From an uncultured Opitutia bacterium (lineage in GTDB: Bacteria; Verrucomicrobiota; Verrucomicrobiia; Opitutales; Opitutaceae), in contig CAIJFT010000180.1 of NCBI GenBank assembly GCA_903820035.1, positions 1-43,151 of the forward strand: DNA of 43,151 bases, given 5' to 3'. This document shows, piece by piece, positions 1 to 43,151 of the stretch (position 1 is the first letter of the stretch; each line of letters starts with the position of its first letter). Made by a program: the position numbers and the translations under genes. The notes below the pieces were generated by a model. It saw nothing but the letters and a program-made list of their open reading frames with translations. It did not search any database and was not told the origin of the DNA.

Positions 1-503
1 ACATTGCGAATGTTTTTCGGATCCAGATTCGAGTAGGAAAAAAACGCCTGCACCGTGCGGAGCTGACCAATCCCGCCGTCCGCCACGATCCGCCGGGCCG
101 CCTCCCACTGGGGGTGAAACCGGTACATGAACGCCTCCATGACCTTCAACTGCGGAAACCGGGCCGCAGCCGCGATCAACTGCCGCACCTCCCCGCTGTC
201 CAATCCAACCGGCTTCTCACACAGGACGTGTTTGCCCGCCTCCAGCGCCCGAATGGACCAGGGGACGTGAAGGTGGTTGGGCAAGGGAATATAGACGGCG
301 TCCACGCCCGGGTCCGCCAGCAAAGCCTCGTAGGAACCATGCGCCCGCGAGATACCGAGCCGCTTCGCCACGGCCTGAGCCTGCACCAGGTCCCGCGACG
401 CGATCGCGACCACGGCGCCCGTCGCAGAACGCTGCAGCGCCGGAATGACCTTATTGACCCCGATCCGCGCGGTGCCGAGCACGCCCCAGTTGATTTTTCC
501 CAT
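1..503 (-). CDS. Gfo/Idh/MocA family NAD(P)-dependent oxidoreductase, 3' end outside the window
   Basis: The N-terminal 167 residues of a Gfo/Idh/MocA sugar dehydrogenase are visible; the rest runs off the left edge. The protein begins MGKINWGVLGTARIG, the Rossmann dinucleotide-binding start of the family. It continues through an ALEAGKHVLCEKPVGLD segment holding the conserved EKP catalytic-site motif, then MEAFMYRFHPQW. The start at the ATG ending at 503 places the beta-strand where family members begin. The frame stays open upstream towards uxuA without another ATG, so a longer form from a GTG or TTG cannot be excluded. It is the last visible gene of a leftward group with uxuA and a LacI regulator, suggesting sugar or uronate oxidation or reduction. 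The exact substrate is not readable. Resemblance to the WGVLGTARIG subgroup, which includes xylose dehydrogenase-like enzymes, is from memory. Confidence 0.85.
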   Translation of the reverse strand, partial: MGKINWGVLGTARIGVNKVIPALQRSATGAVVAIASRDLVQAQAVAKRLGISRAHGSYEALLADPGVDAVYIPLPNHLHVPWSIRALEAGKHVLCEKPVGLDSGEVRQLIAAAARFPQLKVMEAFMYRFHPQWEAARRIVADGGIGQLRTVQAFFSYSNLDPKNIRN

Positions 504-727
504 GCGCACGGATGTGGCGCGCGCCCCGCCCCGCGGCGAGGCGAATTTTGCCAACTGGGCGAACCGGCCAAGCACGGCGCGCTGCAGCGCGGCCCGTACC
601 AGCAGACCGGTTACGGGATGATCCCGCAATCGGGCATCCTCCGACCACCGCTCCCGCCGCGCGATCCCGCACGCCCGACCGCGACCGTCGGCGGTTTCGC
701 ACCCCAGGATAGCAGGCAAGCGCAGGA

Positions 728-1954
728 CTAGCCGACCGCGGGCTCACCCGCCATCCGGCTGATACCCACCTGGAGCCCGCGCAACTCCGCCAAGCCGCGC
801 AGCCGGCCGATCAGCGGATAACCCGGACATTCCGGCGCCGGGCGCCGGAAATCGTCGAGCATCACGTGGCCGTGGTCAGGCCGCAGCGCGACTTGCCAAT
901 CCGCACGCCCCGCCCTCCGCCGGGCCGTCTGCTCCGCCAGCAACGCCTGCACCACCGCCGGCATGTCCACGTTACCCTCCAGGTGGTTCGCCTCGAAAAA
1001 GACGCCGTCCGCCTCGCGCTGGACGCTGCGCAAGTGCACGGCATTGATGCGCGCCCCCAGCCGCCGGATCACGCCCACCAGATCATTGTCGGCGCGCACA
1101 CCGAGTGAACCCGTGCAGTAGCACAGCCCGTTGGCGGGCGAGTCCGCCATCGCCAACACCGCCCGGAGATCGGACTCCGTCGAAACCACCCGCGCCAAGC
1201 CGAGCACCGGGAACGGCGGATCATCGGGATGAATCGCGAGCCGTACGCCGGCCCGCTCCGCCGTCGGCACCACCGCAGCCAGGAAGAGCCGGAGATTCTC
1301 CCGCAGGCGATCCGCATCGATGGCCGCGTACTTGGCGAGCATCGCCCGAAAGTCCTCAATCGTCAGCCCGAGCCGCACGCCGGGAAACAAGTCGAGGATT
1401 TGCTTCGTGAAAGCCGACCGCTCGGCCGCAGCCCGACTCCGCCAAAACGCCGCCGCCGCCGCCCGCTGCGCCGGCGACCAATCGGCTTCGGCCCCGGGAC
1501 GCCCCAACGCGAACAAATCAAACGCCGCGAACTTCGCCGGATCATACCGCAGCGCCTCGCTGCCGTCCGGCAACCGGTGCCGCAAATCGGTGCGCACCCA
1601 ATCCATCACCGGCATGAAGTTGTAAACGACGACGCCGATACCCGCCGCACCGAGCCGCTCGAGGGTCACGCGATAATTTTCAATCTGCCGCGCCCAGTCC
1701 CCGCTGCGCGTCTTGATCGCCTCGGAGACCGGCACCGACTCGACCACGCGCCAGGCCAAACCAGCCGCCGCAACTTCATCGCGTCGTTGGATGATCTGCG
1801 CGAGCGGCCAGGCTTCGCCGTAAGGAACATCGTGCAGCGCGGAAAAAACCGCGGTCGCCCCAGTCTGCCTGATCTCCGCCAGACTCACTGAATCGCGGGG
1901 GCCGAACCAACGCATGGCTTCCTCCATCAAATTCGGTGGCGGTGGCGTTGACAT
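728..1954 (-). CDS. uxuA: Mannonate dehydratase UxuA
   Basis: This enzyme converts D-mannonate to 2-keto-3-deoxy-D-gluconate in the cytoplasm, the committed step of glucuronate catabolism. The 408 residues match UxuA throughout. They start with MEEAMRWFGPRDSVSLAEIRQTGA, pass through IHPDDPP, then YCTGSLGVRADND, and end with the C-terminal RPDHGH(V)MLDD motif that supplies metal-binding and catalytic residues. The start at 1954 is preceded by AAGGTGG about 5 nt upstream. A TTG at 1990 would add 12 residues that do not resemble the family. It lies 110 bp downstream of a LacI regulator on the same strand and upstream of a Gfo/Idh gene. Together with the PL6 lyase and sulfatases across the divergent promoter, this suggests that unsaturated or free uronates from the polysaccharide feed into this step. 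Confidence 0.95.
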   Translation of the reverse strand: MSTPPPPNLMEEAMRWFGPRDSVSLAEIRQTGATAVFSALHDVPYGEAWPLAQIIQRRDEVAAAGLAWRVVESVPVSEAIKTRSGDWARQIENYRVTLERLGAAGIGVVVYNFMPVMDWVRTDLRHRLPDGSEALRYDPAKFAAFDLFALGRPGAEADWSPAQRAAAAAFWRSRAAAERSAFTKQILDLFPGVRLGLTIEDFRAMLAKYAAIDADRLRENLRLFLAAVVPTAERAGVRLAIHPDDPPFPVLGLARVVSTESDLRAVLAMADSPANGLCYCTGSLGVRADNDLVGVIRRLGARINAVHLRSVQREADGVFFEANHLEGNVDMPAVVQALLAEQTARRRAGRADWQVALRPDHGHVMLDDFRRPAPECPGYPLIGRLRGLAELRGLQVGISRMAGEPAVG

Positions 1955-2064
1955 GTTCACCACCTTGCCGGCGCCCGGCGGAACGGCCAAGCGCCGAGTT
2001 TTTTATGGCCGGTTGCCGAACCACGCGCCGAGGCACCCGTGAAGACCCGGCGCCCCCGGCGCAA

Positions 2065-3147
2065 TCAGATCAAAGCACGGCGGCGGCGGCCGACCCCGGG
2101 CGCGCTCAGACCCGGCGACCACACGCCCGGAATTAAGTTCAGCCGGGGCGACTCGCTCGGGCCCGTCGTCCACCGCTGCAGCCGGGCAACGAGCAGATCG
2201 ATTGCCTCCGCCCCGACCCGCTGCTCGTCCTGGCGGATGCCGGCCACCCGGCCGGTGGCATCGGGGACCGAGAGCGAAACGAGCCCAACGTCGGCCGGCG
2301 CAACCTTCATCAGCTCGGGATTACGGAGGGTGAAAACAACCGCATCCAGACGATGCCGGCGGATCCACACCTTGAGTTGGTCCGGCACTTCCTGGCGGGT
2401 CTCCGGCATCAGGGCAGGAAAGCGCAACCGCTCCGGTTGCGTCTGTTGGGCGACGAGGAATCCGGCCCACCAGCGATTGTCGAGTCGACGGCTCACACTC
2501 GCGGCGAGCGCCAAACCGATGCGACGGTAACCGAGGGCCCGGGTGCGATCGAACGCCTCGCGCGCGCCATGAAAATGATCATCGGCCACCCGGTCGATAC
2601 CGGGATCGCGCACACTCATTCCCAGACTAACCGCGGAGAAATCCGTGATATCAAAATCGAGCCGCGTCTGCTCGCCCGGCAAGGGAGCGATGAGCAGCCC
2701 TTGGATGCCGCGGGCCCGGAGCAGCACGCGCACCCGCTCCGGCCGCAGGCCGGGCTCACCGAGGGAGAACTCGTCCAATCGGAATCCGAGTTCGGCCGCA
2801 CGCCGGGCCGCGGACGCATGGAACCGGCGGTGCGTCCCCGCCTGACGCCACGATTCCGCCGGCACGTGGGACGTCAGATAAGCCAACGGCGACTGGGACA
2901 TGGCCGCACCCGCTCCCCTGCGCCGCGAGCTCATCAGTGCGGCCACCAGCGGATTCTTGCGATAGCCCACATGGGCTGCAGCAGCTTGCACCCGCTCCCG
3001 AGTTCCCGGCGGGATACTGGGATGCCCCTGTAACGCCAACGAAACCGCCGAACGCGAAAGTCCCGCGTGTTTCGCCACGTCGTGCATCGAGACGCGCAGG
3101 CCGGACTCCGGGCGCTGGGTGGGCCGATTCGAGGAAGCGTGGGCCAT
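2065..3147 (-). CDS. LacI-family transcriptional regulator
   Basis: A 360-residue DNA-binding repressor or activator. An N-terminal LacI helix-turn-helix spans residues 21-70 (MHDVAKHAGLSRSAVSLAL, then GHPSIPPGTRERV and VGYRKNPL). A periplasmic-binding-protein-like ligand domain follows, including RALGYRRIGLAL. The start used gives a 20-residue lead before the HTH; beginning directly at the internal Met (residue 21) is also possible. The gene is divergent from the receptor and sulfatase gene set and heads the uxuA group, so it probably responds to a sugar or uronate from the polysaccharide and controls both directions. The C-terminal domain is less typical of sugar-binding LacI members (for example MPETRQEVPDQLKVWIRRHR), so the effector cannot be guessed. 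Confidence 0.9.
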   Translation of the reverse strand: MAHASSNRPTQRPESGLRVSMHDVAKHAGLSRSAVSLALQGHPSIPPGTRERVQAAAAHVGYRKNPLVAALMSSRRRGAGAAMSQSPLAYLTSHVPAESWRQAGTHRRFHASAARRAAELGFRLDEFSLGEPGLRPERVRVLLRARGIQGLLIAPLPGEQTRLDFDITDFSAVSLGMSVRDPGIDRVADDHFHGAREAFDRTRALGYRRIGLALAASVSRRLDNRWWAGFLVAQQTQPERLRFPALMPETRQEVPDQLKVWIRRHRLDAVVFTLRNPELMKVAPADVGLVSLSVPDATGRVAGIRQDEQRVGAEAIDLLVARLQRWTTGPSESPRLNLIPGVWSPGLSAPGVGRRRRALI

Positions 3148-3291
3148 AGCGACGGGCTAAAAACGTGCCCGTCCGCGCCGGGAAAGCAATCCCACCGGCG
3201 AATTTACTCAACAATGCCAGTGAACGGGCGATTGCGGGTCCGGCGGGCAAGCCGGACGCTCTCGCCCGCGCAAAGTTCACCCCTATCCCCT
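3148..3291. promoter_or_regulatory. Divergent control region between LacI regulator and first TonB receptor
   Basis: This 144-bp region separates the leftward regulator/uxuA group from the rightward receptor/sulfatase group and must hold both promoters. The clearest structure is a perfect inverted repeat GTCCGGC-N6-GCCGGAC at 3238-3257, about 35 nt before the receptor start. It could be an operator or a leader hairpin. An AAAACGTG at about 3161 carries the central CG of LacI-type operators but is not clearly palindromic. No convincing -35/-10 pair is seen. Confidence 0.45.
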
Positions 3292-6042
3292 ATGCCTACC
3301 AACCGCATCCTCACCTGCTTCTGTCTCGGACTCGCCGGATGCCAGCTCGCGTTGGCCGGACTCACCGCGCAAACCGCGCCCGCCCGCACGATCGCCAACG
3401 ATGAAATGATCACGCTTTCACCCTTCGTGATCGCAACCGAACGGGAGACCGGTTGGTCCGCCAACGATACCCTCTCCGCCACCCGCACGAAGCAGGCCCT
3501 GAAGGACGTCCCGGTGAATATCGACGCCATCACGGCCGACTTCATGGAGGATCTCGGCCTGTTTACCGCCGACGAAACGGCCAAGTTCGTCGCCAACGTC
3601 TTCGCCCTCCCCGTGATGGAAAACGACAATCAGGGCGGGAATTTTTCGTTCCGCGGGATGACGCAAACCAACAACATCAGCCGGAATTATTTTCGCTGGT
3701 TCATCCCGAGCGACACCTACAACGTCGAGCGCATCGACTTCGGCAAGGGTTCGAACTCCCTGATCTTCGGCGCGGTCGAACCGGGCGGCCAAGGCTCGGC
3801 CTTCACCAAGCGTCCGCTGTTGAAAACTTTCGGCGAGGTCTTCGGTTTTCAAAACAGCGACGGCGCCTATCGCTACCAGATCGATTTGAACCGCAAGCTG
3901 CGCTCCAACCTCGCCGCGCGGCTCAACGTGGTGCGCCGCCAGGAAAAAACCTTTCAGGACGCCTCCGCGTACAAGTTCGAGGGTGAAACCCTCGCCGCCG
4001 TCTGGCAGCCGTTCGCGCACACCACGATCCGCGTCGAGGGCGAGCGCGGCAAATACGACAATACCCGCGGCTTCGCCGGGATCAGCGTCTGGGAACAGTC
4101 CGCCCGCTCCAACGCCTGGAACACCGCCGGCACCTACTACACCTCCGATAACGGCTGGGTGCTCCAGGCGGGGCAGTCCGCTGCCGACCGGCTCGCCGCC
4201 AATTCCGTCGCCGGCGGCACGCCCTCCCTCATCGAGGGCAGCTTCGTTGATGTCACGATGCGCAACGCCGCCGGCGTCGCCGTCGGCACCAAACGGATCA
4301 ACGGATTTCCCAAGCGCTACAATATCCGCGGCGGCTGGGACAAGCAGGCGCGGCCGTTTGACACCTATACGGTCACGCTCGAACAGGCGTTCGGCCCGGT
4401 CGCGGTGGAATTCAGCTACAACCACCAGAATCAGGCCTCCGATCGCAACGACAACTCCTTCGACACCACGATCAGCGTCGACCTCAACGGCCGGCCGTTC
4501 ATCGACGCCGCCTCCGACCGCAAACACTTCGGGACCGACACCGACGCCTTCCGCACCTCAATCGCGTACCCTTGGAAGCGCCTGAAGTGGATGGAACAGC
4601 TCTTCGTGGCGACGGCGGAATACAACGAGAGCGCGCAGGACAACTACCGGCTGCAGGGCTACAACGTCCGTCCGCTCCTCTCCGGTGCCGCCAGCGCGAT
4701 CAACACCACCGCCGACCGCGGCCGGCTCCGCTTGTACCTCGATGACCCGGCGTTCTACTCCCGCGCGATCTTCGACCGCCTCCAATTCGACACCCCGCCG
4801 GTGACCAACGCGGTGGATATGCGCATGCTCGGCTTTTTCGCGTCCGGCACGGATGCCGCCAGCGGCACGCAGTTCGTCCGCAGCGCCGCCGCCTCCCTCT
4901 CCGCCAGCGGCAAATATTTCGGCGGCCGGCTGCAGTCCCTCGTCGGTGTCCGGCGCGACACCAACCGCGAGTACGATTACACGACAACCCGGTACTTCGG
5001 ACCATTCAAGGAGGCGATCCGCCCGCCCGCGTATCAGGACGCCCTGCCCGGAGATTACGCGGAGAACCTCGCGCAAAACCTCGCGCATACCACCTTCACC
5101 GGCGGTCTCACGTTGGCGCTCACCCGCGACGTCAACGTGTACGGCGTCTACTCGGAGTCCTTCCGCTTCCAGGATTTTGTCACCTTCGACAATGTCCGCT
5201 TCGGCCCGATCATGGGCACGACCAAGGAAATCGGGCTCAAGGGCAACTGGTTCGACGGCCGGGCCGGCGTAACGCTCGGGGTCTTCGACATCGACCGCGC
5301 AAACGTGCGGCTCTCCTACAACAACATCATCGGCCTCAGCGCGGCGCAGTTGGAGGACCTGATGAACCCGAACAACATCCTGCCGGGCAACCCCGCGTAC
5401 CGCTACAGTGCGCCCGGCACGGCCAGCGCGGCGCGCAACTACCAGTCCACGGAGAATTCCCGCGGCGCCGACCTCACGCTGATCCTGCGGCCGACCAAGC
5501 AACTGCAACTGCGCTTCACGCTCGCGCGCACCCAGGTTCTCGATACGCCTGATCTCGCCTCGTTCCGGAGTTACTACAACGCGGCCGTCGCCCGCGGCAA
5601 CGAGAGTCCCGCCGTTCTGGGCACCGCGAAACTTCTGCTCGACTCACTCGACATCAATGGCCGCCCCGTCGGCCCGCAGGCCTCGCCGTGGTCCGGCAGC
5701 TGGGTGATCGACTACGCGTTTGCCCGCGACGGCTGGACCGCCCTGCGCGGAGTGCGCGTCGGCGTGAACGGCAGCTGGCGTGACAACTACCTTCTCGGCG
5801 TGAACAACGGCCAGTCGCTCATCGGGGGCACGGGCCATCTGGTCAGCGCCTACGTGATGCGCGACCAGAAACTGTGGGGCCGGCTGGTCCGCGTCCGCGC
5901 GGGCGTCAAAAACCTCACCGATCTGGAAAATAATTCGGTGCGCAAGACCGGCTTCACGACCATGGCGAGCGGGGCGAATGTCTACACCTACTCCTATGTG
6001 ATGCCGCCGCAGTACGACGTATCTGTCAGCGTAAAATTCTAA
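3292..6042 (+). CDS. TonB-dependent outer-membrane receptor 1
   Basis: A 916-residue outer-membrane receptor, predicted to import oligosaccharides or another large substrate using TonB energy. A signal peptide (residues 1 to about 27) is followed by an LSPFVI segment at 42-47, equivalent to LSPFEV in the other receptors here and probably at or near the TonB box. A plug domain follows (VPVNIDAITADFMEDLG, then FRGM and IDFGKGSNSLIFG with GGQGS), then a long beta-barrel ending in SVSVKF with the terminal Phe typical of barrel assembly. The start is the ATG at 3292; upstream in-frame residues do not look secreted. The signal region contains LAGC at 14-17, which resembles a lipobox, but hydrophobicity continues past it. 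It is first in the rightward gene set, 50 bp before a second receptor, and no SusD homologue is adjacent. Confidence 0.93.
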   Translation: MPTNRILTCFCLGLAGCQLALAGLTAQTAPARTIANDEMITLSPFVIATERETGWSANDTLSATRTKQALKDVPVNIDAITADFMEDLGLFTADETAKFVANVFALPVMENDNQGGNFSFRGMTQTNNISRNYFRWFIPSDTYNVERIDFGKGSNSLIFGAVEPGGQGSAFTKRPLLKTFGEVFGFQNSDGAYRYQIDLNRKLRSNLAARLNVVRRQEKTFQDASAYKFEGETLAAVWQPFAHTTIRVEGERGKYDNTRGFAGISVWEQSARSNAWNTAGTYYTSDNGWVLQAGQSAADRLAANSVAGGTPSLIEGSFVDVTMRNAAGVAVGTKRINGFPKRYNIRGGWDKQARPFDTYTVTLEQAFGPVAVEFSYNHQNQASDRNDNSFDTTISVDLNGRPFIDAASDRKHFGTDTDAFRTSIAYPWKRLKWMEQLFVATAEYNESAQDNYRLQGYNVRPLLSGAASAINTTADRGRLRLYLDDPAFYSRAIFDRLQFDTPPVTNAVDMRMLGFFASGTDAASGTQFVRSAAASLSASGKYFGGRLQSLVGVRRDTNREYDYTTTRYFGPFKEAIRPPAYQDALPGDYAENLAQNLAHTTFTGGLTLALTRDVNVYGVYSESFRFQDFVTFDNVRFGPIMGTTKEIGLKGNWFDGRAGVTLGVFDIDRANVRLSYNNIIGLSAAQLEDLMNPNNILPGNPAYRYSAPGTASAARNYQSTENSRGADLTLILRPTKQLQLRFTLARTQVLDTPDLASFRSYYNAAVARGNESPAVLGTAKLLLDSLDINGRPVGPQASPWSGSWVIDYAFARDGWTALRGVRVGVNGSWRDNYLLGVNNGQSLIGGTGHLVSAYVMRDQKLWGRLVRVRAGVKNLTDLENNSVRKTGFTTMASGANVYTYSYVMPPQYDVSVSVKF

Positions 6043-6092
6043 CCTCCCCGGATTCCACGGCTCGACCGTTTCAACGCACCCAATCCAAACTG

Positions 6093-8498
6093 ATGACAAC
6101 CACCCCTCTCCTCCGCCGCGCCACCCTGGCCGCGTTCGTTAGCGCCGCCTCCCTGTGGGCCCAAACCGCCGTGCCGCCCACCGCCCCCGGGGCCACAATT
6201 GAACTATCGCCGTTCGAAGTCAGCGCCGGCGCGGTACGCGGCTATGTCGCTTCCGAAACCATGACGGGAAGTCGCGTGAAAACGCCGATCCTCGACCTGC
6301 CCTACTCCGTGAACGTCATGACGAGTGAGTTTTTCGAGGACTTCGGCATCTTCGATCTACTCGACAACCTCACGCAAATCAGCGGCTTCACCGGCCTCGA
6401 CATCGGCGGCAACTTTAATCTCCGCGGATTCTCCTCCTCCAACCAACTCCGCGACGGATTTTTCCGTCTCGGCCGCTATGGCTCCAGCAACATTGACCGG
6501 ATGGAGATCATCAAGGGCTCCAGCGCCGCTATCTACGGCCGCACGTCCCCCGGCGGCATGGTGAACATGATCTCCAAGAGCCCCCGCGACGCGGCCAACC
6601 AGAAGCTCACCTACAATTTCGGCGACTTCGGCACCCAGCGCCTCACCTTCGAGGGCACCGGTCCTTTTATGCCGGATACACTTGGCAAGACGCGCTACGT
6701 TTTCACCGGTAGCCACTATCAACGCGATTTCGGGCAGGAATACGCCCGCAACCGCAATCATGAGTACTACCTCGCCCTCGACCATGTGTTTGCCGACGGC
6801 TCGAAACTCTTCTTCTCCGCGGAGTACTTCCTCCAGGTCCGACACTCCGCGCCGAGCGCAGTGCCGCTGGTGACCGACCAGAAGGGTACGGCCAGCGTCA
6901 ATGACGACGTCGCCGTCGGTTACGCCGTCAACCTCGGCAAGCTCAACGCTGCCGGTCCCAACAGTGAGCTCAACCGCGGCAACACCGGTCTCACCGCCGT
7001 CTACGACAAGAAAATCAACTCCGTCTTCAGCACCCGCGTCTCCGCGAACACCTATCAGGCGCGCCGCTGGGACTACAACTACGTCAACCAGTGGGTCGCA
7101 TTCACCATCAACCCCGCCGTCGCCAGCACGCCCATTCGCACGGCCCGTGCCGCCACGCCGAGTCGCGGTCGCATCTTTGAGGACGGTGGCGGCTTCCAGG
7201 GCGACCTGCTCGCCCAGTACTGGACCAACGATCACAAGGTGGAGCACCGCACGCTCCTCACGATCGACGTCAACGATTACTATCAGTGGAATCCCACGCT
7301 GAGCTACGCGGGCGCCACGAACCCCGACCTCGTCGCCTGGAACACCGCCCGCTTCGTCAACCTCGACGCCAACTGGAATCCCACCGCCCCGATCGCCTAC
7401 TTCCCGAAGCGCAGCCAAGACTCGCCCGGCGAAGTACTCACGCGCGACGGGCGGAAGCACACCACCACGCGCGGCGGCAACTTCCGTCAGCAGTCCAACT
7501 TTTTCGGCGGCGACCTGCTCACCTTCACCGGCTTCCGCTTTGACTCGGTCACGCACCAGCACCGCGACAAACTCACCGCCGCCTCCTCGTTCACGCCGTT
7601 CATCCCCGGCTACGTGGCGGGCCAGGTGGTCCGCCGGGAAATCAACCAGTTCAAGCCCAACGTCGGGGTGAACTACAAGCTCACCCCCGCCATCCGCGTC
7701 TTCGCCAACTACAGCGAGAGTTACTTCCTCGACCAGGGCGACGCCGCCCTCGATATCGCCAACACCGCTTACCGGCCGGAGATCGCCAACGGTTACGACT
7801 ACGGCTTCAAGGGCTCGCTCCTCAACAACCGCCTGTCCTACACACTCAGCGGCTACTACATCAACCGCGAGAACGTGCGCGTAACCGACCTCGAGGAGAC
7901 GCCCCTCGGATCCGGCAACTTCATCGACGTGACGCGCAACTCCGGCAACCAGCTCGTGCGCGGCTACGAGGTCGATTTCAACTGGCAGGCCACCGACGCG
8001 GTTTCGGTCCTCGGCAGCTATGGCAACGTGCACTCGATTTACACCGACTACGGCTCCTCTTTCCCCGCCGCCGTCGGCCGCCCGGTACAGTACATCGCCC
8101 CGTACAACGGCAGCCTGAGTGTGAAAGTCTCACCCGTTCGCGGCGCCGCCAAAGCCTTCTCGGCCAACCTCGGCGTGACCTTCGTGGGCGCCACCCCCAC
8201 CGATGCCCCCAACGCCGGCGACACCTACGTCACCACTCCCGGCACCGGCGCCCGGGTCGTCTCTCGGTCCACCGGCCAATGGGCGCTCCGGGCGCCCGCC
8301 TACCGGCTGTGGAGCGCGGGGCTGCGCTACCAACTTGCCGGCACTTCGGCGATGTCCCACGCCTTTGGCCTCAACGTGAACAACCTGCTCGGCAGGCAGT
8401 ACTTCAAAGCCGGCACCAGCGCCGCCACCCGCCTGCGCGGCGAAGACCGCGGGGTCTACTTCACCTATACCATCAACCACAAGGGCACCCAGTTCTGA
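6093..8498 (+). CDS. TonB-dependent outer-membrane receptor 2
   Basis: An 801-residue TonB-dependent receptor. The signal peptide covers residues 1-24 (ending LWAQ) and the LSPFEV segment is at 38-43. The plug domain (DLPYSVNVMTSEFFEDFG, NFNLRGF, MEIIKGSSAAIYGRTSPGGMVN) closely follows the siderophore-receptor-like plug pattern. The barrel includes the typical C-terminal SAGLRYQL and GLNVNNLLGRQYF segments and ends with Phe. It is only distantly similar to receptor 1, so the two are probably not recent duplicates and may take different oligosaccharides or form different stages. It lies 50 bp after receptor 1 and 50 bp before a sulfatase, consistent with one transcript. Despite the siderophore-like plug, the neighbours argue for carbohydrate import. 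Confidence 0.93.
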   Translation: MTTTPLLRRATLAAFVSAASLWAQTAVPPTAPGATIELSPFEVSAGAVRGYVASETMTGSRVKTPILDLPYSVNVMTSEFFEDFGIFDLLDNLTQISGFTGLDIGGNFNLRGFSSSNQLRDGFFRLGRYGSSNIDRMEIIKGSSAAIYGRTSPGGMVNMISKSPRDAANQKLTYNFGDFGTQRLTFEGTGPFMPDTLGKTRYVFTGSHYQRDFGQEYARNRNHEYYLALDHVFADGSKLFFSAEYFLQVRHSAPSAVPLVTDQKGTASVNDDVAVGYAVNLGKLNAAGPNSELNRGNTGLTAVYDKKINSVFSTRVSANTYQARRWDYNYVNQWVAFTINPAVASTPIRTARAATPSRGRIFEDGGGFQGDLLAQYWTNDHKVEHRTLLTIDVNDYYQWNPTLSYAGATNPDLVAWNTARFVNLDANWNPTAPIAYFPKRSQDSPGEVLTRDGRKHTTTRGGNFRQQSNFFGGDLLTFTGFRFDSVTHQHRDKLTAASSFTPFIPGYVAGQVVRREINQFKPNVGVNYKLTPAIRVFANYSESYFLDQGDAALDIANTAYRPEIANGYDYGFKGSLLNNRLSYTLSGYYINRENVRVTDLEETPLGSGNFIDVTRNSGNQLVRGYEVDFNWQATDAVSVLGSYGNVHSIYTDYGSSFPAAVGRPVQYIAPYNGSLSVKVSPVRGAAKAFSANLGVTFVGATPTDAPNAGDTYVTTPGTGARVVSRSTGQWALRAPAYRLWSAGLRYQLAGTSAMSHAFGLNVNNLLGRQYFKAGTSAATRLRGEDRGVYFTYTINHKGTQF

Positions 8499-8548
8499 CG
8501 ACTGACCGGCGCGTCAAACCGCGTCGCATCTTCCGCCTCACCGCACGC

Positions 8549-9880
8549 ATGAAAAACATCCTCACCGGCCTCGGCCTCATGTGCGCCCTCGGTCTGGGCG
8601 CCGTCGCTTCCGCGGCGACCGCGCCCGCCCGCCCCAACATCATCTTCATCCTCGCCGACGACTACGGCGTCGGCGAGGTGAGCTGCTACGGGGCCGACAA
8701 CTATCGCACGCCGAACATCGACGCCCTCGCCCGCGGTGGCACGCGTTTCACCCACGCTTACACGCCGTCGCTCTGCGGACCCTCGCGGGCGACCATCCTG
8801 ACGGGCCGTTACCTGTTCCGCACCGGCGCAACCAACCAGGATGCCACCGGCCGTTTCACCCCGCAGGCCGAGACGATGATGCCCGGGATGCTGAAGCCCG
8901 CCGGCTACGTTACCGCCGCCGTCGGCAAGTGGGGCCAGCTGCCTCTCGGCCCGGGTGAATTCGGCTTCGACGAACACCTGAAGTTTCAGGGCAGCGGCGT
9001 GTACTGGAACACCCAGGACAAAGGAAAGACCTACCTCGTCAACGGCCGCGAGACGCCGCTGCGCGACCAGGAATACCTGCCCGACGTCATGCACACCTTC
9101 GTGGTGGACTTCATCACCCGGCACCGGGACCAGCCGTTTTACCTCTATTACTCCCTGTCCCACGTCCACGCGGAAATCCTCCCGACGCCCGACAGCGCCA
9201 AGGAGAGCAAGGACGTCTACGCCGATAATGTCACTTACATGGACAAGCTGGTCGGCAAACTGATCACCGAACTCGAGCGCCAACACCTGCGCGAAAAAAC
9301 CCTGATTGTGTTTTTCGGCGACAATGGCACCGCGAACGGCCGGGCGGACCGCGCCCAGATCGGCGGCCGCCGCCTCGACGGCGCCAAGGGATCCATGCAG
9401 GAAGGCGGCAACCTTGAGCCCCTGATCGTCAACTGGCCGGGAGTCACGCCCGCCGGCCAGGTCCGCGCGGACATGATCGACTCCACCGACTTCGTCCCGA
9501 CCTTTGTCGAACTCGCGGGCGGCACACTCCCCGAGAAAAAGGTCATCGACGGCCGCAGTTTCGCCGGCGCAATCCGCGGCGAGCCCGGCCAGGCCCGGCC
9601 GTGGGTCTACCTGCAGCTTGCGAAACAGTGGTACACCCGCGAGGCGGGCTGGAAACTCAACCAGGCCGGCGAACTCTTCGACATGAGCGATGCACCGTTC
9701 TCCGAAAAACTCGTCCCCGCCACCTCGGCCAATCCGGCCGCCCTCGCGGCCCGCCAACGCCTGCAAGCCGCCCTCGACCAACTGAATCCCCTCGGCGGCT
9801 TCATCGACGATGGAGACGGGACGGGGCGCCACGCCACCCGCGAGGCCAACCGCGAAAAGAAGAAGCCGAAGGCCAAATAA
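8549..9880 (+). CDS. Secreted S1-family sulfatase with Lys-rich C-terminal tail
   Basis: A 443-residue arylsulfatase-type enzyme that removes sulfate esters from the polysaccharide. The signal peptide ends near residue 23 (VASAA). Metal-binding Asp-Asp is at 37-38 in FILADDYG. The formylglycine motif CGPSR is at 76-80, where Cys is oxidised by a sulfatase-modifying enzyme not found in this window. A GDNGT metal site and a GAKGSMQEGG segment, with the Lys that typically contacts sulfate, come later. The start at 8549 begins the signal peptide; upstream in-frame codons overlap receptor 2. The last residues, REKKKPKAK, form a basic tail. This enzyme is a different S1 subgroup from the three iduronate-2-sulfatase-like enzymes downstream. 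Its specific sulfate position cannot be read. Confidence 0.93.
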   Translation: MKNILTGLGLMCALGLGAVASAATAPARPNIIFILADDYGVGEVSCYGADNYRTPNIDALARGGTRFTHAYTPSLCGPSRATILTGRYLFRTGATNQDATGRFTPQAETMMPGMLKPAGYVTAAVGKWGQLPLGPGEFGFDEHLKFQGSGVYWNTQDKGKTYLVNGRETPLRDQEYLPDVMHTFVVDFITRHRDQPFYLYYSLSHVHAEILPTPDSAKESKDVYADNVTYMDKLVGKLITELERQHLREKTLIVFFGDNGTANGRADRAQIGGRRLDGAKGSMQEGGNLEPLIVNWPGVTPAGQVRADMIDSTDFVPTFVELAGGTLPEKKVIDGRSFAGAIRGEPGQARPWVYLQLAKQWYTREAGWKLNQAGELFDMSDAPFSEKLVPATSANPAALAARQRLQAALDQLNPLGGFIDDGDGTGRHATREANREKKKPKAK

Positions 9881-9911
9881 CCGTTCCTCCGCCGTCGCGG
9901 ATCCCTTGCCT

Positions 9912-10373
9912 ATGAAACGCACGCTTGCCGCCCTCCTGTTCGCCCTGTGCCTCGTCCCACCGGGCGTCCGCGCGGAAAACGAAGCCGCCGTGACCGCTGT
10001 TCGCGCCGCGGATGACGCGCGGGTGGCCGCCACGATCGCCGCGGATCGCGCAAGGCTCGAGGCGCTCTACTCGGACGAACTCTACTACGCCCACTCCAGC
10101 GGCAAGGTCGACGACAAGGCCGAGCATCTTGCGGGCCTCGCGAAACGCAGCAACGCGTACGAGAAGTTTGACTACCGGACGCGCGAGTTTCGCGTCATCG
10201 GTCCCGGCCTCGTCCAAATGACGGGGCGCGTGCTCATTCATTCCCGCAATGCGAAGGGCCCGACCCGGAATGATGTGAACTTCCTCGCGGTCTGGCGCGA
10301 GGAGCAGGGCCAGTGGCGATTGCTCGCCTGGCAGGCCTGCAAGAATCCCCTCCCCGACGGCACGCCGAAATAG
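9912..10373 (+). CDS. Small secreted NTF2-like (DUF4440/SnoaL-type) protein
   Basis: A 153-residue protein with a signal peptide (MKRTLAALLFALCLVPPGVRAE). The cone-shaped NTF2-like fold is suggested by a first helix with DDARVAATIAADRARLEALYSDELYYAHSSG, then the strand-rich YRTREFRVIGPGLVQMTGRV and the terminal VWREEQGQWRLLAWQ. Members of this group often bind small molecules or assist enzymes; few have a known activity. It lies 31 bp after the sulfatase and 80 bp before the PL6 lyase, so it is probably co-expressed and acts in the periplasm or on the surface. The start at 9912 is set by the signal peptide. Its precise role in the locus is unknown. Confidence 0.8.
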   Translation: MKRTLAALLFALCLVPPGVRAENEAAVTAVRAADDARVAATIAADRARLEALYSDELYYAHSSGKVDDKAEHLAGLAKRSNAYEKFDYRTREFRVIGPGLVQMTGRVLIHSRNAKGPTRNDVNFLAVWREEQGQWRLLAWQACKNPLPDGTPK

Positions 10374-10453
10374 CGGCGCATTGTCCGGCACGGCAAACCA
10401 ACGACGGCGGCGAACCGCCTCCGCCCCAAAAACCCGATCTCCTCGAGCTACTC

Positions 10454-11974
10454 ATGACGTCATCCCGTTTGTTTACTGTGACCGCCGCCCTGGCCGCTTC
10501 CCTCCTTGTCTGGAGCGCGCTGCCCGGACAACTGCGCGCGCGGGAGCTGTTGCTCGCGGGGCCGGCGGAGTTGTCCGCAGCCCTGAAAGCCGCCCGTCCC
10601 GGCGACATTCTGACCCTCAAGAACGGAACATGGCAGGATGCCAGTCTGGTGGTCGCGAAGGGCGGCGCGGCCGACCGGCCGGTTGAAATCAGGGCCGAGA
10701 GCCCGGGCGGCGTGACGTTGAGCGGTCAATCCTCCCTGACGGTGAACGCCGCGTACGTGACGGTCGACGGCCTGTTGTTTCAGGGCGGCGCGATCGAGCG
10801 GGGCGCCGTGATCCAGTTCAACTCCCACCACGGCACCGTGCGCAACACGGCGATTATCGACTACAATCCCGCGGCCTTTGCCACGGAGTACTACTGGGTG
10901 TTCTTCAACGGCAACGACAACGTAGTCGATCGCTGCTATTTCAAGGGGAAGAACAATCTGCAGCCACTGATCGGCAACGCCATTGAGGACAGTCGCCGCA
11001 ATTCCGTGACGCGGTCCTATTTCAAGAACATCCCCCACGTCGAAAAAGTAAACGGCCGGGAAATCATCCGCGTCTGGGGTTCGGGCAAAATTGAGGAGCG
11101 CGATGACGACGGCGCCTACTTCACCATCGCGGACAACCTGTTCGACCACGCCGACGGCGAAGGCACGGAAACGATCTCCCTCAAGTCGAACCACAACGTG
11201 GTGAAAAACAACACGGTCATCGCCACCCGCGGCGGCATCAACATTCGCCGCGGCAACTTCAATCGCGTCACCGACAACATTGTCCTCGGGCAGGGCGTCG
11301 AAGGCGCCCACGGCCTGCGGATGTCCGGCCGCGACAACGTCGTCCAGGGCAATTTCGTCTCGGGCGTCGACTACGGCATCCGCGTTTCGTGCGGCGAGTA
11401 CATCGCGGACGCGCTGACGTCGAGCTACGCGCCCGACGTGAAACCGAACGGTCGCCGCACCGCGCAGGTTCGCATTCCCACCTACCCTCAGGTCCTTCGC
11501 CTGCATTTGGCCAATAATACGATCGTGGGCTGTTCCGGGGCCGACATGGAAATCGGTTCGGATTACCGCAAACATTGGCCGGAGTCCCAACAAGTACTCC
11601 TGCCGGAGGACTGCGTGATTCGGGATAACCGCATTGTCCGCCCGGCGCTCGGCGAATCGGTTATCGTCACCTTCGCCGACCGCAGTCCGCCGCTCGATCG
11701 CTTCACGTTCAAGCCGAACCGCTATGCGAACAACGTCCTCGTCGGGCACGGCACCCTTGCCGGCGCCGCGCGCGACGGGTTCCTGATTCAGGATATACCG
11801 GCGGATTGGAAAGAGTCGCAGGAAAGCAAATCACTCCAGCCCCTTACGCCCGCCGACGTCGGACCCGCGTGGATCGTGACCCGGCGCCAGAGCGGCGATT
11901 TGACCATCGAGGACGCCCCTTCAGGCCCGCCCACTGGACCAACCGAATCCAAAAAGAAAAAGAAGAAGCGTTAG
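10454..11974 (+). CDS. Polysaccharide lyase family 6 (chondroitinase B / alginate lyase type)
   Basis: A 506-residue secreted beta-helix lyase that cleaves 4-linked uronate polysaccharides by beta-elimination. After a signal peptide (1 to about 30) come the PL6 opening AALKAARPGDILTLKNGTW and repeated beta-helix turns. The catalytic pair appears as Lys244 in ISLKSNHN and Arg265 in NIRRGNFN. Their 21-residue spacing equals that of the Lys250/Arg271 pair of Pedobacter chondroitinase B, as I recall it. The acidic EGTE just before Lys244 fits the calcium ligands. The family contains alginate lyases and dermatan-sulfate lyases; the surrounding iduronate-sulfatase-like genes favour a sulfated glycan, which is inference. 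The protein ends in SKKKKKKR, an unusual basic tail. The ATG at 10454 starts the signal peptide. Conserved downstream parts include NNTIVGCSGADMEIG. Confidence 0.92.
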   Translation: MTSSRLFTVTAALAASLLVWSALPGQLRARELLLAGPAELSAALKAARPGDILTLKNGTWQDASLVVAKGGAADRPVEIRAESPGGVTLSGQSSLTVNAAYVTVDGLLFQGGAIERGAVIQFNSHHGTVRNTAIIDYNPAAFATEYYWVFFNGNDNVVDRCYFKGKNNLQPLIGNAIEDSRRNSVTRSYFKNIPHVEKVNGREIIRVWGSGKIEERDDDGAYFTIADNLFDHADGEGTETISLKSNHNVVKNNTVIATRGGINIRRGNFNRVTDNIVLGQGVEGAHGLRMSGRDNVVQGNFVSGVDYGIRVSCGEYIADALTSSYAPDVKPNGRRTAQVRIPTYPQVLRLHLANNTIVGCSGADMEIGSDYRKHWPESQQVLLPEDCVIRDNRIVRPALGESVIVTFADRSPPLDRFTFKPNRYANNVLVGHGTLAGAARDGFLIQDIPADWKESQESKSLQPLTPADVGPAWIVTRRQSGDLTIEDAPSGPPTGPTESKKKKKKR

Positions 11975-12013
11975 CCGCGAAAGAGCCACGACGCCTTACC
12001 ACAGCCCTTCATC

Positions 12014-13570
12014 ATGAAAGCACTCTTCCACCAACTCCTCTTTGCCATCGCCGCTGTCGGGCTAGTCCGCGGCGCCGATTCTTCCCCGACCCGACCCAAC
12101 ATTCTGTTCATCGCCGTCGATGACCTGCGGCCGGAATTCGGCGCCTATGGGGCGGACTACATCAAGAGCCCCAACCTCGACCGCCTCGCCCGGGAGGGCA
12201 TGACGTTCCGCCGCGCCTATTGTCAGCAGGCCGTTTGCTCCCCCACCCGTTCAAGCCTTTTGACCGGCACCCGGCCGGACACCACGAAAGTGTGGGATCT
12301 CGTCACGCATTTCCGCGACGCCTTGCCGAACGTCGTGACGCTCCCGCAGCACTTCAAGGAACACGGCTACTTTGTCCAAGGCATGGGCAAAATCTACCAC
12401 GGGAGTTTGGATGACCCCCGCAGCTGGACCGTGCCCTGGGCCACGCCCCTTGCCGACACCTACGCGCTGCCGGAAAACGTCCAACTCAACGCGCGCCGCT
12501 ATGGCCTTGATCCCGACGACGCACCGGGCGCGCGCAAGGCGAAGGCCAAAGGCCAGGCCAAGGCGAAAAAGGCCGCGGCAACCGATCCCGATGCGACCCC
12601 GGCGCAAAAAAACATCCGTGGCCCGGCCTACGAGGGCGCCGATGTCCCGGACAACACCTTTCAGGATGGCAAAGTCGCCGAACTCGCGCTCACGACGCTC
12701 CGCGAGATGAGCCAGAAGAAGGAACCGTTCTTCCTCGCCGTGGGCTTCATCAAGCCGCACCTGCCGTTCATCGCGCCGAAGAAATACTGGGACCTCTACG
12801 ATCCCGCGCAGATCAAACTCGCCCCGAATTCGTTCCGCCCGAAGGACGCGCCCGACTATGCGATTTTGGACGGCGGCGAACTGCGCAACTATCACGGGAT
12901 TCCAGATGGTCATGTCCCCGACGATCTCGCCCGCCAGCTCAAGCACGGCTATTACGCGGCGATCAGTTACATGGACGCCCAAGTCGGCAAGGTGCTCGCC
13001 GAACTCGACCGCCTGGATCTGCGCAAGAACACGATCGTCATCCTCTGGGGCGACCACGGCTGGAAACTCGGCGAGCACGATGCCTGGTGTAAACACAGCA
13101 ACTGCGAGAACGACACCAACACCGCGCTCCTGTTGTCCGTCCCCGGCATGAAACAACGCGGGGCGCAAACCCAAGGGATTGTCGAGTTTGTCGACATCTA
13201 CCCGACGCTGGCCGAACTGGCCGGCCTGCCGCTGCCCAGCCACCTCGAAGGGATCAGTTTCAAACCGTTGCTCGACGATCCGACCCGCCGGTGGAAGTCC
13301 GCCGCCTTCAGCCAATATCCGCGGACGGCCGGCAAATCGGCCCTCGGCGCGCTGATGGGTTACGCGATGTGCACCGAGCGCTATCGCTTCGTGGTCTGGG
13401 TGGCGCGCGACGACCACCGCAAGGTCGACGCGATCGAGCTCTACGATCATCAAACCGACCCGCAGGAAAACACCAATATCGCCAAAATCCCCGCGAACGC
13501 CGCGCTTGTCGCCCAGCTCATGGCGCAATGGCGCCAAGGCTGGCAGGGAGCAAAGCCGGCGGTGAACTGA
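12014..13570 (+). CDS. Secreted sulfatase, iduronate-2-sulfatase-like, first of a tandem pair
   Basis: A 518-residue S1 sulfatase. The signal peptide ends near residue 21. Metal-binding Asp36-Asp37 lie in FIAVDDLRPEFG. The formylglycine motif is C75-SPT-R79 (CxPxR, with Thr rather than the usual Ser). The order VDDLRP, SPNLDRLA, QQAVCSPTR, LTGTRPDTT, then PQHFKEHGYF and GKIYH matches iduronate-2-sulfatase closely. GFIKPHLPF and WGDHGWKLGEHDAW complete the metal site. Residues 171-200 form a Lys/Ala-rich low-complexity insertion (KAKAKGQAKAKKAA). The gene lies 39 bp after the PL6 gene. Its paralogue follows 259 bp later with long stretches of identical residues. A role in removing 2-O-sulfate from uronates fits the lyase but is inferred from family resemblance only. 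Confidence 0.93.
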   Translation: MKALFHQLLFAIAAVGLVRGADSSPTRPNILFIAVDDLRPEFGAYGADYIKSPNLDRLAREGMTFRRAYCQQAVCSPTRSSLLTGTRPDTTKVWDLVTHFRDALPNVVTLPQHFKEHGYFVQGMGKIYHGSLDDPRSWTVPWATPLADTYALPENVQLNARRYGLDPDDAPGARKAKAKGQAKAKKAAATDPDATPAQKNIRGPAYEGADVPDNTFQDGKVAELALTTLREMSQKKEPFFLAVGFIKPHLPFIAPKKYWDLYDPAQIKLAPNSFRPKDAPDYAILDGGELRNYHGIPDGHVPDDLARQLKHGYYAAISYMDAQVGKVLAELDRLDLRKNTIVILWGDHGWKLGEHDAWCKHSNCENDTNTALLLSVPGMKQRGAQTQGIVEFVDIYPTLAELAGLPLPSHLEGISFKPLLDDPTRRWKSAAFSQYPRTAGKSALGALMGYAMCTERYRFVVWVARDDHRKVDAIELYDHQTDPQENTNIAKIPANAALVAQLMAQWRQGWQGAKPAVN

Positions 13571-13829
13571 GCGGGCTCATGCCGTTCAACGTTGGTCGCT
13601 GAAAGCTGGGTCCAAAACCAAAGTGTGGCAGCGCGTTTGAACGTCTGCTTAACCGGAGTCTCCTCCTGAGATTAGTCGCTCAACCCTCTACGTTCCACGG
13701 CACAATCTCGGCTGGGCGGCGGCGGCGGCGCCGCGCACTGCCGCCGCTTTGCCCGGCGCCGTTTAACAGTTCCTCTTTCGTCGGAATCTTGGTTGATTCC
13801 CGCACCGTTCCTTCCGCGCCAACCTTTCC
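13571..13829. other. Intergenic gap between the tandem sulfatases
   Basis: No gene is seen in these 259 bp. A very GC-rich inverted repeat (GGGCGGCGGCGGC pairing imperfectly with GCCGCCGCTTTGCCC) lies at about 13715-13757 and could form a stem-loop. The gap is much longer than other spacings in this gene set, so it may hold a separate promoter or a processing site for the downstream sulfatases. Confidence 0.4.
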
Positions 13830-15377
13830 ATGAAACGCCTGCTGCCCCGCCTTGCCCTGCTCGTACTCACGACCGCTGCGCTCGTTCGCGCCGCCGACCG
13901 CCCCAACGTACTCTTCATCGCCGTCGACGACCTGCGCCCGGAATTCGGCGCGTACGGCGCGGGCTACGTGAAGAGCCCGAACCTCGACCGGATCGCGCGG
14001 GAGGGCATCACCTTCAATCGCTCGTACTGCCAGCAAGCCGTGTGCTCACCCACGCGCTCCAGCCTGCTGACGGGAACGCGTCCGGATACCACCAAGGTTT
14101 GGGACCTCGTGACTCACTTCCGTGCGGCACTGCCCAATGTCGCAACCCTCCCGCAGCACTTCAAGAACCACGGCTACTTTGTGCAGGGCATGGGCAAGAT
14201 TTATCACGGCGGTTTTGATGATCCGGCCTCGTGGTCCGTGCCGTGGCAAACGCCGAAGGCCCCGACCTACGGCCGGGCCGAGAACCTGGCATTCAACCGC
14301 GGGCAGGACGGGGTCGATCCGGACGGCGATCCAAAGGCCACGAAGGGCAAGGGCAAAGGCAAGAAAGCCGCCGCACCGGTCACCGAGAAAAAGGTCAAGA
14401 CCCCCACGCCCAAGAATTCCCGCGGACCGGCCTTTGAAGGCTCCGACGTCCAGGACAACTATTTCCAGGATGGCAAGGTCGCCGAGCTCGCGCTCACGAC
14501 GTTGCGCGAAGTGAGCCAGAAAAAAGAGCCGTTCTTCCTCGCGGTAGGCTTCATCAAACCGCACCTGCCGTTCATCTCCCCGCAGAAATACTGGGATCTT
14601 TATAATCCCGCCGACATCAAGCTGGCGCCGAATAAATTCCGCCCCAAGGACGCCCCGGATTACGCCATTCAGCCCGGCGGTGAACTGCGCAACTATCGTG
14701 ATATCCCGGAGGGCTCGATCCCGGACGACGTGGCCCGCCAGCTGAAGCACGGCTATTACGCGGCGATCAGTTACATGGACGCCCAGGTTGGCAAAGTACT
14801 CGATGAACTCGACCGCCTCGACCTGCGCAAAAATACCATCGTCATCCTCTGGGGCGACCACGGCTGGAAACTCGGCGAGCACGACGCTTGGTGCAAACAC
14901 AGCAACTGCGAAAACGACACCAACACCGCCCTCCTCCTCTCCGTCCCCGGCATGAAGCAGCGCGGGGTGAAAACCAACTCGATCGTCGAATTCGTCGATG
15001 TCTATCCGACGCTCGCCGACCTTGCTGGCCTGCCGCTGCCCAGCCATTTGGAAGGACTGAGCTTCCGCCCGTTGGTGGATGACCCGCAGCGCCCCTGGAA
15101 GCAGGCGGCGTTCAGCCAATATCCGCGGCCCGGCGGCAAGTCCGGCAGCGGGCCGCTGATGGGCTACGCCATGCGGACCGACCGGTACCGGTTCGTGGTT
15201 TGGGTCGGCCGCGAAAACCATAGCAAGATCGACGCCATCGAACTTTACGACCATCAGGTCGACCCGCAGGAGAACCAAAACCTTGCGAAGCGCCCCGAGC
15301 ATAAAGCCCTCGTCGAAAAACTCATGGGGCAGTGGCGAGCCGGCTGGCAAGGCAACGGCCCGCTCGCGGCGAAGTGA
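13830..15377 (+). CDS. Secreted sulfatase, iduronate-2-sulfatase-like, second of a tandem pair
   Basis: A 515-residue S1 sulfatase paralogous to the gene before it. The signal peptide ends near residue 21 (LVRA). Asp33-Asp34 sit in FIAVDDLRPEFG; the formylglycine motif is C72-SPT-R76; the WGDHGWKLGEHDAW metal site is unchanged. Much of the protein, such as YYAAISYMDAQVGKVL and KHSNCENDTNTALLLSVPG, is identical in both copies, and a 37-39 nt DNA block around the first of these is also identical. This suggests a fairly recent duplication or gene conversion. A Lys-rich insertion is at residues 168-196 (TKGKGKGKKAA and EKKVKTPTPK), at the same place as in its partner but with a different sequence. 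The copies may have divided substrates or sulfate positions; nothing visible proves it. Confidence 0.93.
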   Translation: MKRLLPRLALLVLTTAALVRAADRPNVLFIAVDDLRPEFGAYGAGYVKSPNLDRIAREGITFNRSYCQQAVCSPTRSSLLTGTRPDTTKVWDLVTHFRAALPNVATLPQHFKNHGYFVQGMGKIYHGGFDDPASWSVPWQTPKAPTYGRAENLAFNRGQDGVDPDGDPKATKGKGKGKKAAAPVTEKKVKTPTPKNSRGPAFEGSDVQDNYFQDGKVAELALTTLREVSQKKEPFFLAVGFIKPHLPFISPQKYWDLYNPADIKLAPNKFRPKDAPDYAIQPGGELRNYRDIPEGSIPDDVARQLKHGYYAAISYMDAQVGKVLDELDRLDLRKNTIVILWGDHGWKLGEHDAWCKHSNCENDTNTALLLSVPGMKQRGVKTNSIVEFVDVYPTLADLAGLPLPSHLEGLSFRPLVDDPQRPWKQAAFSQYPRPGGKSGSGPLMGYAMRTDRYRFVVWVGRENHSKIDAIELYDHQVDPQENQNLAKRPEHKALVEKLMGQWRAGWQGNGPLAAK

Positions 15378-15378
15378 C

Positions 15379-15472
15379 CGAGACCATGAACAAGAAGGCC
15401 GGGGAGAGCGGAGAGACAAACGTCTCTGCCTCCACCCGCCCTTCCTGTTTCCCTGGTTTTGCTTTGGTCTCG
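15379..15472. repeat. Long imperfect intra-operon hairpin between sulfatases
   Basis: The 134-bp gap between the third and fourth sulfatases holds a long imperfect inverted repeat. The outer arms CGAGACCA (15379-15386) and TGGTCTCG (15465-15472) are exact complements. The inner arms are purine-rich on the 5' side and pyrimidine-rich on the 3' side and meet at GAGAC-AAAC-GTCTC. The structure resembles two other long hairpins in this window by design rather than by sequence. Confidence 0.6.
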
Positions 15473-15511
15473 AATCCACCGCGGCAGGTGCGACCGCGAA
15501 AAAACCTTCTC

Positions 15512-16933
15512 ATGAAACGACTCATTACCCTCCTGGCCGGCTTGCTCGTCCTACCCTTCGCCGCGCATTCGGCCGCGCCCCACCCCAACGTCCTCTTCAT
15601 CGTCGTCGACGACCTGAACCTCTCCCTTGGTTGTTACGGCAACCGTGACGTCAAATCGCCGAACATCGACCGGCTCGCCGCCCGCGGCGTGCGCTTCGAC
15701 CGCGCCTACGCCCAGTATCCGCTTTGCAATCCGAGCCGCGTCTCATTCCTCAGCGGCCGTCGCCCCGAAACCAGCGGCGTCTACGTCCTCACCATCCCGG
15801 CGCGCAAGGCGCTGCCTGAGGCCATCATGTTGCCGCAGTTCTTCCGGCAACAGGGCTACTTCTCCGCCGGCGCCGGCAAGGTCTACCATAACGCCCGCGG
15901 GAGTGATGCCGCCTCCTGGGACCAGTACCAAGACGGTGACGGCGAGGACGAACAGGAAAAGGCGGCAATCCAGTCGCGCTACGGCGGCGGTGACGGCCGC
16001 CCCCGCTGGCACGTGCTCGACAGCGACGGTTCCAAAATGAGGGACGGCCTCAACGCGACCACCATCCTCAATCAGCTCCGGGAGAAGTCCTCGGCCGGAA
16101 AGTCCTGGTTCCTCGCCGCCGGTTTCCACAAGCCGCACCTGCCCTGGACGGCGCCGAAGCGGTTCTTCGACTTGTATCCAGAAACCGGTATCACCCCGCC
16201 GGCCGAGCCCGCCCTGCAAGGCGTGCCGCCGATCGCCGTCCAAACGGAGTTGTCCGGGTTTGCGCAACCCGACTCGCGCGCCGGCGCGATCCGCGGCTAT
16301 TACGCGTGCATTTCCTACACCGATAGCCAGATCGGCCGCCTGCTCGACGAGCTCGACCGCCGCGAGCTCTGGCGCTCGACGCTCGTCGTGCTCGTGGGCG
16401 ACAACGGTTTTCACCTCGGCGACCACGGCGGCCTGTGGGCCAAACTCAGCGCCTACGACGCCGCCACGCGCGTACCGTTGCTCATCGCCGGCGCCGGCGT
16501 GCCCGCCGGTCGCGTCGTGACGAGCCCGGTGCAATTGCTCGACATCTATCCGACCCTCACCGAACTCGCCGGCTTCCCGGCTCCGGCCGGCCTCGAGGGC
16601 CGCTCACTCACCGCGCTGATGCACGGTCGCGGCGAAGCCAAGCCCGCCTACAGTCTGGTCTACCACTACGACGTTGCCGCCAAGCGCGACGTCGTCGGGC
16701 GCACGGTGATCGACGAACGCTGGCGCTACACGGAATGGGATCAAGGCGCCGCCGGCCGCGAGTTTTACCGGCGGAGCGACGATCCGGCGGAATACATCAA
16801 CCGAGTCGAGGATGCCGCCGTGCTCGCCGACCGTCGCACGGCCGCCGCCCTCTTGCAGCAGTTTCCGCAACCCAAGCCCGGCGCAGCCAACCGCCCGCGG
16901 GCGCTCGATCCGACGGCCAAAGCCGCCAATTAA
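15512..16933 (+). CDS. Secreted S1-family sulfatase, iduronate-2-sulfatase-like
   Basis: A 473-residue sulfatase with a signal peptide ending near residue 20 (AAHSA). Asp33-Asp34 lie in FIVVDDLNLSLGCYG. The formylglycine motif is C72-NPS-R76 in YPLCNPSRVSFLSGRRPET. GFHKPHLPW and VGDNGFHLGDHGGLWAK give the remaining metal-site and active-site segments. It is related to, but clearly distinct from, the tandem pair: it lacks the Lys-rich insertion and has DNG rather than DHG in the metal site. It is last in the rightward gene set and converges on yraN. The start at 15512 begins the signal peptide, and the codons upstream pass through the hairpin region. It probably acts on the same polysaccharide at a different sulfate or residue. 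Confidence 0.93.
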   Translation: MKRLITLLAGLLVLPFAAHSAAPHPNVLFIVVDDLNLSLGCYGNRDVKSPNIDRLAARGVRFDRAYAQYPLCNPSRVSFLSGRRPETSGVYVLTIPARKALPEAIMLPQFFRQQGYFSAGAGKVYHNARGSDAASWDQYQDGDGEDEQEKAAIQSRYGGGDGRPRWHVLDSDGSKMRDGLNATTILNQLREKSSAGKSWFLAAGFHKPHLPWTAPKRFFDLYPETGITPPAEPALQGVPPIAVQTELSGFAQPDSRAGAIRGYYACISYTDSQIGRLLDELDRRELWRSTLVVLVGDNGFHLGDHGGLWAKLSAYDAATRVPLLIAGAGVPAGRVVTSPVQLLDIYPTLTELAGFPAPAGLEGRSLTALMHGRGEAKPAYSLVYHYDVAAKRDVVGRTVIDERWRYTEWDQGAAGREFYRRSDDPAEYINRVEDAAVLADRRTAAALLQQFPQPKPGAANRPRALDPTAKAAN

Positions 16934-17066
16934 AACCACGTTCCGCCGCTCCACCGGGACCGGGTGCAGCCACGCGGATGAATCCTACCCTATAGCAATT
17001 CCGGCAATATTGCAGCCGGGTCGTCGCCTCCGGCTCAAACGCGGCTGCAGAATTCGTGGAACCGCG
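16934..17066. other. Convergent intergenic region
   Basis: This 133-bp gap separates the last sulfatase from yraN, which faces it. It contains small dyads (GCAAT...ATTGC near 16996-17012 and CGCGG...CCGCG near 17040-17066) but no stem followed by a T-run on either strand. No terminator can be called with confidence. Confidence 0.35.
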
Positions 17067-17495
17067 CTAGTGCCGGTAACGCTTCGGAAAAAGCGGCACG
17101 TTCTCGAAGTGCCGTACGTCGGCCTGCGCCATTCCCGCGGCCGGCACCTCGACCTCAACAATATCGAACCGGTGCGTGAGCGGCTTCTCCGGCAGACGCG
17201 CCAAATACGCGCCGGACGCCCGCAACAGGGCTTTTTTTTTGCGGGCGTCCACCGCATGATAGCCTTGCACCAAGGCGCCAGCCGCCCGGGTTTTGACCTC
17301 TACAAACACCAGCACGGCACCGTCCGTGGCGACAAGATCGAGCTCATCCCGGCGGTCCTTCGGATTGCGCCAGTTGCGGGCCACAATCCGGAGCCCGCGT
17401 TCCCGCTGTAGCCATACGGCCGCCAAGGCCTCCCCTGGCGCCCCGCTGTTATCCCATCGTTTCCCGGACCACCATCGTTTCAGTAACGAGAACAC
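17067..17495 (-). CDS. yraN: YraN/UPF0102 family nuclease-like protein
   Basis: A small cytoplasmic protein with the restriction-endonuclease-like fold of the YraN family. Characteristic segments are [24 protein letters not shown], then the D-E-L-D-L core and VFVEVKTR, which carry the expected acidic and Lys catalytic residues, followed by [16 protein letters not shown]. The biological role of the family is not established. I place the start at GTG 17495 (VFSLLKRWW), ten bases after the stop of the upstream gene and with AGGA upstream. A TTG at 17531 would overlap that gene by 26 nt. The protein ends PLFPKRYRH. It is the last gene of a leftward group headed by smc. Confidence 0.85.
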
Positions 17496-17505
17496 ACCCC
17501 GCGTC

Positions 17506-18390
17506 CTACGGCTTAGGCACCGTCGCCTCAAGCTCGGCCAGATACCGGCCAGCAGGGGGATAGCCCGGTGTCCGTCGCACCACCTCGCGCGTCAGCATCA
17601 GGGCCAGCCGCATCTCGTCCGCCGCCCGTAACTCCCGCGCAATCTCCAGAATTTTATCCGCCCGATCGCGGTCGCCCGTCAGATAAAGCCGGGCGGCGGC
17701 GATGACCTCGGGAAGATTTCCGGCTGCATGCCCCTTGTGGAGCATGGCGAGGTGGGTGGCGGCTTCGTCGCGCTCGGTCGCGGGCGGCGTGGTGCGCCCC
17801 GGCGGAGCCTTGGCTGAATCCGTCCGCGCCATGGGCTCTGATTGACCCGCGAGCGGGCTCGCCCTCCGCGCCGGCAGCCAGTCCTCCAGCAGCGCGTGCG
17901 CCGGAGCGAAGCCCGGCGTCCGGCTGACAATCTCCTTCACCAAGGCAATCGCCGAGGACTTTTCGTCCCACGCATACATTTCCCGGGCGAGGCTGAGCAG
18001 TCGCAGCGAGCGCACGTCGTCGCCGTTGAGGTACAAACGCGCCGCGTTCAGCGCGCCGGCCGGATCATTCTGGCTGCGGCAAATCTGGATCTGCGCCAAC
18101 CGCAACTCCCCCGCCCGCCGCACCAACCACTCGGGTTCGTTCCGCAAGGCCTGCAGCTGCTGGATATGCCGTGCGGCTTCAGGCCACCGCTGGGTCTGCA
18201 CCAATTCATCGAGCCGCCCGAAGAAAACCCGCTCGGCCACCGAGGGCCCCGCGGAAGCGTCCACGGGTTCTTCGGCCCCGGAGAGTAACGCCAGACCGCC
18301 GGTGAAAATAAAACCCGCTAAGGCAAGGACTCGACCAACCCGCACCCACTGCGTCGCGCCTGAAAATCCGTCTGCGCGGCGCGGGGTCAT
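17506..18390 (-). CDS. Secreted or membrane-anchored protein with two internal repeats, translationally coupled to smc
   Basis: I do not recognise a named family for this 294-residue protein. A hydrophobic segment at about residues 20-38 ([19 protein letters not shown]) suggests a signal peptide or single membrane anchor. The body is helical and TPR-like and contains two clear copies of a roughly 58-residue repeat. The first begins [10 protein letters not shown] and reaches [20 protein letters not shown]. The second begins [10 protein letters not shown] and reaches [21 protein letters not shown] Pro/Ala-rich linker separates them. The ATG shares its A with the last base of the smc stop (TGATG), which points to coupled translation. 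Such repeat proteins usually mediate protein contacts, so a link to the cell envelope or to chromosome biology is possible but unproven. Confidence 0.75.
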
Positions 18391-21300
18391 CAGGACGCGG
18401 CCGGCACTCCGGTGCCCGCGGCCGTGGCGGCGGCCCGCGCTCCGACGACGGACTCGGCGATGTTGCGCGGCTGCGCCTCGGCCTCGCCGCGCTCCGGGTT
18501 GAACCGCATCGAAACCGTCTTCGACACACCGCGCTCTTCCATCGTCACGCCGTAAATCGCCTGCGCCGCCGAAACGGTGCGCTTGTTGTGCGTGATGATG
18601 ATGAACTGCGATTCGTTCACAAACTTCTTCAGCAGGTCCGTAAACCGGCCGATGTTCGACTCGTCGAGCGGCGCGTCCAATTCGTCAAGCAGACAGAACG
18701 GCGACGGCTTCACCATGTAGAGCGCGAACAGGAGCGCGACTGCCGTGAGCGTCTTCTGCCCGCCGGACAGCAGCGTGATCCCCTTGAGCTTCGTGCCCGG
18801 GGGCTGCGCCACGATCTCGATGCCGCTCTCCAAAATATCCTCGGCCTGGATCAACTCCAGGTGAGCACGTCCGCCGCCAAACAGCGTATGGAAGGTGTAC
18901 TCGAAGTTCTTCCGGATCTGCTCGAAGGTAATCTGGAACTGCTGGAGCGAGGTCTGATTGATTTCGTCGATCGCCTTGATCAGTTCGGCCTTCGCCGTCG
19001 TGAGGTCGGACACCTGATTTTGCAGGAAATCGTGCCGCTGCTTGAGTTCGGCGTATTCCTCGATGGCGACAAGGTTGACCGCCCCCATGCTGTTGAGGCG
19101 CTGGCGCAAGGCATCGACCTCGGCCTTCACCGCCGGCCAATCCGTCGACGCGAGAGCCTTGAGGTCATCCTCCGTCGGCTCCCCGCGGGCCTCTTTCTTT
19201 TTGCGGCGGCGCTTCACCGGCGCAGCCTCGCCCTCGGCGGCTTCGACCGCGGCAGGGGCGACTTCGCCCCCCTCGTCATCGTCGTCGTCGAGATCAAGCG
19301 GCTTGATCCCCTCGGGCTCGTCGTCGGCCCGCCACAGCTGCCGCTGCCAGTCGATCGCCGAGACGTCCGCTTGAAACTCCCGCGTCACTTCCTCGACGAG
19401 GAACTGGGCCCGTTGGCGATTCTCGGCGAGCTTCACCTCGTGGACGCTCAACTCGTCGTGCGCGGTCTCCGACTCGTCGCGCACCGAATGTTGCGCGGAC
19501 TCCAGCCCACCGATCTCGCGTTCAACCTCCGCGAGTTCGATCCGGATTTTCTCCACCTGCTCCTGGGAAACCACGAGGGTCTCCGCAAGTTGGGCGGCGC
19601 GGGAACGCTGTTCGCCGGATTCACTTTCGAGTTGTCCGATCTGGTCGGACCAAGACTCGATCTCGGTCTGTCGTTGCACGAGTAGTTCGCTCAGCTGCTG
19701 GCGGCGGCGCTCCATCTCGCCAAGACCGCGGTCGATTACCTCGACCTTCTGCCGCCGTTCGGCGAGCTCGAGCCGCGCCTGGGCCAGGGTCTCGCGCTTC
19801 ATGTCGCGGTCGGTACGGACCTCGACGATGCGGGTTTCGTTCTGGCGAATCTTTTCGCGCTGCGCCTCGGCAGTGCGGTCGGCATCGGTCAGACCGGTCT
19901 GCGCCTTTTCCCAACGCGCATGCGCCTCGTTGCGCGCGTGCTCGAGGCTGCCGAGCTCATTCTCCATTCGTGCGACGCGGTTGCCGATATCCTCGGAGTT
20001 GCGCTGCGCGTTGCGCTGCTCGGCTTGGACCGAAGCCTGGGTTTGGGTCGCGGCGAGCACATCCGCCCGGCGCTGTTCCACCGTCTGCTCGGCCTCGGCA
20101 AGCTGTTGGTTGAGCCCGTCGATTCCGGCCTTCTGGTCATCGTGGGCTTTCTGGTCATCGACCAGTGCCTTCGCCGTTTCGCGCAAATCAATCTCGCGCT
20201 GCACAATGCTGTGCGCCGCGCGCTTGCTGCTATGAAAACCACCGTAAACCAAACCGCGACGATCCACGAGGTCACCCTTCTTGGTGGCGACCGCGAGAAA
20301 CGGAAACGCGGGGTTCGCCTTCCAGAATTCCAGAAATACGCCGAGGTCGTCCGCGATGTAAGATTCGCGCAACACGCCGAGCGCCGGATGCGACGGTTCC
20401 GTGTCGGTCACCGCCTGCACCGCGGGCACCAGCCCAGCGGGCAGCTCGTAATAACCTTCCGCCCGCAGTCCGATCTCAGAAACGCGCAACACCGCGGAAC
20501 CGATCTCCTCGGCTTCAAGCTGCGCGAGGATGCGCTGCGCCGTCGCCAAGTCGGCTACGCTGATCGCCTCGGCCGCGGAGCCGAGGATGGCCTCGACCGC
20601 CTTGCCGCAGTCGGCTTTTACCGCCAACCCCTGCATGATCGGCGTCACCTTCGCGCCCTGCAGCGCGCCCTCGAGCCGGCCCTGCAAGACGGCTTTGGCA
20701 CCTTCGCCGAAGCCTTCCCACTTTTCCTGCAACTGTTGGAGCAGCCGGAGGCGGGCGGTGCGCTGCGCGAGCTGGCGATCGATATCCTGAAGCTTGCGCT
20801 GCGCCTCGCGAAACTCGCGGGTCAGGTCCGTGATCGCCTGCTGGGCCGCCGCCGCCTCGCTGTTCGCCCGGGATTTCTCGGCGATCGCCTCTTCGGCGCG
20901 CGCATCGGTCTCCGCGACCAGTTGCGCGGCCGCGGCCTGCAGCTGGCGCACGCCTTCGAGTTCATGCGCGACCGACTCGTGCTTGTGCGCGCTGGTCTTC
21001 TGGTCGACCTCGTAGCCGGAACAATCCGTGCGCAGACGCGCGACGGTGCTCTCAAGTTGGAGGAGTTGGAATTTCGCCTGATTGAGCTCCTGTTCGAGGC
21101 GCGTCAGGTCGCCGTCAACGATCGTCAGCTCGCGGTTCCGCTGTTGGAAAACCGCGTCGCTGCCACCGAGCAATTCGAGTTGGATCTGCTTGTCCTGCGC
21201 GCCGGTGTCGACCTGCGCGGAGACTTCGCGGAGCTGCATCTCGACTTCGCCGAGGTTGTCGCGGGACGAAGCCAGACGGTCATCGAGCCCGTTGCGCCGG

Positions 21301-22226
21301 ATCTGCGCGAGATTAGCGGCGTTTTCCGCCGCCTCTTTTTGCGAGCGGACATCAAACACCGCCTGCTGCGAGTCTTGGACGCGCTGGTTGAGCCGGTTGC
21401 GGTGCGCCCGCTTTTCACCAAGCGCAGATTCCTGCGCCTCAAAATTCTGCCGGCGCTCGTCCGCCGCGGCGCGCAAGGTCGCGACCTTCGCCTCGAGTTG
21501 ACCGAGCGTCTCCACCAACTGCGCGTGGTGGTAGCCGCTCCAACCGAGCGCGAGATGGCGCAAGCGGTGGTTGATCCGCTTGTAACGCATCGCCTTCGAG
21601 GCTTGACGGCGGAGGCTGCCGATCTGCCGCCCCACTTCGCCGATGACGTCGGCGACCCGCGCGAGATTCTGGTCGGTGAGCGCAAGTTTCTGCAGCGCCT
21701 CGCGGCGTTGCGACTTGTACTTGGTGATGCCGGCCGCTTCTTCAAAGACGGCGCGGCGCTCCTCGGGCTTGGACGACAGGATCTGGTCGATCTGACCCTG
21801 CGCCATGATCGAGTAACTCGTCCGGCCGACGCCGGTGTCCATGAACAGCTTTTGGATATCCTTCAACCGGCAGGCCTGGCCGTTGAACGAATACTCGCTC
21901 TGACCGTCGCGGTGCACGCGGCGGGTGATTTCGATTTCGTGAAATTCGCTGCCGAGTTGCTTTTCGCAGTCGGTCAGGAGCAGTGAAACCTCACACATCT
22001 GCGCCGGCTTGCGGGTATCGGCACCCTCGAAAATAACATCCTGCATCTTACCGCCGCGGAGGGCCTTGGCGCTCTGTTCACCCAGCACCCAGCGGATGGA
22101 ATCGGCGATGTTGGACTTGCCGCAACCGTTGGGGCCGACAACGGCCGTTACGCCGGTGTCGAACCGGAGCGTGGTGGGGTCTGCGAAGCTTTTGAAGCCA
22201 TGCAGCTTGAGCGCCTTGAGATACAT
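18390..22226 (-). CDS. smc: Chromosome segregation ATPase SMC
   Basis: A full-length 1278-residue SMC that organises and segregates the chromosome as a dimer with ScpA and ScpB partners, neither of which is in this window. Walker A is GPNGCGKSN at 31-39. A coiled coil rich in Q, E and A follows, then a hinge at about 510-660, which includes VLRVSEIGLRAEGYYE and KGDLVDRRGLVYGG. A second coiled coil is interrupted by an acidic then basic low-complexity stretch (DDDDDEGG and KRRRKKKEARGE). The C-terminal head carries the LLSGGQKTLTAVALLFALY signature near residue 1150 and Walker B LLDELDAPLDESN. A basic/acidic insertion near the second coil is uncommon and could modulate DNA binding. It is divergent from a serine hydrolase gene. 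Confidence 0.97.
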   Translation of the reverse strand: MYLKALKLHGFKSFADPTTLRFDTGVTAVVGPNGCGKSNIADSIRWVLGEQSAKALRGGKMQDVIFEGADTRKPAQMCEVSLLLTDCEKQLGSEFHEIEITRRVHRDGQSEYSFNGQACRLKDIQKLFMDTGVGRTSYSIMAQGQIDQILSSKPEERRAVFEEAAGITKYKSQRREALQKLALTDQNLARVADVIGEVGRQIGSLRRQASKAMRYKRINHRLRHLALGWSGYHHAQLVETLGQLEAKVATLRAAADERRQNFEAQESALGEKRAHRNRLNQRVQDSQQAVFDVRSQKEAAENAANLAQIRRNGLDDRLASSRDNLGEVEMQLREVSAQVDTGAQDKQIQLELLGGSDAVFQQRNRELTIVDGDLTRLEQELNQAKFQLLQLESTVARLRTDCSGYEVDQKTSAHKHESVAHELEGVRQLQAAAAQLVAETDARAEEAIAEKSRANSEAAAAQQAITDLTREFREAQRKLQDIDRQLAQRTARLRLLQQLQEKWEGFGEGAKAVLQGRLEGALQGAKVTPIMQGLAVKADCGKAVEAILGSAAEAISVADLATAQRILAQLEAEEIGSAVLRVSEIGLRAEGYYELPAGLVPAVQAVTDTEPSHPALGVLRESYIADDLGVFLEFWKANPAFPFLAVATKKGDLVDRRGLVYGGFHSSKRAAHSIVQREIDLRETAKALVDDQKAHDDQKAGIDGLNQQLAEAEQTVEQRRADVLAATQTQASVQAEQRNAQRNSEDIGNRVARMENELGSLEHARNEAHARWEKAQTGLTDADRTAEAQREKIRQNETRIVEVRTDRDMKRETLAQARLELAERRQKVEVIDRGLGEMERRRQQLSELLVQRQTEIESWSDQIGQLESESGEQRSRAAQLAETLVVSQEQVEKIRIELAEVEREIGGLESAQHSVRDESETAHDELSVHEVKLAENRQRAQFLVEEVTREFQADVSAIDWQRQLWRADDEPEGIKPLDLDDDDDEGGEVAPAAVEAAEGEAAPVKRRRKKKEARGEPTEDDLKALASTDWPAVKAEVDALRQRLNSMGAVNLVAIEEYAELKQRHDFLQNQVSDLTTAKAELIKAIDEINQTSLQQFQITFEQIRKNFEYTFHTLFGGGRAHLELIQAEDILESGIEIVAQPPGTKLKGITLLSGGQKTLTAVALLFALYMVKPSPFCLLDELDAPLDESNIGRFTDLLKKFVNESQFIIITHNKRTVSAAQAIYGVTMEERGVSKTVSMRFNPERGEAEAQPRNIAESVVGARAAATAAGTGVPAAS

Positions 22227-22377
22227 GCAGTGGGTAGAGCGGCCGATTGAAGGCGCACCCCCGCGCCCCGCAATGGAAAAACCGGAAAGTTTAAGGACCC
22301 GATCGGTCCGGCGTTACCGCCCGCCCGATTCACCGCTTGGCAAGCGGGCCCAGGTGCGCTCGATTGACCCCACCCCT
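22227..22377. promoter_or_regulatory. Divergent region between smc and a serine hydrolase gene
   Basis: These 151 bp must hold both promoters. Two short dyads are visible: GGACC-N5-GGTCC at 22295-22309 and CCGCTT-GGC-AAGCGG at 22332-22346, the second about 30 nt before the hydrolase start. No strong -35/-10 pair stands out. Confidence 0.4.
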
Positions 22378-23559
22378 ATGAAAGCCCGCCACCTGCTCAC
22401 CACCTGTCTCGCCTTCGCCGCAACCCTGCCCGGCGTCGCCGCCCCCCAACTGCCCGGCGTCGGATCAGCGATGCAGGACATGATTGCCCGCCAGGAAATC
22501 GCCGGCGCCGCCACCGTCGTGGTCGGGCGCGAAAAACTCCTGCACAGCGAAGGACATGGTTTTGCCGACGTTGCGGCCAAGCGGCCAATGACCGCCGACA
22601 CCCTCTGTTGGATCGCATCCATGACCAAGCCCGTGACCGGCGTCGCGATCATGATGTTGCAGGATGAGGGCAAGCTGAATGTAGCCGACCTCGTGGCCAA
22701 GTACCTGCCCGAGTTCGCCGCGCTGAAGTCCCCGTCCGGCCAGCCCGCCAACCTCACGATCACGCAAATTCTCACGCACACCTCGGGGCTCGGCGAGGCC
22801 ACCGGTCCGGCTGCCGGCCAAGCGCGCACCCTGGCGGACCTCGTGCCGGTCTGGCTCGGCGCCAAGATGAAATACGAGCCGGGGGCAAAGTGGGAGTACA
22901 CGCAATCCGGGATCAATCTGGCCGGCCGCATCGTCGAAGTCGTGAGCGGTATGACCTTCGACGCGTTCCTGCAAAAACGGCTCTTCGACCCGCTCGGGAT
23001 GAAGCGCACCACCTTCTATCCGACCGAACAGGATCGCCCGCACATGGCCACCGGTTACGCCAAAAACAAGACCACCGGCCAGCTCGAACCCGCGGCGTCC
23101 CGCGCCGATTACGGCCCGCGCAACCGCCCGCCCCAGGGCAACGGCGGCCTCTATTCCACGGCGAACGATTACGCGCGTTTCTGCCAGATGCTGCTGAATC
23201 GGGGGACGCTCGACGGCCACCGCATCCTCAGCGAAGCCGCCGTCAAAGTGCTGACGTCCGTCCACACCGGGGACCGGCCAACGGGCTTTTTCCAGAATGC
23301 CGCCGGCGGCAATCGCGGCGCAAACTACGGCTGGGGCATCGGCACCTGCATCCTGCGCACCCCGCACGAGGGCGTCGCCGCGATGTTGTCGCCGGGGACC
23401 TTCGGCCACGGCGGCGCCTGGGGCACCCAAGCCTGGATCGATCCGGTTAAGGGCGTCGCGTACGTGCTGATGGTGCAGCGCTCGAACTTTCCGAACAGCG
23501 ACGGCAGCGACGTACGCACGGCGTTTCAGCGCGCCGCCGCCGCCGCCCTCGCCCAGTAA
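22378..23559 (+). CDS. Secreted serine hydrolase of the beta-lactamase/esterase (class C) family
   Basis: A 393-residue protein with a signal peptide (1 to about 21, ending GVAA) and the fold of class C beta-lactamases, D-aminopeptidases and esterases (Pfam Beta-lactamase). The nucleophile motif SxxK is S81-MTK-84 in CWIASMTKPVTG. The second motif appears as WEYTQSGINLAG, with Tyr in place but Gln-Ser rather than the usual Asn. HTSGL and the HGGAWGTQAW segment near the C-terminus correspond to other conserved positions. The reaction could be esterase, peptidase or lactamase; family membership does not decide this, and antibiotic resistance should not be assumed. The start at 22378 begins the signal peptide. 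It stands alone, divergent from smc and convergent with the acetyltransferase gene. Confidence 0.88.
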   Translation: MKARHLLTTCLAFAATLPGVAAPQLPGVGSAMQDMIARQEIAGAATVVVGREKLLHSEGHGFADVAAKRPMTADTLCWIASMTKPVTGVAIMMLQDEGKLNVADLVAKYLPEFAALKSPSGQPANLTITQILTHTSGLGEATGPAAGQARTLADLVPVWLGAKMKYEPGAKWEYTQSGINLAGRIVEVVSGMTFDAFLQKRLFDPLGMKRTTFYPTEQDRPHMATGYAKNKTTGQLEPAASRADYGPRNRPPQGNGGLYSTANDYARFCQMLLNRGTLDGHRILSEAAVKVLTSVHTGDRPTGFFQNAAGGNRGANYGWGIGTCILRTPHEGVAAMLSPGTFGHGGAWGTQAWIDPVKGVAYVLMVQRSNFPNSDGSDVRTAFQRAAAAALAQ

Positions 23560-23578
23560 CGCAGGCCGCGAACCGATC

Positions 23579-23653
23579 GGTGGGCTCCGAGTCCCCATCG
23601 GGTCTGGAACATTTCGGCAGCGGCACGACCCGGTGGGGACCTCGGACCCCACC
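23579..23653. repeat. Interspersed imperfect palindromic repeat, copy A
   Basis: Two arms, 23579-23604 and 23627-23653, are nearly complementary (both reduce to GGTGGG..CCGAG.TCCCCA.CGGGTC), separated by 22 nt. The element sits between the convergent hydrolase and acetyltransferase genes, beginning 19 nt after the hydrolase stop. A related copy is at 28175-28258. It may act as a bidirectional terminator or a REP-like element. Confidence 0.75.
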
Positions 23654-23683
23654 CCAAATCGCCTGACCCCACCCGTTCCCGCC

Positions 23684-24100
23684 TCAATCCGTCTCCAGCC
23701 GCTTGCCCATGCTCACGGCTTCGTCGACCCCGAACCCCAGCCGCTCGTAAAACGCGATCACGGCGGCGTTCGTGCGGCGCACCTGCAGATTGATCTTCGC
23801 ACAACCCGCGGCCCGCAAAAGCTGTTCCGCCTCGGCCATCAATTTGCGGCCCAACCCGCCGCGCTGGCGCGCCGGTTCCACCGCGAGGAAATTGATCCAA
23901 CCACGATGGCCTTCGTAGCCGGCCATCACGGTGCCGATGATGGCGCCGGCCGACTCCGCGACCCGAAACCATTCGGGGTTCACGCGGAGCTTGCGCGCGA
24001 TGTCCTTGCGCGGGTCGTTCCACGGCCGCACGAGGTCGCACGCCCGCCACAACCCGATGACCGCCGGCTCGTCGGCCGGCCGGTATGGACGCAGGGTCAC
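23684..24100 (-). CDS. ypeA: GNAT-family acetyltransferase, YpeA-like
   Basis: A 138-residue GNAT acetyltransferase resembling E. coli YpeA. LWRACDLVRPWNDPRKDI, GTVMAGYEGHRGWINFLAV, FYERLGFG and the terminal SMGKRLE match positions I recall in YpeA. The acetyl-CoA pyrophosphate loop is RQRGGLG. The target is unknown. I place the start at the GTG ending at 24100, because it overlaps the upstream flavoprotein stop as GTGA and aligns with the N-terminus of YpeA. Another GTG four codons upstream is also possible. The overlap implies translational coupling with the GlcD-like gene. It converges on the serine hydrolase, with repeat copy A between them. Confidence 0.87.
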   Translation of the reverse strand: MTLRPYRPADEPAVIGLWRACDLVRPWNDPRKDIARKLRVNPEWFRVAESAGAIIGTVMAGYEGHRGWINFLAVEPARQRGGLGRKLMAEAEQLLRAAGCAKINLQVRRTNAAVIAFYERLGFGVDEAVSMGKRLETD

Positions 24101-25533
24101 TTGTGATCCCACGGTAATTGCACGACCAGCCGTTCGTGTTTCCAGACCTCGAAGCGCTCGAACATCTTCCCGGGATTAAGAATGCCGCGCGGATCGAGCG
24201 CGGCCTTCACGGCCTGCATCGCCCGCACCTGCGCCGGAGAATGTTGGATCCGGAGGAACGGCGACTTCGCCAGGCCGATACCGTGCTCGCCAGAAATCGC
24301 GCCCCCGAGTTCCACGACGGTCTCCATCAAGCGTTGCACCGCCCTTTCTGCGGCGCGGCATTCGGCCGGCACCGCCTTGTGGTACATGATGTTCACATGC
24401 AGATTGCCGTCGGCGAGATGGCCGAACGTCGGTACGTGCAGGCCGGACTCGCGTTTCAGGCGAACGAGGAAACGGGCGAACTTCACATAGCTGCGCATCG
24501 GCAGCACGACGTCCTCATTGAGCTTGGCGTCGCCAAGTTCGAACATCGCCCCGGAACACTTGCGACGCACCGCCCACAATTGCTCCGCCTCCGCCCGCGT
24601 GCGTGCGACGCGGTGACCGGCGGCGTGGGCTGCGGCCCAGGCGAGCAACGTTGCCCGCAACTCGCGCACGTCGCTCTTGGAACCCGCGAGCTCGAGCAAA
24701 ATCACCGGCCGCCCGGCCTGCCCGGGAAAGATCGTCGTCTGCATCGCCCGCTCCGCACACAGCACGCTCTCCCGGTCGAGAAACTCGCAGATCGCCGGCT
24801 GCACCCGCAGCCGGAAGAGCGCCAGCGCCGCCTGCAGCGCCTTCGTCTCGTCGGGAAACGAGGTCAGTAGCGTCCATCGTTCCGCCGGCTGCGGAATCAG
24901 CTTTAACACCGCACCGGTGATCACGCCGAGCATCCCCTCGCTGCCGATCCAGAGGTCGCGCATGTTGAAGCCCGCCGAAAACTTTTTGGTCGCGGTGCCC
25001 CACTCCACAAATTCCCCGGTGGGCAAGAACCCGCGGAGCGCCACCACGAAATCGCGCGTCACCCCGTGCTTGCCACCGTGCATGCCGCCGGCGTTGCACG
25101 CGATATTGCCGCCGATGGTGCAGTATTCTTTCGAAGAAGGATCGGGCGGATAAAACCAGCCCTTCGCCTCCGCCGCCCGCTGAATGTCGCCGACCTTCGC
25201 CCCGGCCTGCACATGCGCCATGCCGGACTCCTCGTCGATGCGGATCGTGTGCAACGCCAGGGTATCCAACACCCAACCGCCGCGCACCGGCGTCGCACCG
25301 CCGGTCAACGTCGTGCCCCGGCCACGGGTCGTGACCGGCACCCGGTACCGGTTCGCCAAGTCGAGTACGACGCCGACCTCCGCTTCCTTCCGCACCCGCA
25401 CCAGGGCCTCGGGGCGAAACGGAATCTTCGCGCTGTCATACGCAGCCGCCTCGCGCGACGCATCGTCCGTCAAGACGACACGTGCGCCGAGGCGGCGTTT
25501 CAGGGCAGCGGTGGCGGCGACAAATGACTTCAT
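24097..25533 (-). CDS. FAD-linked 2-hydroxyacid oxidase/dehydrogenase (GlcD / D-lactate dehydrogenase type)
   Basis: A 478-residue flavoprotein of the PCMH-type FAD-binding family (GlcD, Dld). The FAD-binding domain includes PVTTRGRGTTLTGGATPVRGG and the CTIGGNIACNAGGMHGGKHG segment. The C-terminal oxidase domain has GHLADGNLHVNIMY and GGAISGEHGIGLAKSPFL, both diagnostic. It oxidises a D-2-hydroxyacid such as D-lactate or glycolate, passing electrons to a quinone or other carrier. Which acid is not readable. The start at 25533 has an AGGGG about 5 nt upstream. A longer in-frame extension to 25731 is Arg-rich and unlike the family. No GlcE/GlcF partner genes are adjacent. Two further 2-hydroxyacid dehydrogenases of unrelated folds lie divergently within 3 kb. 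Confidence 0.92.
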   Translation of the reverse strand: MKSFVAATAALKRRLGARVVLTDDASREAAAYDSAKIPFRPEALVRVRKEAEVGVVLDLANRYRVPVTTRGRGTTLTGGATPVRGGWVLDTLALHTIRIDEESGMAHVQAGAKVGDIQRAAEAKGWFYPPDPSSKEYCTIGGNIACNAGGMHGGKHGVTRDFVVALRGFLPTGEFVEWGTATKKFSAGFNMRDLWIGSEGMLGVITGAVLKLIPQPAERWTLLTSFPDETKALQAALALFRLRVQPAICEFLDRESVLCAERAMQTTIFPGQAGRPVILLELAGSKSDVRELRATLLAWAAAHAAGHRVARTRAEAEQLWAVRRKCSGAMFELGDAKLNEDVVLPMRSYVKFARFLVRLKRESGLHVPTFGHLADGNLHVNIMYHKAVPAECRAAERAVQRLMETVVELGGAISGEHGIGLAKSPFLRIQHSPAQVRAMQAVKAALDPRGILNPGKMFERFEVWKHERLVVQLPWDHK

Positions 25534-25893
25534 GTCGCCCCTACCCAAGCACGCCGCCCGCGCCTTCCGCAAGCACGGGTCCAGCCGTGCCGCAGGCCAG
25601 CGCGCTCCCGCGCGTCCGGAACGCAAACCGCGTGCGCGAACGGGCCGGAAAACCCGCGGGAACGTCACTTCGGCGCCATTCGAAACCCCGCTCACTAAAG
25701 GCCGAGCGATTACGCCCCGCCCGCAACCCATCCTCTACCCTTCGCGCTCGTTTTCTTAATCCCGCTCGTTCTCTTCCGCCCCAACCCGCCGACCTCGCGC
25801 ACGCCGGCCTGCAACCCAGCCGGCCATGCCCTCGTCCAACTTTCTCCTTCCGTCGCGCGGACAGCTGTGCGAAAACGGCCCTTCATCTTTGCC
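25534..25893. promoter_or_regulatory. 360-bp divergent intergenic region
   Basis: I see no gene here. The region separates the GlcD-like and D-2-hydroxyacid dehydrogenase genes and must contain both promoters. The right half is strongly pyrimidine-rich on the + strand (many CTTC, CTCG and CCGC runs, with CGCTCGTTTTCTTAATCCC near 25745). No good inverted repeat, terminator or convincing -35/-10 pair was found. The start at 25894 has no visible Shine-Dalgarno sequence. Confidence 0.4.
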
Positions 25894-26874
25894 ATGACCA
25901 AAATCCTGCTCACGACCACCTCGTTCCAAGATACGCCGGGCGAACATCACAAGCTCCTCGCCGACACCGGCTGGGAAATCATCCGCGCCCGCGGTCCGCT
26001 CAATGAGGCCGACACCCTCGCCGCCGTCGGCGACGTCGACGGCTACATCTGCGGCGACGACATGATCACCCGCAAGGTCTTTGAGAAGGCCCTGCCGAAA
26101 CTGAAGGTCCTCTCGAAGTACGGCATCGGCGTCGACAAGATCGACGTGAAGTCCTGCACCGAGTTCGGCATCCCACTCCTCTTCACGCCCGGGGTAAACC
26201 ACACGACCGTGGCCGAGCACACCTTTTTACTCCTGCTCGCGCTGGAGAAGAACTTTTTCTTCCACACCGACTCCACCCGCTCCGGCGGCTGGAAGCGCAA
26301 GACCGGCCGTGAACTGCTGGAAAAGACCATCGGCATCGTCGGCCTCGGCCGCATCGGCAAGGAGGTCGCCCTCCGCGCCCGCGCCTTCGGCATGAACGTC
26401 ATCGCCTTCGACGTCTACTGGGACGAAACGTTCGCCGCCGCGAACCACGTGAAGCGCGCCGCCAACCTCGACGAAGTTTACGCCGCCTCCGACTACCTCT
26501 CGCTGCACACGAACCTGACCCCCGAGACGCGCGACATGATCAGCGCGAAGTCCTTCCCGAAAATGAAGAAGGGCGTCATCATTCTCAACTGCGCCCGCGG
26601 GGAAATCGTCCACACGGCCGACATCGTCGACGCCCTCAAGTCCGGCCAGGTCGGCGGCTACGGCACCGATGTGCTCGACGAGGAGCCGCCGAAGGCCGAC
26701 CACCCGCTGCTCAAGCTCCCGAACGCAATCGTCACGCCGCACATTGGCTCGCGCACGCACGAGAGTGTTCAACGTCAGGCCACCGCCGCGGTCAGGAACC
26801 TGATCGCCGCCATGCGCGGCGAGAAGCCTCTCGCCCAGATCAACCCCGAGGTGCCGGTGAAGCGCGTGGTTTGA
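25894..26874 (+). CDS. NAD-dependent D-isomer-specific 2-hydroxyacid dehydrogenase, phosphoglycerate-dehydrogenase-like
   Basis: A 326-residue two-domain dehydrogenase. The NAD-binding motif GLGRIGKEVA begins at residue 150. Substrate and catalytic residues fall in place: Arg235 in NCARGE, Glu263/264 in DVLDEEPP and His283 in TPHIGS. The N-terminal substrate domain includes LKVLSKYGIGVDKIDVKSC, typical of SerA-like members, but the protein lacks the C-terminal ACT domain of regulated phosphoglycerate dehydrogenases. It may oxidise 3-phosphoglycerate or another D-2-hydroxyacid. The ATG at 25894 precedes the first strand (TKILLTTTSF). It is followed 116 bp later, across a long hairpin, by an Ldh_2-family gene, so the two are probably co-transcribed. 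Confidence 0.9.
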   Translation: MTKILLTTTSFQDTPGEHHKLLADTGWEIIRARGPLNEADTLAAVGDVDGYICGDDMITRKVFEKALPKLKVLSKYGIGVDKIDVKSCTEFGIPLLFTPGVNHTTVAEHTFLLLLALEKNFFFHTDSTRSGGWKRKTGRELLEKTIGIVGLGRIGKEVALRARAFGMNVIAFDVYWDETFAAANHVKRAANLDEVYAASDYLSLHTNLTPETRDMISAKSFPKMKKGVIILNCARGEIVHTADIVDALKSGQVGGYGTDVLDEEPPKADHPLLKLPNAIVTPHIGSRTHESVQRQATAAVRNLIAAMRGEKPLAQINPEVPVKRVV

Positions 26875-26885
26875 CGACCACGCGA

Positions 26886-26983
26886 GTTGCGGGTTGAGGG
26901 CTGAGCGTTGAGAGACCGGAAACTCCGGCCACTCGACTCCAACTCGGCCTTCCACGCTCAACTCTCAACCCTGAACTCTCAAC
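26886..26983. repeat. Long hairpin of degenerate GTTGAG hexamer repeats
   Basis: Left arm 26886-26912 is built of GTTGAG-like units. Right arm 26957-26983 is its near complement, with CTCAAC-like units. By hand alignment 22 of 27 positions pair. A small CCGGAAACTCCGG hairpin lies in the loop. The element fills nearly all of the gap between two dehydrogenase genes and ends 7 nt before the downstream ATG. Confidence 0.75.
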
Positions 26984-26990
26984 TATTACC

Positions 26991-28085
26991 ATGTCCGAAA
27001 TCTTCTACGTCGTCCCGGAAACCCAGCACAACGCGCTCGTCGCAGCTGCGTACAAGAAACGCGGTTACTCCAGCCAAGAAGCCGCCGCCGGCGCACGCTT
27101 CTGCGCCGAGGCCACCCGCCACGGCATCCGTACCCACAACGCGCTCAAGGCGCTCCACCTCGACCACCTGCTCGGCTCCGGCGCCGAGGGCTGCAAACCG
27201 AAGGCGAAGATCGAAAAGATCAAGTCCCGCTTCCGCGGCGCCGCGATCTGGAACGCCAACCGCAAGCTCGGCCAGGCCACCGGCTACGCCGCCATCGAGC
27301 AGGCCATCAAGCTCGCCGACAAGTACGGCGTCGGCATGGTCTCGGTCGACAACGCCTTCCACTACCTCTGGGGCGGCGGCTACGTCATGGACGCCGCGAA
27401 GCGCGGCTACATCGCCTACACCAACTGCACCGCGGCCCTCGCCGAAGTCGTGCCGTTCGGCGGCAAGTTCCCGACCCTCGGCACCAACCCGCACTCGTGG
27501 GGCTTCCCCACCACCGCCGCGATCGGTTATCCGATCGTGATCGACTGGGCCACGTCCGTCGTCGCGATGGGCCGCGTCCAGCAACTCGCCCGCGAGGGCA
27601 AGCAGCTGCCCCCTGGGGCCGCGGTCGACGTCAACGGCGCGCCGACCATCGATCCGCAGCAGGCCAAGTACCTCCTGCCCTTCGGGGCCCACAAGGGCTA
27701 CGGCCTCTCGCTGATGAACGAAATCATCAGCGGCTTCATCGGCGGCTCGCTGCCGACGGTCCGCAACCGCTGGGACCAGCAGTCTGACGAAAAGCACACC
27801 TGCACCTTCTTCTTCCAGGTGTGGCACCCCGACGCGATGAACGCCGGCGCCTTCGCCAAGGGCCGCAACCAGGCGGAGAACGTCAAGGCCGTCATCAACG
27901 ACATCCTCGGCCACGGAAACGAGAAATGCATGCTCCCCGGCCAGCTCGAGGCCGAAGCCGCCGCGCGTTGCGCGAAGAATGGCGGTCTGCTGTTCTCCGA
28001 AGCCGAGGTGAATGCCTTCAACGAGATCGCCGCCGAGTGCCGCAAGCCGAAGTGGAACCTCGCCGACTTCAAGGTCGCCGAGTAA
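26991..28085 (+). CDS. Ldh_2 family (malate/L-lactate/ureidoglycolate type) NAD(P)-dependent dehydrogenase
   Basis: A 364-residue member of the malate/L-lactate dehydrogenase family with the non-Rossmann Ldh_2 fold (relatives include YiaK, ComC and AllD). Diagnostic segments are ATRHGIRTHNALKALHLDHL, GIRTHN being equivalent to the GxxSHG substrate segment, then GMVSVDNAFHYLWGGGYVMDA. ALAEVVPFGG and GTNPHSWGFPT follow, then FGAHKGYGLSLMNEIISGFI. The usual SxHG-containing motif is altered to THN, so the substrate may differ from malate or lactate. It follows the D-2-hydroxyacid dehydrogenase and ends at a strong terminator. A D-/S-specific pair of this kind could interconvert stereoisomers through a shared 2-oxoacid; this is inference. 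No Shine-Dalgarno sequence is seen, and a long hairpin abuts the start. Confidence 0.88.
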   Translation: MSEIFYVVPETQHNALVAAAYKKRGYSSQEAAAGARFCAEATRHGIRTHNALKALHLDHLLGSGAEGCKPKAKIEKIKSRFRGAAIWNANRKLGQATGYAAIEQAIKLADKYGVGMVSVDNAFHYLWGGGYVMDAAKRGYIAYTNCTAALAEVVPFGGKFPTLGTNPHSWGFPTTAAIGYPIVIDWATSVVAMGRVQQLAREGKQLPPGAAVDVNGAPTIDPQQAKYLLPFGAHKGYGLSLMNEIISGFIGGSLPTVRNRWDQQSDEKHTCTFFFQVWHPDAMNAGAFAKGRNQAENVKAVINDILGHGNEKCMLPGQLEAEAAARCAKNGGLLFSEAEVNAFNEIAAECRKPKWNLADFKVAE

Positions 28086-28108
28086 GCGGATCGGGCTCCT
28101 TCCCAACG

Positions 28109-28140
28109 AAAAAGGCGGGGTGATTTCACCCCGCCTTTTT
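28109..28140 (+). terminator. Strong intrinsic terminator after the Ldh_2 gene
   Basis: A perfect 15-nt inverted repeat (AAAAAGGCGGGGTGA and TCACCCCGCCTTTTT) separated by two bases begins 23 nt after the stop codon. The 3' arm ends in five T residues. The A-run on the other side makes it work in both directions in principle. Confidence 0.95.
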
Positions 28141-28174
28141 CATGCCCGCATGCCCACCCGCACTCGCTCGCTGC

Positions 28175-28258
28175 GGTGGGACCCGATGTCCCCATCGGGT
28201 CGGATTAATAGAAGTACCATTTGGAAGGAATCAGCCCGATGCGGACCCCGGGCCCACC
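28175..28258. repeat. Interspersed imperfect palindromic repeat, copy B
   Basis: Left arm 28175-28203 (GGTGGGACCCGATGTCCCCA then TCGGGTCGG) pairs imperfectly with right arm 28235-28258 (CCCGATGCGGACCCCGGGCC then CACC). The left arm shares GGTGGG, CCGA and TCCCCATCGGGTC with copy A at 23579. The 31-nt spacer is comparatively AT-rich. It lies between the Ldh_2 terminator and gpmI. Confidence 0.75.
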
Positions 28259-28291
28259 GACTTTGGCCTACTCCGTTCGCGGATTGAGGTA

Positions 28292-28311
28292 GGCCCGCCC
28301 GCGGGCGGGCC
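28292..28311 (-). terminator. Perfect GC palindrome just after gpmI, possible terminator
   Basis: GGCCCGCCCG followed by CGGGCGGGCC is a perfect 20-bp palindrome, 14 nt past the gpmI stop. It has no T-run, so it may stabilise the mRNA end or act as a weak terminator rather than a classical one. Confidence 0.45.
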
Positions 28312-28324
28312 CGACGCTTCCGGC

Positions 28325-29914
28325 TCAACCCACGATCAAACTCTCACCCGTCATCTCGGCCGGCTTCGGCAGGCCCATGAGCGCGAGCACCGTCGGCGCG
28401 AGGTCGGCCAACCGGCCGCCGCTGCGGAGCGGCGTCTTGCCGACGGCAAACTCGTTACCGACGACAAACACTTCGACGGTGTTCAGGGTGTGCGCGGTAT
28501 GCGGGCCGTTCACCGTCGGATCCCACATCTGCTCGGCGTTGCCGTGGTCGGCGCAGATCAGCGCCCGGCCGCCTTGCGTGGCAAGCGCCGCCAACAACTC
28601 ACCCACGCCACGGTCGGTCGCCTCGACCGCCTTCGTGGTGGCGGGCAGCGAACCGGTATGACCGACCATGTCGGGATTCGCGTAGTTCACCACGATCAGC
28701 CCGTACTTGCCGGACAAGATCGCCTCCTTAGCAGCCTTCGTCACTTCGACGGAGGACATCTCGGGTTGGAGATCGTAGGTCGGCACCTTCGGACTTGCCG
28801 GACACGCACGGTCTTCACCGGGGAACGGGTCCTTGCGATAGTTGTTAAAGAAGAACGTCACGTGCGGATTCTTCTCGGTTTCCGCGCAGCGGAATTGAGC
28901 GATGCCGGCTTCGCTCACGACCTTGCCGAGGATGTTCTTGAGCGCCTCCGGCTTCGGCGAAATCACGTTTACCGGCAGGCCGCTTTCATACTCGGTCATG
29001 GTCGCGTAGTAGAGGTCGAGTTTAGCGCCGCGGTCGAAGTCCTGAAAGCCGTCGAGCACAAACGCCTTCGTGATCTCGCGCGGGCGGTCACCGCGGTAAT
29101 TGTAGAATAACACCGCATCGCCATCGCGGATCGTCGCAAGCGGTTTACCGTCTATGCCCGTGACCCAAGTCGGGGGCACAAATTCATCGCCTTTTTGGGA
29201 GTCGTTCAAGGGCTTGTCATAGTAAGCCTGTACCGCGGCGGACGCACTGGGCGCGGTCGCGGCAACCTTGCCGGTCAACATGAAATAGGCCTTGCTCACG
29301 CGCTCCCAGCGGTTGTCCCGGTCCATGGCCCAAAAACGACCGCACACCGTGGCAATCGCCCCGATGCCAATCGCACGGCATTGCGCGTCGACCTGCTGCA
29401 CGTAGGCCAGGCCGCTGTGCGGCGGCGTGTCGCGTCCGTCGGTGAACGCATGGATGAAGACCTGGTCCGCCGCCAGACCGTCCTCCTTCGCCTGCCGCAG
29501 AATACCATAGAGGTGCTCGAGCATCCCGTGTACGCCCGCGTCACTCACGATGCCCATGAGGTGGAGCCGGGCGCCGGGCCGCGACTTGACGCGCGCAATC
29601 GCGGCGCGCCACACCGCGTTGGTCACGAGCCGTTTTTCCGAAAACAGCTTGTTCAGCCGTACGAGTTCCTGATCCACGATGCGACCCGCCCCGATGTTTT
29701 CGTGGCCGACCTCGCTATTGCCCATCACGCCGTCGGGCAAACCGACGTCCAAGCCCGAGGCGCGCACCAGCGTGACCGGGTACTTCGCATGAAGCAGGTC
29801 GTCGCACGGCTTGTGGGCCTGGGCGATGGCGTTGGTGACGTTTTGCGAGGCATCGGGATTCTTGCCCCAGCCATCACGGATGACGAGGAGGACGGGTTGG
29901 CGCACAGTGCTCAT
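28325..29914 (-). CDS. gpmI: 2,3-bisphosphoglycerate-independent phosphoglycerate mutase
   Basis: A 528-residue enzyme that interconverts 3- and 2-phosphoglycerate in glycolysis and gluconeogenesis, using two metal ions. It belongs to the alkaline-phosphatase superfamily. The phosphoserine is Ser67 in the signature GNSEVGHENIGAGR. Other segments are IRDGWG at the N-terminus, DGRDTPP, GRFWAMDRDNRWERV, NYRGDRPREI, NYANPDMVGHTG and CADHGNAEQMWD, with His and Asp metal ligands. The ATG at 29914 (MSTVRQPVLLVIRDGWG) is preferred over an upstream non-ATG in frame. The gene stands alone between the cys operon terminator and repeat copy B. No Shine-Dalgarno sequence is evident. Confidence 0.97.
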   Translation of the reverse strand: MSTVRQPVLLVIRDGWGKNPDASQNVTNAIAQAHKPCDDLLHAKYPVTLVRASGLDVGLPDGVMGNSEVGHENIGAGRIVDQELVRLNKLFSEKRLVTNAVWRAAIARVKSRPGARLHLMGIVSDAGVHGMLEHLYGILRQAKEDGLAADQVFIHAFTDGRDTPPHSGLAYVQQVDAQCRAIGIGAIATVCGRFWAMDRDNRWERVSKAYFMLTGKVAATAPSASAAVQAYYDKPLNDSQKGDEFVPPTWVTGIDGKPLATIRDGDAVLFYNYRGDRPREITKAFVLDGFQDFDRGAKLDLYYATMTEYESGLPVNVISPKPEALKNILGKVVSEAGIAQFRCAETEKNPHVTFFFNNYRKDPFPGEDRACPASPKVPTYDLQPEMSSVEVTKAAKEAILSGKYGLIVVNYANPDMVGHTGSLPATTKAVEATDRGVGELLAALATQGGRALICADHGNAEQMWDPTVNGPHTAHTLNTVEVFVVGNEFAVGKTPLRSGGRLADLAPTVLALMGLPKPAEMTGESLIVG

Positions 29915-30013
29915 GAAGGAAGAACGTCCATCGAAACGCGCCCGACGGACAGACAAAAGCCAAAATTCCTCGGCCTGCGGTGGAATCAGGTATCTCCAGC
30001 GGCTTGACCCGAG

Positions 30014-30052
30014 AGCGGGCTGGTGGCGAAAGGCCCGCTGAGGACAGCGGGC
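30014..30052 (-). terminator. Terminator-like hairpin after the cys operon, with an alternative pairing
   Basis: On the minus strand GCCCGCT-N6-AGCGGGC (30033-30052 in + coordinates) begins 15 nt after the Rrf2 gene stop and is followed by CCTTTCG, a weak T-tract. A third copy of AGCGGGC at 30014-30020 can pair with the same central GCCCGCT, giving two mutually exclusive stems. Confidence 0.6.
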
Positions 30053-30066
30053 TCCGCCTAGTCGGA

Positions 30067-30480
30067 TCAGATGTAATACATCTCGGCCGCACCCTTGTGG
30101 CTGAGTTGGTCAAGGGTACACGCCTTGGTCCGCTCAACGAGCAGCCGCGAGATATCCTCCCAGACCTTCTTGACGCGGCGCCCGCTGCGGCCTTCGGCGT
30201 TGCCACTCAGCTGCAGGCAACAGCCCTCCACCGCGACGAGGATGTCGTAGAGGGTGATTTCATCCGGCGGACGGGCGAGCGTGTAACCGCCGTGATTTCC
30301 GCGGCGACTCGTGATCAAACCGCCGTTCCGCAACTTCAGCAGGATCTGGGCGAGAAAGTTCGCCGGCACGGCCTCGGTCTGGGCCAGGTGCTCGATCTGC
30401 GCCAACTCACCCGAGCCGTGCAGCCGCGCCAGTTCGGCCATGACACGGCACGCATAATCGACCTGGACCGAGATTTTCAT
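30067..30480 (-). CDS. Rrf2-family transcriptional regulator of the cys operon
   Basis: A 137-residue winged-helix regulator of the Rrf2 family (IscR, CymR, NsrR). It begins MKISVQVDYACRVMAELARL. The recognition helix region is AVPANFLAQILLKLRNGGLI, and the wing is SRRGNHGGYTLARPPDEITLYDILVAVEG. IscR-type members hold three spaced Cys for an iron-sulfur cluster. Here the Cys are at 11, 87, 88 and 121, so a classical cluster site is not obvious and a CymR-like mode through a partner or ligand is plausible. It lies 6 nt after the DUF2061 gene at the end of the sulfate operon, which suggests it governs sulfate assimilation. The ATG at 30480 is used; a TTG two codons upstream is possible. Confidence 0.88.
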   Translation of the reverse strand: MKISVQVDYACRVMAELARLHGSGELAQIEHLAQTEAVPANFLAQILLKLRNGGLITSRRGNHGGYTLARPPDEITLYDILVAVEGCCLQLSGNAEGRSGRRVKKVWEDISRLLVERTKACTLDQLSHKGAAEMYYI

Positions 30481-30486
30481 ACTCAA

Positions 30487-30756
30487 TCAGAGGCGCTTGC
30501 GGCCGAGCGATACCCGCATCCAAGCCCGCTCGTGGAGATAAAACAGCACGATCTTGGTCATCACCTCGACGCCGGCGATGCCGCTCGAAAGCTGCAACGC
30601 CTGCACCCGATTGCCGTCCGTAACACCGGTGAAAGTCAGGACGACAAAGCTCACACAAAACGTATCGAGCGTGCCGACACAGCGCCAACTGATGGCCTTG
30701 ATGACGCTGCGGAGCCGCGTTTCGCGGTAGACGGGGATTTCAGGGGGGGTACTCAT
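30487..30756 (-). CDS. DUF2061 membrane protein in the sulfate activation operon
   Basis: An 89-residue protein of the DUF2061 family. It shows RSVIKAISWRCVGTLDTFCVSFVVLTFTG, then the VEVMTKIVLFYLHERAWMR segment that defines the family. Two hydrophobic segments (about 31-47 and 57-75) suggest a small inner-membrane protein. Function is unknown. Its ATG overlaps the cysN stop by four bases (ATGA), so it is translationally coupled to the GTPase subunit of ATP sulfurylase. From memory, DUF2061 genes often accompany cysteine or sulfate assimilation genes in other phyla. A role in sulfate uptake or membrane tethering of the sulfurylase would be a guess. Confidence 0.88.
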   Translation of the reverse strand: MSTPPEIPVYRETRLRSVIKAISWRCVGTLDTFCVSFVVLTFTGVTDGNRVQALQLSSGIAGVEVMTKIVLFYLHERAWMRVSLGRKRL

Positions 30757-32078
30757 ATAACGTAGTCTCCGACCTCGGGCTTCACCACCTCACGCGGCGG
30801 CATGAGCATGCCGGCGGCGACGGTGGCGTTCGTGCCCTGTTCGATCAAAATGAACGAACCGGTGAGCCGGTTCGTCGCGTAACCATCAAATACCAGCGGC
30901 TTGGCCGTGCGAATGCGGATCTCGCCGATATCATTCATCGCGAGCCGGCCGGGCGCGTCCTCCGTGTCGAGCGTGGACATGTTGAGCTTGTTGACCACTT
31001 CCGTAACGACCGCTTGGACGGTGTGCGCGGTGTGCTTGAGGTAATACTTTTTACCCGGCTCGAGCGGCCGCGAGTGCATCCAGCACACGTCGGCATCCAG
31101 CTCGGTGGCGGCACCCGGCAGGTGCGCCGCGCCGATGAGCATACTGCCGCGGCTGATGTCGATGTCGTGTTCAAGGACGAGCGTGACCGACTGCGGGCAA
31201 AACGCCTCATCAACCGGACCGTCAAAGGTCCAGATCTGTTTCACCGTCGTGACGATGCCGGCGGGCAGCGCAAGGACCCGTTGTCCGACCCGAACGATAC
31301 CGCCCGCGATCTGACCGCTGAAGCCGCGGAAATCGTGCAGCGCCGCATCCGTCGGGTTGTTGGGTCGGTTGACCCATTGCACGGGCAATCGAAATGCCTG
31401 CAGGTTCCAGTCGCTCGCGATGTGGACGGTCTCAAGGTGACCGAGCAGCGTCGGACCGGCGTACCACGGCGTGTGCGGCGAGGGATCGACGACATTGTCA
31501 CCGTTGAGCGCGCTCATCGGGATGAACTTCACATCCTTGATGTCGAGCCGCGGCAGGAATTCCTCGAACTGCGCCCGAATCTCCATGAAGCGCTGCTCGC
31601 TCCAGCCGACGAGGTCCATCTTGTTGACGGCCACGACCAGGTGGGGAATCCGCAGCAGCGATGCGATCGCAGTGTGGCGGCGGCTCTGCTCGATCACTCC
31701 CGTACGCGCGTCGACGAGAATGATGGAGAGGTTGGCCGAGGAGGCGCCCGTCACCATGTTCCGCGTGTACTGCACGTGACCGGGCGTATCGGCGATGATG
31801 AACTTCCGGCGCGGCGTGGCGAAATAGCGGTAGGCCACGTCGATCGTGATCCCCTGCTCGCGCTCGGCCCGCAGGCCATCGGTGAGATTGGCCAGATTGA
31901 TCTGCCCACCACCCGTGATGTCGGCGGAACGCTCGAGGGCCTCGATCTGATCCTCCATGAGCGACTTTGAATCGTAGAGCAGACGGCCGATGAGGGTCGA
32001 TTTACCGTCGTCGACGCTGCCGCAGGTGTTGAAGCGGAGGATGTCGACGGGGACGTTAACGGGAGCGGACGATGACAT
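30753..32078 (-). CDS. cysN: Sulfate adenylyltransferase subunit 1 (GTPase) CysN
   Basis: The 441-residue GTPase subunit of ATP sulfurylase. With CysD it makes adenylyl sulfate (APS) from sulfate and ATP, driven by GTP hydrolysis. The EF-Tu-like G domain has GSVDDGKS at 20-27, DTPGH at 97-101 and NKMD at 152-155. Two beta-barrel domains follow. It ends soon after GSFILIEQGTNATVAAGM and has no C-terminal APS kinase domain, unlike NodQ/CysNC fusions. The gene lies 113 bp after cysD, with a long hairpin in the gap, and overlaps the DUF2061 gene by 4 nt. Confidence 0.96.
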   Translation of the reverse strand: MSSSAPVNVPVDILRFNTCGSVDDGKSTLIGRLLYDSKSLMEDQIEALERSADITGGGQINLANLTDGLRAEREQGITIDVAYRYFATPRRKFIIADTPGHVQYTRNMVTGASSANLSIILVDARTGVIEQSRRHTAIASLLRIPHLVVAVNKMDLVGWSEQRFMEIRAQFEEFLPRLDIKDVKFIPMSALNGDNVVDPSPHTPWYAGPTLLGHLETVHIASDWNLQAFRLPVQWVNRPNNPTDAALHDFRGFSGQIAGGIVRVGQRVLALPAGIVTTVKQIWTFDGPVDEAFCPQSVTLVLEHDIDISRGSMLIGAAHLPGAATELDADVCWMHSRPLEPGKKYYLKHTAHTVQAVVTEVVNKLNMSTLDTEDAPGRLAMNDIGEIRIRTAKPLVFDGYATNRLTGSFILIEQGTNATVAAGMLMPPREVVKPEVGDYVI

Positions 32079-32087
32079 GGTGTCGGC

Positions 32088-32183
32088 GGAGAGTGAAAGG
32101 GAAAGTGAGAGTGAGCGGGCGGGAAGGTTGACCGGGACGAGCGAAGCGTCGGGAGGGCGTGCCCCCTTTCACTTTCACTCTCC
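32088..32183. repeat. Long hairpin of degenerate AGTGAA repeats between cysD and cysN
   Basis: GGAGAGTGAAAGGGAAAG at 32088-32105 pairs with CTTTCACTTTCACTCTCC at 32166-32183, with about one mismatch. A smaller inner stem (GACG-AGCGAAG-CGTC type) sits near 32134-32150. One arm is purine-only and the other pyrimidine-only. It is transcribed within the cys operon and could tune the CysD to CysN ratio, act as a processing site, or be a mobile repeat. Confidence 0.7.
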
Positions 32184-32191
32184 CTCTGCCC

Positions 32192-33094
32192 TCAAAAATA
32201 CCCCGCCTTTTTGCGGTCTTCCATCGCCGCCTCGGAAGCCTTGTCGTCGGCCCGTGAACCGCGCTCGGTCACGCGGGCGGCGGCGATTTCTGCAATGATG
32301 TCGCTCACCGTCGTGGCGGGCGACTCGACGCAACCGGTGCTGATGATGTCACCGATCGTGCGGACGCGCACGACGAGTTCGCGGACCTCCTCGCTTGGCT
32401 TGGGCGGAACCAGGTCGTTGGCCGGCAGCCATTGACCGCCGCGTCGGACGCACTGGCGCTTGTGGCTGAAGTAAATGCTCGGGACCTCGAGTTTTTCCCG
32501 CTGGATGTACTCCCAGACGTCCATCTCGGTCCAGTTGCTGAGGGGAAACACCCGCATATTTTCACCGGGGTTGAGCCTCCCGTTGTAGAGGTTCCAGATT
32601 TCCGGACGCTGGTTTTTCGGATCCCATTGGCCGAAGGCGTCACGAAAGCTGAAAAAGCGCTCCTTCGCGCGGGCCTTTTCTTCGTCGCGGCGCGCGCCGC
32701 CGATGCAGCAGTCAAAACGAAATTCCTCGATGGCCGCGAGCAGCGTCGGAATCTGCAGCCGGTTGCGGCTAATTTCGCCGGGCGAAGGCTGCGCGATACC
32801 CTTGGCGATCGCCTCTTCCACGGTGCGAATAATCAACTTCGCCCCCAGTTGCTTGGCGCGACGGTCCCGGAATTCGTTCAACTCGGGGAAGTGATGCCCG
32901 GTGTCGACGTTAAGCAGGGGCGTCGGCAAATCGGATGGCCGGAAGGCCTTCTCGGCGAGCCGGAGCAGACAGATGGAATCCTTGCCGCCGGAGAACAGAA
33001 GTGCGGGACGCTCAAACTCCCCCGCCACCTCGCGCATGATGTGAATCGCTTCGGTTTCGAGGTGCTGCAGGTGATCGAGATGATACGAATGCAT
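32192..33094 (-). CDS. cysD: Sulfate adenylyltransferase subunit 2 CysD
   Basis: The 300-residue catalytic subunit of ATP sulfurylase (PP-loop ATP pyrophosphatase family). The PP-loop SGGKDS is at 35-40. NVDTGHHFPELNEFRD, CCIGGARRDEEKARAKERFFSFRD, WTEMDVWEYI and the C-terminal RVTERGSRADD all match CysD. It works with CysN, encoded 113 bp downstream on the same strand. The start at 33094 (MHSYHLDHLQHLE) matches the family. It is 57 bp downstream of cysH in the same direction. Confidence 0.97.
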   Translation of the reverse strand: MHSYHLDHLQHLETEAIHIMREVAGEFERPALLFSGGKDSICLLRLAEKAFRPSDLPTPLLNVDTGHHFPELNEFRDRRAKQLGAKLIIRTVEEAIAKGIAQPSPGEISRNRLQIPTLLAAIEEFRFDCCIGGARRDEEKARAKERFFSFRDAFGQWDPKNQRPEIWNLYNGRLNPGENMRVFPLSNWTEMDVWEYIQREKLEVPSIYFSHKRQCVRRGGQWLPANDLVPPKPSEEVRELVVRVRTIGDIISTGCVESPATTVSDIIAEIAAARVTERGSRADDKASEAAMEDRKKAGYF

Positions 33095-33151
33095 TGCTGA
33101 AAAAGGTGAGGAAATGCGGGCGACCGCGGGACGGAGTGGAGGATTCGCCGA

Positions 33152-33814
33152 TCAGGACGGGTTGCCGACGGCTTTACCGCCCCAGGCGGCATGCAACCCG
33201 CACTCGCGCTTTTCGTCGGCCTTGGCCGGATCGAAGTAGTCCCACTCGTTCGGCAGCTGGTGCCGCGCGAGGTACGCGTCGAGATCGGCGTCGCTCCAAT
33301 AAAAAAACGGGCTGACCTTGAGGGCACCGAAATTTTGGTCGTGCGACACAATGTCGAGACCGGCGCGGTTCGGGTTTTGCACCTTGCGCAACGCCGTGAT
33401 CCAGACCGTTGGCGCCAACTCCTTCATGCCGCGCTGAAACGGCTCGAGTTTCATCACCGTGCCGAACCGTTTCAGCCCCACCTCGTCGTCCGTCGTCGGA
33501 ATCGGCCCGTGCACGGCATCACGGTGCGCGGCGGTCATCCGCGGCAAATAGGGTTTCACATTAAGCCCCAACTTCGCACGCAGAGCCTCGGCGTGCAGAT
33601 ACGTTGCCGGCCGGTTGTAGCCGTGGTCCACCCACAGCACCGGTATTTCGGGCTGAACCTGCGTCACGAGATGAAGAATAGCCGCCTCGTAGGGACGGAA
33701 ATTGGTCGAGACGATCGCACGACCGCCCGCCCGGGCGACCGCCCACCGCACGATATCCAGCGGCGTCTGGGTGCGAAGTTCAGCGTTCCAAAGGGTCGAA
33801 TCGGAGGAGTTCAT
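33152..33814 (-). CDS. cysH: Phosphoadenylyl-sulfate (PAPS)-type reductase CysH, divergent
   Basis: A 220-residue reductase that releases sulfite from activated sulfate using thioredoxin or glutaredoxin. The C-terminal signature KRECGLH carries the catalytic Cys205, which is the only Cys in the protein. APS reductases need four extra Cys for a 4Fe-4S cluster, so this is the PAPS-type architecture. Yet no APS kinase gene is in the window, and the central motif reads ALRKVQNPNRAG rather than the GLRREQS-SRA form I recall for E. coli. The N-terminal P-loop-like region (STNFRPYEAAILHLV) is also altered. The start at ATG 33814 is chosen over a longer form with no family resemblance. It is first in the leftward cys operon, divergent from cobA. 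Confidence 0.88.
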   Translation of the reverse strand: MNSSDSTLWNAELRTQTPLDIVRWAVARAGGRAIVSTNFRPYEAAILHLVTQVQPEIPVLWVDHGYNRPATYLHAEALRAKLGLNVKPYLPRMTAAHRDAVHGPIPTTDDEVGLKRFGTVMKLEPFQRGMKELAPTVWITALRKVQNPNRAGLDIVSHDQNFGALKVSPFFYWSDADLDAYLARHQLPNEWDYFDPAKADEKRECGLHAAWGGKAVGNPS

Positions 33815-33960
33815 TGAAAATGAAAGTGCGACCACACCCGCGCTGACCACGAAGCCGACGACGACAAAGTCATCGCCTTCTGCTTGAAGGTCACACGGTT
33901 GCCGGTGCGGCTAAGTGAAATATTGGCCATGAAGAGGAGAATGCTTGAAGCTGTTCACCA

Positions 33961-34016
33961 AGGGGTAAAGGATAAAAGATACCATTTTGACTAAAGATGT
34001 CATGATTAACCATAAG
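33961..34016. promoter_or_regulatory. AT-rich divergent promoter island between cysH and cobA
   Basis: The 279-bp gap at 33815-34093 includes a 56-bp stretch with 18 G or C bases (32%), far below the surroundings. On the + strand TTGACT at 33987-33992 and CATAAG at 34011-34016 are 18 bp apart. On the minus strand ATGACA (34003-33998) and TATCTT (33981-33976) are 16 bp apart. The two candidate promoters overlap, so one bound regulator, possibly the Rrf2 protein of this operon, could control both directions. No clear Rrf2 palindrome was identified. Confidence 0.55.
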
Positions 34017-34093
34017 CACCAGCCAACCGTGGCCCGAACAACCGGAGCCGCTCGCCCGATGAGGGCAGCGCGCGACGGGGTTGTCGCACACCC

Positions 34094-34996
34094 ATGATGC
34101 CGTCCGAACCATCGACCGCCTTTGCCTGCCGCTCGATCACCGGGCAATCCGAGCATACGGTGAATACGTTCAGTGCGCACCTCGCCGGCGCCCCACTGCC
34201 CCAAGCGCACCCGCCGCTCGACCGGGGCAGGGTATATTTAGTCGGCGCTGGGCCGGGCGACCCCGACCTTCTCACCCTCAAGGCCCACCGCTTGCTCCGT
34301 GAAGCAGACGCGATCGTTTTCGACCACCTGGTCGCACCCGCCATTCTGACCCTCGCCCGGCCCGACGCCGAGCGGATCTTCGTTGGCAAGAAAGGCGGGG
34401 CCTTCTGCAGCCCGCAGCGCGATATCGAGGGCACGCTGATCCGTCTCGCCCAATCCGGGAAATCGGTGATCCGCCTCAAAGGCGGGGACCCGTTCATCTT
34501 CGGCCGCGGTGGCGAAGAAGCCGAGGCGCTGGCCGCCGCCGGCGTCCCGTTTACGATTGTTCCCGGCATCACGTCCGCACTCGGAGCCGCCGCCTACGCC
34601 GGCATTCCCCTCACCCACCGCGCCCACGCATCGGCCGTGGTCTTTCTGACCGGCCACGAGGACCCCAACAAGCCCGACACCGCAATCCACTGGGAAGACT
34701 ACGGGCGGCTCGGCGCCACCCTCTGCGTCTACATGGGTATGAAGAATCTGGAGACCATCACCCGCCGCCTGCAGGCCGGCGGGCTCGCGGCCAATACCCC
34801 CGCCGCCGTGGTCCAATCCGCCACCACCGGTGAACACCGCCAGTTGATCTCCTCCGTCAGCCGGATCGCGCTCGAATCCGAACATGCCGGTTTCGGTGCC
34901 CCCGCCATTGTCATCATTGGTGAAGTCGCCGCCTTGGCCGACAAACTCGCTTGGTTCAAACCCGCGACCGCCGCCTCGCAGCTGGCCACCCCATGA
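34094..34996 (+). CDS. cobA: Uroporphyrinogen-III C-methyltransferase (SUMT, CobA type)
   Basis: A 300-residue S-adenosylmethionine-dependent enzyme that makes precorrin-2 from uroporphyrinogen III, the first step to siroheme. Core motifs are GRVYLVGAGPGDPDLLTLKA, DAIVFDHLVAP, VIRLKGGDPFIFGRGGEEAEAL and PGITSALGAAAYAGIPLTHR. About 45 residues precede the core and look poorly conserved, so the true start may be further in; the first ATG of an ATGATG pair is used. It overlaps the chelatase gene by 4 nt (ATGA). The context with cysI shows it serves siroheme rather than cobalamin. It has no precorrin-2 dehydrogenase/chelatase half as in CysG. Confidence 0.95.
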   Translation: MMPSEPSTAFACRSITGQSEHTVNTFSAHLAGAPLPQAHPPLDRGRVYLVGAGPGDPDLLTLKAHRLLREADAIVFDHLVAPAILTLARPDAERIFVGKKGGAFCSPQRDIEGTLIRLAQSGKSVIRLKGGDPFIFGRGGEEAEALAAAGVPFTIVPGITSALGAAAYAGIPLTHRAHASAVVFLTGHEDPNKPDTAIHWEDYGRLGATLCVYMGMKNLETITRRLQAGGLAANTPAAVVQSATTGEHRQLISSVSRIALESEHAGFGAPAIVIIGEVAALADKLAWFKPATAASQLATP

Positions 34997-35826
34997 TCGT
35001 CGCCCTGATCGACAACGGCTCCCTCGAACCCGCAGCCCACCGCAACCTCCGGGCGGTGGCGGACGCGGTGGCGGCCAATTCCGGTGTGAAGGTCCACGCC
35101 GTCTCTTGGAAACACAGCGATCGCATCTCGGCCGACGCCCTCGACGGCACGGCGGCGTGGTGCCTGCCGGCCTTCATCGGCGCCATGCGGGCGCTGGGCC
35201 ACCAGAGCTTCCTGTTCATCCCGTTTTTCATCAGTGCCCAGGGCGCGGTGGGGTCTGCCCTCCGACGTGACCTGGAAAACCTTCAAGTCGCCGCCGGCAC
35301 CGACCGCTTTGAGTTCGGCTTCACCGAGGGTCTGGCGGCTCACGGCGTGATTCCCGCCATCGTCGCCGACCGGATCCGCGCAACCAAGGCCGAATTGAAA
35401 CTCGTCTGCCCGCCCGTCATCGTCGTCGATCACGGCGGTCCGTCCCCTACCTCCGGCTCGCTGCGGGACACCATCGCCGCCGCGGTGCGCACGCTGCTCG
35501 GAAGCGAAATCAGCGCGCTGACCGCCGCCTCGATGGAGGGCGAGGACCATCCGCACAACCTTCCGCTGCTCGCCGACCAACTGGCGCAGCCCGGCTTCAA
35601 CCACGGCGATGTCGTCGTCGCGCCCCTGTTTCTTTCCCCCGGCCGGCACGCCGGCCCCGGCGGCGACCTCGCGGAAATCGCCACGGCCGCCGAAGATCAC
35701 GTTGCCGGAACCGCGCTCCGCTGCCATTTCACCGCCCTCGTCGGCCACCACCCCCTCGCCCTCGAGGCGCTGACGCGGGCCTTGCGCCACGCCCTTTCCC
35801 CTGTTCACGCTGAATCTTCTCCATGA
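34993..35826 (+). CDS. CbiX/SirB-type sirohydrochlorin chelatase, two-domain
   Basis: A 277-residue protein with two CbiX-like halves, predicted to insert iron into sirohydrochlorin. The second half keeps VVDHGGPSPTSG, GEDHPHNLPLLADQLA and the PLFLSPGRHAGPGGD segment with conserved His. The first half begins LIDNGSLEPAAHRNLR, where the usual HGS of single-domain chelatases reads NGS, so its catalytic His appears lost. Similar DNGS starts exist in other CbiX-type proteins, as I recall. It is sandwiched between cobA and cysI with 4-nt ATGA overlaps on both sides, which strongly ties it to siroheme for sulfite reductase. Iron rather than cobalt is inferred from this context. Confidence 0.87.
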   Translation: MIVALIDNGSLEPAAHRNLRAVADAVAANSGVKVHAVSWKHSDRISADALDGTAAWCLPAFIGAMRALGHQSFLFIPFFISAQGAVGSALRRDLENLQVAAGTDRFEFGFTEGLAAHGVIPAIVADRIRATKAELKLVCPPVIVVDHGGPSPTSGSLRDTIAAAVRTLLGSEISALTAASMEGEDHPHNLPLLADQLAQPGFNHGDVVVAPLFLSPGRHAGPGGDLAEIATAAEDHVAGTALRCHFTALVGHHPLALEALTRALRHALSPVHAESSP

Positions 35827-37568
35827 GTTCCACGTCCACTCCCGCCACCGCGAAGCCCTTGCACAAGAACGAGACCATCAAGGCCGAGAGCAATTTTCTC
35901 CGTGGCAACATCCTGCGCGACCTCGCCGATCACTCCACCGGGACCATCACCGATGACAGCGGGCAGCTGACCAAATTCCACGGCATCTACGCCCAGGACG
36001 ACCGCGACCTGCGCAACGAGCGCCGCCGCGAAGGCAAAGAGAAGGCCTTCAGCTTCATGGCCCGGGTCCGCGTCCCCGGCGGCATCTGCACCCCCGGCCA
36101 GTGGCTCGCCCTCGACCGCATCGCCGACGAAGAGGCCAACCAAACCCTGAAGCTTACCACGCGGCAGGCGTTCCAGTTCCACGGCGTCGTCAAGGCCGAC
36201 CTCTGGCGCGCGATCAATCGGATCAACCGCTCGCTCCTCGATACCATCGCCGCCTGCGGTGACGTGAATCGCAACGTCATGTGCAATCCGAACCCCGAGC
36301 GTTCCGAACTGCACACCGAAGTTTATCAGGTCTCCAAAGCCATCAGCGAGCACCTCCTGCCGCGCGCCCGCGCCTACCATGAGCTCTGGGTCGGCGACGA
36401 TCTCGTCGCCGGCGGCGAGGCCGAGGACGAACCGATCTACGGCAAGACTTACCTGCCCCGCAAATTCAAGATCGTGATCGCCGTGCCGCCGAGCAACGAC
36501 GTCGACATCTACGGGCACGACCTGGGCTACATCGCGATCACCGACGCAAACGGCAAGCTCGTCGGCTTCAACGTCACCGTCGGCGGCGGCCTCGGCATGT
36601 CGCACAACCAGCTCGAAACCTTCCCGCGCATCGCTGACGTCATGGGCTTCTGTACCGTGCAGCAGGCCGTCGAGGTCGCGGAAAAGGTGCTGATGGTCCA
36701 ACGTGACTTCGGCGACCGGACCGATCGCAAGCACGCCCGCCTCAAGTACACGATCGAAGACCGCGGGCTGCCGTGGTTCCAAAACGAGGTTGAACAACGT
36801 CTCGGCTACCGCCTCGGCGCGCCGCGAGCCTTTGCCTTCACCCACACGGGCGACCGCTACGGCTGGGTCGACAGTCACGACGGCCGGTCGCATTTCACCC
36901 TCTTCATCCAGAGCGGCCGCGTGAAGGACACGCCGGAGTACAAGCTGAAGACCGCACTCCGCGAACTCGCGCTGGCGCACAAGGGCGATTTCCGCCTCAC
37001 CGCCAACCAGAATCTCATCATCGCCAACGTCGCCCCCTCCGATCGCCCGCAAATCGAGGCATTGCTGAAGAAGCACGGTCTCCATACGGCGAACAACGCC
37101 TCGGGCCTGAAGCTGAGCGCCATGTCGTGCGTCGCGTTGCCCACCTGCGGCCTCGCCCTCGCGGAAAGTGAACGGTACCTCCCTGAATTGGTCACGCTGC
37201 TGGAAGCGGAATTTGAAGCCGCTGGTCTGCGCCACGACGATGTCACCCTGCGTATCACCGGCTGCCCCAACGGCTGCGGCCGACCTTACCTCGCCGAGAT
37301 CGGCTTTGTCGGCAAGTCGCCCGGCAAGTACAACGTCTACCTCGGCGCGGCCCACAACGGCTCGCGGCTGAATATTCTCTACAAGGCCAACCTGCCCGAG
37401 ACGGAGATTGTCGCGGTCCTCGGCCCCATCATTCGCCGCTACGCTCTCGAAAGGAACCAAGGCGAAACCTTCGGTGATTTCGTGATCCGCGCCGGCTACG
37501 TCACTCCGACCTTCACCCCGCAGGACTTCCACGAGCAGCCGAAAGCGCCCAAATCCGCGACACCCTGA
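35823..37568 (+). CDS. cysI: Assimilatory sulfite reductase hemoprotein subunit CysI
   Basis: A 581-residue siroheme and 4Fe-4S enzyme reducing sulfite to sulfide. Cluster ligands are Cys436 and Cys442 (CVALPTC) and Cys481 and Cys485 (CPNGC). The spacing is identical to Cys434/440/479/483 of E. coli CysI as I recall. Other segments are LKLTTRQAFQFHG, the NRNVMCNP loop, LPRKFKIVIA and NVTVGGGLGMSHN. No flavoprotein subunit (CysJ) gene follows, so electrons may come from ferredoxin or a CysJ elsewhere. It is the last gene of the rightward siroheme and sulfite set, overlapping the chelatase by 4 nt, and is followed by a hairpin. Confidence 0.96.
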   Translation: MSSTSTPATAKPLHKNETIKAESNFLRGNILRDLADHSTGTITDDSGQLTKFHGIYAQDDRDLRNERRREGKEKAFSFMARVRVPGGICTPGQWLALDRIADEEANQTLKLTTRQAFQFHGVVKADLWRAINRINRSLLDTIAACGDVNRNVMCNPNPERSELHTEVYQVSKAISEHLLPRARAYHELWVGDDLVAGGEAEDEPIYGKTYLPRKFKIVIAVPPSNDVDIYGHDLGYIAITDANGKLVGFNVTVGGGLGMSHNQLETFPRIADVMGFCTVQQAVEVAEKVLMVQRDFGDRTDRKHARLKYTIEDRGLPWFQNEVEQRLGYRLGAPRAFAFTHTGDRYGWVDSHDGRSHFTLFIQSGRVKDTPEYKLKTALRELALAHKGDFRLTANQNLIIANVAPSDRPQIEALLKKHGLHTANNASGLKLSAMSCVALPTCGLALAESERYLPELVTLLEAEFEAAGLRHDDVTLRITGCPNGCGRPYLAEIGFVGKSPGKYNVYLGAAHNGSRLNILYKANLPETEIVAVLGPIIRRYALERNQGETFGDFVIRAGYVTPTFTPQDFHEQPKAPKSATP

Positions 37569-37598
37569 GCCGGCCGACCGCCGGTGCGGCCAGCCGAG

Positions 37599-37631
37599 AG
37601 GTCCGTAGTGCAATACTTCCTACACGGACCT
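37599..37631 (+). terminator. Hairpin after cysI
   Basis: AGGTCCGT at 37599-37606 and ACGGACCT at 37624-37631 form an 8-bp perfect stem, about 31 nt after the cysI stop. The 3' side is followed only by TCC, so the T-tract is weak. Confidence 0.55.
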
Positions 37632-37788
37632 TCCGCCCACCCCGAACCGTCCCTTGCTGCACCCGAAGCGCCGAGAAAGGGCGGAGACGGTTGTTTACAT
37701 TAGGCTTGGGCTCGGGGATGAACCTCCACGCCCTCGGGGAAACGAACATTCCGATGGTGAGACAACCCTCATTGAAAGGATACCCACC

Positions 37789-37932
37789 ATGGGCGATAGA
37801 TCTCCGAAGTCGGTCCAGAAGCAGGCCTCGCAAAAGCAGTCGCGCTCCAACGACGCGAGTTCCAAAAAGCAGCAACTGATCAACGCGCAGCAGGCCACCA
37901 AGGCCAAGCTCGCGGCGAACAAGAAGAAGTAG
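37789..37932 (+). CDS. Small Lys/Gln-rich basic protein (MGDRSPKS type)
   Basis: A 47-residue protein starting MGDRSPKSVQKQASQKQSRS, rich in Lys, Gln, Ser and Ala and ending LAANKKK. AGGA lies 10 nt before the ATG, which supports this start; the longer in-frame extension to 37654 looks non-coding. I recall small conserved proteins of unknown function with the same MGD-SPKS start in many bacteria, but cannot check this here. The composition suggests an unfolded nucleic-acid-binding or ribosome-associated protein; this is a guess. It is isolated between the cysI terminator and a long gene-free stretch. Confidence 0.7.
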   Translation: MGDRSPKSVQKQASQKQSRSNDASSKKQQLINAQQATKAKLAANKKK

Positions 37933-38775
37933 TTCCGATTCTTGCCGGTCACGCGCCGACGCCGGTGCGGATCGCACCGGCAGCGCAGTTGGAATCACAC
38001 CCACGACCCTTTCCACCTCACCCCAAGGCGAGGTGGAGGGGATACGATAGAGCCGGTGACCGGAGTCACCGCCGCTCAAGGATTCCGCCAAGGCAGTATC
38101 CCTCCGGCAAGCGCTCCAACCGGAATGGGCCGATCGGCACCTCGTGCCGCTGCGGGGCACGGATTACGACGGGGCAATGAACCGAAAGTCTCCCTCTGGG
38201 CACTGACAAATTGTCGTCCGGCGTTTGGTCGCAATGATCCGCCAAAAGATTTCGGCGTCTCCCAGGGGACGAAAAATCAGTCCGCCGAAATGATCGGCAA
38301 GAGCGACATCGTGATCTGAAAGATCAGCCAAAATATCTGTGTCGGCGGGAGATCAGGCGGGTGAAATCTCCTGCGCCAGAAGGCCCCCGTTTGGGATAAA
38401 AAACCCTACGAGGTGCGAGCAGCCGGAAAAGTGAGGTGTCAAAAAGGGGTGCGATTGGGAACGGGTCAAAGTGGCGCAAATCGCGATGCCTCCCAACCAA
38501 TTCCGCGATACCGTATCAGCCACGGCGTGACGTCGGATGTGTACCAATATTTACCAACGCGTCGGATTGGGGACACGCCAGGTTGACGCGGGTAGCGCGC
38601 CTTACCCCCAATTTGGGTACAGCCCGCGCTTGCCCACGGCAGCGAGACGGCCGGAGGGATCTCCCTCCCGAATGTGGACCCGCGTGGAAGAACATGAGAC
38701 GCGCTCAGCGGGTCGGACGCCCGCACTCCGCACTTGAACAGTCCACGCATTTCGCATCGGGTCGGCGCCGTCGCG
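37933..38775. other. 843-bp region without a recognised gene, with several hairpins
   Basis: No reading frame here looks protein-like. Three clean stem-loops lie near its start: GCCGGTGCG-GAT-CGCACCGGC at 37961-37981, CCACCTC-N10-GAGGTGG at 38013-38036 and CGGTGAC-CGGA-GTCACCG at 38054-38071. A 3' part (about 38200-38570) is less GC-rich than the flanks and has A-runs (AAAAAACCC, CAAAAAGG). It probably contains the promoter of the downstream sigma factor gene. A small RNA is possible but not supported by a known family. Confidence 0.5.
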
Positions 38776-39324
38776 ATGCCACCCCACCCGGAACAAGCCC
38801 AATGGTTTGCCGATCAAATCCAACCGCACGATGGTCGGCTCAAGGCCTATCTGCGCGGGGCGTTTCCGACCGTGCGCGATGTCGACGATGTCGTGCAGGA
38901 ATCCTACCTCCGCGTGTGGCGCGAGTGCGCCAAGGGTCCGATTCGTTCGGCCCGGGCGTTTCTCTTCACGGTCGCGCGGCGCCTCGCGATCGACGGCACG
39001 CGCCGGGCGAAGGCCTCGCCGATCGAGACGGTCGCGGACCTCGCGGGCCTTCCGTTCGCGGATCCGGCGATGGATGTCTCCGGCGAAGTCGAACAGCGCG
39101 AGCGCGTCGCCATTCTCGGCGACGCGATCGGGCGCCTCCCGCAGCGCTGCCGCGAGGTGTTTTTGCTCCACAAGATTCATGGCCTGTCGCGCCGCGAGAC
39201 GGCGGAGCGGCTTGGGCTCGCGGAAAAAACCGTCGAGGTGCAGACCGCGCGGGCGATGGAACGGTGCGGCGAGTACCTGCGGCAACGGGGTGTAACGGGG
39301 CTTTTTTCCGATGAACGCGCCTGA
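38776..39324 (+). CDS. ECF RNA polymerase sigma factor, FecI-like
   Basis: A 182-residue sigma-70 family protein of the extracytoplasmic-function group. Region 2 includes LKAYLRGAFPTVRDVDDVVQESYLRVWRE and ARAFLFTVARRLAIDGTRR. Region 4 includes LGDAIGRLPQRCREVFLLHKIHGLSRRETAERLGLAEKTVEVQTARAMERC, a typical helix-turn-helix. It would direct transcription when released by the FecR-like protein encoded next. The ATG at 38776 (MPPHPEQAQWF) is used; an upstream TTG is unlikely. It overlaps the fecR-like gene by 14 nt, which implies coupled synthesis of sigma and its regulator. Confidence 0.94.
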   Translation: MPPHPEQAQWFADQIQPHDGRLKAYLRGAFPTVRDVDDVVQESYLRVWRECAKGPIRSARAFLFTVARRLAIDGTRRAKASPIETVADLAGLPFADPAMDVSGEVEQRERVAILGDAIGRLPQRCREVFLLHKIHGLSRRETAERLGLAEKTVEVQTARAMERCGEYLRQRGVTGLFSDERA

Positions 39325-40186
39325 TTCCCACTCCGAGAACATCCGCGCCACGGAAGACGCGCTGCGCTGGATGCGCGGCGCCAACGTCGAATCCGCCCTT
39401 CTCGGCGAGGTGTCCCGCACCGTGCGTGGCCGCCGGCGGCGACGCACCGCCGTGCTCGCCGGAGTCGGCGCGCTCGCCCTGGGGCTTTCACTTTTTTCGG
39501 TGACGCGCCGGGAAGCGCCGCCAGCGCCCGCCACGACGACTGCAGTCGTCACCGCGCCACGCCGGGAGACTCTGGCGGACGGCAGCGTGGTCGTGCTACG
39601 CGAAGGGGCGGAGATCGCCACCGATTTTTCCGCTGGGATGCGGCGCGTGACATTGCGGCACGGCGAGGCTCATTTCGAAGTGGTGAAGGATCCCGCGCGG
39701 CCGTTCATCGTGAGTGTGACCGGCGTGGAGGTGCGCGCGGTCGGCACCGCCTTTTCCGTCGGTCTCGGCGGCACGGCGGTCGAGGTGTTGGTCACGCACG
39801 GGCGCGTCGCGGTCGGAACCGTGGCCACCGCACCCGCCTTCGTGGATGCCGGGCAGCGGGCCCACGTCGCAGATACCGGAGCGACACCCGAGGTGAGCGT
39901 GATCTCCGCCACCGAGATGGCTCAGGCGCTCGCGTGGCGCGCGCCGCAGATTGAGTTTTCCCGAACGCCGCTGGCCGAGGCGGTGGCCTTGATCAACGCC
40001 CACCTGCCGCCCGAACAGCGCCGCATCGCCGCCGATCCCGGCGCGCCACCACTGCGCGACCTGCGGCTCAGCGGTTTCCTGGCCGCGGACAACGCGGAGG
40101 GTTTCCTGCTGCTGTTGGAGAGCACCTTCGGCCTCAGCGCCGACCGCACCGGCAGCGACGTAATCGTGCTCCGCTCGGGACGCTGA
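39311..40186 (+). CDS. FecR-like anti-sigma factor / signal transducer
   Basis: A 291-residue inner-membrane protein. A cytoplasmic N-terminus (about 1-44) ends in GRRRRR, then comes one membrane segment (TAVLAGVGALALGLSLFSV, about 46-64). The periplasmic FecR domain follows (ETLADGSVVVLREGAEIATDFSAGMRRVTLRHGEAHFEV, then VRAVGTAFSV). The C-terminus has an STN-like segment (FSRTPLAEAVALINAHL to STFGLS) that normally contacts the receptor signalling domain. It links the STN receptor encoded downstream to the sigma factor upstream. It lies 170 bp before the receptor gene. Confidence 0.93.
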   Translation: MNAPDSHSENIRATEDALRWMRGANVESALLGEVSRTVRGRRRRRTAVLAGVGALALGLSLFSVTRREAPPAPATTTAVVTAPRRETLADGSVVVLREGAEIATDFSAGMRRVTLRHGEAHFEVVKDPARPFIVSVTGVEVRAVGTAFSVGLGGTAVEVLVTHGRVAVGTVATAPAFVDAGQRAHVADTGATPEVSVISATEMAQALAWRAPQIEFSRTPLAEAVALINAHLPPEQRRIAADPGAPPLRDLRLSGFLAADNAEGFLLLLESTFGLSADRTGSDVIVLRSGR

Positions 40187-40356
40187 ACCGGGAACGTTCA
40201 GTCCAGAGTTCGTTCCTCCTTTCACGGGGCGCACGGAAGGTGGAGTGTGGTTTCAGTCCACGCGACAGGGGCGTCGCCTCCCCAAGTTCCAGGAATTGGG
40301 GCCGCCCGATTTCGCACTGATCGTGAAAAATAACTGTAAGGCGCGCGGAGGGGCTC
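40187..40356 (+). promoter_or_regulatory. Region upstream of the STN-TonB receptor with a dyad
   Basis: CCCCAAGTTCCAGGAATTGG followed by GG (40280-40301) is a near-palindrome with a single mismatch in the outer seven pairs, about 55 nt before the GTG start. It may be an operator or a leader hairpin. The stretch TGAAAAATAACTGTAAGG just after it is AT-rich and could include a -10 region. A sigma-dependent promoter from the neighbouring ECF factor is expected but not recognised. Confidence 0.4.
40347..40353 (+). promoter_or_regulatory. Strong ribosome binding site fixing the GTG start of the STN receptor
   Basis: GGAGGGG lies with five bases between its GGAGG core and GTG 40357. The alternative ATG 459 nt downstream at 40816 has no such sequence upstream. 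This is the best Shine-Dalgarno sequence in the window and decides the start in favour of the STN-containing form. Confidence 0.75.
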
Positions 40357-43151
40357 GTGCGTCTTCCCTTCGTGCCCCTTTCGCTCCGTCTTCGCGCCCG
40401 CCGGCGCATCATCCCCTTGCTCGTCGCAGGGGCGTGGTGCCTCATCGGCGCGATAAGCTTGCGCGGAGCCGAGACGGCGCGGCGGGCCTTTGATCTGCCG
40501 GCGGGTGAAGCGGAGCCGGCCCTCAAGCGTTTCTCCCAGCAAGCGGGCGTGCAGCTGGTGTTCGACAGCCGCATCGTAGAGGGCGTGCAGGTGAACGCGG
40601 TGCGCGGCGACTTTACCCCGCTTGAGGCCGCCCAGCGCCTGCTCGCCGGCACCCTCCTCCGCGCCCACCGCGATGAACGAAGTGGCATCGTCAGCATCGA
40701 ACGCGACCCCGCCGCCCCCTTCCCGCCAAAAAAAGACCCGGCGCGCACTGATCCTCCGCCGTCCGCGCGCGCCCTTTCCGAAGCCGGACCCGATTCCTCC
40801 CATCAAACCGAAACCATGAAACCCTCCCGATCGTTTTTTGCCACCCTCGCCAGCTGGCTCCTTGTCTCGACCGCCGCTGAGGCGCAGACGTCCGACCCGC
40901 TCAAGCCGGCCGGCGCCGAAGATCCGTCCAGCCCCAAAGCATCAAGCGGAGTCGTCTCCCTGTCGCCCTTTGAGGTCTCGGAATCCGCGGACAACGGCTA
41001 TGCCGCGGCCAGCACGCTGGCGGGCAGCCGCATGAATACTGATCTGCGCAATACGTCGGCGTCCATTTCCGTCTTCACCAAGGATTTCTTGCGCGACATC
41101 GGCGCGCTGAACCTCAACGACGCACTCGCCTACGCCCTCAACGGCGGCAACGAATACACGACCTTGACCGGATTGGGCGCCCGCGATCGCGAGGTCAACG
41201 TGCAGCTCCGCGGCTTCGTCAACGCCACGGTCACGCGCAACTTTTTTCCCTGGGCACTTTCGGGCGACGCTTTCAACACGGAGCGACTCGATTTTTCCCG
41301 CGGCCCCAACTCCATCCTCTTCGGCACCGGCAGCCCCGGCGGCGTGGTGAACACGACCACCAAGCGCGCGCGCTTCGGCAAGTCGATCACCGAGCTGGGG
41401 CTGCGCGTGGGCAGCTGGGACGACTACCGGGTCACCTTCGACGTCGGCCGTCAGGTCAACGACCAGCTGGCCATCCGGATCAACGGCCTGCGGCAGCAGA
41501 AGAAATCGTGGCGCGACTTTGAGAATCTAGATCGCACCAGCGGGGCGTTGGGCGTCACCTATCGCCCTTTCAAGCACACCGAGGTGCGCGTCGATGCCGA
41601 ATACGGCAAGGGCCACCAAGTGGTCGCGAATCCGTTTCGCACCGGCGACAAAGTCTCGGCGTGGCTGGCCGCGGGAAAACCCATCTCGCCCAACGATACC
41701 ACCGTCGTCGGCGGCACGCAGGCGGCCGCTTCCAACCAACTGACCTACGATCCCTTTGGGATCACCGGGCCAACCGCTTGGCGCGGCGTCCAACAGACGA
41801 TTAACGCGCTCCCTGTCGGATCGAACATCCAACTTCGGCGCTCGTTCACCGATGAGTCCGTGCTGCCGCGCTCCAGTAATGTTTTCGGCCCCGGCGCCTG
41901 GGTGAATTTTCCCTACCACAATTATTCTGTCTTTCTCGAACAACGCTTCGGCAAGCTCACGGCGGAGCTCGCCTATAATCGCCAGTGGGAGCACCGCACC
42001 TACACGCAGCCGCTGATTTACAACGTAGCGAATCTGCAGGCCGATCCCAACGCCCTGCTGCCCAGTTTTCCGCTGCCGAACGGCCAACTCGCGCCCAACG
42101 CCGGCAAGCCCAATCCGAACGCCGGAAAGTTTTTCGTCGAGAGCGCCAACGCCATCGCCTGGCGGGATCGCTCGGACAATAACTACCGCGCGACCCTCGC
42201 CTACGAGCTGGACCTCAGCAAACACTCAGCGTGGCTCGGGACGCATCGCCTGGCCGGACTGGTCAGCCGCAGCGAAGCGTTTTCCTACACGGACGGAATG
42301 CAAGAGGTGAACATCGCGCCGCCGGGCACGACCACTTATCCGTTGGACGTTACCAATGCCAACAACGTCCTCCTGCGGCGCACCTACCTCGATTTCACGA
42401 CGCCCGACGCCCGCTGGCACGGCCAGCATGATCCCCTGCTCTTCCCGATCAATAACCTCAACGGAATAACCACCGGCTATCGCCGGATTGCCAACCAGAG
42501 CGTGCCGTCGCTCAGCCGGACCGATACGCGCATGGTGGCGTCGCAGAGTTCGTGGTGGCAGGACCGATTGTATGTCACCGCCGGTGTGCGCCGCGATGAG
42601 TTGGACGCCTTTGGCCCCGGCACCGTAATTCTGCGCGACCCGGTGACCAGCGAGTTTCTGCGGCGCAGCATGCTGTCCGCCCCGACGCTCTCCACCGCCG
42701 GCACCACGCAGACCGCCGGTGGCGTCTTTCACGCGTTCCGCTGGCTCTCGCTGATCTACAACCGGGCCAATAATTTTGTGCCGCAGACGGCGCTCGACAT
42801 CAATGCCCAGCCAATCGGAGCGGTGGCCGGCAAAGGCGAAGACGCCGGGGTCCGTCTCACGCTCTGGGACGGCAAGGTCAACCTCACGGTGATGCACTAC
42901 GAGACCACGCGGGAAAACCAGGTGCTCAACATCGCCAACAATCAGAACCTGCGAAGCTACATTAACGGAATCTGGTCGGCCATGGGCCGGTCGGAAAAAC
43001 TCATCGACTTGCAGTCCATCGACACCGTGTCCAACGCTGGCAAGGGCTGGGAGGTGGAGCTGATTGCCAACCCGACCAAGCGCTGGCGGCTCTCGGCCAA
43101 CTACAGCCAAACCGACGTGAATCAAACGGACACGTTCCTGCGCTCCGCCGT
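40357..43151 (+). CDS. TonB-dependent receptor with N-terminal STN signalling domain (FecA type), 3' end outside the window
   Basis: The first 931 codons are present; the frame is open to the right edge. Residues 1-38 give a signal peptide (RRRIIPLLVAGAWCLIGAISL). The STN domain is at about 44-116 (FDLPAGEAEPALKRFSQQAG to GIVSIER). The Pro-rich linker then runs into MKPSRSFFATLASWLLVSTA at residues 154-173, followed by AEAQ, which looks exactly like a second signal peptide. After it come LSPFEV at 202-207, the plug (SISVFTKDFLRDIG, LRGFVN, LDFSRGPNSILFGTGSPGGVVN) and the barrel. Upstream sigma and FecR genes fit a signalling receptor. Alternatively a shorter, ordinary receptor begins at ATG 40816, but that lacks a ribosome binding site. 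It may sense and import a sugar, siderophore or other ligand. Confidence 0.92.
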   Translation, partial: MRLPFVPLSLRLRARRRIIPLLVAGAWCLIGAISLRGAETARRAFDLPAGEAEPALKRFSQQAGVQLVFDSRIVEGVQVNAVRGDFTPLEAAQRLLAGTLLRAHRDERSGIVSIERDPAAPFPPKKDPARTDPPPSARALSEAGPDSSHQTETMKPSRSFFATLASWLLVSTAAEAQTSDPLKPAGAEDPSSPKASSGVVSLSPFEVSESADNGYAAASTLAGSRMNTDLRNTSASISVFTKDFLRDIGALNLNDALAYALNGGNEYTTLTGLGARDREVNVQLRGFVNATVTRNFFPWALSGDAFNTERLDFSRGPNSILFGTGSPGGVVNTTTKRARFGKSITELGLRVGSWDDYRVTFDVGRQVNDQLAIRINGLRQQKKSWRDFENLDRTSGALGVTYRPFKHTEVRVDAEYGKGHQVVANPFRTGDKVSAWLAAGKPISPNDTTVVGGTQAAASNQLTYDPFGITGPTAWRGVQQTINALPVGSNIQLRRSFTDESVLPRSSNVFGPGAWVNFPYHNYSVFLEQRFGKLTAELAYNRQWEHRTYTQPLIYNVANLQADPNALLPSFPLPNGQLAPNAGKPNPNAGKFFVESANAIAWRDRSDNNYRATLAYELDLSKHSAWLGTHRLAGLVSRSEAFSYTDGMQEVNIAPPGTTTYPLDVTNANNVLLRRTYLDFTTPDARWHGQHDPLLFPINNLNGITTGYRRIANQSVPSLSRTDTRMVASQSSWWQDRLYVTAGVRRDELDAFGPGTVILRDPVTSEFLRRSMLSAPTLSTAGTTQTAGGVFHAFRWLSLIYNRANNFVPQTALDINAQPIGAVAGKGEDAGVRLTLWDGKVNLTVMHYETTRENQVLNIANNQNLRSYINGIWSAMGRSEKLIDLQSIDTVSNAGKGWEVELIANPTKRWRLSANYSQTDVNQTDTFLRSA

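Follow-up and report, generated by a model that had tools for sequence, protein, structure and literature searches.

Transducers of the FecA, FoxA and PupB type, which work with FecI/FecR, carry a signal peptide, an STN signalling domain and a plug, and their genes adjoin those of an ECF sigma factor and FecR. An unsettled matter for these outer-membrane transducers is how their signalling domain gets across the periplasm to an anti-sigma factor seated in the inner membrane. Overproduced FoxA signalling domain has been reported to protect FoxR, and a recent proposal is that the domain is cut loose by proteolysis and protects the anti-sigma factor (PMC11637429). Long and short products of one gene are described for E. 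coli dnaX, whose heptamer A_AAA_AAG yields gamma, the 0 frame giving the long product (tau) and the -1 frame the short one (PMC3711429), and for E. coli copA, a membrane transport protein gene from which shifting to -1 produces an N-terminal fragment of 70 aa (PMC5009743); this product is a putative cytosolic copper chaperone, unlike the predicted periplasmic signalling domain considered here. In Thermus thermophilus dnaX, transcriptional slippage on an A9 run gives full-length and short products (PMC1088944), and A_AAA_AAA followed by a stem-loop is a proven frameshift signal in an insertion-sequence case (PMC4066793).

The window analysed here, a stretch of 43,151 nucleotides from an uncultured Opitutia bacterium, carries on its forward strand a receptor gene that shares the above layout with FecA, FoxA and PupB and differs from them by a second signal peptide, placed between the STN domain and the plug, and by a putative -1 frameshift cassette. 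We consider it fairly probable that the gene encodes a chimeric FecA-type transducer that also releases its STN domain by means of this cassette, in place of the proteolytic release proposed for FoxA. A literature search, with most subscription journals outside its scope, turned up no publication that addresses TonB-dependent transducers with frameshifting or slippage, or a signal peptide lying internally behind STN.

Layout and chimeric origin of the receptor gene

The receptor frame (0 frame, 40357..43149) starts with GTG and continues for 931 aa without a stop up to the end of the window, its 3' end lying beyond. The GTG, described as well supported in the earlier note, deserves that description, as it follows a strong Shine-Dalgarno (SD) sequence (ggagggg, duplex -10.0 kcal/mol), and the start codon and the preceding 20 nt are identical in a homologue from an Opitutae bacterium MAG (G025, record CANJIU010000002.1), which is 1102 aa long counted from the same GTG. 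The first signal peptide, SP1 (40357..40467), was read from the sequence with its cleavage site placed by eye, and is followed by the STN domain (40468..40707). This domain was matched by Pfam PF07660 with E 7e-4, under the gathering score, by the NCBIfam FecA model over residues 31-108 with E 1.9e-9, far under the model's cut-off, and in the PDB by the PupB signalling domain (E 3.5e-7). An AlphaFold model of residues 38-126 resembles the PupB, FoxA and FecA signalling domains (Foldseek PupB 5e-7, TMq 0.78), and the predicted fold ends at about residue 116, ahead of the heptamer at codons 125-126. The internal ATG and the second signal-peptide-like segment, SP2 (40816..40887), begin at Met-154; residues 154-177, MKPSRSFFATLASWLLVSTAAEAQ, contain a basic n-region, a hydrophobic core and A-x-A (MKPSRS-FFATLASWLLVST-AAEA-Q). 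The receptor proper begins at an LSPFEV motif (40960..40977), the TonB plug domain was found by PF07715 (41044..41346, residues 230-330), and the barrel is interrupted by the window end. Open reading frame, translation and domain matches bear out that SP1, STN, SP2 and LSPFEV lie in a single frame, as had been noted before. Directly 5' of the receptor gene are an ECF sigma factor gene of FecI-like type (38734..39324; Sigma70_r2, Sigma70_r4_2 and FecI-type models) and a FecR anti-sigma factor gene (39311..40186; PF04773 with E 1e-14, FecR model). Twelve cassette loci, the window among them, were examined for this pair, and in 10 it precedes the receptor.

Comparison shows the gene to be chimeric. 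The window receptor and its G018 counterpart share 79% identity in STN and only 29% in the barrel, and against an STN-less receptor of G008 identity was 67% in SP2, 79% in the plug and 80% in the barrel. The N-terminal signal peptide of the STN-less receptors L034 and L204 is homologous to SP2 and aligns with it, and in the tree the window receptor groups with L034 (SH-aLRT 100), while L033 and L035 fall into a different clade. The STN half and the receptor half have separate nearest relatives, with the breakpoint at or just 5' of SP2, and the domain capture suggested in the earlier note, which would have put STN ahead of an entire receptor gene, is well supported by this difference.

Comparison with homologues, the check proposed in that note for the internal segment, found the segment to recur. 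A sequencing or assembly error as the source of SP2 was ruled out, the G025 homologue being 92% identical over residues 1-340 and many loci being alike in this respect. In the genus, 33 of 68 STN ORFs (deduplicated, 400 aa or longer) had a hydrophobic segment in the linker that follows STN, a proportion that overstates its frequency because part of this set had been retrieved using the window protein, which itself contains SP2; such a segment was present in 15 of 40 loci chosen down the ranking of an STN-only search, with some rows skipped. Leaving aside L132, whose segment is the plug itself, the 32 remaining genus segments all had a start codon within 19 codons at the segment start, ATG in 29 and GTG in the other 3; ATG is expected in 18% of random 19-codon windows, a background figure that covers ATG and not GTG. 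Such a segment also occurred in 12 of 51 STN receptors from the family's other genera, that of L253 again being the plug, and ATG was found at 10 of the remaining 11, L255 being without a start codon. A start codon is thus retained at 42 of 43 internal segments, and by this comparison SP2-like segments with their start codon recur across STN receptors.

A putative -1 frameshift cassette at the STN-receptor junction

A putative -1 frameshift cassette at 40728-40773, overlooked in the earlier note, sits just 3' of the STN fold. It comprises the slippery heptamer A_AAA_AAA (40728..40734), which conforms to X_XXY_YYZ in the 0 frame, and, after a 5-nt spacer, a predicted GC hairpin with the 5' arm GGCGCGC (40740..40746) and the 3' arm GCGCGCC (40767..40773). 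A TGA stop in the -1 frame (40749..40751) would end a predicted product of 131 aa with PPKKRPGAH. Of 7 bp and -17.7 kcal/mol, the hairpin taken by itself has a z score of -2.28 (range -2.1 to -2.3), which shrinks to just -1.05 once its flanks are included, and a test for covariation found none. No SD-like stimulator 5' of the heptamer was visible by eye in the window sequence. Such a stimulator is known for dnaX and is not needed at every such site; dnaX also has a downstream hairpin and a near -1 stop, features that resemble the predicted hairpin and the stop of the window cassette. The window differs from dnaX in the unrelated gene, in the heptamer (A_AAA_AAA vs A_AAA_AAG), in having no visible upstream SD-like element, and in that the predicted short product is an exported signalling domain. 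A second stem crossing between spacer and loop was seen by eye in single sequences, and a pseudoknot is not claimed because the register differs from sequence to sequence.

A search of 252 family genomes found the cassette at the STN-receptor junction of 13 loci from 12 genomes and 4 genera, with A_AAA_AAA in nine, A_AAA_AAC in one and C_CCA_AAA in three. The -1 stop was TGA in 13/13, five codons on in 12 and six codons on in one, while only 8.3% of random positions have a -1 stop inside 7 codons. In most cassette loci the TGA is created by GCT, though GCT makes up only 4.8% of Ala codons. A V_VVA_AAR heptamer with a -1 stop within 10 codons occurred in 9 of 65 genus linkers vs 0 of 13,000 windows taken from other parts of these ORFs, and re-encoding of the same proteins with the same codon usage gave an expectation of 0.1 and a maximum of 2 over 1000 runs. 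Lys-Lys was encoded by AAAAAA in 22/24 cases in the linker vs 2/41 elsewhere, and the same codon was used at the same amino acid in 256 of 284 comparisons in the cassette, a figure biased upward, vs 883 of 1730 in STN.

Eight of the 13 loci fit a search pattern requiring A7, GGCGCGC and GCGCGC, so that conservation of these letters, and part of the codon identity, is a selection effect; the pattern left the TGA and the lengths of spacer and loop free, and five of the eight (L001, L032, L033, L035 and L084) had been seen earlier without the pattern. The other five were found with a model built from the eight. Among the 30 pattern-search loci, 8 had an STN match and 22 had none, and one more pattern match (G086:C452) lay outside the 30. 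Of the weaker model matches, 18 (L174-L191) had no STN match at E 0.01, and G224:C25:4410-4452 is the 13th cassette, L214. None of the 51 STN receptors sampled from other genera had a heptamer with a near -1 stop, and among the 40 loci of the STN-only search it was found only in L130 and L131, both with A9 runs. An order-wide search of 372 evenly drawn genomes, overlapping the family set, gave five genomes at E <= 0.001, of which G000 and G018 were already known cassette members; the weak matches in G084, G233 and G386 (other family, E 5.5e-4) were not accepted as cassettes. The cassette is accordingly a minority trait among STN receptors, and, as L084 has a cassette without SP2 and most SP2 loci are without such a heptamer, SP2 and cassette are partly independent of each other. 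Comparison shows the cassette and its -1 stop to be conserved and strongly supports a candidate frameshift signal, from which we infer frameshifting itself.

Possible routes to a free STN domain and competing explanations

The release of STN as a separate periplasmic peptide, raised in the earlier note, is plausible, and the putative -1 frameshift cassette would be its best-supported route. In the mechanism that we propose, the STN module came with an ECF sigma/FecR pair and the putative cassette and was joined in frame 5' of a complete receptor gene that retained both start codon and signal peptide. Translation from GTG 40357 would yield SP1 and STN first; at A_AAA_AAA (40728-40734), with the hairpin 5 nt on, some ribosomes would slip into the -1 frame and stop at 40749-40751. 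Export of the resulting 131-aa preprotein by SP1 would give a free STN of about 94 aa, and non-slipping ribosomes would make the STN-SP2-receptor fusion, in which SP2 may be a tolerated linker segment or a signal peptidase substrate. ATG 40816 may additionally start an STN-less receptor. The free STN would be expected to bind FecR and to set its stability or sensitivity.

The gene could instead be an ordinary fusion whose full-length product works like FecA, in which SP2 is a remnant that the protein tolerates and the linker codons of the A-run and GC repeat have no function. The clear fusion (tree and half-by-half identities), the many STN receptors without SP2 or heptamer and the lack of covariation fit this, but the start codons kept at nearly all internal segments, the synonymous constraint, the replacement by other slippery heptamers and the invariant TGA speak against it, and we regard it as quite unlikely. 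Rather less unlikely, though still doubtful, is that SP1 exports the full-length protein and signal peptidase also cuts after SP2, freeing STN from every molecule, the slippery site tuning the ratio or lying idle. SP2 does have the basic start, hydrophobic core and A-x-A, a closely related receptor without STN has it as its signal peptide, and STN and receptor exist as separate genes elsewhere; yet SP2 would sit behind an exported domain, an orientation unusual for signal peptidase, which does not normally meet a signal peptide behind an already exported domain, and L084, which has the cassette and no SP2, would be left unexplained. Slippage of RNA polymerase on the A-run, or a phase-variable tract, in place of ribosomal frameshifting appears very unlikely. 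Relatives have in-frame A9-A10 runs (L038, L047, L058, L059 and L130) and out-of-frame A8-A9 runs (L074, L075, L076 and L081), and in many genomes it is at nine As that selection acts against slippage (PMC1088944). The T. thermophilus dnaX comparison fits the A9-A10 relatives and not the 7-A site of the window; the run is 7 in the window and most cassette loci, C_CCA_AAA loci have just 4 As, and the hairpin and fixed -1 stop suit ribosomal frameshifting.

A use of two starts, GTG 40357 for a signalling and ATG 40816 for a non-signalling receptor, perhaps with reinitiation 64 nt 3' of the -1 stop, is possible without being probable. It is favoured by the start codons kept at internal segments and by overlapping stop-start pairs in L074 and L081. 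ATG 40816 is without an SD, which counts against it, but the internal starts are SD-poor like the presumed starts of STN-less receptors: an SD of -4.5 kcal/mol or better was found at 0/33 internal starts and 3/20 presumed starts of STN-less receptors, and at 29% of 517 random internal ATG codons. The missing SD as an argument against internal starts was dropped because STN-less receptors are mostly without SD too. The C-rich linker may alone account for the low SD score.

If loci with the putative cassette do make free STN by design, they would give independent evolutionary support to the cut-loose model and offer a clean genetic test, as a synonymous change of the heptamer would abolish free STN without affecting the receptor protein. 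The list of cellular genes credited with programmed frameshifting would then include a cell-surface receptor, and receptors with a mid-protein signal peptide would be explained. For the family as a whole, we tentatively suggest, at somewhat less than an even chance, that STN is a diffusible periplasmic signalling subunit and not a fixed receptor arm, released interchangeably by -1 frameshifting, poly-A slippage, separate adjacent genes or an internal signal peptide, and that receptors exchange the module along with its sigma/anti-sigma pair and cassette. Separate adjoining STN and receptor genes, which speak for the proposed mechanism, were found in L074, L250, L254 and L279. Counting against it, STN lies in two other frames in G094, close to a contig end.

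Layout of the receptor frame and its neighbours

The receptor frame opens at GTG 40357 and runs to the end of the window without a stop (931 aa). It encodes, from the N-terminus, a first signal peptide (SP1), a signalling domain (STN) spanning roughly residues 38-117, a linker rich in Pro and Ala, a second signal-peptide-like segment starting at Met-154 (SP2, MKPSRSFFATLASWLLVSTAAEAQ, 40816-40887), the LSPFEV motif (40960-40977), and the TonB plug. Immediately upstream are genes for an ECF sigma factor (38734-39324) and FecR (39311-40186). Sequence matches identified the STN as a FecA/PupB/FoxA-type signalling domain, with a Pfam score below the gathering score, and its predicted fold is of the same type (mean pLDDT 80.9), the top PDB match being the PupB domain complexed with the anti-sigma factor PupR. 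By the features tested, the protein belongs with the FecA-type transducers.

Two further TonB receptors of this LSPF family, both lacking an STN, are encoded elsewhere in the window (3067-6042 and 6093-8498, + strand); read by eye, each has a single signal-peptide-like start. Four sulfatase-like ORFs and one polysaccharide-lyase-like ORF near them (8279-16933, + strand), recognised by eye in translations, suggest sulfated polysaccharide use. A nitrite/sulfite-reductase-like ORF (35823-37568, + strand) is fairly close to a CysN-like ORF (30753-32078, - strand), both also recognised by eye. The window receptor as query matched 106 places in its own genome, which are pieces of fewer genes.

Origin and recurrence of SP2

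The internal signal peptide described in an earlier note is genuine: G025, an Opitutae MAG, encodes a homologue with 92% identity that shares the frame and start of the window gene. The two halves of the window gene have different relatives: compared with G018, the STN is 79% identical and the barrel 29%, whereas compared with a receptor of G008 that lacks an STN (L034/L204), SP2, plug, and barrel are 67%, 79%, and 80% identical, respectively. The window gene is a chimera with its breakpoint at SP2 or just ahead of it, so SP2 was once the signal peptide at the N-terminus of a complete receptor, in line with the guess in the same note.

In the genus set, which was partly collected by similarity to the SP2-bearing window protein, 33 of the 68 STN ORFs measuring 400 aa or more had a hydrophobic linker segment. 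One of the 33 is the plug itself, and the other 32 have ATG (29) or GTG (3) at the start of the segment. SP2 was found in 15 of 40 loci from a search with the STN alone, taken down the ranking with some rows skipped, and in 11 of 51 STN ORFs of other genera, 10 of them with ATG. On a plug-region tree of 76 rows (25 with SP2, 29 with STN without SP2, and 22 without STN), built by a quick method and including three flagged long rows, 14 changes in the SP2 label were required, at least 9 of them forced by starred branches. Seven loci of a different receptor subfamily (L066, L077, L098, L106, L119, L120, and L130) also have SP2, there placed between the STN and what by eye is a carboxypeptidase-regulatory-like domain. 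In L255 (G082), an internal signal-peptide-like segment without a preceding start codon is possibly a decayed SP2, and the STN-SP2 receptor L040/L086 of G005 has an in-frame TAG within the plug region.

A candidate frameshift cassette after the STN

The sequence immediately following the STN fold in the window is CC A_AAA_AAA GACCC GGCGCGC ACTGATCCTCCGCCGTCCGC GCGCGCC (40726-40773), that is, a slippery heptamer, a 5-nt spacer, and a GC hairpin. A -1 shift at the heptamer would end at TGA 40749-40751, giving a product of 131 aa ending in PPKKRPGAH. Searching 252 genomes of the family for the cassette pattern gave matches in 30 of them; of 30 loci examined, 8 had an STN match, every one at the STN-receptor junction, and 22 had no such match. 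A covariance model built from the 8 added five further cassettes, for a total of 13 loci in 12 genomes and four genera. Nine of them have A_AAA_AAA as the heptamer, G007 has A_AAA_AAC, and the locus of G243 and both G224 loci have C_CCA_AAA. The two G224 loci (L214 and L208) are STN receptors separated by about 6 kb on contig C25. The stop codon in the -1 frame is TGA in 12 of 12 cassette loci and also in the thirteenth (L214), and the -1 tail is near-constant (KKSPGAR, KKRPGAH, PKRDGAR, and similar), whereas the 0-frame residues vary.

The cassette was first noticed among loci collected by protein similarity; re-encoding the same proteins at the same codon usage is unbiased by that choice because the protein is held fixed. 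A V_VVA_AAR heptamer with a -1 stop within 10 codons occurred in 9 of 65 genus-set loci, against 0.1 expected (maximum 2 in 1000 runs), and in none of 13,000 windows elsewhere in the same ORFs. Four of the nine carry the cassette (L001, L032, L033, and L084) and five carry A9-A10 runs (L038, L047, L058, L059, and L130); they are not nine independent events, since L001/L032 and L058/L059 are close pairs. Lys-Lys was written AAAAAA in 22 of 24 linker cases, counting overlapping pairs, versus 2 of 41 elsewhere, and in other genera in 5 of 8 versus 3 of 39. Ten of the 13 runs of A7 or longer in 187 kb of STN ORFs begin 0-75 nt past the STN. Positions with the same amino acid also had the same codon in 256 of 284 comparisons within the cassette and 883 of 1730 within the STN; the cassette figure is inflated, as part of the cassette was imposed by the search pattern, and both figures come from 36 non-independent pairs of nine sequences (G227 and G243, with indels, G094, with a broken STN, and L214 were left out).

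Other results weigh against the cassette. No covariation was found in its hairpin, whose folding gained only modestly over shuffles, and no upstream SD-like stimulator was visible at the window cassette. The heptamer with a near -1 stop was found in none of the 51 sampled ORFs of other genera (control 0 of 10,200), the heptamer alone in 4 (control 52 of 10,200); L245, a shortened ORF with an A10 run and a near stop, fell below the counted length. Among the 40 loci from the STN-only search, only L130 and L131 had the heptamer and near stop, both as A9 runs without the cassette hairpin. In G094 the STN lies in two other frames, close to the contig end. The cassette occurs without SP2 in L084, and the majority of SP2 loci lack such a heptamer, so these are two distinct traits that are combined in the window. 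A7 runs outside the V_VVA_AAR phase were seen in the STN linker of five loci of other genera (L222, L226, L264, L280, and L281).

According to PMC4066793, V_VVA_AAR heptamers were among the most efficient in E. coli tests, and proven insertion-sequence cases include A_AAA_AAC and A_AAA_AAA with a stem-loop. Two other papers describe A_AAA_AAG in dnaX, which yields a short product (PMC3711429), and a -1 shift in the membrane pump gene copA that gives a small N-terminal product (PMC5009743). On paper the cassette resembles the dnaX and copA sites, and the window site most likely operates as they do. We regard the cassette as probably a working frameshift site.

Predicted free STN and separate STN ORFs

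Frameshifting at the cassette would yield a free exported STN in the window, which would be expected to bind FecR; whether it acts on FecR we consider evenly balanced. As described in PMC11637429, the overproduced FoxA signalling domain blocked signalling by protecting FoxR, and the authors suggest that a protease normally frees this domain. The rival readings are not mutually exclusive, so their likelihoods do not sum to one. Our literature search, which covered few subscription journals, found nothing on frameshifting or slippage in TonB-dependent transducers or on an internal signal peptide after an STN.

Relatives show several arrangements of STN and receptor. The five genus-set loci with A9-A10 runs are in-frame fusions with near stops in other frames. 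L074, L075, L076, and L081 each have an STN-only ORF (166-196 aa) whose end coincides with the start of a long ORF in another frame, which bears a signal peptide, or falls a few codons beyond that start; an A8-A9 run lies just ahead. The long ORF of L074 matches the window receptor (E 1e-25); those of the other three gave no match to it at E 1e-3 and by eye resemble the carboxypeptidase-like-domain subfamily. In L250, L254, and L279, an STN-only ORF adjoins, on the upstream side, an ORF that matches the receptor of the window (E 7e-30 to 2e-32 for L250 and L279, 2e-30 for L254). With separate STN and receptor ORFs in these relatives, an exported free STN beside a receptor is an existing arrangement in Opitutaceae. 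In L277 (G091), a complete second STN receptor frame comes immediately after an STN-only ORF of 185 aa.
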